Of a stretch of DNA of 46,036 bases, positions 1 to 46,036 are shown one piece after another. A program made the position numbers and the translations under genes. Every line of letters starts with the position of its first letter. Position 1 is the first letter of the stretch. The notes below the pieces were generated by a model. The model was not told the origin of the DNA. It was given only the letters and a program-made list of their open reading frames with translations, and ran no database searches. The DNA lies in the NCBI RefSeq assembly GCF_001999765.1, contig NZ_MTIC01000032.1, positions 1 to 46,036 on the forward strand, given 5' to 3'. This DNA comes from Sinomonas mesophila. GTDB taxonomy: Bacteria > Actinomycetota > Actinomycetes > Actinomycetales > Micrococcaceae.

Positions 1-88
1 CCGGCACCAACAACCGCAGGCATCAACACACCCAAGCCGTCACAGACAGCTTGATTTACACCGCCCCATGCGTACCCGAGACGATCTC
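1..88. other. Left edge, no supported gene
   Basis: No gene can be supported here. One plus-strand frame ends in TGA at 52-54 and could be the 3' end of a gene starting outside the window, but the 17 residues are not recognisable. The motif GTACCCGAGAC at 72-82 also occurs in the extragenic repeats near 17.5 kb and, in a close variant, near 34.7 kb, so this stretch may be repeat-derived and may lie just downstream of the lipoprotein gene. Confidence 0.3.
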
Positions 89-523
89 TCAGCGGATGCC
101 GGTGTCGCAGTGGATGTCTGCACGGGTGGTGGAGCTGGGCCGCACGGTGACTGCTGTGTCGGGGCAGTGCGGCAGCACCGACGGGATGACGACTACTAGG
201 ACGTAGCTGCCCGGCGGGAGGCTGAGAGCGTAGCGCCCAGACGAATCGCTGCGGGTCGACGCCACGGTGTTGCCTGACGAATCGTGGGCGTCGATGGCTG
301 CCGAGACCGGGTGCGGGGGACACGGCTGGCCTGGCCTCTCGACCGGACAGGTCGGTCCAGCCGTGACATAGCCGTACGCCGTCCCGGTGGGCGGGGTGGT
401 GGTGGGCGGCGTTGTGGGCTGCGTGCCGCTGCCGCACGATGCCACGAGCAGGCCGACCGCGATCGTGGCTGCCGCCGCCGTTCCACGCAGCCTCAGACGT
501 CGAGGGTGACTGAGCATCGCCAT
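89..523 (-). CDS. Secreted lipoprotein with carboxypeptidase-regulatory-like fold
   Basis: Probable lipoprotein of 144 aa. A basic N-terminus (RRLRLRG) precedes a hydrophobic stretch and a lipobox VASC with the lipidated cysteine at residue 30. A Thr/Pro-rich linker follows (about 32-48). The rest, with GYV..GPTCPV, SGRYALSLPPGSYVL and a paired cysteine, resembles a small beta-sandwich of the carboxypeptidase regulatory-like type, often a surface adhesion or stability module. It is the last of two minus-strand genes and its start overlaps the end of the archease gene by 31 bases, so the two may be co-transcribed. A second ATG at 517 (residue 3) has a better-spaced AAGGA. No ligand can be inferred. 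Confidence 0.7.
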   Translation of the reverse strand: MAMLSHPRRLRLRGTAAAATIAVGLLVASCGSGTQPTTPPTTTPPTGTAYGYVTAGPTCPVERPGQPCPPHPVSAAIDAHDSSGNTVASTRSDSSGRYALSLPPGSYVLVVVIPSVLPHCPDTAVTVRPSSTTRADIHCDTGIR

Positions 524-909
524 CGGTCCTTGTCGCCCACGAGGGAGAGCTCGTGGAGTGAGACTGCCTTGGGGACCGCTCCGATCTGGGTCAGCCGGTT
601 CACCTCAGCCATCGCGAACACGACGTCGACGCCGCCTTCGACCGGCTCCATGTGGACGTCCACGGGCACGTACCCTTCGGTGTCGAGGAGGTAGATGACC
701 TCCTCGAGCACGGCCACGAGCAGGTCTGCGTCGCTGGCTGCGATCAGCCGGCCGCGTCGTGTGCGGTGGCGGGCGGCGGTGGAGGTGTCGAGGAAGCTCT
801 CGACGGTTCCGAACACCGCTTGTGCGATGCACTCCTCGCGCGTGGGAGCCCACGCCTCGATGCGCAGGTCAGCGGTGTGCGGCACGCTGCGATGCCCCGA
901 CGAGATCAT
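493..909 (-). CDS. Archease, RtcB activator
   Basis: Archease of 138 aa, the usual family length. Known archeases speed guanylylation and multiple turnover of the RNA ligase RtcB. Visible family features are the N-terminal HTADLRIEAWAPT block with its conserved acidic residue, the central LLVAVLEEVIYLLDTEG helix, and the C-terminal region AVSLHELSLV ending in a beta strand. The ATG at 909 was chosen because GGAGGG lies 8 bases upstream; an open frame extends much further 5' but is only the shadow of rtcB. The gene is divergent from rtcB, the partner it is known to act with, which strongly supports the assignment. Confidence 0.93.
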   Translation of the reverse strand: MISSGHRSVPHTADLRIEAWAPTREECIAQAVFGTVESFLDTSTAARHRTRRGRLIAASDADLLVAVLEEVIYLLDTEGYVPVDVHMEPVEGGVDVVFAMAEVNRLTQIGAVPKAVSLHELSLVGDKDRWRCSVTLDV

Positions 910-925
910 GAGGGGTTCCCTCCTT

Positions 926-947
926 CCCACGGCTAGCCCACGGCTAG
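926..947. repeat. Tandem 11-bp repeat in archease-rtcB intergenic region
   Basis: CCCACGGCTAG occurs twice head-to-tail (926-936, 937-947) in the 114-bp space between the two divergent genes. It could be a regulator site for one or both directions. No known binding motif is recognised. Confidence 0.5.
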
Positions 948-1023
948 CACAGCACGTGCGGGGCCTTATCTTCCAGAGGCCCGGCACGGGATGATGGGTG
1001 AGGGGCAACCGGAGTGTGACGTC

Positions 1024-2445
1024 ATGAGGATCGTCCAGGAGACGCCGTACCGCTTCCGCATCGAGCAGGAGGGCGCGATGCGGGTGCCGGGGATCGTGTT
1101 TGCCTCGAGGGTATTGCTGCCGCGCGAACAGGGGGACAAGGCGCTGGGGCAGGTCGCGAACGTGGCGACGCTCCCGGGAATCGTGGCTGCCTCGTACGCG
1201 ATGCCAGACGTGCACTGGGGGTACGGCTTTCCGATCGGCGGCGTGGCGGCCACTGATGTCGATGCCGACGGGGTGGTCTCGCCGGGAGGGGTGGGATTCG
1301 ACATCTCCTGCGGGGTGCGGCTGCTGGCGGCCGCCGACCTTGACCGGGCCGGGCTGGTGCCCCGGCTGCCTGAGGTGATGGACGATCTCGGCCGGGCCAT
1401 TCCGCGGGGTGCAGGCGGCAGGGGCGTGTGGCGGCTGCAGGACCGGGCGATGATGCGCCGGGTGCTCGAGGGTGGTGTTCGCTACGCACTGGAGCAGGGT
1501 CGCGGTGTGCCACGGGATGCGGAGCGCTGCGAGGACCGTGGCGTGCTCGAGGGCGCGGACTGGGCCGCGGTGAGCGAGCGGGCGATCGAGCGCGGCCTGG
1601 CGCAGATGGGCAGCCTGGGCTCGGGCAACCACTTCCTCGAGGTGCAGGCCGTCGACGAGGTCTTCGACCGCGACGCGGCGGAACGGATGGGGTTGCACAC
1701 GGGGTCGGTGTGCGTGATGATCCACTGCGGCTCCCGTGGCCTTGGCCACCAGATCTGCACTGACCACGTCCAAGTCATGGACAGGGCCATGAGCCGATAC
1801 GGGATCAGTGTGCCGGACCGGCAGCTGGCCTGCGCGCCGGTCGGCTCGCCGGAGGGCCAGGCCTATCTGGCGGCCATGGCGGCGGCCGCGAACTACGGGC
1901 GGGCGAACCGCCAAGTGCTGGGTGAGGCGGTCCGGCAGGTCTTCGCGAAGCGGCTGGGCGCCACGCTGGACCTGGTCTACGACGTCTCGCACAACCTCGC
2001 CAAGATCGAGATCCATCAGGTTGGGGGGAGCGCCCGGAGGCTGTGCGTGCACCGCAAGGGCGCGACACGGTCGCTGCCGCGCCGTCACCCGGACCTCCCG
2101 GGCGACCTGGCGGGCGTCGGCCAGCCGGTCCTGATCCCGGGGACGATGGGGACGGCGTCGTATGTCCTCGTGGGGGTCGAGGGAAACCCCGCCTTCTCGT
2201 CGACGGCGCACGGGGCTGGTCGGGTGGTGAGCCGGCACCAAGCGGCGCGGGGGACGAGCGGAAGGCTGCTGCGGGACCAACTCGAGGCCCAGGGCATCCT
2301 GGTCCGAGGCAGCTCAGGGCTGGGCCTCGCCGAGGAGAAGCCCCAGGCGTACAAGGACATCGACGCCGTCGTGGACGCGAGCGACCAGGCGGGCCTGGCA
2401 CGCAAGGTTGCCCGCCTCGTCCCGCTGGGCGTGGTCAAGGGGTAG
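1024..2445 (+). CDS. rtcB: RNA-splicing ligase RtcB
   Basis: RtcB joins 2',3'-cyclic phosphate or 3'-phosphate RNA ends to 5'-OH ends using GTP and Mn2+. All catalytic signatures are present: [12 protein letters not shown] with metal ligands D93 and C96, GSGNHFLEV (N202, H203), [10 protein letters not shown] (H234), HNLAKIE (H323), HRKGATR, IPGTMG, and HGAGR with H396 as the residue expected to be guanylylated. The enzyme should therefore be active. The ATG at 1024 is preferred over 991/994 because GGAG is correctly placed and the family N-terminus begins there; it gives 473 aa. Divergent archease supports an RNA repair role. The 3' end overlaps the convergent regulator gene by 11 bases. Confidence 0.96.
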
Positions 2446-3475
2446 GCGGCGCCGAGGTCGACTCGCGCACGACGAGCTGGGTCGCGAGCTCGACCCGGTG
2501 CGAGTCGAGTTCCTCGCCCCGTGCCTGGCGCAGGACGGCGCGCAGCGCCGCGCGGCCCATCTCCTGCAGGGGCTGCGAGACCGAGGTCAGGGCCGGCACG
2601 GCGTCCTCGGCCTGGGCTGTGCCGTCGAACCCGACGAGGCTCAGCTCGTCGGGGACGCGGACGCCCTGGCGGCGGGCCTCGCGGAGGACGCCGACGGCGA
2701 TGCTGTCGCTCGCGGCGAAGATGGCCGTCGGCCGCTCCTTGCGCTTGAGCAGCTCCCTGAGCCCCTCGACGCCGTGCTCGGTGCGGAACTGCCCGTGGAC
2801 GATCCAGTCCTGCTCGACCGGCACGCCCCTGGACATGAGCGCGGAGAGATAGCCGTGCAGGCGGGCCTGGTTGCACTCCGCGTCCTCCGGCCCGCCGAGG
2901 TAGGCGATCCGGCGGTGGCCGAGGTCGAGCAGGTGCTCGGCGGCCGCCTTGCCGCCGGCCCAGTTCGTCGCACCGACGCTCACGAGGTCCGGTGGCGGCG
3001 GGTTGAGGGGGTCGATGACGACGACGGGGATCTTCCGGCGTCGGAAGGCCGAAAGCTGCGGCTCGCTGAACGCGGAGGTGACGACGATGAGCCCCGCGCG
3101 GCCCTCGTCGAGGAGACGCTGCGCGCGCCGCTCGGGACTTCCCGCCCCGGGCTGACCGCCGCCGGTCACGCTGAGCACGATCTCGACGCCCTGGACGGCG
3201 GCGGACTCGAGGATGCCCGTGAGGACGTCGGTGTTGTAGGCCGAGGTGAAGGCGTCGAAGACGACCTCCACCATGTCCGGGCCGGGGGAGGCGGAGCGGC
3301 GCTGGACGGGGGAGGAGTATCCGGTCTGCTCGAGCACTGCGAGGACCTTGGCCCGGGTCTCGGGGGCAACGTCGTGGCGGCCGTTGACGACCTTCGAGAC
3401 GGTGGGCGCGGAGACGCCCGTGATGCGCGCGATGTCCGCGAGCGTGGGTTTCGCCCGGGCTTCCGTAGCGGCCAT
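2435..3475 (-). CDS. LacI-family regulator of the adjacent sugar operon
   Basis: A 346-aa LacI/GalR repressor. The helix-turn-helix is at residues 10-33 ([20 protein letters not shown]), followed by the hinge ([13 protein letters not shown]) and a periplasmic-binding-protein-like sugar domain with the typical [32 protein letters not shown] and SLVGFDG segments. It is divergent from a CUT1 transporter and very likely controls it. ATG 3475 was chosen over an upstream in-frame TTG at 3511 because an operator copy (3490-3501) would otherwise lie inside the coding sequence, and GGAGGG precedes 3475, although only 2-3 bases away. The inducer is unknown. Confidence 0.92.
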
Positions 3476-3489
3476 GGCCCTCCATCTTT

Positions 3490-3501
3490 CGAAATCTTTC
3501 G
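3490..3501. promoter_or_regulatory. LacI operator copy 1
   Basis: CGAAATCTTTCG, the inverse of the copy at 3634-3645. The 12-mer is a near-perfect palindrome (CGAAA-N2-TTTCG). It sits just upstream of the regulator start codon, suggesting autoregulation. Confidence 0.72.
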
Positions 3502-3580
3502 GTTCCCTCAAGTGTCCGGACTCGGGGGCCCGCGGTCAATCGGCTTTGGTTCATGGCCTGAACTTTTCGTCGCAAACCCG

Positions 3581-3610
3581 TTGACCGTGATCTGAGTCAC
3601 CGGCTACCGT
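3581..3610 (+). promoter_or_regulatory. Promoter of the CUT1 sugar operon
   Basis: TTGACC (3581-3586), an 18-base spacer, and TACCGT (3605-3610) form a housekeeping-type promoter. Transcription would start near 3617, leaving a leader of about 73 bases that carries operator copy 2. Confidence 0.55.
3587..3600. promoter_or_regulatory. Candidate Crp/GlxR-type site
   Basis: GTGATCTGAGTCAC is a palindrome of the GTGA-N6-TCAC type bound by Crp/GlxR regulators of actinobacteria. It lies between the -35 and -10 boxes, where binding would more likely repress than activate. The assignment rests on the motif alone; the first 11 bases also occur at 33131-33141. Confidence 0.4.
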
Positions 3611-3633
3611 TGCACTACACGCCGAAAGCTATT

Positions 3634-3645
3634 CGAAAGATTTCG
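3634..3645. promoter_or_regulatory. LacI operator copy 2
   Basis: CGAAAGATTTCG, about 17 bases after the predicted transcription start of the sugar operon and 45 bases before the start codon. An imperfect extra half-site (CCGAAAGCT) lies just upstream at 3622-3630. Two copies about 144 bp apart centre to centre could allow looping repression. Confidence 0.72.
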
Positions 3646-3689
3646 GAGCCTTGCGGTCACTGATGACCCCCGAGGATGAACGGAAGACC

Positions 3690-5006
3690 ATGAACATTCG
3701 GAAACTGCGCGCGGCCGCCACGGCCGCCGCCGCTGGTGCCCTGGCCCTCACCCTCGCCGCCTGCGGCAGCGCCGGTCCGGGCGGAGCCGTGAGCGCCGAT
3801 TCGGCCACCATGTGGGGGCTGACGGGCGGCAACCAGCCCGCCCTGCAGAAGTCTGTGGACTCCTGGAACAAGGCGCACAGCGACCAGGGCATCAAGCTCG
3901 AGTTCTTCGCCAACGACGCCTACAAGACCAAGGTCCGCACCGCCGTCGGCGCCGGCCAGGGCCCCACCTTCATCTACGGCTGGGGCGGCGGCGTGCTCAA
4001 ATCCTATGTCGACGCCGGCCAGGTCGAGGATCTCAGCACGTTCCTCAAGGACAACCCGGAGGTCAAGGACCGCTACCTGCCCTCGGTGCTCAAGAACGGC
4101 GAGATCGACGGCACAACCTACGCGCTGCCGAACAACAACGCCCAGCCGATCGTCCTCTACTACAACAAGGAGGTCTTCGAGAAGGTCGGCGCCCAGCCGC
4201 CGACGACCTGGGACGAGCTCATGGCCCTCGTGCCGACGTTCAAGGCCGCCGGCATCGCGCCGTTCTCCCTCGGCGGCCAGTCGAAGTGGCCCAACCTCAT
4301 GTGGCTCGAGTACCTCGTCGAGCGGATCGGCGGGCCGCAGGTCTTCGCGGACATCGCGGCGAACAAGCCGGGAGCGTGGTCTCACCCCGCCGTCGCCGAG
4401 TCCCTGACGAAGATCCAGGAGCTCGTGGACGCGGGAGGCTTCGTCAACGGCTTCTCCTCCATCGCCGCGGACAGCAGCGCCGACCAGGCCCTCCTCTACA
4501 CGGGCAAGGCCGCCATGATCCTGCAGGGCGGCTGGATCTACCAGGGCATGAAGAAGGACGCCGCGCATTTCGTCGACAGCGGCAAGCTCGGCTTCACGAC
4601 CTTCCCGACCGTCGAGGGCGGCGTGGGGGACCCGAAGAACATCGTGGGCAACCCCTCCAACTTCTGGTCGGTCTCCTCCAAGGCCACGGATGCCCAGAAG
4701 AAGGCCGCCCTGGACTACATCAAGGACGGCATGTTCACGGAGGAGAACACCCAGGACCTCATCGCCTCGGGCGCCGTTCCGGTGGTCAAGGGCATCGAGG
4801 CCAAGCTCGAGGCCTCCCCGGACAAGGACTTCCTGACCTTCGTCTACGGCATGGCCAAGGACGCCCCGAGCTTCACTCTCTCGTGGGACCAGGCGCTGAG
4901 CCCGGCCCAGGGCGACACGATGCTCTCGAATCTGGACCAGATCTTCCTCAAGAAGATCACCCCCGAGCAGTTCGTCTCGGCGATGAACGCGACGATCGGC
5001 AAGTAG
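3690..5006 (+). CDS. CUT1 sugar-binding lipoprotein
   Basis: Extracellular solute-binding protein of an ABC sugar importer, family 1, 438 aa. The signal peptide ends in lipobox LAAC with lipidated C25. The mature part has the typical two-lobe pattern: an early SWNKAH...I.LEF.AND segment, YGLPNNN-like (YALPNNNAQPIVLYYNKEVFEK), TWDEL, and a C-terminal TMLSNLDQIFLKKITPEQFV. The aromatic-rich stretches MWGLTGGNQ and FIYGWGG are in the expected ligand region. ATG 3690 has GGAAG five bases upstream; an upstream TTG at 3651 would add residues before the signal peptide. First gene of the operon; the substrate cannot be read from the sequence. Confidence 0.95.
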   Translation: MNIRKLRAAATAAAAGALALTLAACGSAGPGGAVSADSATMWGLTGGNQPALQKSVDSWNKAHSDQGIKLEFFANDAYKTKVRTAVGAGQGPTFIYGWGGGVLKSYVDAGQVEDLSTFLKDNPEVKDRYLPSVLKNGEIDGTTYALPNNNAQPIVLYYNKEVFEKVGAQPPTTWDELMALVPTFKAAGIAPFSLGGQSKWPNLMWLEYLVERIGGPQVFADIAANKPGAWSHPAVAESLTKIQELVDAGGFVNGFSSIAADSSADQALLYTGKAAMILQGGWIYQGMKKDAAHFVDSGKLGFTTFPTVEGGVGDPKNIVGNPSNFWSVSSKATDAQKKAALDYIKDGMFTEENTQDLIASGAVPVVKGIEAKLEASPDKDFLTFVYGMAKDAPSFTLSWDQALSPAQGDTMLSNLDQIFLKKITPEQFVSAMNATIGK

Positions 5007-5015
5007 GCGCCTGCC

Positions 5016-5918
5016 ATGGCTCTTACCTCAACCGCCTCCCGGCGGGCCCGTGCAGCAGGCCCGTCGGGGTGGCTGGCCGCCCCGGCCCTCGTGTTCTTCG
5101 TGGTCTTCGCGATCATCCCGCTCCTCGGCGTCCTCGCCCTGAGCTTCACCCGCTGGGACGGGCTGAGCGAGATCACTCTCGACGGCGTGGCCTCCTGGGC
5201 GCGCGTCCTCACCGACGAGCTCACGCTCAACGCGCTCGTCGTGACCGCGAAGATCATGATCTTCTCCTTCATCGTCCAGGCGCCCATCAGCCTCCTGCTC
5301 GGCGTCTTCACCGCAGGCGGCCAGAAGTACCGCGCCGCCCTGGCCGTCCTGTACTTCGTGCCCCTCCTGCTCTCCTCGGCCGCCGTCGCGATCGCCTACA
5401 AGGCCCTCCTCGACCCGAACTTCGGCGTCGGCCCCGGCTTCGGCGTCCCCGCGCTCGCACAGGACTGGCTCGGCAACTCGGACCTCGTGCTGTTCGTCGT
5501 CGTCTTCGTCATCGCATGGCAGTTCGTGCCGTTCCACACGCTCATCTACCAGGGCGGCGTCCGGCAGATCCCGGCCTCGTTCTATGAGGCGGCGCAGATC
5601 GACGGCGCGGGCAGGGTCAAGCAGTTCCTGCACATCACGCTGCCTCAGCTCAAGTACACGATCATCACGTCCTCGACGCTCATGGTCGTCGGCTCCCTGG
5701 CGTACTTCGACCTCGTCTTCGTCCTCACCGCCGGCGGTCCGGGCTACTCGACCCGCCTCCTGCCGCTGCACATGTACCTCACGGGCTTCAAGGCCAACGA
5801 CATGGGCGCGGCGAGCGCCCTCGGCGTGATCCTCGTCGTCATCGGCCTCGTCCTGGCACTGCTCCTGCAGCGCCTCGGCGGCAGGAATGCCAGCGCGAGC
5901 CAACTGGAAGGTGCCTGA
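5016..5918 (+). CDS. CUT1 ABC permease, MalF-like
   Basis: Inner-membrane permease of 300 aa with six predicted membrane helices, the first at about residues 18-42. The EAA loop that docks on the ATPase is clear: YEAAQIDGAGRVKQFLHITLP. FFVVFAIIPL and QFVPFHTLIYQGGVRQIP are typical MalF/UgpA segments. The gene starts 9 bases after the binding-protein stop and its stop overlaps the start of the next permease by one base (TGATG), so the two subunits are translated together. Confidence 0.94.
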   Translation: MALTSTASRRARAAGPSGWLAAPALVFFVVFAIIPLLGVLALSFTRWDGLSEITLDGVASWARVLTDELTLNALVVTAKIMIFSFIVQAPISLLLGVFTAGGQKYRAALAVLYFVPLLLSSAAVAIAYKALLDPNFGVGPGFGVPALAQDWLGNSDLVLFVVVFVIAWQFVPFHTLIYQGGVRQIPASFYEAAQIDGAGRVKQFLHITLPQLKYTIITSSTLMVVGSLAYFDLVFVLTAGGPGYSTRLLPLHMYLTGFKANDMGAASALGVILVVIGLVLALLLQRLGGRNASASQLEGA

Positions 5919-6820
5919 TGGTGTCCACGACGCAAGCCCCTGCAACCCCGGTGGCGCCCCCTCGCCGTCGTGCGCCCGCGGTTCCCCAGGCCAAGGGCCC
6001 GGGCCGGGCCCGCCCCAACCTCCTCGGCGGGCTCGGCGGCTGGATCTGGCTCGCGATCATCGTCCTGCCGATCTACTACGTCGTCATCACGAGCCTCAAG
6101 GACCAGGCCGGGTTCTTCACGACGAACCCGATGGCCCCGCCCGCCGAGCCGACGCTCGCGAACTACCAGCTCGTGCTCGAGAACAACTTCGCCCTGTACT
6201 TCGCGAACAGCCTCATCGTCACGGTGGGCAGCGTGGTCCCGACCCTCCTGGTGTCGTTCATGGCCGCCTACGCGATCGTGCGCGGCAGGGGGCGGTTCCT
6301 GTCCTTCACGAACAAGCTGTTCCTGCTGGGCCTGGCCATCCCGCTGCACGCGACGATCATCCCGATCTACTGGATGATCACCCGGGCGCACCTGTACGAC
6401 ACGCTGCTCGCGCTCATCCTGCCCTCGATCGCCTTCGCCATCCCGATCTCGGTGCTGATCCTCAGCAACTTCCTCCGGGACGTGCCGAACGAGCTGTTCG
6501 AGTCGATGCGGCTCGACGGATGCAGCGACTGGACGATGATGTGGCGGCTCGCGCTCCCGCTCGTGCGGCCGGCGGTCGTGACGGTGGGCATCTACAACGC
6601 CCTGCACGTGTGGAACGGCTTCCTGTTCCCGCTCATCCTCACGCAGAGCCCGTCCACCAGGGTGCTCCCGCTGTCCCTGTGGACCTTCCAGGGCGAGTTC
6701 ACCGCCAACATCCCGGCGGTGCTGGCCTCCGTCGTGCTGGCGACCCTGCCGCTCCTGGTGATCTACGTCGTCGCCCGCCGCCAGCTGCTCAGCGGCCTCA
6801 CCGCGGGCTTCAGCAAGTGA
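5918..6820 (+). CDS. CUT1 ABC permease, MalG-like
   Basis: Second permease subunit, 300 aa. A basic, proline-rich cytoplasmic N-terminus of about 40 residues precedes six membrane helices. The EAA loop is LFESMRLDGCSDWTMMWRLALP, and WNGFLFPLIL is the usual MalG/UgpE segment. Its start codon overlaps the preceding stop by one base. No ATP-binding subunit is encoded next to it, as is common for actinobacterial CUT1 systems that share an MsiK/UgpC-type ATPase. Confidence 0.94.
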   Translation: MVSTTQAPATPVAPPRRRAPAVPQAKGPGRARPNLLGGLGGWIWLAIIVLPIYYVVITSLKDQAGFFTTNPMAPPAEPTLANYQLVLENNFALYFANSLIVTVGSVVPTLLVSFMAAYAIVRGRGRFLSFTNKLFLLGLAIPLHATIIPIYWMITRAHLYDTLLALILPSIAFAIPISVLILSNFLRDVPNELFESMRLDGCSDWTMMWRLALPLVRPAVVTVGIYNALHVWNGFLFPLILTQSPSTRVLPLSLWTFQGEFTANIPAVLASVVLATLPLLVIYVVARRQLLSGLTAGFSK

Positions 6821-6834
6821 AAGGACATCCATCC

Positions 6835-8031
6835 ATGACCGAGCCGAAGCCGCTGCGCGTCGGCATGGTGGGCTACGCCTTCATGGGCGCCGCCCACTCG
6901 CACGCCTGGCGCACCGCCCCGCGCTTCTTCGACCTTCCGCTCGCGCCGCAGCTCACCGCCGTCGCGGGCCGGGACCCCGAGCGGGTCGCGGCGGCCGCCG
7001 CGAAGCTCGGCTGGGACTCCGCCGAAACTGACTGGAGGCGGCTGATCGACCGCGACGACATCGACCTCATCGACATCTGCACCCCCGGCGACACGCACGC
7101 CGAGATCGCGATCGCCGCCCTCGAGGCGGGCAAGCACGTGCTGTGCGAGAAGCCGCTCGCGAACTCGGTCGAGGAGGCCGAGCGGATGACGGCGGCGGCG
7201 GACGCCGCGGCGGCGCGCGGCGTGTTCTCGATGTGCGGGTTCTCCTACCGGCGGACCCCGGCGCTCGCGCTGGCGAAGCGGCTCGTGGCCGAGGGCGCGC
7301 TCGGGGAGATCCGCCACGTGCGGGCCCAGTACCTCCAAGACTGGCTCTCCGACGCCGACGCCCCCCTAACGTGGCGGCTCGACAAGTCGAAGTCCGGCTC
7401 CGGCTCGCTCGGGGACATCGGCGCGCACTCGATCGACGCCGCGCAGTGGGTCACGGGGCAGGCCATCACAGGCGTCTCGGCCCTCCTCGAGACCTTCGTC
7501 AGGGAGCGCCCCGTGGGCGGGGACTTTGTCGGCTTGGGCGGGCGCGGCGGCGCTGATGCGCCGCGCGGCCCGGTGACGGTCGACGACGCCGCGGTCTTCT
7601 CCGTGCGCTTCGACGGCGGCACTGGTTCTTCGACCGCCGTCGGCGTGTTCGAGGCGACCCGCTTCGCCCTCGGCCGGAAGAACGCGATGCGGCTCGAGCT
7701 CAACGGCTCGAAGGGCTCGCTCGCGTTCGATGTCGAGGACATGAACTCGCTGTGGTTCTACGACGCCGCGGACGAGCCGAACGCAGGCTTCCGCAAGATC
7801 CAGGTGACCGAGGCCGAGCACCCGTACACCGGCAACTGGTGGCCGGTGGGCCACGGACTCGGCTACGAGCACGCCTTCACCCACCAGGTCGTGGACCTCG
7901 TCGGCGCGATCGCCCGCGGGGAGCAGCCCGCGCCGTCGTTCGCCGACGCGCTGCGGGTGCAGAGGGTGCTCGCGGCCGTCGAGGCGAGCGCCGCCGACGA
8001 TTCGCGATGGACGAAAGTCGGGGGAGCCTGA
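6835..8031 (+). CDS. Gfo/Idh/MocA-family sugar dehydrogenase
   Basis: NAD(P)-dependent oxidoreductase of 398 aa. The Rossmann part has [14 protein letters not shown] (residues 9-22), the D-rich IDLIDICTP segment and the CEKPLA catalytic motif with K106. The C-terminal domain holds [19 protein letters not shown] and [14 protein letters not shown], where the conserved D and H lie. The layout matches the subfamily of levoglucosan and glycoside 3-dehydrogenases, which oxidise the C3 hydroxyl of a glucosyl ring; substrate identity is inferred only. AAAGGA precedes the ATG. It follows the permease by 14 bases and is followed by an isomerase-type TIM barrel 2 bases on. Confidence 0.92.
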
Positions 8032-8033
8032 CC

Positions 8034-9041
8034 ATGACACGGCGACCTATTACCCTCTTTACCGGCCAGTGGGCCGACCTGCCGTTCGAGGAGGTGGCCC
8101 GGCTCGCCGGCGAGTGGGGCTTCGACGGCCTCGAGATCGCCTGCTGGGGCGACCACCTCGACCCGGTCCGGGCCGCGGAGGACGACGCCTACCTGCAGAC
8201 CCGGCTCGACATCCTCGACAAGCACCGGCTGAAGGTCTACGCGATCGCGAACCACCTCACGGGCCAGGCCGTGTGCGACGACCCGATCGACGAGCGGCAC
8301 CGGGGCATCGTCTCGGCGGACGTGTGGGGCGACGGCGACCCCGAGGGGGTCCGCACCCGCGCCGCCGAGGTCATGAAGGCGACCGCCCGCGCCGCGGCCC
8401 GCCTCGGCGTGGACACCGTCACCGGATTCACCGGCTCCTCGATCTGGAAGGCCGTCGCGATGTTCCCGCCGGTCCCCGAGGGCATGATCGACGCCGGCTA
8501 CCGGGAGTTCGCCGAGCGGTGGAACCCGATCCTGGACGTCTTCGACGACGTCGGGGTCCGGTTCGCCCTCGAGGTGCACCCCTCCGAGATCGCCTACGAC
8601 TACTGGACCGCGAAGCGCACGCTCGAGGCGATCGGGCACCGCGAGGCGTTCGGGCTCAACTTCGACCCCTCGCACTTCATCTGGCAGGACCTGGACCCGG
8701 TGATGTTCCTGCAGGACTTCGCGGACAGGATCTTCCACGTCCACGTCAAGGAGTCCGTGCGCCAGCTCAACGGGCGCAACGGGCGGCTCGGCTCGCACCT
8801 GGCCTGGGCCGACCCGCGCCGCGGCTGGGACTTCGTCACCGCCGGGCACGGCCACGTTGAATGGGAGCCGATCTTCCGCACCCTGAACGCGATCGGCTAC
8901 GAGGGGCCCACGAGCATCGAGTGGGAGGACGCCGGCATGGACCGCCTCGTCGGTGCGCCCCAGGCACTCGCCCTCGTGAAGGACCTCGCCGCCATCGCCC
9001 CGCCCGCCGCGGCGTTCGACGCCGCGTTCAGCAACCGGTGA
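8034..9041 (+). CDS. Sugar isomerase/epimerase-type TIM-barrel protein
   Basis: Xylose-isomerase-like TIM barrel (AP-endonuclease 2 superfamily), 335 aa. Metal-site strands are visible: [21 protein letters not shown] (Glu), NFDPSHFIW (Asp/His), FHVHVKES (His) and TSIEWEDAG (Glu). Relatives act as ketose epimerases, or as beta-eliminases/hydratases on 3-keto sugars when paired with a Gfo/Idh/MocA dehydrogenase, which is the context here. GGGGGAG precedes ATG 8034, two bases after the previous stop. Confidence 0.9.
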
Positions 9042-9098
9042 GTGACGCGCGCGAGCCGCGCGACCGCCGTCGTACTTGAGAACCAGCAAAGGACACCA

Positions 9099-9797
9099 GT
9101 GACAACAACCAAGAACGCGCTCGTGGTGCGCGGCGGCTGGGACGGGCACCAGCCCGTCGAGGCCACCGAGCTCTTCATCCCGCACCTCGAAGCCAACGGC
9201 TACGAGGTCCGCGTGGAGGAGTCCCCGAAGATCTATGCCGACGCCGAGTACATGGCCGGGGTGGACCTCATCATGCAGTGCGTGACGATGTCCACGATCG
9301 AGAAGGACGAGTTCGCCGGGCTCCGCACCGCCGTCGAGAATGGCACCGGGCTGGCCGGCTGGCACGGCGGCATCGCCGACTCGTACCGGAATACCTCGGA
9401 CTACCTGCACCTCATCGGCGGGCAGTTCGCGTGCCACCCGGGCAAGCACCCCGACGAGCGGATCGGCGAGCAGTCGGACAACTACGTTCCGTACACCGTC
9501 ACGATGCTCCCCGCCGCGGCAGAGCACCCGATCACGCGGGGGATCTCGGACTTCGACCTCGTCACCGAGCAGTACTGGGTGCTCGCCGACGACTACATCG
9601 ACGTCCTCGCCACCACCACTCAGAAGGTCCGGGAGTGGGACCCATGGCACCGCGAGGTCACCTCGCCGGCCATCTGGACGCGGCAGTGGGGCAGGGGCCG
9701 CATCTTCGTCTGCACGCCCGGCCACCGGGTCGAGGTCCTCGAGGACCCGAACGTCCGCACCATCATCGAAAGGGGCCTGCTGTGGGCCAGCCGCTAG
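9099..9797 (+). CDS. ThuA-domain protein
   Basis: ThuA-like protein of 232 aa with the class I glutamine-amidotransferase-like fold. Typical segments are the opening NALVVRGGWDGHQP, GLAGWHGGIADSYR, HPGKHPDE, EHPITRGISDFDLVTEQYWV and the closing GRIFVCTPGHRVEVL. ThuA was named from rhizobial trehalose use, where it works with the Gfo/Idh/MocA dehydrogenase ThuB via 3-keto-trehalose; a role in handling a 3-keto-glycoside is a reasonable inference. GTG 9099 is preferred over GTG 9042 because AAAGGA lies 5 bases upstream. The next gene starts within it (16-base overlap). Confidence 0.88.
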   Translation: MTTTKNALVVRGGWDGHQPVEATELFIPHLEANGYEVRVEESPKIYADAEYMAGVDLIMQCVTMSTIEKDEFAGLRTAVENGTGLAGWHGGIADSYRNTSDYLHLIGGQFACHPGKHPDERIGEQSDNYVPYTVTMLPAAAEHPITRGISDFDLVTEQYWVLADDYIDVLATTTQKVREWDPWHREVTSPAIWTRQWGRGRIFVCTPGHRVEVLEDPNVRTIIERGLLWASR

Positions 9798-10924
9798 AGA
9801 ACCAGAAGCCCGTGCGCGTCGGCATCGTCGGCTGCGGCGCGATCGTCGCGCAGTACCTCGCGAGCTTCCGCCGTCTGGACGACGTCGAGCTGGTCGCCGT
9901 CGCGGACCTCGATCCGGCCCGGGCGCTCGCGGTCGCGGAGGGCTGGAACGACGGCGAGGGCGACGGCGTGCGCGCGCTCGCCGTCGCCGAGCTGCTCGCC
10001 GCGGACGACGTCGACCTCGTGCTGAACCTGACCATCCCCGCCGCGCACGCCGAGGTCGCCCTCAGGGCCATCGCGGCCGGCAAGCACGTCTACGGCGAGA
10101 AGCCGCTCGCCGCCACTGCCGCCGAGGCGCGGGAGGTGCTCGACGCCGCGCGTGCGGCGGGCGTCGTCGTCGGCTGTGCCCCGGACACCGTGCTCGGGAC
10201 GGGCATCCAGACCGCGCGCAAGGCGATCGACGACGGCCTCATCGGCGCGCCGATCGCCGCGACGGCGACCATGGTCACCCCCGGGCACGAGCGCTGGCAC
10301 CCCAACCCGGACTTCTACTACGTCCCCGGCGGCGGGCCGCTGCTGGACATGGGGCCGTACTACGTCACGGCCCTCGTGACGCTTCTCGGGCCGGTGGTCT
10401 CGGTCATCGGGGCGGCGAGCCACACCCGTGCCGAGCGGACCATCGGCTCCGGGCCGCGTCAGGGGGAGCCGATCCCGGTCACGACGGACACCCATGTCAC
10501 AGGTGTCCTCGTGCACGCATCGGGAGCGCTCTCCACGCTCGTCATGAGCTTCGACGCCGCCAAGACGACCTCGGCGAACATCGAGGTCCACGGCGAGCGC
10601 GGCACCCTGGCCGTGCCGGACCCGAACCACTTCGACGGCGATGTGCGGGTCTTCGCGCTCGGCGCCGAGGAGTGGGAGACGCTCCCGGTCTCCGCGGGGT
10701 ACGTCGACGCCGGCCGCGGCTTCGGGATCGCCGACCTCGCGCGGACAGCACCTGGGGAGGAGCCAAGGGCCGGCGGCGCGCTTGCCTATCACGTGCTCGA
10801 GGTCATGGAGTCCCTGCTCGACTCCGCGCACAGTGGGCAGGCCGTGGCCGTCCGGAGCACGGCCGAGCGCCCGCCCGCCGTCGGGCTGGCGGAGATCGCC
10901 CGGGCCGGGGTGACGACCTCCTAG
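9782..10924 (+). CDS. Second Gfo/Idh/MocA-family dehydrogenase, ThuB-like position
   Basis: Oxidoreductase of 380 aa. VRVGIVGCGAIVAQYL (11-26) is the nucleotide-binding loop, and GEKPLA (E106, K107) carries the catalytic lysine. GGGPLLDMGPYYVTALVTLLGPV matches the C-terminal domain signature of this family, different in detail from the first dehydrogenase of the operon, so the two probably act on different steps (oxidation and later re-reduction of a 3-keto sugar). GTG 9782 has AAGGGG 6 bases upstream and overlaps the ThuA stop; GTG 9811 is an alternative. Last gene of the operon; its stop overlaps the convergent gene by three bases. Confidence 0.9.
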   Translation: MGQPLENQKPVRVGIVGCGAIVAQYLASFRRLDDVELVAVADLDPARALAVAEGWNDGEGDGVRALAVAELLAADDVDLVLNLTIPAAHAEVALRAIAAGKHVYGEKPLAATAAEAREVLDAARAAGVVVGCAPDTVLGTGIQTARKAIDDGLIGAPIAATATMVTPGHERWHPNPDFYYVPGGGPLLDMGPYYVTALVTLLGPVVSVIGAASHTRAERTIGSGPRQGEPIPVTTDTHVTGVLVHASGALSTLVMSFDAAKTTSANIEVHGERGTLAVPDPNHFDGDVRVFALGAEEWETLPVSAGYVDAGRGFGIADLARTAPGEEPRAGGALAYHVLEVMESLLDSAHSGQAVAVRSTAERPPAVGLAEIARAGVTTS

Positions 10925-11865
10925 CCCTGGAACGAGGACCCCGACGACGGCGGGTGGCCGAGGGCGCTGAGCATCCGGGCGATCGCGTCTTCGGCCCGCG
11001 GCACCGAGCCGAAGACCTCGCGCTGCCGTGCCGTGTCGGCGACGTAGCCGCCGGTCTCGAACCAGTCGAGCATCGCGGTGAGGTCCCGGACCATCGGCTT
11101 GGCCGGGGTGGGGAGCGCCCCGAGCGCCCGCAGCGGTGCGAGCGGGATATGGCGGACGCGTATCCGCCGGCCGAGCAGCCGCCCCGAGATCTCCGCGACG
11201 TCCCTCATGCTCACGGGTCGGTCCCAGCCGATGTCGATCCGCTGCCCCTCAACGCCTGCTGCGTCGACGGCGGCGGCGAGGCAGGCGGCCACGTCCGTCG
11301 TGAGGACGTAGGTCAGCGGAACCCGCGTGGAGCCGGCCCAGACGAGCCGCCCCTTCGCGAAGGGGTCGCCCCCGAACTGCCCGAGCATGTCCAGAAACGC
11401 CCCGGGGCGCAGGGCCACGAAGGGCACGCCGAGCTGCTCGAGCCGGTCCTCGGCCTCCTTCTTGTGCCGGAAGTGGGCGGCCTTCGGGACCCTGTCGCAC
11501 GTGAGGATGCTCGTCAGCACGAACCGCCGGATGCCGGCGCGGTGCGCCGCGTCGATGAGGTTCGCGTTGCCCACGGTGTCCGTCACCGCGGTGTCTCCCT
11601 TGCGGTGGCGCGTGTAGCCGGCGGCGGAGGTGACGACGCTGTCGACGCCCGCCATCGCCCGGTCGAGCGAGCCGGGGTCCAACATGTCGCCCCGCGCGAT
11701 CTCTGCGCCGGCCTCCTCGAGCCGGCCCGCATCCGAGCCCGGGCGCACGAGCGCTCGGACCGTCTTGCCGCGCGCCAGCAGCTCAGCGGCGACCTTGCTG
11801 CCGAGGAAGCCCGTGCCCCCCACGACGAGGACGGGTGCTGTGTTCTGCGCGGGTGCGTCGTCCAT
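10921..11865 (-). CDS. NAD(P)-binding SDR/NmrA-type protein
   Basis: Atypical short-chain dehydrogenase of 314 aa. VLVVGGTGFLGSKVAAELLARG (from about residue 12) is the dinucleotide-binding loop; RFVLTSIL, FVALRPGAFLDMLGQFGGDPF and DVAACLAAAVD are NmrA/complex-I-subunit-like segments. There is no clear YxxxK pair, so it may bind nucleotide for sensing or act as an isoflavone-reductase-like enzyme. No Shine-Dalgarno is seen, but a GACAAT box ends 6 bases before the ATG, which fits a leaderless transcript. Not obviously part of either flanking sugar operon. Confidence 0.82.
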   Translation of the reverse strand: MDDAPAQNTAPVLVVGGTGFLGSKVAAELLARGKTVRALVRPGSDAGRLEEAGAEIARGDMLDPGSLDRAMAGVDSVVTSAAGYTRHRKGDTAVTDTVGNANLIDAAHRAGIRRFVLTSILTCDRVPKAAHFRHKKEAEDRLEQLGVPFVALRPGAFLDMLGQFGGDPFAKGRLVWAGSTRVPLTYVLTTDVAACLAAAVDAAGVEGQRIDIGWDRPVSMRDVAEISGRLLGRRIRVRHIPLAPLRALGALPTPAKPMVRDLTAMLDWFETGGYVADTARQREVFGSVPRAEDAIARMLSALGHPPSSGSSFQG

Positions 11866-11946
11866 GGCGAGATTGTCGTCCTCTCGGGCCGCCGTGTCAG
11901 CCCTCGCCGAAGGGGCCGTCCAGCACGTCGACGCGCGTCGGCTGCG

Positions 11947-11984
11947 CAGCAGGCTCTCGGCGGCACAGCAGGCTCTCGGCGGCA
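11947..11984. repeat. Two tandem 19-bp repeats
   Basis: CAGCAGGCTCTCGGCGGCA occurs at 11947-11965 and 11966-11984, with a third partial start (CAGCAGG) that runs into the hairpin at 11983-12012. Located between the ROK repressor stop and the NAD(P)-binding gene. Confidence 0.7.
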
Positions 11985-12012
11985 CAGCAGGCGCTGCCGC
12001 GGGCCTGCTGTG
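11983..12012 (-). terminator. Hairpin downstream of the ROK repressor gene
   Basis: CACAGCAGGC (11983-11992) pairs perfectly with GCCTGCTGTG (12003-12012) across a 10-base loop, 40 bases past the repressor stop. No T-run follows, which is common for terminators in high-GC genomes. Because the repeat arms recur, alternative pairings exist. Confidence 0.45.
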
Positions 12013-12052
12013 CCGGGACAGGCCTGTCATGTCGCCGAGGGCCTGCCAGGCC

Positions 12053-13264
12053 TTATGGGAGGAGGACGTGCGGGGCCCCGAGCGCCCGGCGCAGGGCCGC
12101 GCCCGCCGCGCCGCGGAGGGCCGCCGTCGTGCCCAGATCCGAGAAGGCGATCGCGCCCGGGGCAAGGAGGCCCGGGGCGAGGTCGTCGAGGGCCGCGGCC
12201 AGCGCCGGCTCGATCCACTCGCGCAGCGCGGCGAAGTGCCCGCCCAGCACCGCGGCGGAGAGGTCCACGAGCCGGGCGGCGCCCACGACGGCGACCGCGA
12301 GCGCCCCGCCCGCGCGCCCGACGGCGTCGAGCGCCCGCGCGTCTCCCGCGGCGAGCGCCGAAGCGAGCGCGGCGATCCGCGCCGCCGCCGACTCGCCGGC
12401 GTCGGCGGGGATGCCCGCCGCGGCGAGGATCGCGTCCTGGCCGGCGACCGTCTCGAGGCACCCGCGCCCGCCGCAGCTGCAGCGCTCGCCGCCGGGCGCG
12501 ACGACCATGTGCCCGACCTCGCCCGCGTTGCCGCCGGGCCCCGCGAAGAGCTCCGAGCCCATGACGAGCCCGCCGCCCACGCCGACCTCGCCGGAGATGT
12601 AGAGGTAGTCGCCGAGCTCGGCGCCGCGGCCGTACCAGAGCTCGGCGAGGGCGGCGCTGTTGGCCTCGTTCGTCAGGACGACGCCGTACGGGGCGCCGGG
12701 GGCGAGCGCGTCCAGCGCCTGTCCGAGCGAGGCGCCGCGCCAGCCGAGGTTCGGCGCGGTCAGGACCCTGCCCCGGTCTGGGTCCACGAGCCCCGGGACG
12801 GCGAGCCCGCCGCCCAGGAGCTCGATCCCCTCGGCGCCCGCGGCCTGCGTGGCCCGGGCCGTGAGCGCCGCCAGCTCGGCGAGCACCTCCTGCGTGGGGC
12901 GGCCGTGGTTGAGCCGCTCGGCGATCTCATGGAAGCGCAGCGCCCCATGCAGGTCCACGACCCCGACGGCGAGGTAGTCCACATTGACCTCCGCGCCCAG
13001 GGCCCCGCGCCGCGCGCTGAGCGAGAGGCCGACGCCGGGCCGGCCGCGCTCGCCGGCCCGGGTCACCCCGAGCTCCTCGACGAGGCCGGTCTCGAGAAGG
13101 TCCGCGACGAGGCTCGAGACGGAGGCCTTGGTCAGGCCGGTCGCTGCCGCGATGTCCGCACGGGTCGCGACGGCCTCGGGGCCGAGTCTCCCGAGCACGA
13201 GCGCGAGGTTGCGCCGGCGCACGTCGCCCACGCGCCCGGGCGCCTCAGCGGTGCGAGTGTTCAC
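12053..13264 (-). CDS. ROK-family transcriptional repressor, XylR-like
   Basis: ROK repressor of 403 aa. An N-terminal winged helix-turn-helix (about 15-65; TRADIAAATGLTKASVSSLV) precedes the sugar-kinase-like domain with GGGLAVPGLVD, LTNEANSAAL and GEVGVGGGLV. The zinc site GHMVVAPGGERCSCGGRGC (H252, C262, C264, C269) is intact. GTG 13264 was chosen because GAGGGAGGG lies just upstream. It is divergent from xylA-xylB, so it most likely represses the xylose operon and releases DNA on binding xylose; the operator candidate is at 13326-13345. Confidence 0.92.
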   Translation of the reverse strand: MNTRTAEAPGRVGDVRRRNLALVLGRLGPEAVATRADIAAATGLTKASVSSLVADLLETGLVEELGVTRAGERGRPGVGLSLSARRGALGAEVNVDYLAVGVVDLHGALRFHEIAERLNHGRPTQEVLAELAALTARATQAAGAEGIELLGGGLAVPGLVDPDRGRVLTAPNLGWRGASLGQALDALAPGAPYGVVLTNEANSAALAELWYGRGAELGDYLYISGEVGVGGGLVMGSELFAGPGGNAGEVGHMVVAPGGERCSCGGRGCLETVAGQDAILAAAGIPADAGESAAARIAALASALAAGDARALDAVGRAGGALAVAVVGAARLVDLSAAVLGGHFAALREWIEPALAAALDDLAPGLLAPGAIAFSDLGTTAALRGAAGAALRRALGAPHVLLP

Positions 13265-13283
13265 GGTCCCTCCCTCAGGCCTG

Positions 13284-13313
13284 TTGACCACATCACAGTA
13301 CGGCCCCTATAGT
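13284..13313 (+). promoter_or_regulatory. Promoter of the xyl operon
   Basis: TTGACC (13284-13289), 18-base spacer, TATAGT (13308-13313): a good housekeeping promoter. Transcription would start near 13320 and give a leader of about 60 bases containing the operator candidate. Confidence 0.65.
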
Positions 13314-13325
13314 CCTCATATAGTT

Positions 13326-13345
13326 CAGAATCCATACTAATTCTG
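13326..13345. promoter_or_regulatory. Candidate XylR operator
   Basis: CAGAAT (13326-13331) and ATTCTG (13340-13345) form an inverted repeat with an 8-base AT-rich spacer, right after the predicted xyl transcription start. Position and AT-richness fit a repressor site; the ROK protein encoded next door is the likely ligand. Confidence 0.6.
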
Positions 13346-13379
13346 GATCCGCCCGGAACACTAGCCCAACGAGGTGCAC

Positions 13380-14582
13380 ATGACTTCCCAGACCCCCACT
13401 TCGGCCCCTTCTTCCTCGGACAAGTTCACCTTCGGCCTCTGGACCGTCGGCTGGACCGGCAACGACCCCTTCGGTGTCCCGACCCGCGCGGCCCTCGACC
13501 CCGTCGAGGCCGTGCACAGGCTCTCCGAGTTCGGCGCCTACGGCATCACGTTCCACGACAACGACCTCGTGCCCTTCGGCACCCCGGCCAACGAGCGCGA
13601 GCTCATCCTCAAGCGCTTCCGCTCCGCCCTCGAGGAGACGGGCCTCAAGGTCCCGATGGTCACGACCAACCTCTTCAGCCACCCAGTCTTCAAGGACGGC
13701 GGCTTCACCTCGAACGACCGCTCGGTGCGCCGCTTCGCCCTCAGCAAGGTCCTGCGCACCATCGACCACGCGGCCGAGCTCGGCGCCGAGACGTTCGTCA
13801 TGTGGGGCGGGCGCGAGGGCAGCGAGTACGACGGCTCGAAGGACCTCAACGCCGCGCTCGACCGCTACCGCGAGGGCGTCGACACCGCCGCCGCGTACAT
13901 CAAGGAGAAGGGCTACGGCCTGCGCATCGCGCTCGAGCCCAAGCCCAACGAGCCGCGCGGCGACATCCTCCTGCCGACCGTGGGCCACGGCCTCGCGTTC
14001 ATCGCCGAGCTCGAGCACGGCGACATCGTGGGCCTCAACCCCGAGACGGGCCACGAGCAGATGGCGGGCCTGAACTTCACCCACGGCATTGCCCAGGCCC
14101 TGTGGGCCGGCAAGCTCTTCCACATCGACCTCAACGGCCAGCGCGGCATCAAGTACGACCAGGACCTCGTGTTCGGCCACGGCGATCTCACGAGCGCCTT
14201 CTTCACCGTGGACCTCCTCGAGAACGGCTTCCCGAACGGCGGCCCGCGCTACGAGGGCCCCCGCCACTTCGACTACAAGCCCTCCCGTACAGACGGGTAC
14301 GACGGCGTGTGGGAGTCTGCGAGGGCCAACATGCGCATGTACCTCTTGCTCAAGGACCGCGCCGCCGCGTTCCGCGCCGACGCCGAGGTCCAGGAGGCGC
14401 TCGCCGCCTCGGGCGTGGGCGAGCTCGCCGAGCCGACGCTCGCCGCGGGGGAGACGACGGCGGACCTGCTCGCCGATGCCTCGGCCTTCGAGGCGTTCGA
14501 CGCCGACCGGGCCGCCGAGCGCTCGTACGCCTTCATCCGCCTCAACCAGCTCGCGATCGAGCACCTGCTCGGGGCCCGCTGA
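13380..14582 (+). CDS. xylA: Xylose isomerase
   Basis: Converts D-xylose to D-xylulose in the cytoplasm, using two divalent metals. The 400-aa protein is of the short actinobacterial class. Catalytic residues are in place: TFHDND (H59, D62) and [11 protein letters not shown] (E186, K188), with [19 protein letters not shown] and [11 protein letters not shown] forming further metal and substrate sites. ATG 13380 has GAGG five bases upstream; GTG 13374 is less likely. First gene of the xyl operon, followed by xylB 65 bases later. Confidence 0.97.
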
Positions 14583-14647
14583 ACTCTGTCGCCCGCGACG
14601 CCGCCCGTGCACGCCTACCAGCCGCGCTGTCCCAGAGGATGATCCAC

Positions 14648-16084
14648 ATGCCACTCGTCGCCGGAGTCGACAGCTCCACGCAGTCCTGCAAGGTCGTCAT
14701 CCGGGACGCCGAGACCGGGGCCCTCGTCCGCGAGGGTTCCGCCCGGCACCCCGAGGGCACAGAGGTCCATCCGGACGCGTGGTGGGAGGCGTTGCAGTCC
14801 GCCATCGCGGCGGCCGGCGGGCTTGACGGCGTCGCCTCCATCGCCGTCGCCGGGCAGCAGCACGGCATGGTGTGCCTCGACGCCGACGGCGCCGTCGTCC
14901 GCCCAGCACTGCTGTGGAACGACACGCGCTCGGCTCCCGCGGCCGCGGCTCTCATCGCAGAAGCGGGCGCAGCATCGGTTTCGGCTGACGCTGCCGGCGG
15001 CGCCCGCTGGTGGGCCGACACGACGGGCACCGTCCCGGTCGCGTCGCTCACGGCGACGAAGCTGCGCTGGCTCGCCGAGAACGAGCCGGAGAACGCCGCC
15101 CGCACGGCCGCCGTCTGCCTCCCGCACGACTGGCTGAGCTGGCGCCTGGCCGGCTTCGGCCCGGGCAGCGGCGCCGAGGGCCTCGCCGCCCTCCGCACCG
15201 ACCGTTCGGACGCCTCCGGCACCGGCTACTGGTCGCCGCGGACGGGGGAGTACCTGCCCGAGGTGCTCGAGCGGACCCTCGGCCACGTGCCCGTCCTGCC
15301 GCAAGTCCTCGCGCCCCTGGCGGCTGAGTTCAAGACGCCGGGCGGGGCCCTCATCGCCCCCGGGGCCGGGGACAACGCGGGCGCGGGGCTCGGCGTCGCG
15401 GCCGGCGTCGGCGACGTCGTCGTCTCGGTCGGCACCTCCGGCACCGTCTTCGCAGTGTCTGAGACGCCAACCTCCGACGCCTTCGGCCTCGTTGCCGGCT
15501 TCGCCGACGCCACTGGCCACTACCTGCCGCTCGCCTGCACCCTCAATGCGTCTCGCGTCCTGGACAAGACCGCGGCGATCCTCGGCGTCACCCTCCCGGA
15601 GCTTTCCGGGCTCGCGCTGTCGGCCCCCGCGGGCGCCGAGGGCCTGACGCTCGTGCCGTACTTCGAGGGGGAGCGGACGCCCAACCTGCCGGACGCTACG
15701 GGCTCGCTGCACGGCCTGACCCTGCACAACTTCACTCCCGCGAACCTCGCCCGCGCCGCCGTCGAGGGCATCGTGTGCTCCCTCGCCGATGGGCTCAAGG
15801 CCCTCACGGACCTCGGCGTCGCGGCGGAGCGCATCGTGCTCGTGGGCGGCGGGGCCCGCTCGGCGGCCCTCCAGCAGAGCGCCGCGGGCATCTTCGGGCT
15901 GCCCGTCGTCGTGCCCGAGCCGGGGGAGTACGTGGCCGACGGCGCCGCGCGGCAGGCCGCCGGCGTCCTCCTCGGCGCGTTCCCGGACTGGCAGACTGCT
16001 GCCACCACCACGGTCACGGCCGAGCACACTCCCGAGGTGCTCGAGCGCTACCGCAGCGTGGCAGCGGCGGCCTCGACCACCTGA
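14648..16084 (+). CDS. xylB: Xylulokinase
   Basis: Phosphorylates D-xylulose to D-xylulose 5-phosphate (FGGY kinase family), 478 aa. Residues [10 protein letters not shown] form the first ATP-phosphate loop, GQQHGM (69-74) is a xylulokinase signature, GAGDNAGAG carries the catalytic base D242, and [11 protein letters not shown] and [12 protein letters not shown] are ATP-domain elements. The second of two close ATGs (14648) was chosen since AGAGG lies 9 bases upstream; ATG 14639 would add three residues. Followed after 14 bases by an alditol oxidase. Confidence 0.96.
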
Positions 16085-16098
16085 CGAAAGCGGGACGC

Positions 16099-17409
16099 AT
16101 GAAGAACTGGGCCGGAAACCTGGATTACGCGGCGGCCTCTGTGGAGCGTCCCGCCTCGATCGAGGAGCTCTCGGAGCTCGTCGCCGGCGCGTCGCAGAGG
16201 GGAGAGCGGGTCAAAGCCCTCGGCTCACGGCACTGCTTCAACGACGTCGCCGACACCGACGGCGTCCAGGTCCTCCTGGACCGGCTGCCGGGGGAGGCCG
16301 AGCTGGACACCGCCCGCCGCCTCGTGCGCGTGCCCGGTGGCATGAGCTATGGCGAGCTCGCCCGGTCGATCGAGCGGCGGGGCTTCGCCCTGCACAACAT
16401 GGCCTCGCTCCCGCACATCTCGGTGGCCGGGGCCGTGCAGACGGGCACGCACGGCTCGGGGATCGCGAGCCCCGCGCTGGCCTCCGCCGTGAAGGCCGTC
16501 GAGCTCGTCCGGGCCTCGGGCGAGGTCGAGCGGCTCGAGGAGGCCGACGGCGAGGAGTTCCTCGCGAGCGTCGTCGGGCTCGGCGCCCTCGGCATCGTCA
16601 CCGCGCTCGAGCTCGCTGTCGAGCCCACCTACCGGGTGCGCCAGCAGGTCTTCGAGAGCCTGCCCTGGGACACCGCGCTCGAATCCTTCGACGAGGTCGC
16701 CGGGGACGGCTACAGCGTCTCGCTCTTCACCGACTACGCCGGGGACACGATCCCGCAGGTGTGGCGCAAGGTTCGCGTCGACAGTGCAGACGCGCACGAC
16801 GGCGCCGGGCCGGCCCGCGGGGGCGAGGCCCCGCCGTCGTCCTTCCACGGCGCCGTTCCCGCCACGCGCTCGCGGCACCCGCTGCCCGGGATGTCCGCCG
16901 AGAACTGCACCGAGCAGCTCGACGTCCCCGGCCCCTGGCTGGAGCGGCTCCCGCACTTCCGGCACGAGTTCACGCCCAGCAAGGGGGACGAGCTGCAGAC
17001 GGAGTATCTGCTGCCGCGCCGGTACGCGGCCGACGCGCTCCGGGAGCTGCGGCGCCTGTCTCCGACGCTCCTGCCGCTGCTGTTCGTCTCCGAGGTGCGC
17101 ACCGCGGCCGGCGACGAGTTCTGGCTCAGCCCGTCGTATCGGCAGGACAGTGTCGCGCTGCACTTCACGTGGAAGCCGCGCCAGCCCGAGGTCGAGGCGG
17201 TGCTGCCCCGGCTCGAGGCGGCCCTGGCCCCGTTCGGGGCCCGCCCGCACTGGGGCAAGCTCTTCGCCGCCGACGCCGGGCAGCTCGCCGCCGTGTACCC
17301 GCGCCTGCGGGACTTCGGCGACCTCGCCGCCAAGCGGGACCCGGAGGGGACGTTCCGCAACGCCTTCCTGGACCGCGTGCTCCTGGACCGCGTGCTGGGG
17401 GCGTCCTAG
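16099..17409 (+). CDS. FAD-dependent alditol (xylitol) oxidase
   Basis: Flavoprotein of 436 aa in the vanillyl-alcohol-oxidase/AldO family. GSRHCFND carries H45, the residue expected to bind FAD covalently. The FAD domain continues with MASLPHISVAGAVQTGTHGSG. Substrate-site residues of AldO have counterparts at E332/R334 (SEVRT) and in HWGK (384-387). AldO oxidises the C1 alcohol of xylitol or sorbitol with O2, giving the aldose and H2O2. Placed after xylAB, it would feed xylitol to xylose and thence to XylA. A loop of about 25 residues rich in Ala/Gly/Ser around 230-255 is unusual. Confidence 0.88.
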   Translation: MKNWAGNLDYAAASVERPASIEELSELVAGASQRGERVKALGSRHCFNDVADTDGVQVLLDRLPGEAELDTARRLVRVPGGMSYGELARSIERRGFALHNMASLPHISVAGAVQTGTHGSGIASPALASAVKAVELVRASGEVERLEEADGEEFLASVVGLGALGIVTALELAVEPTYRVRQQVFESLPWDTALESFDEVAGDGYSVSLFTDYAGDTIPQVWRKVRVDSADAHDGAGPARGGEAPPSSFHGAVPATRSRHPLPGMSAENCTEQLDVPGPWLERLPHFRHEFTPSKGDELQTEYLLPRRYAADALRELRRLSPTLLPLLFVSEVRTAAGDEFWLSPSYRQDSVALHFTWKPRQPEVEAVLPRLEAALAPFGARPHWGKLFAADAGQLAAVYPRLRDFGDLAAKRDPEGTFRNAFLDRVLLDRVLGAS

Positions 17410-17415
17410 CCCCCG

Positions 17416-17518
17416 TTTCGGGTACGTATCTCGTCGCCAAATGCGGATTTCGGGTACAGCGACGCGCGCTGTCCGTGGACCCGAAATCCGATTTCCGCGT
17501 CCAGATGCGTACCCGAGA
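17416..17518. repeat. Three-tier extragenic palindrome (REP-like)
   Basis: Nested inverted repeats between two convergent genes: outer arms 17416-17431/17503-17518 (14 of 16 match), middle arms CGGATTTCGGGT (17444-17455)/ACCCGAAATCCG (17479-17490, perfect), inner ACAGCG (17456-17461)/CGCTGT (17467-17472). It can fold into one long hairpin and could end transcription from both sides. The GTACCCGAGA/TTTCGGGTAC core recurs near 72, 33.3 and 34.7 kb, marking it as a dispersed family. Confidence 0.75.
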
Positions 17519-17544
17519 CCCTCCGCGGCAGCGCGCCTGATTCG

Positions 17545-19416
17545 CTAGCCTCCGCGGACCAGGCCGCGGGCGGCCTCGGCGATCGACGCCGCGTCCAGGC
17601 CGGCCCAGGCGAGGAGCTCCTCTCCTGAGCCAGAGCCGGGCATCGCCGACACCGCGAGGCGCCGCACGTCGAAGCTGGTCCGGCCGCGGGCGAGGAGGCA
17701 GTCGACCACGGCCGACCCGAGCCCACCTTCGGGGTGGTGGTCCTCCGCGATGACCAGGCGCCCCCGGGTCGCGCCGGCTGCCGCCCGGAGGGTGGACTCG
17801 TCGATCGGCTTGATCGAATAGCAGTCGATGACGCGGGCGTGGATGCCCTCGGCCTCAAGCTCGTCCGCGGCGGCGAGGCACGCATGGACGGTGACGCCCG
17901 CGCCGATCAGGACGACGTCGTCGTCCTCGCTCGCCCGGAGCGTCTTCGACCCTCCGACGGGGAAATCCTCGCCCGAGCGGTACAGCACCGGGTAGGCGCC
18001 GCGCGTCGTGCGCAGGTAGCTGATGCCGGAGGTGCGGGCCATCTGTTCGACGAGGGCCGCGGTGCTCGTCGCGTCGCTCGGGTACAGGACCGTGGAGCCG
18101 TGGACCGCGCGGAGCATGGCGAGGTCTTCGAGGCCCATCTGCGAGGGTCCGTCGGCGCCGATCTCGACTCCGGCGTGTGAGCCCACGAGGCGCAGGTCGG
18201 CCCGGGAGACGGCGGCCATGCGGATGAAGTCGTGGGCGCGGGTGAGGAAGGCCGCGAACGTCGAGGCGAAGGGCTTGTATCCCCGGACGGAGAGGCCCGT
18301 TGCCGCCCCGATGAGCTGCTGCTCCGCGATGAACATCTCGAAGAATCTGTCGGGATGCGCCTCCGCGAACGAGCTGGCGTACGTCGAGTTGCTCACCTCG
18401 CCGTCGAGGGCGACGACGGCGGGATCGGCAGCTCCCAGCGCGGCGAGCGCCTCGCCGTACGCCTTCCTCGTGGCCACCTTCTCGCCTGGTTCGTGCTCGG
18501 GCAGCTCCGGGGCCGTCGCCTCCTCGCGCCGCGGCAGCTCGCCGTCGTCCTCTGGGGCGATGCCCCGGACGCGGAGGTCTCGCGGGCCGCCGAGCTCCTT
18601 GACCGCCCGCTCGGCCATGTCCTCGGGGAACGGCTTGCCGTGCCAGTCCGGCTTGTCCTCGACCTCGGAGAACCCCTTCCCCTTCACGGTCCTCGCGATG
18701 ACCACCGTGGGACGGCCGTCCGACGGGTCCGCGGCGGCGGCGAATGCCCCGTCGATCGCCGAGAGATCGTGGCCGTCGATGACCAACGCGCGCGTCCCGA
18801 AGGCTTCCACCCGGCGCGCATACGCCCCGGTGTCCCATCCCAGCTCGGTCTCGCCGCGCTGTCCGAGGCGGTTGACGTCGACGATCGCCACGAGGTTCGA
18901 GAGCCGGTAGTGGGAGGCCTTGTCGAGCGCCTCCCAGATCGAGCCCTCGGCGAACTCGCTGTCGCCGCAGAGGACCCACACGCGGTAGGGGAGGCGGTCG
19001 AGGTACTTGCCCGCCAAGGCGACCCCGACGCCGTCGGGCAGTCCTTGGCCGAGCGAGCCGGTGGCGACGTCGACCCACGGCACGGCGGGCGTGGGATGCC
19101 CTTCGAGGCGCTGGCCGAACCGGCGGTAGCCGTGGAGGAGCTCGTCCTCGGGGATGGCCCCGACGGCCCGGAACGCCGAGTAGGCCAGGGGAGAGGCGTG
19201 CCCCTTCGAGAAGATGAGGTGGTCATTCCGCGGATCGTCCGGGTTGTCCCAGGCATAGCGCAGGTGCCTGCTGATCAGGACGGCGAGCAGGTCTGCCGCG
19301 GACATGGAGGAGGTCGGGTGCCCGGACCCCGCACTCGTGCTGGAGCGAACGGAGTCCACCCGGAGCTGGGCGGCGAGTTCGGCCACGGTGCTGAGGTCTG
19401 GGAGGGAAGAGGCCAT
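17545..19416 (-). CDS. tkt: Transketolase
   Basis: Thiamine-diphosphate enzyme moving two-carbon units between pentose phosphates and glycolytic sugars, 623 aa. The N-terminal ThDP domain has SAGSGHPTSSMSAAD, FSKGHASPLAYSA, GSLGQGLPDGVG and GDSEFAEGS...VDVNRLGQ. The pyrimidine domain has GEVSNSTYAS, MFIAEQQLIGAATGLS and GVEIGADGPSQMG. It is slightly shorter than the classical enzyme (about 660-700 aa) and resembles the short actinobacterial form. ATG 19416 is favoured over 19425 since GAGGG lies 9 bases upstream. Convergent with the xyl operon, it would consume the xylulose 5-phosphate made there. Confidence 0.93.
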   Translation of the reverse strand: MASSLPDLSTVAELAAQLRVDSVRSSTSAGSGHPTSSMSAADLLAVLISRHLRYAWDNPDDPRNDHLIFSKGHASPLAYSAFRAVGAIPEDELLHGYRRFGQRLEGHPTPAVPWVDVATGSLGQGLPDGVGVALAGKYLDRLPYRVWVLCGDSEFAEGSIWEALDKASHYRLSNLVAIVDVNRLGQRGETELGWDTGAYARRVEAFGTRALVIDGHDLSAIDGAFAAAADPSDGRPTVVIARTVKGKGFSEVEDKPDWHGKPFPEDMAERAVKELGGPRDLRVRGIAPEDDGELPRREEATAPELPEHEPGEKVATRKAYGEALAALGAADPAVVALDGEVSNSTYASSFAEAHPDRFFEMFIAEQQLIGAATGLSVRGYKPFASTFAAFLTRAHDFIRMAAVSRADLRLVGSHAGVEIGADGPSQMGLEDLAMLRAVHGSTVLYPSDATSTAALVEQMARTSGISYLRTTRGAYPVLYRSGEDFPVGGSKTLRASEDDDVVLIGAGVTVHACLAAADELEAEGIHARVIDCYSIKPIDESTLRAAAGATRGRLVIAEDHHPEGGLGSAVVDCLLARGRTSFDVRRLAVSAMPGSGSGEELLAWAGLDAASIAEAARGLVRGG

Positions 19417-19658
19417 CGTGGACATCCCTCAGCCTAGGGCTCAGCGCCGTCCAGAGGACAGGGGGGACGGCGGTGATGCACGCGTCGGAGCGTGGAGGCG
19501 GCCCGCGACGCTCAGCCGCCCTGCGGCCCCGTCGCCAGGCGGCGGCGAGAGTTTGCCAGGTGCGTGCACATCGTCGCAGCCGCGGCGAGCGGGTCCCGCG
19601 CGGCGACCGCGCGGCAACCGCGGCGAGAATTGTCGGAGCCCTGTGATGGAGTGGGGTC

Positions 19659-21506
19659 ATGGAGGAGCTCCGGGGGGTGGCGGACGACGGCGGGTTGCAG
19701 CCGTCGTCCGTGCCGCCCGGGCCCGTCCCGCTGCCGATCGGGGAGCCCGAGCAATGGCTCGGGAATCCGGGGCTGGCATTCGAGGACCCAGGGCCGTGGT
19801 TTGAGGATCCAGAGCTGTTCCCCGACGAAGCGGAGGCGTGGGACGGCAGGGACTATCCCGCCTATCTCGACGACCCCGCCGCCGATCCGGGCCGCGCCGA
19901 CTACGAGTGCAGAGACTGGGAGGCCGACGAGGACGACGCCGGGGGCCCCGTGATCCTCCACCCCGTCGCGGTCGCCGACCGCAACCGACAGCGTTCCATC
20001 GAAGCACTGATGGCGGGCCTGGCCGGCGTCGACGCCGCCGAGGCCGAGCTGCACGCGCTGCGGGTCCTCATGGTCCGCGGGGTCGCGAGCCTCCTTGGGG
20101 CGGACGCGCCCGATGTGCTCGAGCGCTCCCGGGCCCAGTCGCTCACGGCGGCCGAGATCGCCGCCGAACGCTCCCTGCCCCCGAGGGCGGCGAGGGCGCT
20201 CGTTGCCGAGTCGCTGGCTCTGACGGCGCCCGAGGCCAGGCCGGTGCTGGCCGCGCTGCAGGAGGGCCGGCTCGACCGGCCCCGCGCGCAGACCATCCTT
20301 CGCGCCGCCGCCCCCATCCCTTCCGACGCTGTGGAGGAGTTTCTCGAGCGCGCCGTCGCGGTGGCCGCCCCGGCCAGCGATCCGGCCCAGCACGCAGCCC
20401 AAGGCCCGGAGCGTCCGTCCGTGCCGGCCCTCTCGAGGGCGCTGCGGCGCATGGCCGAGGAGCACAGCGCCCAGACCCTCACGACCAGGGCACGGCAGGC
20501 CCGGGAGCAGCGCCGGGTCGACCTCGAGCCCGGCGACGACGGCATGTGCCACCTCTACGCCTACCTCCCGCTCGAGGCCGGCGCCGCCATCGACGCCCGC
20601 CTCCAGGCCGCCGCTCGAGCCCAGGCATCCCCGGAGGACCCCCGCACCACAGCCCAGCGCCGTGCCGACGCCCTCACCGACATCCTCCTCGCCCCAACCG
20701 GCGGCGCCCCGGCCGGCGGCTCCCCCGCCCGCGGCGGAGTCCGCATGGAGATCGTCGTGACCGTCCCCGCCACGACACTCGTCCCCCAGCTGCTCCCGGC
20801 CCCAGCTGATCGCCGGGCCGGTGGGCCGCGCTTGGCCAGGGACGCGGGGGCGGACTCGGAACCGGACGACGAATCCGTAGCGTGCCCGGCCGACGGCCCT
20901 GGCGACGGCCCTGCCGAGAGCCATGCCGACGTCCCGTCCGACGGCCCTGCCCATGACGCCGCCGCCGAACTCGCCGCGGCGGGCCTGGCCTTCGGCGACG
21001 CCCCCGGCGAGATCCTCGGCTACGGACCGATCGACGCGGCCACCGCGCGCCGCCTGGCCGCCCAGGCCGACACCTGGCTGCGGATCCTCACCGACCCGCA
21101 GACCGGGGCCCCACTCGCCCTCGGACGCACTCGCTACACCCCGCCCCCGGCGCTGCGGCGCTTCCTCGCCGCCCGGGACACCGGATGCCGCTTCCCCGCC
21201 TGCGACCGCACCCACCCGCACACCGAAGCCGACCACACCCACGAATGGTCCCGCGGCGGCACTACCGACACCACCAACCTCGCCCTCCTCTGCTCCGAGC
21301 ACCATCGGATCAAGACCTTGGGCTACTGGACGGCGAGCCAGCCCCGGGGCGACGGGACGATCGTCTGGACCTCACCCCTCGGCCGCACCCACATCACGTC
21401 ACCAGGCCCGCCCCGCCCGCCCGAAAGACCTCCCTACGGCCCACTCGGCAGCCCATCCAAGAGCCCACCGCCCAGCACACCCGGGCAAGAACCACCACCG
21501 TTCTGA
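19659..21506 (+). CDS. DUF222 protein with C-terminal HNH nuclease domain
   Basis: A 615-aa actinobacterial DUF222/13E12-type protein. A long helical, Ala/Arg-rich DUF222 region (about 90-340) is followed by a low-complexity linker (about 345-430) and an HNH domain (about 505-552) with TGCRFPACDR, ADHTHEWSRGGTT, TNLALLCSEHH: the two zinc-cysteine pairs and the catalytic His are present, so nuclease activity is plausible. Such genes are multicopy in these genomes and linked to mobile DNA; the natural role is unknown. GGAG lies upstream of ATG 19659. Confidence 0.9.
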   Translation: MEELRGVADDGGLQPSSVPPGPVPLPIGEPEQWLGNPGLAFEDPGPWFEDPELFPDEAEAWDGRDYPAYLDDPAADPGRADYECRDWEADEDDAGGPVILHPVAVADRNRQRSIEALMAGLAGVDAAEAELHALRVLMVRGVASLLGADAPDVLERSRAQSLTAAEIAAERSLPPRAARALVAESLALTAPEARPVLAALQEGRLDRPRAQTILRAAAPIPSDAVEEFLERAVAVAAPASDPAQHAAQGPERPSVPALSRALRRMAEEHSAQTLTTRARQAREQRRVDLEPGDDGMCHLYAYLPLEAGAAIDARLQAAARAQASPEDPRTTAQRRADALTDILLAPTGGAPAGGSPARGGVRMEIVVTVPATTLVPQLLPAPADRRAGGPRLARDAGADSEPDDESVACPADGPGDGPAESHADVPSDGPAHDAAAELAAAGLAFGDAPGEILGYGPIDAATARRLAAQADTWLRILTDPQTGAPLALGRTRYTPPPALRRFLAARDTGCRFPACDRTHPHTEADHTHEWSRGGTTDTTNLALLCSEHHRIKTLGYWTASQPRGDGTIVWTSPLGRTHITSPGPPRPPERPPYGPLGSPSKSPPPSTPGQEPPPF

Positions 21507-21551
21507 CACGCGGAGGCAGGTGGCATCCTCACACCGTTCGGCAAGAACCCG

Positions 21552-21665
21552 CTAGCGATCTCCATAGCGGCTGTAGGCGAAGCACCTTCCCTTGGCTCGC
21601 TTGCAGGGGCAGAGCCGCTGACCGGTGGCCCCCTTGGTGGGCCAGAGCACGAAGCGCACGGGCAT
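21552..21665 (-). CDS. Possible 37-aa cysteine-containing small protein
   Basis: Short frame with ATG 21665 and GAAGG 9 bases upstream. It encodes a basic, Cys/Arg-rich peptide (CPCKRAKGRC) and ends in YSRYGDR. No family is recognised. It sits alone in the 206-bp gap between the DUF222 gene and DoxX, on the same strand as DoxX. Its reality rests only on the start context and composition. Confidence 0.25.
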   Translation of the reverse strand: MPVRFVLWPTKGATGQRLCPCKRAKGRCFAYSRYGDR

Positions 21666-21712
21666 TGTGCACGCGCCTTCAATGCCGCGACCGCGATCCC
21701 CGATCCGCCGGA

Positions 21713-22081
21713 TCAACCGAGGACGACGGCGAAGCCGATGAACGTGCTGGCTGCGGCCAGGGCGGCAAGGACCATGGGCACGACCGCCTTCTCCCGGCGG
21801 CGGAGGTGGACGACGGCGGCGCCGATCATCACGATGAGCAGGCCGAGCGCTGCCAGCGGCGTCAGGACCGGCGCAACGCCCAGCAGCAGGGGAAGCACGA
21901 GTCCGACCGCCGCGAGGACTTCGGCGAGACCGATGAGGTTGATCGTGCGGGACCCGAAGTCCTCGACCCAGGGCATGCCCGCGCCGGCCAGGGCTTCCTT
22001 GGGCCGGACCGTCTTGAGGGCGCCGGCTGCGAGGAAGGCGAGGGCGAGGAGCCCATTGATGATCCACAGTGCGACGAGCAT
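21713..22081 (-). CDS. DoxX-family membrane protein
   Basis: A 122-aa integral membrane protein with four helices (about 5-22, 46-66, 71-92, 100-120). The segments LLALAFLAAGALKTVRPKEAL, DFGSRTINLIGLAEVLAAVGLVLP and GLLIVMIGAAVVHLRRRE match DoxX-like proteins, which are often tied to redox or quinone stress. AAGGAG precedes ATG 22081. It is divergent from an HxlR regulator with a shared palindrome between them, so it is the likely target of that regulator. Confidence 0.88.
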   Translation of the reverse strand: MLVALWIINGLLALAFLAAGALKTVRPKEALAGAGMPWVEDFGSRTINLIGLAEVLAAVGLVLPLLLGVAPVLTPLAALGLLIVMIGAAVVHLRRREKAVVPMVLAALAAASTFIGFAVVLG

Positions 22082-22101
22082 GGCAGCTTCTCCTTCGACA
22101 G

Positions 22102-22129
22102 GTAACAGACAAATCGTGTGCACTGTTAC
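22102..22129. promoter_or_regulatory. Candidate HxlR operator
   Basis: GTAACAG (22102-22108) and CTGTTAC (22123-22129) are perfect 7-bp inverted arms with a 14-base spacer in the DoxX-HxlR intergenic region. Arm-to-arm spacing of 21 bp (two helical turns) suits a dimeric winged-helix protein. Confidence 0.62.
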
Positions 22130-22237
22130 GATGAGTAAGTAACGCCATGATGCGTCATCTTGGAGAGGTCTACAAAAGGCACCTCCGTGTGCGTGGCGCA
22201 CACCGGGATCACGACGGGATCAGGACGGGAGCAATCC

Positions 22238-22663
22238 ATGGGCACCGCCGAGCTGAGGGCCGAGGCGCCGAAGAGCGCGTACGAAGGCTCGTGCAAGGGC
22301 AATGACAGCCATGGCAAGGCCATCCGTGAAGTCCTTGACCGCATCGGCGACAAGTGGTCACTGCTCGTGATCGGCACGCTCATGGACGGCAAGCTCCGCT
22401 TCACCGAGCTGCAGCACCACATACCGGGCATCTCCCAGCGGATGCTCACCCTCACGCTGCGGCAGCTCGAACGGGACGGGCTCATCGAACGGACCGTCCA
22501 CGCAGAGGTGCCCCCGCGGGTGGAGTACGAGCTCACGGAGGTGGGCCAAACCCTCATCGAGCCGTCCCTGGCCCTGGCGAGCTGGGCCATCGCCAACTAC
22601 CCGAGCATCGAGGAATCGCGGATTCGCTACGACGAAGCTGGCCCAAGGCGCTCAACGAGCTGA
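22238..22663 (+). CDS. HxlR-family transcriptional regulator
   Basis: A 141-aa winged helix-turn-helix protein of the HxlR (DUF24) family. The DNA-binding region runs IREVLDRIGDKWSLLVIGTL, MDGKLRFTELQHHIPGISQRMLTLTLRQLERDGLIERTV, followed by the wing (PPRVEYELTEVGQTL). A cysteine near residue 18 (GSCKG) is at the place used by redox/electrophile-sensing members. ATG 22238 has GGGAG six bases upstream; an upstream in-frame ATG at 22160 is possible but adds unconserved residues. Its end overlaps the convergent glycosyltransferase gene by 37 bases. Confidence 0.9.
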   Translation: MGTAELRAEAPKSAYEGSCKGNDSHGKAIREVLDRIGDKWSLLVIGTLMDGKLRFTELQHHIPGISQRMLTLTLRQLERDGLIERTVHAEVPPRVEYELTEVGQTLIEPSLALASWAIANYPSIEESRIRYDEAGPRRSTS

Positions 22664-24111
22664 CGGGTGCGGCGTCGACGGACTGCCGTGGCCAGGATCA
22701 CGGCCGCAGCGACTGCCATGGCGACGCGGCTCACTGCGGGACCGGCATCCGTTCCCGCTATTGCCGTCACCGCCTGGAGAGCGAGCGGCACGATGAGGAA
22801 CTCCTGCCGGCGGCCCAGCACCGCGAGCGGGATGAGCATGAGTGAGTACCACGCATAGCTCGGGCACGTGATGATGAGCGTCCAGCCGACGGCGATCGTC
22901 TGCGCGGCGGCGGGCGACATGGTGTTCCGGCGCACCCACACCCAGACCCACACGGCGAGGACCGCGGCGAGGCCGACGACGAGCGCCGCGGGCGGTGGCA
23001 GCACCGTCCCGGGGAGGGCAAAGCGGGTCGCGTCGCCGGAGGTGTACCCTTCCTCCGACAGATAGCCGGGCAGGTATCCGATGACGGCCGGCCCGGACAC
23101 CGCAACGTAGGGGACATAGGCGACGAGGACGGCAAGGCTGGCCCCCGCGATGACATGCCACGGTCTGTTGCGCAGCATGCCGGGCAGGGCAGCAACGGGG
23201 ATAAGCTTGGTCGCCACCGCGAGACCGAAAAGCACGCCTGACGCGACTGCCCTCCGCACCGACAGGATGCTGGTTCCGAGCAGGATGCTGGCTCCGAGGA
23301 GGAGGGCGGCCGAGAGCACGTCGACGTGCGCGTTGTTGACGGCCTCGAGCAGCACGAGCGGGTTCCACGCCCAGAGCGCCGCCCACGACAGGGGCCTCCC
23401 TTCGTGCCGCATCGCCTGAAGGTGCATGAGGGCAACGACGACGGCGAGGGCCAGCCCCGCCGTCTGGAAGGCGAGCCACGCCGCGCTCGAGGGCAGCGGG
23501 AGCCGGACCAGCAGGAAGTACACCTCCGCCACCGGCGGATACGCCGTGGGGACGTGGGGGCGGTTGATCGCTGTGCACAGCGGGGTTCCGCTCGGCACCG
23601 AGGTGGTCACGACGTCGCCGGTGGGAAAGTGGGGCGAGCCAGCGTCGCACTCGGCTGCGAACAGCCAGGAGGGACGCAGGTCCGCGAGTGCGTCAGCGGC
23701 CGGGACGTCCCGATACGGCGAGATTCCGGCCTTCTGCACGATGCCGTCCCAGGCGTAGCGGGCGGAGTCGTTGCTCGTCGACGGCGGTGCAGCGAGGGCT
23801 GCGGCCCCGGCTCCGAGAAGGCCCAGGACGACGGCGAGAGTCACCCAGCGCTTCGAGGCCCCCCGCCGTTCGGCGAGGCGGAGCACGAGCCAGGCACCCG
23901 CCGCGGCCGCCCAGCACGCGGCCGTTCCGGCGAGGACGTGCGCCCGCCCGCCGTCGCGCTCGACGACCGTCCACGCGACGGCGGCGGCGAAGACCGCGAG
24001 AGCCAGAGCGAGCCCGACGGCGAGGGCGCCGGGACGGAGCGCGCGCGCAGCCAATGCCCGTCGCAGGGCGCGCCCGAGCGCAGGGGAAGCCACGGTTCCA
24101 CTGTGCCCCAC
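22627..24111 (-). CDS. GT87/DUF2029-type membrane mannosyltransferase
   Basis: Polytopic membrane protein of 494 aa, with about ten to twelve hydrophobic helices, like the polyprenol-phosphate-dependent alpha-mannosyltransferases of actinobacterial lipoglycan synthesis (GT-C fold). After the first helices an acidic-loop segment (NDSARYAWDGIVQKAGISPYRDVP) matches the conserved first extracytoplasmic loop with its catalytic Asp; AYPPVAEVYF, NPLVLLEAVNNAHVDVLSAALLL and TKLIPV are family landmarks. GTG 24111 is chosen because GAGGGG lies 6 bases upstream; a GTG at 24183 has no good ribosome site. Divergent from the molybdopterin fusion gene. Confidence 0.85.
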   Translation of the reverse strand: MGHSGTVASPALGRALRRALAARALRPGALAVGLALALAVFAAAVAWTVVERDGGRAHVLAGTAACWAAAAGAWLVLRLAERRGASKRWVTLAVVLGLLGAGAAALAAPPSTSNDSARYAWDGIVQKAGISPYRDVPAADALADLRPSWLFAAECDAGSPHFPTGDVVTTSVPSGTPLCTAINRPHVPTAYPPVAEVYFLLVRLPLPSSAAWLAFQTAGLALAVVVALMHLQAMRHEGRPLSWAALWAWNPLVLLEAVNNAHVDVLSAALLLGASILLGTSILSVRRAVASGVLFGLAVATKLIPVAALPGMLRNRPWHVIAGASLAVLVAYVPYVAVSGPAVIGYLPGYLSEEGYTSGDATRFALPGTVLPPPAALVVGLAAVLAVWVWVWVRRNTMSPAAAQTIAVGWTLIITCPSYAWYSLMLIPLAVLGRRQEFLIVPLALQAVTAIAGTDAGPAVSRVAMAVAAAVILATAVRRRRTRQLVERLGPASS

Positions 24112-24204
24112 GGCGGACCCCTCGTGGCCTGTCCAGCCCGGCCCGTTCCCATTCCGTAAGGTCTGGGCAGCCGGTCCGGACACCGACGGTGCTGTCCTAG
24201 AACC

Positions 24205-25419
24205 ATGGATCGGGATAGCAGCCGAGCCGGCGGTCGGATCGCCGCGGCCGTGTCAGCAAGGCTCCTTGACGCGGTGCACTCCCCGGCCCGCGGAACGAGG
24301 CTCTCGGTCGTGATCGGCCGGTGGCTCGCTCTGACGTTCGCGCTGTGCCTCGTGACGGGCTTCTACTCGCATCTGCTCCAGGACCCTTCGACGTGGGCCG
24401 GCGTCACGTTCTCCCGTCCGGTCTGGCTCTACGGCCTGACGCAGACGGTGCACATCGTCGCGGGAACGGTCAGCATTCCGCTCCTGCTGGGGAAGCTGTG
24501 GGCCGTATACCCGGAACTCCTGCGATGGCCTCCGGTCACGTCGATCCTGCATGCGCTCGAGCGGGCGAGCATTGCGGTTCTCGTCTCGGCCTCGCTCGTC
24601 GAGGTCGCGACTGGGGTCATCAACACCTTCGAGTGGTACCCGTGGCCGTTCCCGTTCCGTGAGACGCACCTCGCCCTCGCGTGGGTGATCCTGGGCTCGC
24701 TCCTCATCCACGTCGCGGTCAAGTACCCCAGGATCGCGGCGCACTGGCGGCGGAGCCGGCCCGCGGGCACCGCAGACCCAGCCGGGCCCGCCCCCGAGGA
24801 CACCCACGACGCCGGCCGATCGCGCCGGCGAGTCCTGGCCCTTGTCGCCGCCGGCGCCGTGGCCGCCTTCGTGGGCACGGCGAGCCAGAACGTCCCGGCC
24901 GTGCGGGACCTTGCGGTGTTCACTCCGCGACGGCCCGGCCGCGGAACGCAGGGCCTCGCGGTGAACCGCACGGCGGAAGCGGCGGGGGTCGCCGTGCCAG
25001 CGGGCGCGCCGGAGTGGCGGCTGCGCGTCGTCGTCGGCGATCGGGTCTCGGAGTTCGGCCTCGCCGACCTCGCCGCCCTGCCGCAGGCCGAGCACTCGCT
25101 CCCCATCGCCTGCGTCGAAGGCTGGGTCCAGGACGCCAGATGGGGCGGAGTGCCCCTCACCGCCCTCCTCGAGGCGGCCGGGGCCAGCGCGGGGGACGTC
25201 GTCGTCGAGAGCCTCGAGCGATCGGGGAACTACCGCATGAGCATCCTGCCCCAGCACTTCGCGTGGGACCCGCTCACGCTCGTCGCCCTCCGCCTGGAAG
25301 GCGAGCCGCTGAGCCTCGACCACGGCTTCCCGGCGCGGCTCATCGCACCGGGCCGTCCCGGCGTCCTCCAGACCAAATGGCTCGCCGAGCTGCGCGTGAT
25401 CACAGGAGGGCGGGGATGA
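24205..25419 (+). CDS. Cytochrome b-like membrane domain fused to molybdopterin oxidoreductase domain
   Basis: A 404-aa fusion. Residues 36-174 form four membrane helices with histidines suited to bind haem (H56, H83, H116, H155, H169), like cytochrome b561/YedZ. After a linker, SRRRVLALVAAGAVAAFVG (206-224) is a fifth helix headed by a twin-arginine-like motif. Residues 265-404 are a sulfite-oxidase/MsrP-type Moco domain with PIACVEGW, C303 being the expected Mo ligand. Electrons would pass between quinone, haem and a Moco site outside the membrane. Dual Sec/Tat insertion is known for actinobacterial proteins of this layout. The substrate is unknown. Confidence 0.88.
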   Translation: MDRDSSRAGGRIAAAVSARLLDAVHSPARGTRLSVVIGRWLALTFALCLVTGFYSHLLQDPSTWAGVTFSRPVWLYGLTQTVHIVAGTVSIPLLLGKLWAVYPELLRWPPVTSILHALERASIAVLVSASLVEVATGVINTFEWYPWPFPFRETHLALAWVILGSLLIHVAVKYPRIAAHWRRSRPAGTADPAGPAPEDTHDAGRSRRRVLALVAAGAVAAFVGTASQNVPAVRDLAVFTPRRPGRGTQGLAVNRTAEAAGVAVPAGAPEWRLRVVVGDRVSEFGLADLAALPQAEHSLPIACVEGWVQDARWGGVPLTALLEAAGASAGDVVVESLERSGNYRMSILPQHFAWDPLTLVALRLEGEPLSLDHGFPARLIAPGRPGVLQTKWLAELRVITGGRG

Positions 25420-25628
25420 GAATCGCCGTCGTCGCCGTCGGGGCCGCCCTGACAGGGGTGGGCATCGTCCTCCTGGCCGGCATGCTGACCACGCCGCAGC
25501 TCCTGGGACTCGGAGCGTGGCTGGCCGCCGCCGTCCTCCTCCACGACGGCGTGTGGATGCCTCTGGTCACGGCGGCCGCGCGGGCCGGCAGCTGGGGTCG
25601 GCGGACGCCGCACCGCAGGACCCGTTGA
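25416..25628 (+). CDS. Small two-helix membrane protein
   Basis: A 70-aa protein with two hydrophobic helices (about 4-24 and 28-50) and a basic C-terminus (RAGSWGRRTPHRRTR). GGAGGG precedes its ATG, which overlaps the stop of the molybdopterin fusion (ATGA), so it is translated with it and may be an accessory subunit. No family is recognised. Ends 8 bases before the convergent methyltransferase stop. Confidence 0.72.
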   Translation: MRIAVVAVGAALTGVGIVLLAGMLTTPQLLGLGAWLAAAVLLHDGVWMPLVTAAARAGSWGRRTPHRRTR

Positions 25629-25636
25629 CGCGGCGC

Positions 25637-26347
25637 TCAGCGGCGCCTGAGCTGGCAGAACACGCGCCCCTCGAGGGCACGCGTGGCGAGGGTGTCCCAG
25701 CCGCACGCGTCGGCGAGGGCCGGCAGCACCTCCCACCCGACTGACGCCCAGGGGAAGTCGCGGCTTTCGCGACCCCAGGCATCGCGCAGGCGCGCCGTGA
25801 AGCGCCGATTTGTCCACGGCTGCGCCGCGGTCTCGACCCACGCCCGTCCGCCCGGCGCTGTGAGATCCCGGATCCTGTGGAGCAGGCTCATGGGCTCGCC
25901 GCCGATCCCGATGTTGCCGTCGAACAGGAGCGCGCTTCCCCATCCCTCGCCGGGGCGGCCGCTCGCGCGGAGCGAGGCCGCGGCGTCGAACACGGAGCAG
26001 TGGATGGCCTCGCCGCCGCCTTTCCGGGTGAGTCGCACGGCCTCCGGATCGACGTCGATCCCCACGGCGTCGAGCCCGAGGGCACGTGCGGTGGCCACGA
26101 GCCGCCCGGGCCCGCACCCGATGTCCAGAACGGGCCCCCGCAGCTCGGCCACGAGCGAGCGCTCCCCCGCCGTGACGCGGAACCACGCGCCGACGTCGAA
26201 CCGGGCCTGGACCGTGCCCTGCCCGGGCCCGTCCGTCACGAGGTGGAGGGTTCCGCGGCCGCGACGCAGGGCCCGCGCGTACGGGGAGCTGCCGCCGCGC
26301 CCGAACGACGAGGCGGCAGTGCCAGCCTGAGCCGCAGTGACGGTCAC
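25637..26347 (-). CDS. Class I SAM-dependent methyltransferase
   Basis: A 236-aa methyltransferase. PVLDIGCGPGRLVATARALG (72-91) is the SAM-binding motif I, GLDAVGIDVDPEAV carries the acidic motif II residue, and LTAPGGRAWVETA is motif post-III. The first 50 residues (FGRGGSSPYARALRRG) are atypical and may bind the acceptor. Start GTG 26347 has GGAGG upstream and overlaps the glycosyltransferase stop by four bases (GTGA), so the two are co-translated. The acceptor is unknown; the context suggests a sugar, lipid or sugar-linked metabolite. Confidence 0.86.
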   Translation of the reverse strand: MTVTAAQAGTAASSFGRGGSSPYARALRRGRGTLHLVTDGPGQGTVQARFDVGAWFRVTAGERSLVAELRGPVLDIGCGPGRLVATARALGLDAVGIDVDPEAVRLTRKGGGEAIHCSVFDAAASLRASGRPGEGWGSALLFDGNIGIGGEPMSLLHRIRDLTAPGGRAWVETAAQPWTNRRFTARLRDAWGRESRDFPWASVGWEVLPALADACGWDTLATRALEGRVFCQLRRR

Positions 26348-27741
26348 GATGATGCCTCCGTCGGGTCAGGCACACTGCGGGGCATCGCATTGAGAGCGCG
26401 GCCGACGGCGGCCGCGAAGTCGGTCTCTGGGATGGCCGCGGCGACGGCTTCGGCGTCCGTGGCCGTGTCGACGTCGCGCAGCGTCGGGAGCTCTCCGACG
26501 GTGAGGCCCGCGCGGCGGAGGCGGTTGAACTGCCGCCGGCCGGTGTCGGGCCGGGACATGGGTACACCGCGGATGAGCCGACCGTCGGGGCGGGCGAGGG
26601 CGAGAGCCCAGAAGCCGCCGTCGTCCGCGGGGCCGAACCATGCGTCCCGCCCCTGCCACTCGTCGAAGAGCGGGGCAAGGTGCGCCCGCGTGAGCTGGGG
26701 CGTGTCCATGCCGAGGATGAGGAGGGGCCCGTCGATGGCGTCGCAGAGGGCGGCGAGCCGGGAGTCGAGGCCGCCGGAGGGCTGGGCGAGGACGTCGAAC
26801 TCCGTCGAAGAACGGGAGGCGGCGGCGCGCGGATCTCCGTCGAAGAACAGGACGCGGCGGCGGGCCTGCAGGGAGCGGACGACGTCGAGGGTCGCCTCGA
26901 GGCTCGACGCCGCCACGAGCGCGGCGTCCTCGGGCGAGAACGGCGGGCACAGGCGGGTCTTGACGCGTCCGGGGACACATTCTTTGGCGACCACGGCGAT
27001 GGTCAGCCCGGATGCGGCAGCCCGCGGCGCGCCGTCGTCCGCTGGCCTTCCGAGCCGCGGGCGGCGTTCGGCGAGGAGCGCAGCCATGTCTCGGACGGCG
27101 GTCACGGTGCCCCGCACGGTTCCCGTGACCTTGGAGCGGCCCACGCGGGGCACATAGCGGACCGGGACCTCGGCGATGAGCCAGCCCGCCTCGGCGGCCC
27201 TGAGCACCATTTCGAGGGGGTAGCCGCTGCGCCGATCGCGCAGACCGAGGCCCCGGAGCGCGTCGGTGCGGGCCACCCGCAAGGGGCCCAGGTCGGTCAG
27301 CGGCACGCGGGATCCGTGCCTCAGCGCCGCGGATCGCACCACAGCGGCCAAGGCCGCGTTCGCGAGCCGCGCGTGCACGGGCCACGCTCCGCGATCAGGC
27401 CGGCGGGCCCCGAGCACGAGGTCGGCCTCGCCGTCCTCGAGCGCGCTCAGAAGGCGAGGGAGGTCGGCCGGATCAAGGGAGCCGTCCGCGTCGCACACCG
27501 CGGCGAATGGGGCGGAGGCCCGCTCGAGTCCCGCGTGGACCGCGGCGCCGAAACCGCGGCGCGGTTCGACGACAACTGTCGCGCCGAGTTCCGCGGCGAC
27601 CTCCCCGGACCCATCGGACGAGCCGTTGTCGACCACGATCGCCCGCCATCCCGCGGGGACACGCCCCAGGACCCACGGAAGCGCCTCCCGTTCGTCCAAG
27701 CACGGGAAGACGACATCGGCACGGATCGAGTCCACACCCAT
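26344..27741 (-). CDS. Glycosyltransferase family 2 fused to DUF2064 domain
   Basis: A 465-aa two-domain protein. Residues 8-235 are a GT2/GT-A domain, with ADVVFPCLDEREALPWVL, IVVDNGSSDGSGEVA and VCDADGSLDPADLP (the DxD-like metal site), like dolichol-phosphate glucose/mannose synthases. Residues about 245-450 are a DUF2064 (TIGR04282-type) nucleotidyl/glycosyl-transferase-like domain: IAVVAKECVPGRVKTRLCPPF, LLILGMDTPQL and WFGPADDGGFWALALA. One chain could thus activate and transfer a sugar. First gene of a minus-strand pair with the methyltransferase; divergent from the response regulator. Confidence 0.87.
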   Translation of the reverse strand: MGVDSIRADVVFPCLDEREALPWVLGRVPAGWRAIVVDNGSSDGSGEVAAELGATVVVEPRRGFGAAVHAGLERASAPFAAVCDADGSLDPADLPRLLSALEDGEADLVLGARRPDRGAWPVHARLANAALAAVVRSAALRHGSRVPLTDLGPLRVARTDALRGLGLRDRRSGYPLEMVLRAAEAGWLIAEVPVRYVPRVGRSKVTGTVRGTVTAVRDMAALLAERRPRLGRPADDGAPRAAASGLTIAVVAKECVPGRVKTRLCPPFSPEDAALVAASSLEATLDVVRSLQARRRVLFFDGDPRAAASRSSTEFDVLAQPSGGLDSRLAALCDAIDGPLLILGMDTPQLTRAHLAPLFDEWQGRDAWFGPADDGGFWALALARPDGRLIRGVPMSRPDTGRRQFNRLRRAGLTVGELPTLRDVDTATDAEAVAAAIPETDFAAAVGRALNAMPRSVPDPTEASS

Positions 27742-27845
27742 GACGCTAGGACCGAAGTCCGCCCTGTGCGCCCGGATAACCTTACGGAACGCGGAACGAT
27801 GCCCGCAGACGGCTCCAGCCAGGCGCCGTGGCCCGGGGAAGGGCC

Positions 27846-27851
27846 TATTCT
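27846..27851 (+). promoter_or_regulatory. -10 box of a probable leaderless transcript
   Basis: TATTCT lies exactly six bases before GTG 27858, so transcription would begin at or next to the start codon. No clear -35 is seen. Confidence 0.45.
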
Positions 27852-27857
27852 GCGAGG

Positions 27858-28589
27858 GTGAGCGCAGACCGACTCCGCACGCCGGCGCCGGCGTTGGGCA
27901 ACCGGAGGGTTCTCGTCGTCGAAGACGAGCTGACCTTGAGCGACGTCGTGCGGGGGTACCTCGTGCAGGCCGGATTCCAGGTGGATGTCGCCCACGACGC
28001 CTTCACCGCGATCCATCTTGCCGCGACGCGCGAGCCCGACCTCATCCTCATGGACCGCATGATCCCGGGCCTCGACGGCGCCGAGGTGTGCCGACGGCTG
28101 CGGGCCACGACGGATGTCCCTCTCATCATGCTCACCGCCTTGGGCACCGAGGAGGACCGGATCACGGGGCTCGAGGCCGGCGCCGACGACTACATCACGA
28201 AGCCCTTTTCCCCGCGCGAGCTCGTCCTCCGGGTCGAGTCCGTGCTGCGGAGGAGCCTCAAGGACTTCGACCCCGAACCGTCCGTTGAGGGCGGCGGGAT
28301 CTGGCTTGACCCCGGATCGCGTACAGCGACGCTGCGGGGCCGGCCGCTCGCGCTCACCCTCCGGGAGTTCGATCTGCTCGCGTTCTTCCTGCGGCATCCG
28401 GGCCAGGCATTCAGCCGCGAGGAGCTCATCAAGGCCGTGTGGGGCTGGTCCTTCGGGGATCTCTCGACCGTGACTGTCCACGTCCGCAGGCTCCGCGAGA
28501 AGATCGAGGCGGATCCCAGGCATCCACGACTCCTCGCGACCGTGTGGGGTGTGGGATACCGTTTCGACGGACTCGAAGGGCGCCCCTGA
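27858..28589 (+). CDS. OmpR-type response regulator
   Basis: A 243-aa two-component regulator. Receiver domain residues: E22/D23 acidic pair, D66 phospho-acceptor (LILMDRMIPGLDG), T93 and K115 (ITKPFSP). The C-terminal winged helix runs from about 150 to 240, with LTLREFDLLAFFLRHPGQAFSREEL, STVTVHVRRLREKIE and VWGVGYRF. GTG 27858 directly follows a -10-like box; GTG 27828 is an alternative that adds ten residues. The sensor kinase starts one base before its stop. It may control the surrounding glycosyl/methyl-transfer genes, most of which point away from the same region. Confidence 0.94.
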   Translation: MSADRLRTPAPALGNRRVLVVEDELTLSDVVRGYLVQAGFQVDVAHDAFTAIHLAATREPDLILMDRMIPGLDGAEVCRRLRATTDVPLIMLTALGTEEDRITGLEAGADDYITKPFSPRELVLRVESVLRRSLKDFDPEPSVEGGGIWLDPGSRTATLRGRPLALTLREFDLLAFFLRHPGQAFSREELIKAVWGWSFGDLSTVTVHVRRLREKIEADPRHPRLLATVWGVGYRFDGLEGRP

Positions 28590-30007
28590 TGCAGGCACAG
28601 GCCCTCCTCGGCATCCTCGGCTGGCTGCTCGTCTGGGCGCTCGGGATCACCGCACTGAGCATCGGGCTCCAGCGGCTCGCCCGGCGGGCGCCCTTCTGGA
28701 TCCAGCTCGTCATCGTCGTCGCGGCGACGGTCGCAGTGTTCGTCGCCGGAATCGTCAATGCCTTGGAGGCGATGGCGATCGCCGAAAGCGACCTCCTGGC
28801 GCTGTGGGTGATCCTCTCCGCGGCGGGCGCCGTGGCGACCGCGATGTCGCTTTTCCTCGGCCTTCGCCTCTCGCGCTCGACGTCGAGGCTCATCGCCGAC
28901 GCCGCAAGGATCGGCCGCGGCGAAGTCCTCGCCGAAGGAGGGCCACAGGCTGCGAGTCCCGTCGGAAGCGCCGAACTCGCTGCCCTCGCGGACGAACTCG
29001 CCCGGACGAGCCGCAGGCTCGAGGAGTCGCGGGCCCGCGAGGCGGCCATAGAATCGGCCCGGCGCGAGCTCGTCGCGTGGATCTCCCACGACCTGCGGAC
29101 CCCGCTTGCGGCCGTGCGGGCCATGGCGGAGGCCCTCGAGGACGGCGTGGCCACCGACGCCGCCGACTACCACCGGCGCATGATCGCCGAGACCGACCAC
29201 ATGGCCCTCCTGGTCAACGACCTCCTCGAGCTGTCAACGCTCGAAGCCGGGACCCTGACGCTGCGGGCGGAACCGCTCGAGCTCTACGATCTCGCGAGCG
29301 ACGTCATGGCCGAGCTCGCACCGCTCGCGGCGCAGCGGGGAATCGCCCTGGCCGGCGGCGAGTCGTCGGGGTCGCGGGTCCTGGCCGATGCGCGGACGGT
29401 AAGCAGGGCCCTGCGGAACGTGGTGCTCAACGCCATCATGTACAGCGTCGAGGGAGGCGTGGTCACGGTCGGCTTCGGGGAAAGCCGTGTGTGGGTCCAG
29501 GACTCCTGCGGAGGCATTCCGGACGAAGACCTGCCACACCTCTTCACCCCGGGCTGGCGCAAGTCGGCCTCGCGGGGCAAATCAGCGACGACTGGGGCGG
29601 GCACATCGCTCTACGCCGGTGCAGGCGTGGGGCTCAGCGTCGTCGCGGGCATCCTCCGGGCCCATGACGGTCACGTCACGGTGGAGAACTGCGACGGCGG
29701 CTGCCGCTTCACCCTCGCCTTCCCGGCCGAGGCCGGCGGTGACCAGGGGACGGGCGACGCCGGTCCCCAGATCTCAGAGGCCCGCGGCGAGGCCGCGCAT
29801 CCCATCGTCGAAGGCGATGTGCGGACGCCAGCCGAGCTCGGCGGCGATCGCGGCCGAGCTGGCGACGATGTGGCGGACGTCCCCGGGACGATATCGGCCG
29901 GTGACGACCGGAGCCAGGGCGCCGGGCCGGCAGGCGAGGGCTTCGGCCACGTCGAGGATGGTCTGCACCGAGGGCCCGCCGACGTTAAAGGTGCGGAAGG
30001 ACCCTGA
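28589..30007 (+). CDS. Sensor histidine kinase with antisense C-terminal extension
   Basis: Membrane histidine kinase, 472 aa. Three N-terminal helices (about 5-29, 39-59, 70-92) have almost no extracellular loop, so it probably senses within the membrane or through a partner. A HAMP-like stretch (93-145), dimerisation helix with WISHDLRTP (H167), N box (N281), DSCGGIPDEDLPHLF (D305) and the G box GAGVGL (344-349) are intact. Normal kinases end near residue 380-395 (FTLAFPAEAGG). The last 77 or so residues, Gly/Asp/Ala-rich, are encoded antisense to the convergent epimerase gene (234-base overlap) and are probably a run-on tail. Start overlaps the regulator stop by one base. Confidence 0.9.
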   Translation: MQAQALLGILGWLLVWALGITALSIGLQRLARRAPFWIQLVIVVAATVAVFVAGIVNALEAMAIAESDLLALWVILSAAGAVATAMSLFLGLRLSRSTSRLIADAARIGRGEVLAEGGPQAASPVGSAELAALADELARTSRRLEESRAREAAIESARRELVAWISHDLRTPLAAVRAMAEALEDGVATDAADYHRRMIAETDHMALLVNDLLELSTLEAGTLTLRAEPLELYDLASDVMAELAPLAAQRGIALAGGESSGSRVLADARTVSRALRNVVLNAIMYSVEGGVVTVGFGESRVWVQDSCGGIPDEDLPHLFTPGWRKSASRGKSATTGAGTSLYAGAGVGLSVVAGILRAHDGHVTVENCDGGCRFTLAFPAEAGGDQGTGDAGPQISEARGEAAHPIVEGDVRTPAELGGDRGRAGDDVADVPGTISAGDDRSQGAGPAGEGFGHVEDGLHRGPADVKGAEGP

Positions 30008-30826
30008 ACTCGAGCTGTCCCCGGCCTTCCCGGCGACAGCTCCGGCCGCCAGCACTGTTGCCGCTGCGACGTCTTCAACGTGCACGAAGCTCCGCCGCTG
30101 CCGGCCGTCCTCGAACACCTGCGGCGCCTCGCCCCGCGCCACGGCCGACGCGAACAGGGCAGCCACCCCCGCATAGGGAGTGTTCCGCGGCATGCCCGGG
30201 CCGTACACGTTGTGGTACCTGAGCGCGATGGCGGTTCCCTCCGTCCCGCGCGCCCACGCCGCGGCGAGATGTTCCTGCGCGAGCTTGCTCAGTGCGTAGA
30301 CGCTGCGCGGATCCGTGGGAGCGTCTTCGGAGGTGCGCGCCGGGAGGAGGATGGCGCCGTCGTCCGGGTCGCGGGGGTCGAAAAGCCCCGCGGCGAGATC
30401 GGCCTCCCGTCGCGGCGCGGGGCGAACGCTCCGCCCCGACCCGGGGTGGACGTACGACCCGTCGCCGTAGACGACCATCGACGAGGCCAGGACGAGCCCC
30501 CGCACCCGGTGGCGGGCGAGCGCCGACACAAGCTCGGCAGTGGCGAGGACATTGGCGCTCGCGTACGACGGCGCGTCCGCGATGCCCTGCTCAAGGCCAA
30601 CCTTCGCTGCGAGATGGCAGACGACGTCGGCGCCTGGCAGGACCGCGTCGAGCACCTCCGGCGTGGCGACGTCTCCGCGCACATAGTCTGCACCGTCGAC
30701 CGTTGGGCCAGCCCCCTCCCGGCGGGCCGCCGCGTCGAGCACGCGGACATCCCAGCCTGCCGTGAGCGCAGTGCGCACGACCGCCGAGCCGATGAATCCG
30801 GCGCCGCCAGTGACGAGGAGCCTCAT
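29774..30826 (-). CDS. NAD-dependent sugar epimerase/dehydratase
   Basis: Extended short-chain dehydrogenase, 350 aa. LLVTGGAGFIGSAVV (3-17) binds NAD; LVLASSMVVYGDGSY and SVYALSKLAQE hold the Ser and Tyr-x-x-x-Lys catalytic residues; RYHNVYGPGMP, RSFVHVEDVA and the C-terminal GDVRHIVASSAAIAAELGW are typical of UDP-glucose 4-epimerase-like enzymes. It probably makes a nucleotide-sugar for the nearby glycosyltransferases. ATG 30826 overlaps the stop of the MTA phosphorylase gene by four bases (ATGA). Its well-conserved C-terminus shows that this gene, not the kinase tail, owns 29774-30007. Confidence 0.92.
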   Translation of the reverse strand: MRLLVTGGAGFIGSAVVRTALTAGWDVRVLDAAARREGAGPTVDGADYVRGDVATPEVLDAVLPGADVVCHLAAKVGLEQGIADAPSYASANVLATAELVSALARHRVRGLVLASSMVVYGDGSYVHPGSGRSVRPAPRREADLAAGLFDPRDPDDGAILLPARTSEDAPTDPRSVYALSKLAQEHLAAAWARGTEGTAIALRYHNVYGPGMPRNTPYAGVAALFASAVARGEAPQVFEDGRQRRSFVHVEDVAAATVLAAGAVAGKAGDSSSSGSFRTFNVGGPSVQTILDVAEALACRPGALAPVVTGRYRPGDVRHIVASSAAIAAELGWRPHIAFDDGMRGLAAGL

Positions 30827-31710
30827 CCTCCAACCCCCGCCGGGACGTTCGCGGACGGCACGCTGGCGGCCATGAGGATGTGGACGGCTTCCTTGGGAAG
30901 GAGCGCCCTGGGCTCGTAATCGGCTGGGACGCGCTCCGCTGCGGCCGTGAGGACGCGCTCGAAGACCTTGCCCGCCGCGGCGAGACGGTCCCACACCACG
31001 TCCGCAGTCACCGCCTCGGCGGCGTCGACGCCGGCATCGGAGTCGGTCACGAACGCGAGGGTCGCGTAGCCGAGCCCCAGCTCTGCGGCGAGAACCGCCT
31101 CGGGGTACTGGGTCATTCCGACCACGTGGGCGCCGGCCTGAGCGAACCACCGAGACTCGGCCCTGGTCGAGAAACGAGGGCCGTTGATGACCGCCATCGT
31201 CGCCGACGCGACACAGGGCATGCGGGCCTCGTCCACGGCGTCCGAGAGGATTCCCCTCAGCGTCGGACAATACGGATCAGCGGCAGTGAGGTGCTGGACC
31301 CCGGCTGCGGCGCCCGGGCCCTGCCCGTCGAAGAACGTGTCCCTGCGACCCCACGTCCGGTCGATGAACTGATCCGGGATCACGAACGTCCCGGGCGCGA
31401 GCTCGGGGACGAGGGCCCCGCACGCGGCGGACGCGAACACCGCGGACACGCCGAGGTGTTTGAGCGCCCAGAGATTGGCGCGGTAGTTGACGGCCTGGGG
31501 GGCCACCGTGTGGCCTCGGCCGTGGCGCGGAAGAAACGCGATCGTGGTGCCCCGAACGGCGACGAGGGAGATCGGTCCCGACGTTGGGCCGTAGGGGGTT
31601 CGGACCTCGACCTCCTCCGCGCGTCCATCGATGCGGTACAGGCCAGACCCTCCCACAATCGCGATGCTCGTCCCGGGCCGGCCCCTCTCCAGATCCTTCA
31701 CAGCTCTCAC
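30823..31710 (-). CDS. 5'-methylthioadenosine phosphorylase-like protein
   Basis: Purine nucleoside phosphorylase family 2, about 295 aa. IAIVGGSGLY is the first phosphate loop, FLPRHGRGH, NYRANLWALKHLGV, GMTQYPEAVLAAELGLGYATLAFVTDSDAG the substrate region. The MTQYPE and TDSDAG signatures differ a little from the human type (MTTVPE, TDYDCW), so MTA or methylthioinosine specificity is open. It would recycle MTA left by polyamine or other aminopropyl/acyl transfer. Start is uncertain: GTG 31710, 31701 and 31752 are all possible and none has a strong ribosome site. Co-translated with the epimerase. Confidence 0.88.
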   Translation of the reverse strand: MRAVKDLERGRPGTSIAIVGGSGLYRIDGRAEEVEVRTPYGPTSGPISLVAVRGTTIAFLPRHGRGHTVAPQAVNYRANLWALKHLGVSAVFASAACGALVPELAPGTFVIPDQFIDRTWGRRDTFFDGQGPGAAAGVQHLTAADPYCPTLRGILSDAVDEARMPCVASATMAVINGPRFSTRAESRWFAQAGAHVVGMTQYPEAVLAAELGLGYATLAFVTDSDAGVDAAEAVTADVVWDRLAAAGKVFERVLTAAAERVPADYEPRALLPKEAVHILMAASVPSANVPAGVGG

Positions 31711-31804
31711 GTACCCATCGTGCCCGCGTGCGCCGGGCTCAGGGTCGTGCACGCCTTACGATTCCGTGACGGCGCGCGTACGTTGGGGCCCAAGGGAGGT
31801 TGCC

Positions 31805-32236
31805 ATGAACAACTTCGCGAGGGACGCCGTTGCGTCCACGACCATCGAGGCGAGCCGCGAGCGGGTCTGGGAGGCGCTGACCAGCCCAGAGCAGATCAAG
31901 GACTATTTCCTCGGCACCGACGCCGAGTCCACGTGGGAGGTGGGCAGCCCGATCATGTTCAGCGGCGAATGGAAGGGCAGGCAGTACAGGGACCACGGGG
32001 AGATCCTCGCATCCGAGCCGCCGGGGCTGCTGCGGATCACGCACTACAGCCCGCTGAGCGGCAAGCCGGACATCTCGGAGAACTACCACACGGTCGAGTA
32101 CCGGATCGAGGACGACGGCGGCCGCAGCCGGGTGACGATCACCCAGGGCAACAACGGTAGCGAGGACGAGGCCGCGGAGTCGGAGAAGACCTGGCAGCTC
32201 GTCCTCAGGAACCTCAAAGACCTGCTCGAACGCTGA
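31805..32236 (+). CDS. SRPBCC/AHSA1-type protein
   Basis: A 143-aa START-like (Bet v 1 fold) protein. VASTTIEASRERVWEALTSPEQIKDYFLGT is the standard opening of activator-of-Hsp90-like SRPBCC proteins, followed by GEILASEPPGLLRITH and a long C-terminal helix (ESEKTWQLVLRNLKDLLER). Such proteins bind a hydrophobic ligand in a deep pocket; the ligand here is unknown. AAGGGAGG lies five bases before ATG 31805, one of the best ribosome sites in the window. Confidence 0.9.
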   Translation: MNNFARDAVASTTIEASRERVWEALTSPEQIKDYFLGTDAESTWEVGSPIMFSGEWKGRQYRDHGEILASEPPGLLRITHYSPLSGKPDISENYHTVEYRIEDDGGRSRVTITQGNNGSEDEAAESEKTWQLVLRNLKDLLER

Positions 32237-32265
32237 GGCAGTGCCCGACGCGCCCAAGCCCTGAC

Positions 32266-32982
32266 TTATCCGGCAGGCCGGAGCGAGGTGATCATCCGCA
32301 GGATGTCCTGGAATTCCTGCGTGCCGGCGTACAGCTTGGCCTTCTCGAGGTAGGGCGCCGAGGGATCGCCCGGGGTTGCGTTGCTCTCCGGGTTGTAGAA
32401 CGCCCCGAACATGGCCGCGCTGGGAGGCCACCGGAAGAAGTGGAAGAGGGGGCAGGCCGTGTCGCCGGTGGGTTCCTGCGCGGTCACGATGCCGTAGCCG
32501 GCGACGGTGGTGTGGCTCGGCTCGGCGGCGGAGGGGTCGCCTCGTGTCTCGAAGACGAAGCGCGGGGTCTCTCCGCCCTGCGCCAGGGCCGCTAGCGGCT
32601 GGGAGTGCAGCACCGAGTACGGGTAGCGCTCGGTGCAGGTCGAGCCAGTCGCCATGTTGGTGCGCAGCGTTGCCATCGGCTTGCCTGCCTCGTTCGAGAC
32701 CTCCACGAAGACCCCGCCGCCCTCGGGCAGCTCTCCGGCCGGGTCCTTGATCGTCCAGGTTCGGGGCAGGTCGAAGGTCAGGTCGCCGTCGGCCGTGGTG
32801 TAGCTCGTCCAGGCCGCCCGCGCTTCAGGGGAAGCAGCCGCCGGGGCCGGCGTGGTCGGGGGCGCGGAGATTTGGTCCGGGCTGGCCGGGGGTGCTGAAG
32901 CGGGCGGGCCGCAGGCAACGAGAAGGCCTGCCGCGCACACCGCTGCTGACATCGCTGCTCGGAAGGCACGTGACCGGTGCAT
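32266..32982 (-). CDS. Secreted lipoprotein of unknown function
   Basis: A 238-aa lipoprotein. The signal peptide ends in lipobox LVAC with C24. A Pro/Ala/Ser-rich linker (25-55) leads to a domain of about 180 residues starting WTSYTTADGDLTFDLPRTWTI, with two cysteines (CTERYPYS and TACPLFHFF) that may form a disulfide. The opening resembles PsbP/DUF-type beta-sandwich domains of actinobacterial lipoproteins, but no family is certain. Ends 30 bases from the convergent SRPBCC gene. Confidence 0.8.
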   Translation of the reverse strand: MHRSRAFRAAMSAAVCAAGLLVACGPPASAPPASPDQISAPPTTPAPAAASPEARAAWTSYTTADGDLTFDLPRTWTIKDPAGELPEGGGVFVEVSNEAGKPMATLRTNMATGSTCTERYPYSVLHSQPLAALAQGGETPRFVFETRGDPSAAEPSHTTVAGYGIVTAQEPTGDTACPLFHFFRWPPSAAMFGAFYNPESNATPGDPSAPYLEKAKLYAGTQEFQDILRMITSLRPAG

Positions 32983-33195
32983 CGCACTTCTCGCTCTCAG
33001 GACGAACCGTGTAGGTCAGCTCATTGTGGAGCGGCCGGAGGGAGGTTGACTGGGCTCGGGGCGAACTGCTGCCGAAACGTATGCGGCTCGTGACGCGGGG
33101 GCCCTTAGGCCCAGAGTGCCTTCCTCAATAGTGATCTGAGTGTCCCGGCCGCAATCCCGCCGCAATCCCGCCGCAATGTTGGGCGAGGCGCTCGT

Positions 33196-33235
33196 GGCGC
33201 ACGACGGCGGCACTCGCCGCCCGCCGTCGTGCGCC
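33196..33235. terminator. Orphan perfect hairpin
   Basis: GGCGCACGACGGCGG (33196-33210) pairs perfectly with 33221-33235 over a 10-base loop. It is terminator-like, but no gene runs into it: the lipoprotein on the left starts and points away. It may be a leftover of a lost gene or a member of a repeat family. Confidence 0.5.
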
Positions 33236-33275
33236 CTACGCCGGCTCACCAAGGCCGCCCAGGGCTCCGCGCCTC

Positions 33276-33338
33276 GTACCCGGAAGCCGAAAAGAGCGTC
33301 GAGATATGTACCCGGAAGCCCGAAAGGGCGTCGCCATG
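33276..33338. repeat. Tandem 32-bp REP-like units
   Basis: Two near-identical units beginning GTACCCGGAAGCC at 33276 and 33308, with GCGTCG near the end of each. They share the GTACCC core with the palindrome at 17.4 kb. Confidence 0.65.
33297..33314 (+). repeat. 18-bp direct repeat, left of IS
   Basis: CGTCGAGATATGTACCCG, identical to 34666-34683 on the other side of the IS30 element. It lies 33 bp outside the left terminal repeat, so it is too far out and too long for an IS30 target duplication and is more likely a dispersed extragenic motif. Confidence 0.8.
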
Positions 33339-33347
33339 CTCAATCCA

Positions 33348-33367
33348 TCAAGTGCAATCTTTTGGGG
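33348..33367 (+). repeat. IS30 left inverted repeat
   Basis: Left end of the element; 18 of 20 bases match the right end inverted. Confidence 0.82.
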
Positions 33368-33377
33368 ATTGGGTGGG

Positions 33378-34631
33378 GTGGGGCTGGTGGGCGGGCGTCC
33401 GCGGATTGGGGATGAGGTCTGGGAACGGTTCGACGGGTTCCTGAACTCGGGGAGGTCGTTCACGGCCTCGGCCAGAGCTGTCGGAGTGTCGCGCCACGCG
33501 GCGTACGAGCGCTGGAAGAGGATCGGCGGCGTGAGGATGCTCCACGGCCCCGGTGGGGGCCTGCCCGTGCTGCCGCCGACCGTGCCGATCCCGGCCCCCG
33601 AGCCGGAGGCCGCGGCGCCGCCCGGCGGCGGCACCGGGTCGGGCAGGGTCTCGTTCTACGAGCGCTGCCTGATCCAGGCGTTCCTGGAAGAGGGCCGGAC
33701 CCAGAGGTGGATCGCCGGGCGGCTGGGACGCTCGCCCCAGGTGCTGTGCCGCGAGATCGGGCGCAACCGGCGTGCCGATGGTGTCTACGATGCCGTCACG
33801 GCCGAGTTCCTCGCCGCCGAGCGGCGCCGCCGGCCCCGGCCGGGCAAGCTCGCCGCCTGCCCGCGGCTGGCCGCCGCTGTCGAGGAGCACCTCGACCAGG
33901 GCTGGAGCCCGCAGCTGATCTCCCAGGTCCTGAGGCAGGACAACCCGGATGATAGGACCATGCAGGTCAGCCACGAGACCGTCTACCAGGCCCTCTATGT
34001 CCAGTCCCGCGGCGTCCTGCGCCAGGACCTCCACCAGCGCCTGAGCCTGAAGCGCCGCGACCGGGTCTCCCGGGGCAGGGCCGCAGACCGCAACCGCCCC
34101 TATGGGGAGGCCCTGACCATCAGCCAGCGCCCGCCCACCGTCGAGGACCGGGCCGTGCCCGGGCACTGGGAAGGGGACCTGATCATCGGCGGCGACGGGG
34201 CAAGCGCGATCGGAACCCTGGTCGAGCGGAGCACCCGCTTCGTGATCCTGCTGCACCTGCCCGGCGGCCGGCACACCGCCGACGTCGTCGCCGACGCCAT
34301 GATCGAGGCCATGGGCCAGCTGCCCGCGCACCTGCGCCGCTCGATCACCTGGGACCGGGGCAGCGAGATGGCCGACTACGCCCGGATCATGCTCGAGCTC
34401 CAGGCCCCGGTCTACTTCGCCGACCCCCACTCGCCCTGGCAGCGCGGGTCCAACGAGAACACCAACCGGCTCCTGCGCTTCTGGTTCGAAAAGGGCAGCA
34501 ACCTCTCAGGCCACACCGCCGAAGACCTCCGCCGGGTCCAGGACCTCCTCAACAAGAGGCCCCGGCCCACCCTCGGACTCCGCACCCCCGCCCAGGCACT
34601 CACCGAGCTCCTCCTGCCCGACGCCGCCTGA
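33378..34631 (+). CDS. IS30-family transposase
   Basis: DDE transposase. An N-terminal helix-turn-helix region (GRSFTASARAVGVSRHAAYERWKR) and a second one (EEGRTQRWIAGRLGRSPQVLCREIGRN) precede the catalytic core: GHWEGDLIIG (first D), TWDRGSEMADY (second D) and HSPWQRGSNENTNRLLRFW (E), all IS30 signatures. The frame is open from 33306, outside the element; the real start is probably a GTG or TTG inside the left end (GTG 33378, GTG 33387 or TTG 33369), giving about 417 aa. No stop or frameshift is seen, so it should be active. Confidence 0.9.
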   Translation: MGLVGGRPRIGDEVWERFDGFLNSGRSFTASARAVGVSRHAAYERWKRIGGVRMLHGPGGGLPVLPPTVPIPAPEPEAAAPPGGGTGSGRVSFYERCLIQAFLEEGRTQRWIAGRLGRSPQVLCREIGRNRRADGVYDAVTAEFLAAERRRRPRPGKLAACPRLAAAVEEHLDQGWSPQLISQVLRQDNPDDRTMQVSHETVYQALYVQSRGVLRQDLHQRLSLKRRDRVSRGRAADRNRPYGEALTISQRPPTVEDRAVPGHWEGDLIIGGDGASAIGTLVERSTRFVILLHLPGGRHTADVVADAMIEAMGQLPAHLRRSITWDRGSEMADYARIMLELQAPVYFADPHSPWQRGSNENTNRLLRFWFEKGSNLSGHTAEDLRRVQDLLNKRPRPTLGLRTPAQALTELLLPDAA

Positions 34632-34651
34632 CCCCACCAGATTGCACTTGA
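34632..34651 (-). repeat. IS30 right inverted repeat
   Basis: Right end of the element, complement of 33348-33367 with two mismatches; begins right after the transposase stop. Confidence 0.82.
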
Positions 34652-34665
34652 CAGACAGAATCCGC

Positions 34666-34683
34666 CGTCGAGATATGTACCCG
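34666..34683 (+). repeat. 18-bp direct repeat, right of IS
   Basis: Second copy of CGTCGAGATATGTACCCG, 15 bp outside the right terminal repeat. Confidence 0.8.
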
Positions 34684-34695
34684 AGAGGGAAGGGG

Positions 34696-35529
34696 TCAGA
34701 TGGTGCCGTATTTGGCTCTGGCCATCGAGTAGATGCCGAAGCAGGCCAGGCCCAGAGCCACCGCACCGAGGAGCCACGCCCCGTAGGGTTGGGCCGCGAG
34801 GCCGCGAAGGGCGCCGTCGAGCCCCGTCGACTCGGACGGGTCATGCCGGGCCGTTGCCACGGCGACCAGGATCCCCACGATCGCGAGGGCGACGCCCTTG
34901 GCCGCGTAGCCGAACACGCCCACGGCGGCCACGGGCCTGCGGGCCCGGCCGTGGGCATGCACCTCTTGCCCGAGGAACTCCCGCGTCACGCCGCGCCACA
35001 CGTAGTACACGCCCGCGCCCACGAGGACGGTGCCGATCGCGAAGAGCACGAGCTGCCCGCCCGGTGCCGCGAGGATCGTCGCGGTGATCTCCTGCGCCTT
35101 CTCGCGCGAGTCGGGCCCCGCGCCGAGCGCGTAGGAGAGGAAGAGGCCGCCGACGGCGAGGAACAGCGTCGCCTTCCCCGCGGACATGAGCACGTCCCAC
35201 GTCCCGCTCGAGGGACGGCGCGCATCGAGGATGGCCTCGCTGACCCACCACAGCGCGAGCGCCGCGCAGCACACGGCCCCAGCCCACAGGACGAGGAGCC
35301 CGCCCGGCGCCGACGCGATCGCGCCCACGGCGCCGCTCTGGTCAGCGTGCTGGGCGCCGCCCAGCGCCGCCCGGCCGCCCAGGGCCACGCGGAGTGCGAG
35401 GTAGGCCACGATCAGGTGGAGCAGCCCCACGAACACGAATCCGCCGCGGGCGAGGAACCGGCCTCCGGGCGAGCGGGCCGCACGTACGGTGTCGTCCCCT
35501 GCACGCTCCGCCTGGCCTCCGCCGACCAT
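34696..35529 (-). CDS. DUF1206 membrane protein
   Basis: A 277-aa membrane protein made of three repeats of a two-helix unit (about 30-95, 110-180, 200-270). Each unit carries a small-residue motif of the type RGGFVFVGLLHLIVAYLALR, MSAGKATLFLAVGGLFLSYAL and FGYAAKGVALAIVGILVAVA, the DUF1206 pattern. Function unknown in the family. ATG 35529 has GAGGAGG 8 bases upstream; the open frame continues 5' without conservation. Divergent from purA. Confidence 0.9.
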   Translation of the reverse strand: MVGGGQAERAGDDTVRAARSPGGRFLARGGFVFVGLLHLIVAYLALRVALGGRAALGGAQHADQSGAVGAIASAPGGLLVLWAGAVCCAALALWWVSEAILDARRPSSGTWDVLMSAGKATLFLAVGGLFLSYALGAGPDSREKAQEITATILAAPGGQLVLFAIGTVLVGAGVYYVWRGVTREFLGQEVHAHGRARRPVAAVGVFGYAAKGVALAIVGILVAVATARHDPSESTGLDGALRGLAAQPYGAWLLGAVALGLACFGIYSMARAKYGTI

Positions 35530-35704
35530 CGAGAGCCTCCTCACGCGTCCCTGCGCCCATTTTCGCGGCTCGGCGTGCCGCTTCGGTAGACTTGGGTGGC
35601 AAGAGCCCCGGCCTTTCTTGCAGCGCTGTCGTCGCGGCGAGACCCGGGGCGTTCCCATGTAGGCCGCCGGCCATCCGGCCGCGGCGGAGTCCGGGAGGGA
35701 CCCA

Positions 35705-36991
35705 GTGCCAGCAATCGTGATCGTCGGAGCCCAGTGGGGCGATGAGGGCAAAGGCAAGGCGACAGACCTGCTCGGCGGCCGCGTGGACTATGTGGTCAAG
35801 CCCAACGGCGGCAACAACGCGGGGCACACCGTCGTCGTCGGCGGCCAGAAGTACGAGCTCAAGCTCCTCCCCGCGGGCATCCTGAGCCCCAACGCGGTCC
35901 CGATCATCGGCAACGGCTGCGTCGTGAACCTCGAGGCGCTCTTCGAGGAGATCGACGGGCTCGAGGCCCGCGGGGCCGACACGTCCCGCCTGCGCGTCTC
36001 GGCGAACGCGCACCTCGTCGCGCCGTTCCACCAGACCCTCGACAAGGTCACCGAGCGCTTCCTCGGCAAGCGCGCCATCGGCACGACCGGCCGCGGCATC
36101 GGCCCCGCCTACATGGACAAGGTCGCGCGCCTCGGCATCCGCGTCCAGGACGTCTTCGACGAGTCGATCCTGCGCCAGAAGGTGGAGGGCTCGCTGCGCC
36201 AGAAGAACGAGCTCCTCGTCAAGGTGTACAACCGCCGCGCGGTCATCGAGGAGGAGATCGTCCAGTACTTCCTCTCGTTCGCCGAGCGGCTCCGCCCGCT
36301 CGTCATCGACTCGACGTACGTGCTCAACCAGGCCCTCGACGAGGGCAAGGTCGTGCTCATGGAGGGCGGCCAGGCCACCTTCCTCGACGTCGACCACGGC
36401 ACGTACCCGTTCGTGACGTCGTCGAACCCGACGGCGGGCGGCGCCTCGGTGGGCTCGGGCATCGGCCCGACCCGCATCTCGCGCTCGATCGGCATCATCA
36501 AGGCCTACACGACCCGCGTCGGCGCCGGCCCCTTCCCGACCGAGCTCTTCGACGAGATGGGCGAATACCTGCAGAAGACCGGCGGCGAGTTCGGCGTCAA
36601 CACGGGCCGCCCGCGCCGCTGCGGCTGGTACGACGCCGTGCTGGCGCGCCACGCCTCGCGCGTGAACGGCTTCACGGACTACTTCGTGACCAAGCTCGAC
36701 GTCCTCACGGGCATCGAGCGGATCCCCGTGTGCGTCGCGTACGACGTCGACGGCGTCCGGCACGACGAGATGCCCATGACCCAGACCGAGTTCCACCACG
36801 CGAAGCCGATCTTCGAGTACTTCGACGGCTGGACCGAGGACATCTCTGGGGCGAAGAGCCTCGACGACCTGCCGGCGAACGCGCGGCACTACGTCGAGAG
36901 CCTCGAGAAGCTCTCCGGGACGCGCTTCTCGGCGATCGGTGTGGGCCCCGACCGGGACCAGACGATCGTGGTCCGCGACCTCATCGACTAG
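35705..36991 (+). CDS. purA: Adenylosuccinate synthetase
   Basis: First committed step from IMP to AMP: joins aspartate to IMP using GTP. Length 428 aa is standard. [10 protein letters not shown] (9-18) is the phosphate loop with the catalytic Asp13, NNAGHTVV holds His41, and [35 protein letters not shown] and [11 protein letters not shown] are the IMP and GTP sites. Start is GTG 35705 with GGGAGGG upstream. A TAGACT box at 35587-35592 could be the -10, giving a leader of about 100 bases with a GC hairpin (GGCCG...CGGCC) before the start. Confidence 0.97.
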
Positions 36992-37076
36992 CCGAATCGC
37001 TGGCCCGAATCGCCGGCCCGAAAAAAATCTTGGGACCGCGTAACCCTGGGCCGTCCCCGGACGATTACCAGAGTGC

Positions 37077-37120
37077 AAGCCGGGCTGGAATCTGTCCCCC
37101 ATCATGTTCCAGCCCGGCTT
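37077..37120 (+). terminator. Strong terminator hairpin after purA
   Basis: AAGCCGGGCTGGAA (37077-37090) and its exact complement (37107-37120) form a perfect 14-bp stem with a 16-base loop. It lies 86 bases after the purA stop and insulates it from the sigma-factor gene. Only a weak pyrimidine tail (CTCTC) follows. Confidence 0.8.
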
Positions 37121-37198
37121 CTCTCATATGCTGTGATGAGCACACTGTGACTGCGGCAGGTCAGAAACGCCGGTGGCCTCGCCGAGAGCAGCAGGACC

Positions 37199-37759
37199 AT
37201 GGGGGAAACCGTGGAAGAACTGAGTGAATCAGACCTCGGGCCCGGCGCCCGGACGCAGCATGAGCTGTTCACCCTCGTGTACCGTGCCCTCGCCCCGGCG
37301 GTGCTCGGATACTTCAAGGGGCGCGGGGTCGACGACCCCGAGGCGCTCGCCCAGGACGTCTTCCTGAGCGTGCTGCCCCGCCTCGACGGAGTCACGGGGG
37401 GAATCGCCGGGCTGCGCACCTTCGTATTCTCCGTCGCGCATGCGCGCGCCGTTGACTACTACCGGCGCACCGAGCGCAGGCCGCGGACCGTGGACTACGA
37501 CCCGGAGGAGGACGACCGCAGGGTCTCCTCGGCCGAGCACGAGGCCCTCGTCGCCGCGGGGCAGACGGACGCCGAGCTGCTGATCGGCCGGCTCAGGGGC
37601 GATCAGCGGGAAGTGATCATGCTCCGCATTGTCGCGGAGCTGAGCATCGAAGAGGTGGCTGACGTGCTCGGGAAGAGTCCCGGCGCGGTCAAGCAGCTGC
37701 AGCGCAGGGCCCTCAAGGCCCTCCGTGATCATGTGTCGGAGGAGGAATGGGTTCGATGA
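37199..37759 (+). CDS. ECF-type RNA polymerase sigma factor
   Basis: A 186-aa sigma-70 family protein. Region 2 lies at about 20-95 (LVYRALAPAVLGYFKGRG..DPEALAQDVF, then TFVFSVAHARAVDYYRR) and region 4 at about 130-182 (LRGDQREVIMLRIVAELSIEEVADVLGKSPGAVKQLQRRALKALRDH). ATG 37199 is followed by GTG 37211, which has GGGGGA better placed and may be the real start. Its stop overlaps the next gene's ATG by four bases, so a membrane protein is co-translated, as expected for a sigma factor with a membrane regulator. Confidence 0.92.
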   Translation: MGETVEELSESDLGPGARTQHELFTLVYRALAPAVLGYFKGRGVDDPEALAQDVFLSVLPRLDGVTGGIAGLRTFVFSVAHARAVDYYRRTERRPRTVDYDPEEDDRRVSSAEHEALVAAGQTDAELLIGRLRGDQREVIMLRIVAELSIEEVADVLGKSPGAVKQLQRRALKALRDHVSEEEWVR

Positions 37760-38631
37760 GCGCTCAGCAGCCCCAGGGCGTCGTTGGCGAGGTTCTCGCG
37801 GAGGCGGGCCTCGCGCACGACGACGCGCTCGCCCGCGCGCTCGAGGGAATCCGCGCGCTGCGCCCGGCAACGGCGCCCGCGCCCACCGGGGAGCTCGCCG
37901 CTCTGCTCGCCGACGCGTCGACGACCGTGCCCGCCATCCCGCACGCCCGGCCCGCCGCCGTCGTCCAGCCGATGCGCCCCCGCACCGTCAAGCGCCACCG
38001 CGGCGCAATGATCAGCGCGGTGGTCGTGGCCGCCATGGGGCTCGGCGCCACCGGCGTCGCCGCCCTGGGCGGGGACCCGTTCGGCTGGATCGTTCCCGAC
38101 GCCCCGGCCGTCGTGGCCGAGCCTCCCGCCGCCCAAGCCGAGGGCACGCCGTCGCCCGCCGTCGAGCCCCTCGGTGGCGCCGCCGACGGGGCAGCGGACG
38201 ACGCCGTCGCCCCGCCGTGGCTGCCCGGCGTCTCCGCGACGGGCGGGGCGAAGCGGGCGCAGCCCACGAAGGCCTCGTCCGGCAAGGCGGAGCAGCAGGG
38301 CATCCTCGGCGGAGCGGCGGCCTTGGGACGCGGGCACGCGGAGGATGCCGCGGCCGACCCGCGCGCCGCGGCGCCGGACACGGTCTCCGGCGCGCCGGAC
38401 GGCGGCAGGGCCCCGGAGCCGACGACCCCCGACACGTTCGCAGGAGCCGCGGACGCAGCCCCGGAGGACGGCTCGGGTGCTGGCGACCCCGGGGAGACGG
38501 ACGCCGACGCCGCATCCGGGCAGGGCGGGGCCGCGGCCGAGGATTCCATCACGGAGCTGCGCGAGCTGGCCCGTGTCTCGCGCGGCGAGGTCCCGGGCGC
38601 GCGGGCCGAGGGCAAGGGCTCAGGCCGCTAG
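37756..38631 (+). CDS. Single-pass membrane protein, probable sigma-factor partner
   Basis: A 291-aa protein with a cytoplasmic N-terminus of about 80 residues, one membrane helix (about 85-108; AMISAVVVAAMGLGATGVAALGG) and a long, disordered Ala/Gly/Pro/Asp-rich extracytoplasmic part. By position it is the anti-sigma candidate for the ECF factor, but no zinc anti-sigma motif (HxxxCxxC) is present. ATG 37756 was chosen: GGAGGA lies 9 bases upstream and it makes the ATGA overlap; ATG 37747 is too close to the ribosome site. Confidence 0.78.
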   Translation: MSAQQPQGVVGEVLAEAGLAHDDALARALEGIRALRPATAPAPTGELAALLADASTTVPAIPHARPAAVVQPMRPRTVKRHRGAMISAVVVAAMGLGATGVAALGGDPFGWIVPDAPAVVAEPPAAQAEGTPSPAVEPLGGAADGAADDAVAPPWLPGVSATGGAKRAQPTKASSGKAEQQGILGGAAALGRGHAEDAAADPRAAAPDTVSGAPDGGRAPEPTTPDTFAGAADAAPEDGSGAGDPGETDADAASGQGGAAAEDSITELRELARVSRGEVPGARAEGKGSGR

Positions 38632-38683
38632 ACACCGTGCCCCCGGTGCCGTCGGGCACGTCGGGCGCCCCGCACGCCCGGCG

Positions 38684-38689
38684 TAGAGT
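38684..38689 (+). promoter_or_regulatory. -10 box of a probable leaderless transcript
   Basis: TAGAGT ends exactly six bases before ATG 38696, and no ribosome site is seen upstream of that ATG. The mRNA would start at the start codon. Confidence 0.5.
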
Positions 38690-38695
38690 GGCCCC

Positions 38696-39130
38696 ATGGC
38701 GCACGTCAACGACCCCGAACTCATCGAGAACCTCATCTCGACGCCCGGCACGTGGGCCGTCGTCGGGCTGAGCCGGAATGAGTGGCGGGCGGCGTACGGC
38801 GTCGCCGAGTTCCTCCGCGACCGGCTTGGCCACCGCATCATCCCGGTCAATCTCCGCGCTGAGGACGTCCACGGCGAGACCGGCTACGCGCGGCTCGCGG
38901 ACATCCCCGCCGAGCTGCACCCCATCGACGTCGTCGACTGCTTCGTCAACTCCCAGCACGTCGGCGCCGTCGTGGACCAGGCGATCGAGGTCGGGGCGAA
39001 GGCCGTGTGGCTGCAGCTCGGCGTCATCGACGAGGCGGCCGCCGAGCGGGCCAAGGCGGCCGGGCTCGACGTCGTCATGGATGCCTGCCCGCAGCGCGAG
39101 ATCCGCACCACCAGCACGACGGGCGCCTGA
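38696..39130 (+). CDS. CoA-binding domain protein (YccU-like)
   Basis: A 144-aa Rossmann-fold protein of the CoA-binding_2 family. WAVVGLSRNEWRAAYGVAEFLRDRLGHRIIPVN is the nucleotide/CoA loop; DVVDCFVNSQHVGAVVDQAIEVGAKAVWLQLGVID and DVVMDACPQRE are family hallmarks, with the terminal Cys in its usual place. The exact role is unknown. Its stop overlaps the ATG of the next gene by one base. Confidence 0.9.
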   Translation: MAHVNDPELIENLISTPGTWAVVGLSRNEWRAAYGVAEFLRDRLGHRIIPVNLRAEDVHGETGYARLADIPAELHPIDVVDCFVNSQHVGAVVDQAIEVGAKAVWLQLGVIDEAAAERAKAAGLDVVMDACPQREIRTTSTTGA

Positions 39131-39525
39131 TGGACGCCGCCGGCCTGCGCTCCCTGTGCCTCGGCTTCCCCGGGGCCTACGAGGACTTCCCGTTCGGTCC
39201 CGACGCCTCGGTGTTCAAAGTCCGCGCGCCCGCCGGCGGCGCGGAGCGGCCCGGCAAGATGTTCGCCCTCTCGGTGCTCGACGCCGTTCCCCTCACCGTC
39301 GCGCTCAAGGGCGAGCCCGCGCTCATCGTGCAGCTGCGCGCCGCACACCCCGAGATCACCGGCGCGTACCACATGAACAAGAAGCACTGGAGCGACGTGC
39401 GGCTCGACGGCGAGCTGACGGACGGCGACGTGCGGGACCTCGTCGAGGACTCCTACGACCTCGTCGTCGCGTCCCTGCCGAGGGCCCAGCGCGAGGCGCT
39501 CGGCTGGAGCCGTCTCGCGCGGTGA
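39130..39525 (+). CDS. MmcQ/YjbR-family protein
   Basis: A 131-aa protein with the CyaY-like fold, probably DNA-binding. FPGAYEDFPFGPDASVFKV, KMFALSVLD, LKGEPALIVQLRAAHPEITGAYHMNKKHWSDVRL and EDSYDLVVASLPRAQREAL cover the whole family pattern. Co-translated with the CoA-binding protein (TGATG overlap); no functional link between the two is known. Confidence 0.9.
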   Translation: MDAAGLRSLCLGFPGAYEDFPFGPDASVFKVRAPAGGAERPGKMFALSVLDAVPLTVALKGEPALIVQLRAAHPEITGAYHMNKKHWSDVRLDGELTDGDVRDLVEDSYDLVVASLPRAQREALGWSRLAR

Positions 39526-39620
39526 GCCGAGGCCTCGGTGCCTTGCTAGATTGGCCTCGTCCCACCGAACGTCCCCGTCAGTCCGCGCCTGTCCGCGGCC
39601 GTCCGCCCCGAGGAGGCCCG

Positions 39621-40241
39621 TTGCTGGACCAGTCCGCCCTCGACTCCCTCTGGGACTTCGAGCATCCCGCGGCCTCGGAGGCCGCGTTCCGCGCGGCCCT
39701 CGACGACCCGGCCTACGACGCCGCCGAGCGCGCCGAACTCGCGACCCAGCTCGGCCGCGCGATCGGGCTCCAGGGCCGGATCGAGGAGGCGGACGCGCTC
39801 CTGGACAGCATCGACGCCACGCCGGACCCCACCATCGCCGTCCGGGTGCTCCTCGAGCGCGGCCGGCTCCTGATCTCTGCGGGGCACCGCGAGATGGCCG
39901 TGCCGCTTTTCGAGCAGGCCGCGGAGCTCGGCGAGCACCTCGGCGAGGAGTTCCTCGCCGCCGACGCGTTCCACATGCTCGCCCTCGCCGACGAGGCCCA
40001 CGCCGAGTCCTGGACCCGCTCCGGGGTCGAATACGCCGCCGGCGCGCACAGCGTCCGGGCCCGGCGCTGGTGCGCAGAACTCCACGGGAACCTCGGCCAG
40101 CGACTCGCCGCGGCGGGGGAGCACCACCAGGCCCTCGTCGAGTTCCAGCTCGCTGAGCAGTACGCCGAGCGCTACGGCACGCCCGCCCAGCAGGCCTGGG
40201 CCCGCGAGGGCATCGAGGCCGCCCGCGCCGCCGGCGGCTGA
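39621..40241 (+). CDS. TPR-like protein starting at TTG
   Basis: A 206-aa alpha-helical protein resembling tetratricopeptide repeats: helical pairs such as AERAELATQLGRAIGLQGRIEEAD, VLLERGRLLISAGHREMAVPLFEQAAELG, ELHGNLGQRLAAAGEHHQALVEFQLAEQYAERYG. Probably a protein-binding scaffold. TTG 39621 is the only plausible start, with AGGAGG four bases upstream. A TAGATT box at about 39546-39551 could be its -10. No partner can be named. Confidence 0.85.
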   Translation: MLDQSALDSLWDFEHPAASEAAFRAALDDPAYDAAERAELATQLGRAIGLQGRIEEADALLDSIDATPDPTIAVRVLLERGRLLISAGHREMAVPLFEQAAELGEHLGEEFLAADAFHMLALADEAHAESWTRSGVEYAAGAHSVRARRWCAELHGNLGQRLAAAGEHHQALVEFQLAEQYAERYGTPAQQAWAREGIEAARAAGG

Positions 40242-40254
40242 GCCGGGCAGACCA

Positions 40255-40317
40255 CAACGCCGCATCGCAACACGCCGTTGTGCGGGCTTGATACCAGCGT
40301 GTCGCGATGCAGCGTTG
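40255..40317. terminator. Bidirectional terminator hairpin
   Basis: Arms 40255-40275 and 40297-40317 match at 19 of 21 positions as an inverted repeat with a 21-base loop. It fills the gap between two convergent genes and can stop transcription from both. Confidence 0.7.
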
Positions 40318-40327
40318 CGAGCGGGCG

Positions 40328-41740
40328 TCAGTCCGCGACGAAGTACATCCGCTTGTTGACGAACTCGTCCATGCCGAGCGGGCCGAGCTCGCGGCCGAAG
40401 CCCGAGCGCTTGACGCCGCCGAAGGGCACCTCCGCGCCCTCGGCGGACGGCAGGTTGACGTTCGCCATGCCGACCTCGAGGCGCTGGGCGACCCGCTCGG
40501 CCCTGGCCGTGTCGGTTGAGAAGACGCAACCGCCGAGGCCGTACGGGGTGTCGTTGGCGAGGCGCAGCGCCTCCTCGTCGCTGCCGACCTTGTAGACCAC
40601 GGCGACCGGCCCGAAGAGCTCCTCGTGGTACGCGCGCATCTCCGGGGTCACGCCGGTGAGCACGGCGGGGGAGAAGTACGCGGCATCGCCGTCGGCGAGC
40701 TCTCCGCCCGCGTGCAGGGTGGCGCCCTTCTCGACGGCGTCCTGGACCTGGGCGGCGATGCCCTCGGCGGCCGCCCGGGAGGACAGTGGAGCGAAGGTGT
40801 TCTCGGCGTCGTCGGCCGGGTTGCCCGGCGTGAGCGCGGCCGCGCGGGCCGTGAGCTGCGCGACGAAGTCGTCGAAGACGTCCTCCATGACGATCATGCG
40901 CTTGTTGGAGTTGCACGCCTGGCCGGTGTTCTCCATGCGCGTGTCCCACGCGGTGTCGGCGAGGGCCTTCGGGTCAGCGGCGTCGAGGACCACGAAGGGG
41001 TCCGATCCGCCGAGCTCGAGGACGGCCTTCTTGAGGTTCTTGCCGGCGAGCTCGCCGATGATCGCGCCGGCGCGCTCGGAGCCGGTGAGGGAGACGCCCT
41101 GGAGGCGCGGGTCGGCGATGATATCGGCGATCTGCGCGTGCGAGGCGAAGACGTTGACGTACGCGCCCTGGGGCAGGCCCGCGTCGTCCATGATCCGCTG
41201 GATCGCAAGGGCAGACTTCGGGCACGACTCGGCGTGCTTGAGGAGGATCGTGTTGCCGAGCATGAGGTTCGGCGCGGCGAACCTCGCCACCTGGTAGTAC
41301 GGGTAGTTCCACGGCATGATGCCCAGGAGCGGGCCGATGGGGAGCTTCTGGACGAACGCCCGCCCTCCGGCGAAGGTCTTGATCTCCTGGTCCGCGGCGA
41401 GGGCCGGACCCTCCGTGGCGAAGTAGGCGAAGATGTCGGTGCAGAACGCCGCCTCGTCCTTGGCCTGGCCGAGCGGCTTGCCCATCTCCTCGGTGATGAT
41501 CGCCGCGAGTTCGTCGGCGCGCTCGGTGAAGAGCTCCCCGATGCGTGCGACGACCTTGGCTCGCGTCTCGATCGGCGTCTCGCGCCACGACTCGAAGGCG
41601 GCCTGGGCGGCGGCGAGCGCGGACTCGATCTCGGCGTCGGTCGCGGTGGGGAAGGTCTCGACAATCTCGCCGGTCGCGGGGTTGAGGACGCGGTAGCCGG
41701 GCTCGTCGCGAGTGCTCGGGTTGCTGGCGGTGGTAGTCAT
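40328..41740 (-). CDS. Aldehyde dehydrogenase, succinate-semialdehyde type
   Basis: NAD(P)-dependent aldehyde dehydrogenase of 470 aa. Conserved sites: GIMPWNYPYYQ (N145), LLKHA (K168), LELGGSDPFVVL (general base E242), NTGQACNSNKR (nucleophile C276) and EELFGPVAVVYKV. PWNYPYYQVARFAAPNLMLGN and the CNSNKR form match the YneI/GabD-like succinate-semialdehyde group, so GABA or related breakdown is likely, though other aldehydes are possible. ATG 41740 is chosen; ATG 41755 would add five residues. Runs alone between a terminator and a repeat array. Confidence 0.92.
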   Translation of the reverse strand: MTTTASNPSTRDEPGYRVLNPATGEIVETFPTATDAEIESALAAAQAAFESWRETPIETRAKVVARIGELFTERADELAAIITEEMGKPLGQAKDEAAFCTDIFAYFATEGPALAADQEIKTFAGGRAFVQKLPIGPLLGIMPWNYPYYQVARFAAPNLMLGNTILLKHAESCPKSALAIQRIMDDAGLPQGAYVNVFASHAQIADIIADPRLQGVSLTGSERAGAIIGELAGKNLKKAVLELGGSDPFVVLDAADPKALADTAWDTRMENTGQACNSNKRMIVMEDVFDDFVAQLTARAAALTPGNPADDAENTFAPLSSRAAAEGIAAQVQDAVEKGATLHAGGELADGDAAYFSPAVLTGVTPEMRAYHEELFGPVAVVYKVGSDEEALRLANDTPYGLGGCVFSTDTARAERVAQRLEVGMANVNLPSAEGAEVPFGGVKRSGFGRELGPLGMDEFVNKRMYFVAD

Positions 41741-41833
41741 GACACCATCATCCATCGTTGCGCACGTCACATCACTGTGCTTAAGCACGACGGTGGCGGG
41801 TCGGCTTCTGTGCAAAAGGCAACGGCAAGATCC

Positions 41834-41942
41834 GGGGTCACCTCTCAAGGTTGCGGGGTCACCTCTCAACGTTGCGGGGTCAATGTCAGTTCATTGACCC
41901 TGCATCGCAGGGAGGTGACCCTGCATCGCAGGGAGGTGACCC
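41834..41942. repeat. Palindromic array of 21-bp repeats
   Basis: Two 21-bp units in one direction (41834-41854, 41855-41875), a central hairpin GGGTCAATG (41877-41885)/CATTGACCC (41892-41900) with 6-base loop, then two identical 21-bp units in the other direction (41901-41921, 41922-41942). Left and right units share the core GGGTCACCTC/GAGGTGACCC. The whole forms a 109-bp cruciform just past the ArsR/DUF5937 stop, so it may also terminate that gene. Confidence 0.85.
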
Positions 41943-41946
41943 CGCG

Positions 41947-42936
41947 TCAGGCGCGGGCCAGGAGCTCCTCCCCGACCCGGCCCCGCTGGTAGAACACCTC
42001 GCGGCCCGAGCGCAGGGCCTCTGCGAGCCCCGACTCGGAGAGAACCTTGAGGTGCTCGCTGACCGTCCCGGCGGCGAGGTCGAGCGCACAGGCGAGCTGC
42101 GTCGTCGTCATCGGCACGTCCAGCTGGGCGAGGATCTGCGCGCGCGTGCGGCCGAGCAGGCGCGAGACGGGGGACTCGCGGGTCTCGCGCGTCGCCTCCC
42201 ACAGCCGGCCGACGCCGCGCGGCGCGTAGGTGAGGGTCGGGACGAACGGCGCGATGTTGAGCACGAGCGTACTGGGCCACACGAAGGCGTTGGGCACGAG
42301 GATCAGCCCGCGGCCGGGCTTGGGCAGGTCGGTCGCCTCGCAGTCGCGCATGATCTCGAGGCCCGTCGCGGTGGGCCGCACGCTCGGGTGGAGCGTCTTG
42401 AAAACCTCCTGGATGCCGTGGTGCGCGAGCTCCTCCAGCCGCGAGTCGATGTCCGCGAGCAGCACCGAGCGCAGCCGCGGCCAGTAGGGCTCGACGGCGG
42501 TCGCCCAGTACCAGCGCAGAGCCGCGACGATGCGGGGGACGGCGGCGTCGACGTCGGCGCGCAGCTCCTCGAGGGTTGCGAGCACGTGCCCCGAGGGCTT
42601 GCGCCGCTCGAGGCAGTCGAAGTCCCGCAGCCACAGCTCGCCCGGGACGGCCGCGACCGCGTCGAGCGCCTCCGTGAACGAATCCTGCCGCTCGGGCGTG
42701 GGCGTGAGCGAGTCCGCGATGAAGCCCTGGGGTGCGACGAGGGTCGTGAGGATGCGCAGGTGCTCGCGCGCGAGCGGCTCCCCGCTCGCCGTGATCCGGC
42801 GGCGGGCCTCGGTGATCCACGGCCGGTGCATCGGGGTCCCGGACTGGAGCGCGCGCAGGCTCGTGACCGTCTCCCACAGCGGCGAGGCCTCGAACCGGAC
42901 CCGCGTGAGGTCCTCGCTCGTGAGCGTGATGAACAT
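41947..42936 (-). CDS. ArsR-type regulator with DUF5937 sensor domain
   Basis: A 329-aa regulator. The N-terminal DUF5937 part (1-245) starts MFITLTSEDLTRVRFEASPLWETVTSLRAL, the usual opening of the family. The C-terminal winged helix (about 250-329) runs RAQILAQLDVPMTTTQLACALDLAAGTVSEHLKVLSESGLAEALRSGREVFYQRG. No metal-binding cysteines are seen. Such genes usually control a divergent exporter or small protein; here the divergent neighbour is an unknown 147-aa protein. A -10-like TACGCT ends six bases before the ATG, so the mRNA is probably leaderless. Confidence 0.9.
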   Translation of the reverse strand: MFITLTSEDLTRVRFEASPLWETVTSLRALQSGTPMHRPWITEARRRITASGEPLAREHLRILTTLVAPQGFIADSLTPTPERQDSFTEALDAVAAVPGELWLRDFDCLERRKPSGHVLATLEELRADVDAAVPRIVAALRWYWATAVEPYWPRLRSVLLADIDSRLEELAHHGIQEVFKTLHPSVRPTATGLEIMRDCEATDLPKPGRGLILVPNAFVWPSTLVLNIAPFVPTLTYAPRGVGRLWEATRETRESPVSRLLGRTRAQILAQLDVPMTTTQLACALDLAAGTVSEHLKVLSESGLAEALRSGREVFYQRGRVGEELLARA

Positions 42937-42942
42937 GGATTC

Positions 42943-42948
42943 AGCGTA
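42943..42948 (-). promoter_or_regulatory. -10 box of a probable leaderless transcript
   Basis: TACGCT on the minus strand, exactly six bases before ATG 42936; no ribosome site is present. Confidence 0.45.
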
Positions 42949-43030
42949 GGGACGACGGCGGCCGGCGGCGAGGATTCGGCGCACACCGAATCGTTTCGGG
43001 GGGGCTCTGGGGCGGCGCAGACTCGTGGAC

Positions 43031-43471
43031 ATGGCAACCACCACCCGCACCGAGCACACGATCCATCCCGCCGACGAACGGGCCCCGCACCCGGCCCGGC
43101 CGGCATCGCGCCGAGCCCTCCGCGACCCGCACCTCCTTCTCGAGGCCGGCACGGGCGTCGGTCCGCGGACGACGCCGGCCAGTCCCGCGCCGTCGTCTCC
43201 CCGCTTTGGGCTCGAGGAGGCGACCGTGGGCAGCCGGGCCAATGCCTCGATACGGCCGCTCGTGCCGGCGACCGTCGTGCCCGACGTGGCCGGGGACCTT
43301 CTGGGCCTGCCGGACTTCTCGGCCCTTCGGCGGGGACTGCGGAGGCTGGGGAAGCTGCTCGTGGGACGCGTGCGGGACGGCGCCCAGTCCGACGCTCGGT
43401 TCCGAGCCCGCCGCGACGAGGATTCGGCCGCGATGGCCCGTTCGGGCGTGGCGCCGACGCGCTACGTCTGA
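43031..43471 (+). CDS. Hypothetical protein next to ArsR/DUF5937 gene
   Basis: A 146-aa protein without a recognised domain. The first 70 residues are Pro/Arg/Ala-rich and probably disordered. The second half has an amphipathic helix region (FSALRRGLRRLGKLLVGRVRDGAQ) and ends in ARSGVAPTRYV. GTG 43025 is an alternative start. It is divergent from the regulator, 94 bases away, which makes it a candidate target. Composition is like its neighbours, but reality as a protein is not certain. Confidence 0.5.
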   Translation: MATTTRTEHTIHPADERAPHPARPASRRALRDPHLLLEAGTGVGPRTTPASPAPSSPRFGLEEATVGSRANASIRPLVPATVVPDVAGDLLGLPDFSALRRGLRRLGKLLVGRVRDGAQSDARFRARRDEDSAAMARSGVAPTRYV

Positions 43472-43509
43472 GTCCCCTGGCCGGATCCCGACAGCCTCGG
43501 GAGGTTCCG

Positions 43510-44553
43510 TCAGTAGGTGTTCGCGTCGATGACGAACCGGTAGCGCACGTCGCTGGCCAGGACCCTCTCGAACGCCTCGTTGATCTGGTGGGCCGCGATG
43601 ACTTCCACCTCCGCGCCGAAGCCCTCAGCGGCGCAGAAGTCGAGCATTTCCTGCGTCTTCCGGATGCCGCCCATTTTCGAGCCGGCAAGGTTCCTCCGCA
43701 TGCCGGCCAAGGACCATGCGCGCTGCTGCAGAGGCTCCGTGGGCAGCCCGACGAGGACCAGGGTCCCGTCCAAGGCGAGGAGGGAGAGGTAGTCGTCGAG
43801 GTCGAGAGGGGCGGAGACGGTGTTGATGATCAGGTCGAAGCGGCCTTTGAGGACCTCGAAGGTCGAGGGATCTGACGTGGCGTAGTAATGGCTGGCGCCC
43901 AGCCGGCGCGCGTCCTCCCCCTTTCTGAGGGTCTGGCTGAGGACCGAGACCTCTGCGCCGAGTGCGGCCGCGATCTTGACGCCCATGTGGCCGAGCCCGC
44001 CCATGCCGATGATGGCAACCCGGCGCCCCGGCCCCGCCCCCCATTGCACGAGGGGTGAATACATCGTGATTCCTGCGCACAGGAGGGGCGCTGCTGACTC
44101 CAGCGAGAGCCCGTCTGGGATCCGCAGGACATACTTCTCGTCCACGACGATGCTCGTGCTGTAGCCACCCGCGGTGGGGAGCCCGTCGCGGCCCACCGAA
44201 TTGTAGGTGCTGGTCGATCCCTCGAGGCAGTACTGCTCTTCACCGGCGAGGCAGTTGTCGCATTCGCGGCAGGAGTCCACAAAACAGCCGACGCCGACCC
44301 GGTCGCCGACGGCGTAACGCGTGACCTGTGTTCCGACGGCTTCCACGGTTCCGGCGATCTCGTGGCCGACGACGACGGGATACCGGACGCTCGACCAGTC
44401 ACCTCGGGCGGTGTGGATGTCGGAATGGCAGATTCCCGTGAATCGGATGCCGATCCGCACCTCGAATGGCCCGGGATCGCGGCGCTCGATGACGCCGGGC
44501 TGGAGCGGGGATTCCGCCGAGTGGGCGATGTACGCCTGAGCGAGAGAGGGCAT
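43510..44553 (-). CDS. Zinc-dependent alcohol dehydrogenase (CAD/YahK-like)
   Basis: Medium-chain NADP-type alcohol dehydrogenase, 347 aa. Catalytic zinc ligands are C42 (GICHSDIH), H64/E65 (VVGHEIAG) and C159; the structural zinc is bound by C95, C98, C101 and C109. The nucleotide loop is [11 protein letters not shown] (183-193). The pattern [14 protein letters not shown] plus GHEIAGTV fits the cinnamyl-alcohol/YahK-type broad aldehyde reductases. AAGGA lies seven bases before the ATG, which is two bases after the stop of the aspartase-like gene, so both are in one operon. Confidence 0.94.
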
Positions 44554-44555
44554 CG

Positions 44556-45620
44556 TCAGTTCCTTGTCAGAAGTGGCACGGTCTTGAGTGCGGGGGAGGG
44601 CGTCTGTTCGGCGACTGCCATGCAGGCGGACGTGAGGCGGCTCAGGCTCCTGAACAGGGCCTCGGCGATGACGGGCTCGAAGGCAGTCCGCCGTCCGGCC
44701 TCGGCCGCCAACCTGATGGTCAGGTCGTTGCCCAGGACCTCGAAGGCCACTTGGTCCACCACCTCGGCCACGGCGGGTTCGACGAGGCCCGCAACAATGC
44801 TCGAAAGCCCGGCTGCTGCGTGCGTGATTGCGCCCGAGAGGAGCACGAGCCCGCCGCAGTCAGATGTCTTCTCCGCGGGGTCATCCTCTGCCGTGAGCGG
44901 CAGTCCCGTGATGCGCTGGAGGTGGGCGTGGTACGCCGCTGCCCAGCCCGGGTGGGAGGCGGTGCCCCCGTCGCACGTGGTGGCGGGCCGGATCCTGCAG
45001 AGGTCGCCGAGGGCTCCGCGGATGCGGCATTCTTTCGCCTCCAGGGCCTTGCTCGCCAATCCCTGTCGGAGGTCCGCCATGGCCGAAAGGAGTTCGTCCG
45101 TGCGTCGGATGGCCGCGAGCCTGATGGCGGTCGAATGGACGTCCTTCGCAGACAGTCCCGTGTCGAGGTCGTGGTGGGGGTGAATGACCGAGTACGCGCC
45201 TCGATCGTGCCCCAGGATTTCGAGGGCGCGGTTGGCGATGACCTCATTCGCGTTGGCATTCGCCGATGCGGCGGCACCACACTGGAGGACGTCTACGACG
45301 AACTGGTCCAGCAGCCTGCCCTGTTCGATTTCCCTGCATGCCTGCACGATCGCCGTCTTCTTCGCCTCGTCCATCAGGCCAGGGTCGAAGCGCGCCAGCG
45401 AGGATGCCCGCTTGATCTGTGCGAGAGCTGTGACCAGCTCTGGGTGTGAGGAGATCTGGGTGCAGGTGATCGGGAAGCCCTCGAGCGCACGAAGGGTGTG
45501 AATGCCCCAATACACGTCGGACGGGATCTCCCGGACTCCGAGAGAATCCCTTTCAAACCTGCTTCTGCTCGGACTCCGCACGCCCTTGCTCCTCGAGGAG
45601 AGTGACGTCCTAGATGTCAT
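44556..45620 (-). CDS. Aspartase/fumarase-fold protein lacking catalytic loops
   Basis: Clear homologue of aspartate ammonia-lyase ([58 protein letters not shown]), but only 354 aa against about 470. The substrate motif GAGTSTNMN reads GAAASANAN (115-123), STND reads SAKD, the GRTQLQD segment is missing, and the signature loop GSSxMPxKxN is deleted between residues 280 and 281. The C-terminal domain is absent too. The frame is open, so this is likely a pseudoenzyme or a strongly changed enzyme. ATG 45620 fits the strong promoter; ATG 45671 lies upstream of the transcription start. Confidence 0.85.
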
Positions 45621-45658
45621 GGCTTTCTCGGTTCCTGACGTGGCCAGCTGAGAGTTGG

Positions 45659-45687
45659 ACTCTAGGACCATAATTGTAGATTGTCAA
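45659..45687 (-). promoter_or_regulatory. Strong promoter of the aspartase-like/ADH operon
   Basis: On the minus strand TTGACA (45687-45682), 17-base spacer, TAGAGT (45664-45659): near-consensus. Transcription starts near 45652, about 32 bases before ATG 45620. Confidence 0.78.
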
Positions 45688-45713
45688 CGGTATTAAACGT
45701 GGATTGTTGACAA
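45681..45713. promoter_or_regulatory. Candidate GntR-type operator pair
   Basis: TTGTCAAC (45681-45688) and GTTGACAA (45706-45713) are perfect inverted arms with 17 bases between them. The right arm lies in TTGTTGACAA (45704-45713), with TTGT/ACAA ends as in GntR sites. The left arm covers the -35 box of the operon promoter, so binding would repress. Confidence 0.58.
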
Positions 45714-45934
45714 CCAGCCCGCTCAAAGGGTTCTATTGCATCAGACACAGCGCGACGCGATGCACATCACATCAACTCTCGCGGCAGGTCTGGGTTCTCG
45801 TTGAGCTCTCAGGCTTGGTTTCCTCATGCGAGCCCTCGACGGAGACGGCTGCTGAGGTACCCGTCCGATGGTGCGGCGCCATCACACGATACCCGTCACA
45901 CGTCATGTGCTGAAGCCATTCGAAGGGAAGCACC
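45714..45934. other. Upstream region of the right-edge lipoprotein
   Basis: No gene is supported. A TTGACA at 45707-45712 followed 18 bases later by TTCTAT could be a divergent promoter toward the lipoprotein gene, leaving a leader of almost 200 bases. A stem GACGG...CCGTC (about 45839-45868) is visible, but it matches no riboswitch that I know. Confidence 0.4.
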
Positions 45935-46036
45935 GTGAAGAAGATCAACAAGGTTCACACCGCTGCAGTGGGTCTGGCCGCGATCCTGGCCCTGAGTGCC
46001 TGCGGCAACGTGGCCGCCAGCGCCCCGGCATCGGAG
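45935..46036 (+). CDS. Lipoprotein, partial (cut by window edge)
   Basis: Start of a secreted lipoprotein: GTG 45935 with AAGGGA about 6 bases upstream, 34 codons visible. The signal peptide is basic (KKINK), hydrophobic (VGLAAILAL) and ends in lipobox LSAC with C23. This is the usual start of an ABC solute-binding protein, but nothing of the mature domain is in the window. Divergent from the aspartase-like operon and perhaps under the same operator. Confidence 0.78.
   Translation, partial: MKKINKVHTAAVGLAAILALSACGNVAASAPASE

Follow-up and report, generated by a model that had tools for sequence, protein, structure and literature searches.

The closest described system to the locus analysed here is the route to methylthioxylose (MTX) in Mycobacterium tuberculosis. 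In the available portions of the mycobacterial papers, Rv0539 (MtxS) is described to form the lipid donor MTX-P-C50 and the GT-C protein Rv0541c (MtxT) to transfer MTX, with methylthioadenosine (MTA) as the first donor of the route and with the sulfoxide form of the sugar (MSX) as a real constituent of the glycan. Equally, the Gram-negative O-antigen three-component systems combine, in the text accessible, a polyprenyl-phosphate pentofuranose donor with an extracytoplasmic GT-C, but start from PRPP, while MTX starts from MTA. According to excerpts of the diagnostic literature MTX serves as a target in tuberculosis tests, so that its true taxonomic range matters for test specificity, and a 2024 paper on pentofuranose transfer calls, in the part available, MTX-type modification outside lipoarabinomannan (LAM) assembly unclear (PMC11127046). 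Here, these systems are compared with a gene block of Sinomonas mesophila that looks like a fuller, switch-controlled form of the tuberculosis-type genes for a sulfur-containing surface sugar. The window, that is the whole stretch of DNA analysed, comprises 46,036 nucleotides (contig NZ_MTIC01000032.1).

Gene content and predicted regulatory sites

Nine proteins were confirmed in the block at the place and with the family given by the first-pass annotation, and the gene order and couplings which it had described were found throughout. The genes form five transcription units on both strands; the block is not a single operon. A GT87 GT-C membrane glycosyltransferase (22627..24183, minus strand; Pfam GT87, 9.2e-11), the true start of which lies probably downstream of the annotated GTG, stands divergently to a cytochrome b-Moco fusion (24205..25419, plus; Oxidored_molyb, 1.2e-24). 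The latter overlaps by 4 bp with the gene of a small membrane protein (25416..25628, plus) that gave no match in a Pfam search; small transmembrane (TM) proteins of similar look adjoin the Moco gene in other loci. The GT2-DUF2064 fusion (26344..27741, minus; DUF2064 2e-21 and Glycos_transf_2 2e-18, Pfam and NCBIfam) overlaps by 4 bp with a class I SAM methyltransferase (25637..26347, minus; Methyltransf_23, 1.3e-7), which carries a DGNIGIGG-type motif and for which a predicted structure model was made. With its GT2 domain nearest to dolichol-phosphate mannose synthase and its DUF2064 part nearest to a nucleotide-sugar transferase, the fusion would join an MtxS-type GT2, a putative polyprenyl-phosphate sugar synthase, to a CofC-like nucleotidyltransferase.

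An OmpR/PhoB-type response regulator (27828..28589, plus; Response_reg and Trans_reg_C, both 9e-28) overlaps by 1 bp with a histidine kinase with a short membrane sensor (28589..30007, plus; HisKA, HATPase_c), whose frame extends to 30007 across the 3' end of the epimerase gene while its homology stops near 29770. The NAD-dependent sugar epimerase (29774..30826, minus; Epimerase, 1.6e-43) is coupled by 4 bp to the S-methyl-5'-thioadenosine phosphorylase (MTAP; 30823..31752, minus; PNP_UDP_1 4e-37, NCBIfam MTAP 2.6e-80), which probably starts downstream of its annotated start. The MTAP falls just below two curated cut-offs (299.9 versus 306 and 269.2 versus 274.85 bits), conserves the T-D-x-D of human MTAP and is the sole match in the host genome at E<=1e-25. 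MTAP also has a housekeeping role.

Candidate operator sites were located between the GT2 and regulator genes (27782..27796, plus; an exact fit to TKACRRAWCNNKGAM with one mismatch to TKACRRAWCNNKGAC), upstream of the MTAP-epimerase unit (31756..31770, plus; TTACGATTCCGTGAC, one mismatch) and, as a weak site, in the divergent GT87/Moco region (24145..24159, minus; two mismatches to TKACRRAWCNNKGAC). Counting the window, 46 of 56 regions that separate a GT2 gene from a regulator gene carry a site of this class, which also occurs upstream of other cluster genes in 23 of 52 cases versus 7.1% expected. Matches with at most one mismatch number 4 in the window versus 0.97 expected, a count reached by 1 of 100 shuffles; matches of the quality of 24145..24159 are at chance level (11 versus 10.7 expected), and an operator function of that site is suggestive only. 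The predicted operator-like site would link the region of the two-component system to the other cluster genes.

Mycobacterial counterparts and distribution across Actinobacteria

One type of mycobacterial locus consists of MTAP, epimerase, two genes, GT2, DUF2064 and a GT-C on the opposite strand, an order fitting the pair Rv0539 (MtxS) and Rv0541c (MtxT) when mapped from order, strand pattern and the available text of citing papers. In a second type the identical core is accompanied by the kinase, the regulator and the methyltransferase of the window and, mostly, by its Moco protein; among 80 named loci, kinase and regulator are present in 46, the methyltransferase in 45 and the Moco protein in 42. 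We take the MTAP and epimerase of the mycobacterial locus to serve MTX in M. tuberculosis. The GT2 of the window is 52-57% identical to eight mycobacterial counterparts with the same neighbours; GT2 and DUF2064 are separate genes in the 138 fetched loci having both, but fused in the window. The 4 bp MTAP-epimerase overlap is shared by the window, the sampled genome G257 and 49 of 52 co-oriented mycobacterial pairs, the remaining three not being adjacent. Two features of the MTX pathway, an MtxS-type GT2 followed by DUF2064 and a coupled MTAP and epimerase, are thus present in the window. No described pathway had been known to the first-pass annotation; judged by the accessible mycobacterial literature, the core corresponds to the described MTX route, while no description was found, in the portions available, of the added Moco, methyltransferase and two-component genes or of an occurrence outside mycobacteria.

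Co-occurrence was assessed in one draw of 396 genomes, 74 of which, own included, matched the GT2. Every one of the 43 genomes with a Moco match and of the 41 with a methyltransferase match falls among these 74. Within the class, 22 (Moco) and 23 (methyltransferase) of 23 GT2-positive genomes are positive, versus 0 of 15 for either gene in GT2-negative ones. Of the 74, 59 have an epimerase match at E<=1e-45, and in 53 of these the best match genome-wide is no more than 15 kb from the GT2. At a threshold of 60 bits, five or more of six genes (GT2, Moco, methyltransferase, epimerase, regulator and kinase) are found in 31 of 72 fetched stretches (from 71 of the 73 other GT2-positive genomes) representing 12 families, which exceeds a chance arrangement; named members of Mycobacterium, Micromonospora, Nocardia and Pseudonocardia also have the gene set. 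Meanwhile, none of GT2, Moco and methyltransferase has a match in G008, the only further genome sampled from the same family, or in eight of the nine genomes sampled from the same order. A common pathway had initially been held unlikely should the genes be neighbours only in close relatives; the set instead spans 12 families, near kin being mostly without it, and the neighbourhood and co-occurrence analyses bear out that GT2-DUF2064, methyltransferase, cytochrome b-Moco and epimerase recur together. The block is no local accident, but recurs phylum-wide, beyond the group where the sugar is known.

The terminal transferase varies. GT87 is matched (E<=1e-12) in seven of the 74 GT2-positive genomes, own included and always within 15 kb of the GT2, two of these matches (G205, G362) being weak and partial, while 45 of the 74 have a GT-C in the MtxT position and none of them GT87 also. 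A search of the host at E<=1e-10 gave no MtxT-type GT-C, and GT87, which occupies that place in the locus, is proposed as the putative terminal transferase standing in for it.

Proposed pathway and its alternatives

Our preferred reading, which we consider probable, is an MTX-type locus, governed by a two-component system of its own, that provides a 5-deoxy-5-methylthio-pentofuranose, or a closely similar 5-thio-pentose, on a polyprenyl-phosphate carrier and attaches it to a surface glycan. Its direct basis is gene content, families, conservation, co-occurrence, GT-C replacement and shared sites; the origin from MTA derives from the mycobacterial literature. MTAP would split methylthioadenosine into adenine and 5-methylthioribose-1-phosphate, the CofC-like DUF2064 domain may activate the sugar phosphate and the epimerase may invert one carbon from ribo to xylo. 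In line with the mycobacterial literature, the GT2 domain would then load the sugar onto polyprenyl phosphate and the GT87 protein would move it to its acceptor outside. There, the Tat-exported cytochrome b-Moco protein could use quinol electrons to return the sulfoxide sugar to the thioether, and the response regulator is predicted to bind sites of the TKACRRAWCNNKGAC type that precede three units, namely those of GT2, of the regulator and of MTAP-epimerase. We infer that the product in S. mesophila is an MTX-type sugar.

A search of the host genome (assembly 99.98% complete) for mtnA (TIGR00512) gave no match, so that the MTAP product would be without the standard salvage route and MTA is more likely starting material than a salvaged side product; mtnA is over its cut-off in 14 of 43 other genomes searched and in one more, 15 of 44 in all. 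Of the initial proposal, a single pathway for a lipid-linked sugar with outside Moco chemistry and a link to MTA gains support from conservation, co-occurrence and the shared site, while MTA as a side product is not supported.

Several counts speak against an MTX-type reading. A Moco match is absent at threshold in 31 of the 74 GT2-positive genomes; MTAP is unmatched in 12 of 74 and no farther than 15 kb from the GT2 in just 20 of 62 matched genomes; the kinase, matched at E<=1e-35 in 57 genomes of the 396, accompanies GT2 in 42 of these and occurs without it in 15, and its distance to the GT2 is at most 15 kb in 31 of the 57. The housekeeping role of MTAP, the mtnA matches in other genomes and the lack of an MtxT-type GT-C match in the host also count against it. 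Equally, MTX from MTA needs no methyltransferase, although the methyltransferase is linked as tightly as Moco.

The cytochrome b-Moco protein has a five-TM b-type cytochrome, an internal Tat-like motif and an extracytoplasmic Moco domain, with Cys303, His155, His169 and RR207-208 conserved in all of 32 aligned sequences and His83 in 94% of them. The predicted model has a SUOX-fold domain, with which the chain ends. Cys303 in the Moco domain and the modelled lack of a C-terminal dimerisation domain, the latter a rule for MsrP-type enzymes, are features of MsrP/MsrQ, while the score to the MsrP equivalog is far below its cut-off (26.5 versus 207 bits). Sulfite dehydrogenase was rejected as identity, with SorA (33.0/600), SorT (21.4/570) and SoxC (44.5/420 bits) all under cut-off. 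By analogy with the action of MsrPQ on methionine sulfoxide, the protein most likely reduces the sulfoxide of the sugar. Quinol-driven sulfoxide reduction is the favourable direction, which counts against the possible, though doubtful, alternative, concerning this step alone, that the protein oxidises MTX to MSX or acts on sulfite. This alternative draws on sulfite oxidases and dehydrogenases as the nearest solved structures by E-value and on MSX ions abundant in every LAM sample of one study, as far as its available text reports; the modelled chain, however, stops at the Moco domain like the shorter YedY/MsrP chains, and excerpts of the literature describe YedY-like enzymes as probable reductases.

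That the locus makes an ordinary lipid-linked hexose or unmodified pentose by GT2, DUF2064 and epimerase, with a housekeeping MTAP and the Moco protein in general MsrPQ-like envelope repair, is unlikely. The similarity of the GT2 domain to dolichol-phosphate mannose synthase and of the Moco fusion to the general repair pair would be expected, as would an MTAP located elsewhere in 42 of 62 matched genomes, but not the MTAP-epimerase coupling in the window, G257 and mycobacteria, the operator-like site before MTAP or the missing mtnA match in the host. A general repair enzyme would need no tie to GT2, in whose presence alone Moco occurs among the 396 genomes, and the mycobacterial counterpart GT2 makes, in the accessible papers, MTX-P-C50. 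Slightly less probable still is a different 5-modified pentose from another 5'-deoxyadenosyl compound, such as 5-deoxyribose from 5'-deoxyadenosine, tailored by methyltransferase and Moco protein: it would account for the methyltransferase that plain MTX leaves unexplained, and a review, in the part available, states the enzymes of the step to be promiscuous in some organisms (PMC6302742), but the best MTAP models are MTA-specific, though just below cut-off, and the counterpart locus yields MTX in the mycobacterial texts at hand. An arsenosugar-type pathway, suggested by the NCBIfam name of TIGR04282 (arsenosugar biosynthesis glycosyltransferase; 111.8 bits to the DUF2064 part, below the cut-off of 134), is very improbable, as ArsS (TIGR04167) is over cut-off in none of the 74 GT2-positive genomes, own included (71 with a weak match), and the methyltransferase alignment (A4) has one invariant cysteine, that in GCGPGR, while ArsM has several.

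Wider meaning and relation to known systems

Returning to the MTX-type reading, the locus points to named culturable genera such as Micromonospora for an MTX-type sugar, the Moco protein becomes a candidate for the enzyme behind the MTX/MSX redox pair of the mycobacterial glycan and the candidate regulatory site would define a regulon. More speculatively, and only as a tentative possibility, a two-component-controlled surface sugar might exist throughout Actinobacteria, also in members for which LAM is not known, with the methylthio group as a renewable antioxidant that oxidants convert to the sulfoxide and the dedicated quinol-driven, Tat-exported cytochrome b-Moco protein restores; the MTX of tuberculosis could then be a reduced remnant of such an older system, its locus having lost the switch and the Moco pair having been relocated in that mycobacterial type.

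Among the known systems, CutRS of Streptomyces equally pairs a regulator with a membrane kinase, but CutS has two conserved extracellular cysteines, while the first 170 residues of the kinase of the window contain no cysteine and no pair is common to its relatives; identity with CutRS was rejected on this ground. Compared by description, Sco3746 of Streptomyces coelicolor shares the RR before the fifth and last TM helix, the C-terminal Moco domain and three conserved His, so that the five TM helices, the twin arginine ahead of helix five, the conserved His of the TM part and the Moco C-terminus all fit. Sco3746 is known for Sec/Tat assembly, whereas here the family is linked to a locus for a sugar. 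This would give the Sco3746-type heme-Moco proteins, which their authors liken, in the available text, to MsrP/MsrQ, a first candidate partner. With MsrP/MsrQ (YedY/YedZ) the protein has in common a heme b membrane part fed by the respiratory chain and a Tat-exported Moco part, but here these are one fused protein and the proposed substrate is a sugar sulfoxide. The MTX pathway, whose product is 5-methylthio-xylofuranose on LAM, is nearest, with a GT2 and adjacent DUF2064, GT-C, epimerase and MTAP in the mycobacterial loci and, in the accessible literature, MTA as first donor and a polyprenyl-phosphate donor. In contrast, the window, from a host of another order, has GT2 and DUF2064 fused and GT87 for the MtxT-type GT-C, and adds the methyltransferase, the cytochrome b-Moco protein, the small TM protein and the two-component system.

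Gene content and conservation of the block

Gene and domain calls place nine proteins in five units at 22627-31752 of the window: a GT87 transferase (minus strand), a cytochrome b-Moco fusion (hereafter Moco protein) with a small membrane protein (plus), a GT2-DUF2064 fusion with a methyltransferase (minus), a response regulator with a histidine kinase (plus) and a methylthioadenosine (MTA) phosphorylase, MTAP, with an epimerase (minus). The gene families assigned in the first-pass annotation are correct, and the one- to four-base overlaps it described are real in sequence and gene coordinates. The block is probably a methylthioxylose (MTX)-type locus for a lipid-linked methylthio-sugar, with its own regulation and with the Moco protein as redox partner. 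No description of this gene set outside the mycobacteria was found in the literature as far as its text was available; the primary MTX paper may discuss relatives.

In a draw of 396 genomes of the phylum, the GT2-DUF2064 fusion was matched at E<=1e-25 in 74, the own genome included. From 71 of the 73 other GT2-positive genomes, 72 stretches were fetched and compared with the window proteins, with two genomes (G270 and G379) left out and one (G171) contributing two stretches. At a threshold of 60 bits, the epimerase was recovered in 56 stretches, the Moco protein, the methyltransferase and the regulator in 38 each, the kinase in 37 and MTAP in 21, the regulator, kinase and epimerase counts possibly including paralogues. 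The earlier proposal that these genes belong to one pathway gains from this search around GT2-DUF2064, with 31 of the 72 stretches, spanning 12 families, holding five or more of the six core genes. All-against-all clustering of the called genes of the fetched loci and the window recovered the same families and one more, missing from the window, a GT-C protein some 450 residues long (30 loci, 11 families). The fusion itself was rejected as a lineage mark, as in the 138 fetched loci with both parts (14 others lack the GT2 or the DUF2064 part) the two genes are adjacent in different frames in 133, further apart in four and in reverse order with stops between in one (L095).

Co-occurrence with GT2 was measured in the same draw: the Moco protein (E<=1e-25, 43 of 396 genomes) and the methyltransferase (E<=1e-15, 41 of 396) were found exclusively within the 74 GT2-positive genomes, together in 38, with Fisher values of 9e-38 and 1e-35, respectively, which, like the binomial values, overstate significance since the genomes are related. 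The genome searches score few candidates per genome, so that misses are possible. Within the class of the window, the Moco protein occurs in 22 of 23 GT2-positive versus 0 of 15 GT2-negative genomes, and the methyltransferase in 23 of 23 versus 0 of 15; the kinase is associated less strictly (42 GT2-positive genomes of 57). The best genome-wide match lies within 15 kb of GT2 for the epimerase in 53 of 59 genomes, for the Moco protein in 33 of 43, for the methyltransferase, linked as tightly, in 35 of 41, for the GT-C at the position of the mycobacterial terminal transferase MtxT in 39 of 45, for GT87 in 7 of 7 and for the kinase in 31 of 57. MTAP, within that distance in only 20 of 62, is usually unlinked to GT2, which fits the MTX reading poorly.

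In four sampled mycobacteria (G150, G377, G096 and G385) the Moco protein and the methyltransferase are encoded away from GT2; in three of them (loci L193-L195) they form, with a small transmembrane protein, a cassette apart from a GT2 locus without two-component system, and in the fourth the two genes are split over two contigs. One genome (G128) carries a second, unlinked GT-C/Moco/methyltransferase set (L203). Within the order of the host, the locus is present in just one further sampled genome (G257, L098), where the Moco protein is encoded in two reading frames, the second of which begins with a Tat-like SRRRFL motif. In variant loci of one family (f18; L100, L102, L107, L108 and L110), the genes for GT2, DUF2064, MTAP and epimerase are accompanied, in varying combination, by those for a radical SAM protein, a second methyltransferase, a DoxD-like protein and a YfhO-like membrane protein. 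As this family has radical SAM, DoxD-like and YfhO-like proteins and no Moco match at threshold (one weak match in L101), loci related to the block may make different sugars.

An arsenosugar pathway was rejected, with ArsS over cut-off absent from the 74 GT2-positive genomes, those of f18 included, and the methyltransferase alignment (A4) also against it. Anti-phage defence was dismissed, as PADLOC gave no match for the four proteins tried.

Outside the block, sugar uptake and use genes at 2435-14582 (a LacI regulator, ABC transporter parts, two xylose-isomerase-like proteins, ThuA and a ROK regulator) are apparently unrelated to it. A DUF222/HNH endonuclease gene lies at 19659-21506 on the plus strand, with a long opposite frame at 19512-21305. 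Just past the block, at 33306-34631, an HTH_38 and rve integrase is encoded, which we take to be IS30-like; a relative (47%) lies inside a mycobacterial locus (L050) at 6742-7773.

Proposed sugar-making steps and terminal transferase

The best models for MTAP are MTA phosphorylases, with scores just below their cut-offs, and the T-D-x-D motif of human MTAP is retained. It is the sole such protein found in a search of the host genome, where MtnA, the next salvage enzyme, was not found (15 of the 44 genomes searched have it above cut-off). A 4-bp overlap joins the end of the MTAP gene to the start of the epimerase gene in the window, and likewise in G257 and eight mycobacterial loci. Among 52 co-oriented pairs from named genomes, 49 share it, every one of them mycobacterial; the remaining three, from Micromonospora, have MTAP at the far end of the locus. 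Of the fusion protein, the DUF2064 half is matched by models of CofC-type nucleotidyltransferases and by the solved structure of a putative nucleotide-diphospho-sugar transferase, and the GT2 half by dolichol monophosphate mannose synthase. Taken together, this evidence makes sensible an order in which MTA would be converted to methylthioribose-1-phosphate, then to an activated, epimerised sugar and finally to a polyprenyl-phosphate sugar, whereby either the epimerase or the nucleotidyltransferase might act first.

A search of named genomes for relatives of a mycobacterial GT2 gave 580, of which the best 80 were used (70 Mycobacterium/Mycolicibacterium, seven Micromonospora, one Nocardia, one Pseudonocardia and one labelled only Actinomycetes). 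Among these best 80 stretches, some ended by contig ends, GT-C was present in 78, epimerase in 68, MTAP in 60, kinase plus regulator in 46, methyltransferase in 45, the Moco protein in 42 and GT87 in none. Over the loci, one genome at least is counted twice (G385/L057 and M. colombiense E1334/L124). By gene content, the mycobacterial loci split into a first type (for example M. szulgai and M. persicum) with MTAP, epimerase, GT2 and DUF2064 and, on the opposite strand, GT-C, a layout we take to be that of Rv0535 to Rv0541c of M. tuberculosis, and a second type (for example M. frederiksbergense) with an added kinase-regulator pair transcribed divergently from GT2, the methyltransferase and, in most cases, the Moco protein, which is missing within the stretch of M. 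vanbaalenii. Rv0541c (MtxT) is described as a GT-C protein in the accessible part of its source (PMC3229680). Equally, the parts available of one report name 5'-methylthioadenosine as the first donor for MTX and call MTX-type modification beyond LAM assembly unclear (PMC11127046).

The MtxT-position GT-C (alignment A2) occurs in 45 and the GT87 of the window in 7 of the 74 GT2-positive genomes, never both (chance of no overlap 9e-4), and neither in 22. The seven GT87 genes, two of them weak partial matches, are all at the locus; this count includes the window and excludes the genome of L104, while the likewise seven of 72 stretches include L104 (61 bits) and exclude the window. Within a single genus (g9, 10 GT2-positive genomes), seven genomes have one transferase type and three the other. 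As the two never occur together and GT87 is always at the locus, GT87 most likely performs the same last step as the GT-C, perhaps on a different acceptor.

Regulation

A TKACRRAWCNNKGAC-like site is present in 46 of 56 GT2/regulator intergenic regions, including the window at 27782-27796 (Markov control mean 0.085, largest 2), and the site recurs as TTACGATTCCGTGAC immediately ahead of MTAP (31756-31770). The pattern was derived from the GT2/regulator regions, so that it is tested independently only where it precedes other genes. In 171 loci (3.0 Mb), 61 of 113 matches precede GT2 or the regulator, 23 precede Moco, epimerase, MTAP, GT-C, GT87 or methyltransferase genes and 29 lie elsewhere. 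Outside the discovery zone, 23 of 52 matches are thus before other cluster genes versus 7.1% expected (300 column-shuffled patterns in those zones: mean 2.5, largest 16), many of these loci being related by descent. In the unlinked set L203, one match stands between the GT-C and Moco genes. The 46-kb window holds four sites at <=1 mismatch versus 0.97 expected, two outside the block; its GT87/Moco region has a two-mismatch site only, at chance level. The half-sites are 11 bases apart, a spacing typical for OmpR/PhoB-type regulators, and the sequence pattern suggests that the regulator of the block binds these sites. No RNA structure was detected at 25560-25650 (z 0.55), and predicted sigma-70 promoters (0) and terminators (2) were not above shuffles.

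The kinase has a short membrane segment as its sensor. Of its relatives, 25 of 37 have an MFxSx(x)HD-like motif that is missing from the kinase of the window, the frame of which continues for about 78 codons beyond homology (29774-30007), antisense to the epimerase 3' end with no stop between. An identity as CutRS was rejected, as the kinase is without the two conserved extracellular cysteines that define CutS in the accessible text of PMC12802291.

Methyltransferase and cytochrome b-Moco protein

The methyltransferase does not fit, as MTX formation from MTA requires none. Among solved structures, XhnM1 is the closest to it both in sequence profile and in fold (fold E 2.3e-14), followed by many generic class I folds including AzeJ with bound MTA (E 2e-9, 18% identity). 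AzeJ makes MTA from SAM; the fold likeness is too weak to say that the methyltransferase does so, though it may.

The structure model of the Moco protein (mean pLDDT 81.7), the chain of which ends at the Moco domain, broadly matches the sulfite oxidase fold. In the fold search, YedY scores in one band with sulfite oxidases and sulfite dehydrogenases, and therefore fold alone leaves the reaction undecided. YedY-group enzymes are probably all reductases according to the portion available of a review (PMC7759655), and one study, likewise available in part, notes MTX sulfoxide ions in each of its LAM samples (PMC8531672). With a sulfur sugar at the same locus, the simplest reading is that the Moco protein reduces the sulfoxide of this sugar, direction and substrate both being predicted.

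Among 32 sequences, Cys303, His155, His169 and Arg207-Arg208 are invariant and His83 is retained in 94%. As far as the accessible text describes it, Sco3746 has five transmembrane helices with a twin arginine ahead of helix five, three conserved histidines and a Moco domain, is assembled by Sec and Tat and has MsrP/MsrQ as distant separate homologues (PMC5449189); the residues conserved in the Moco protein of the window show the pattern described there.
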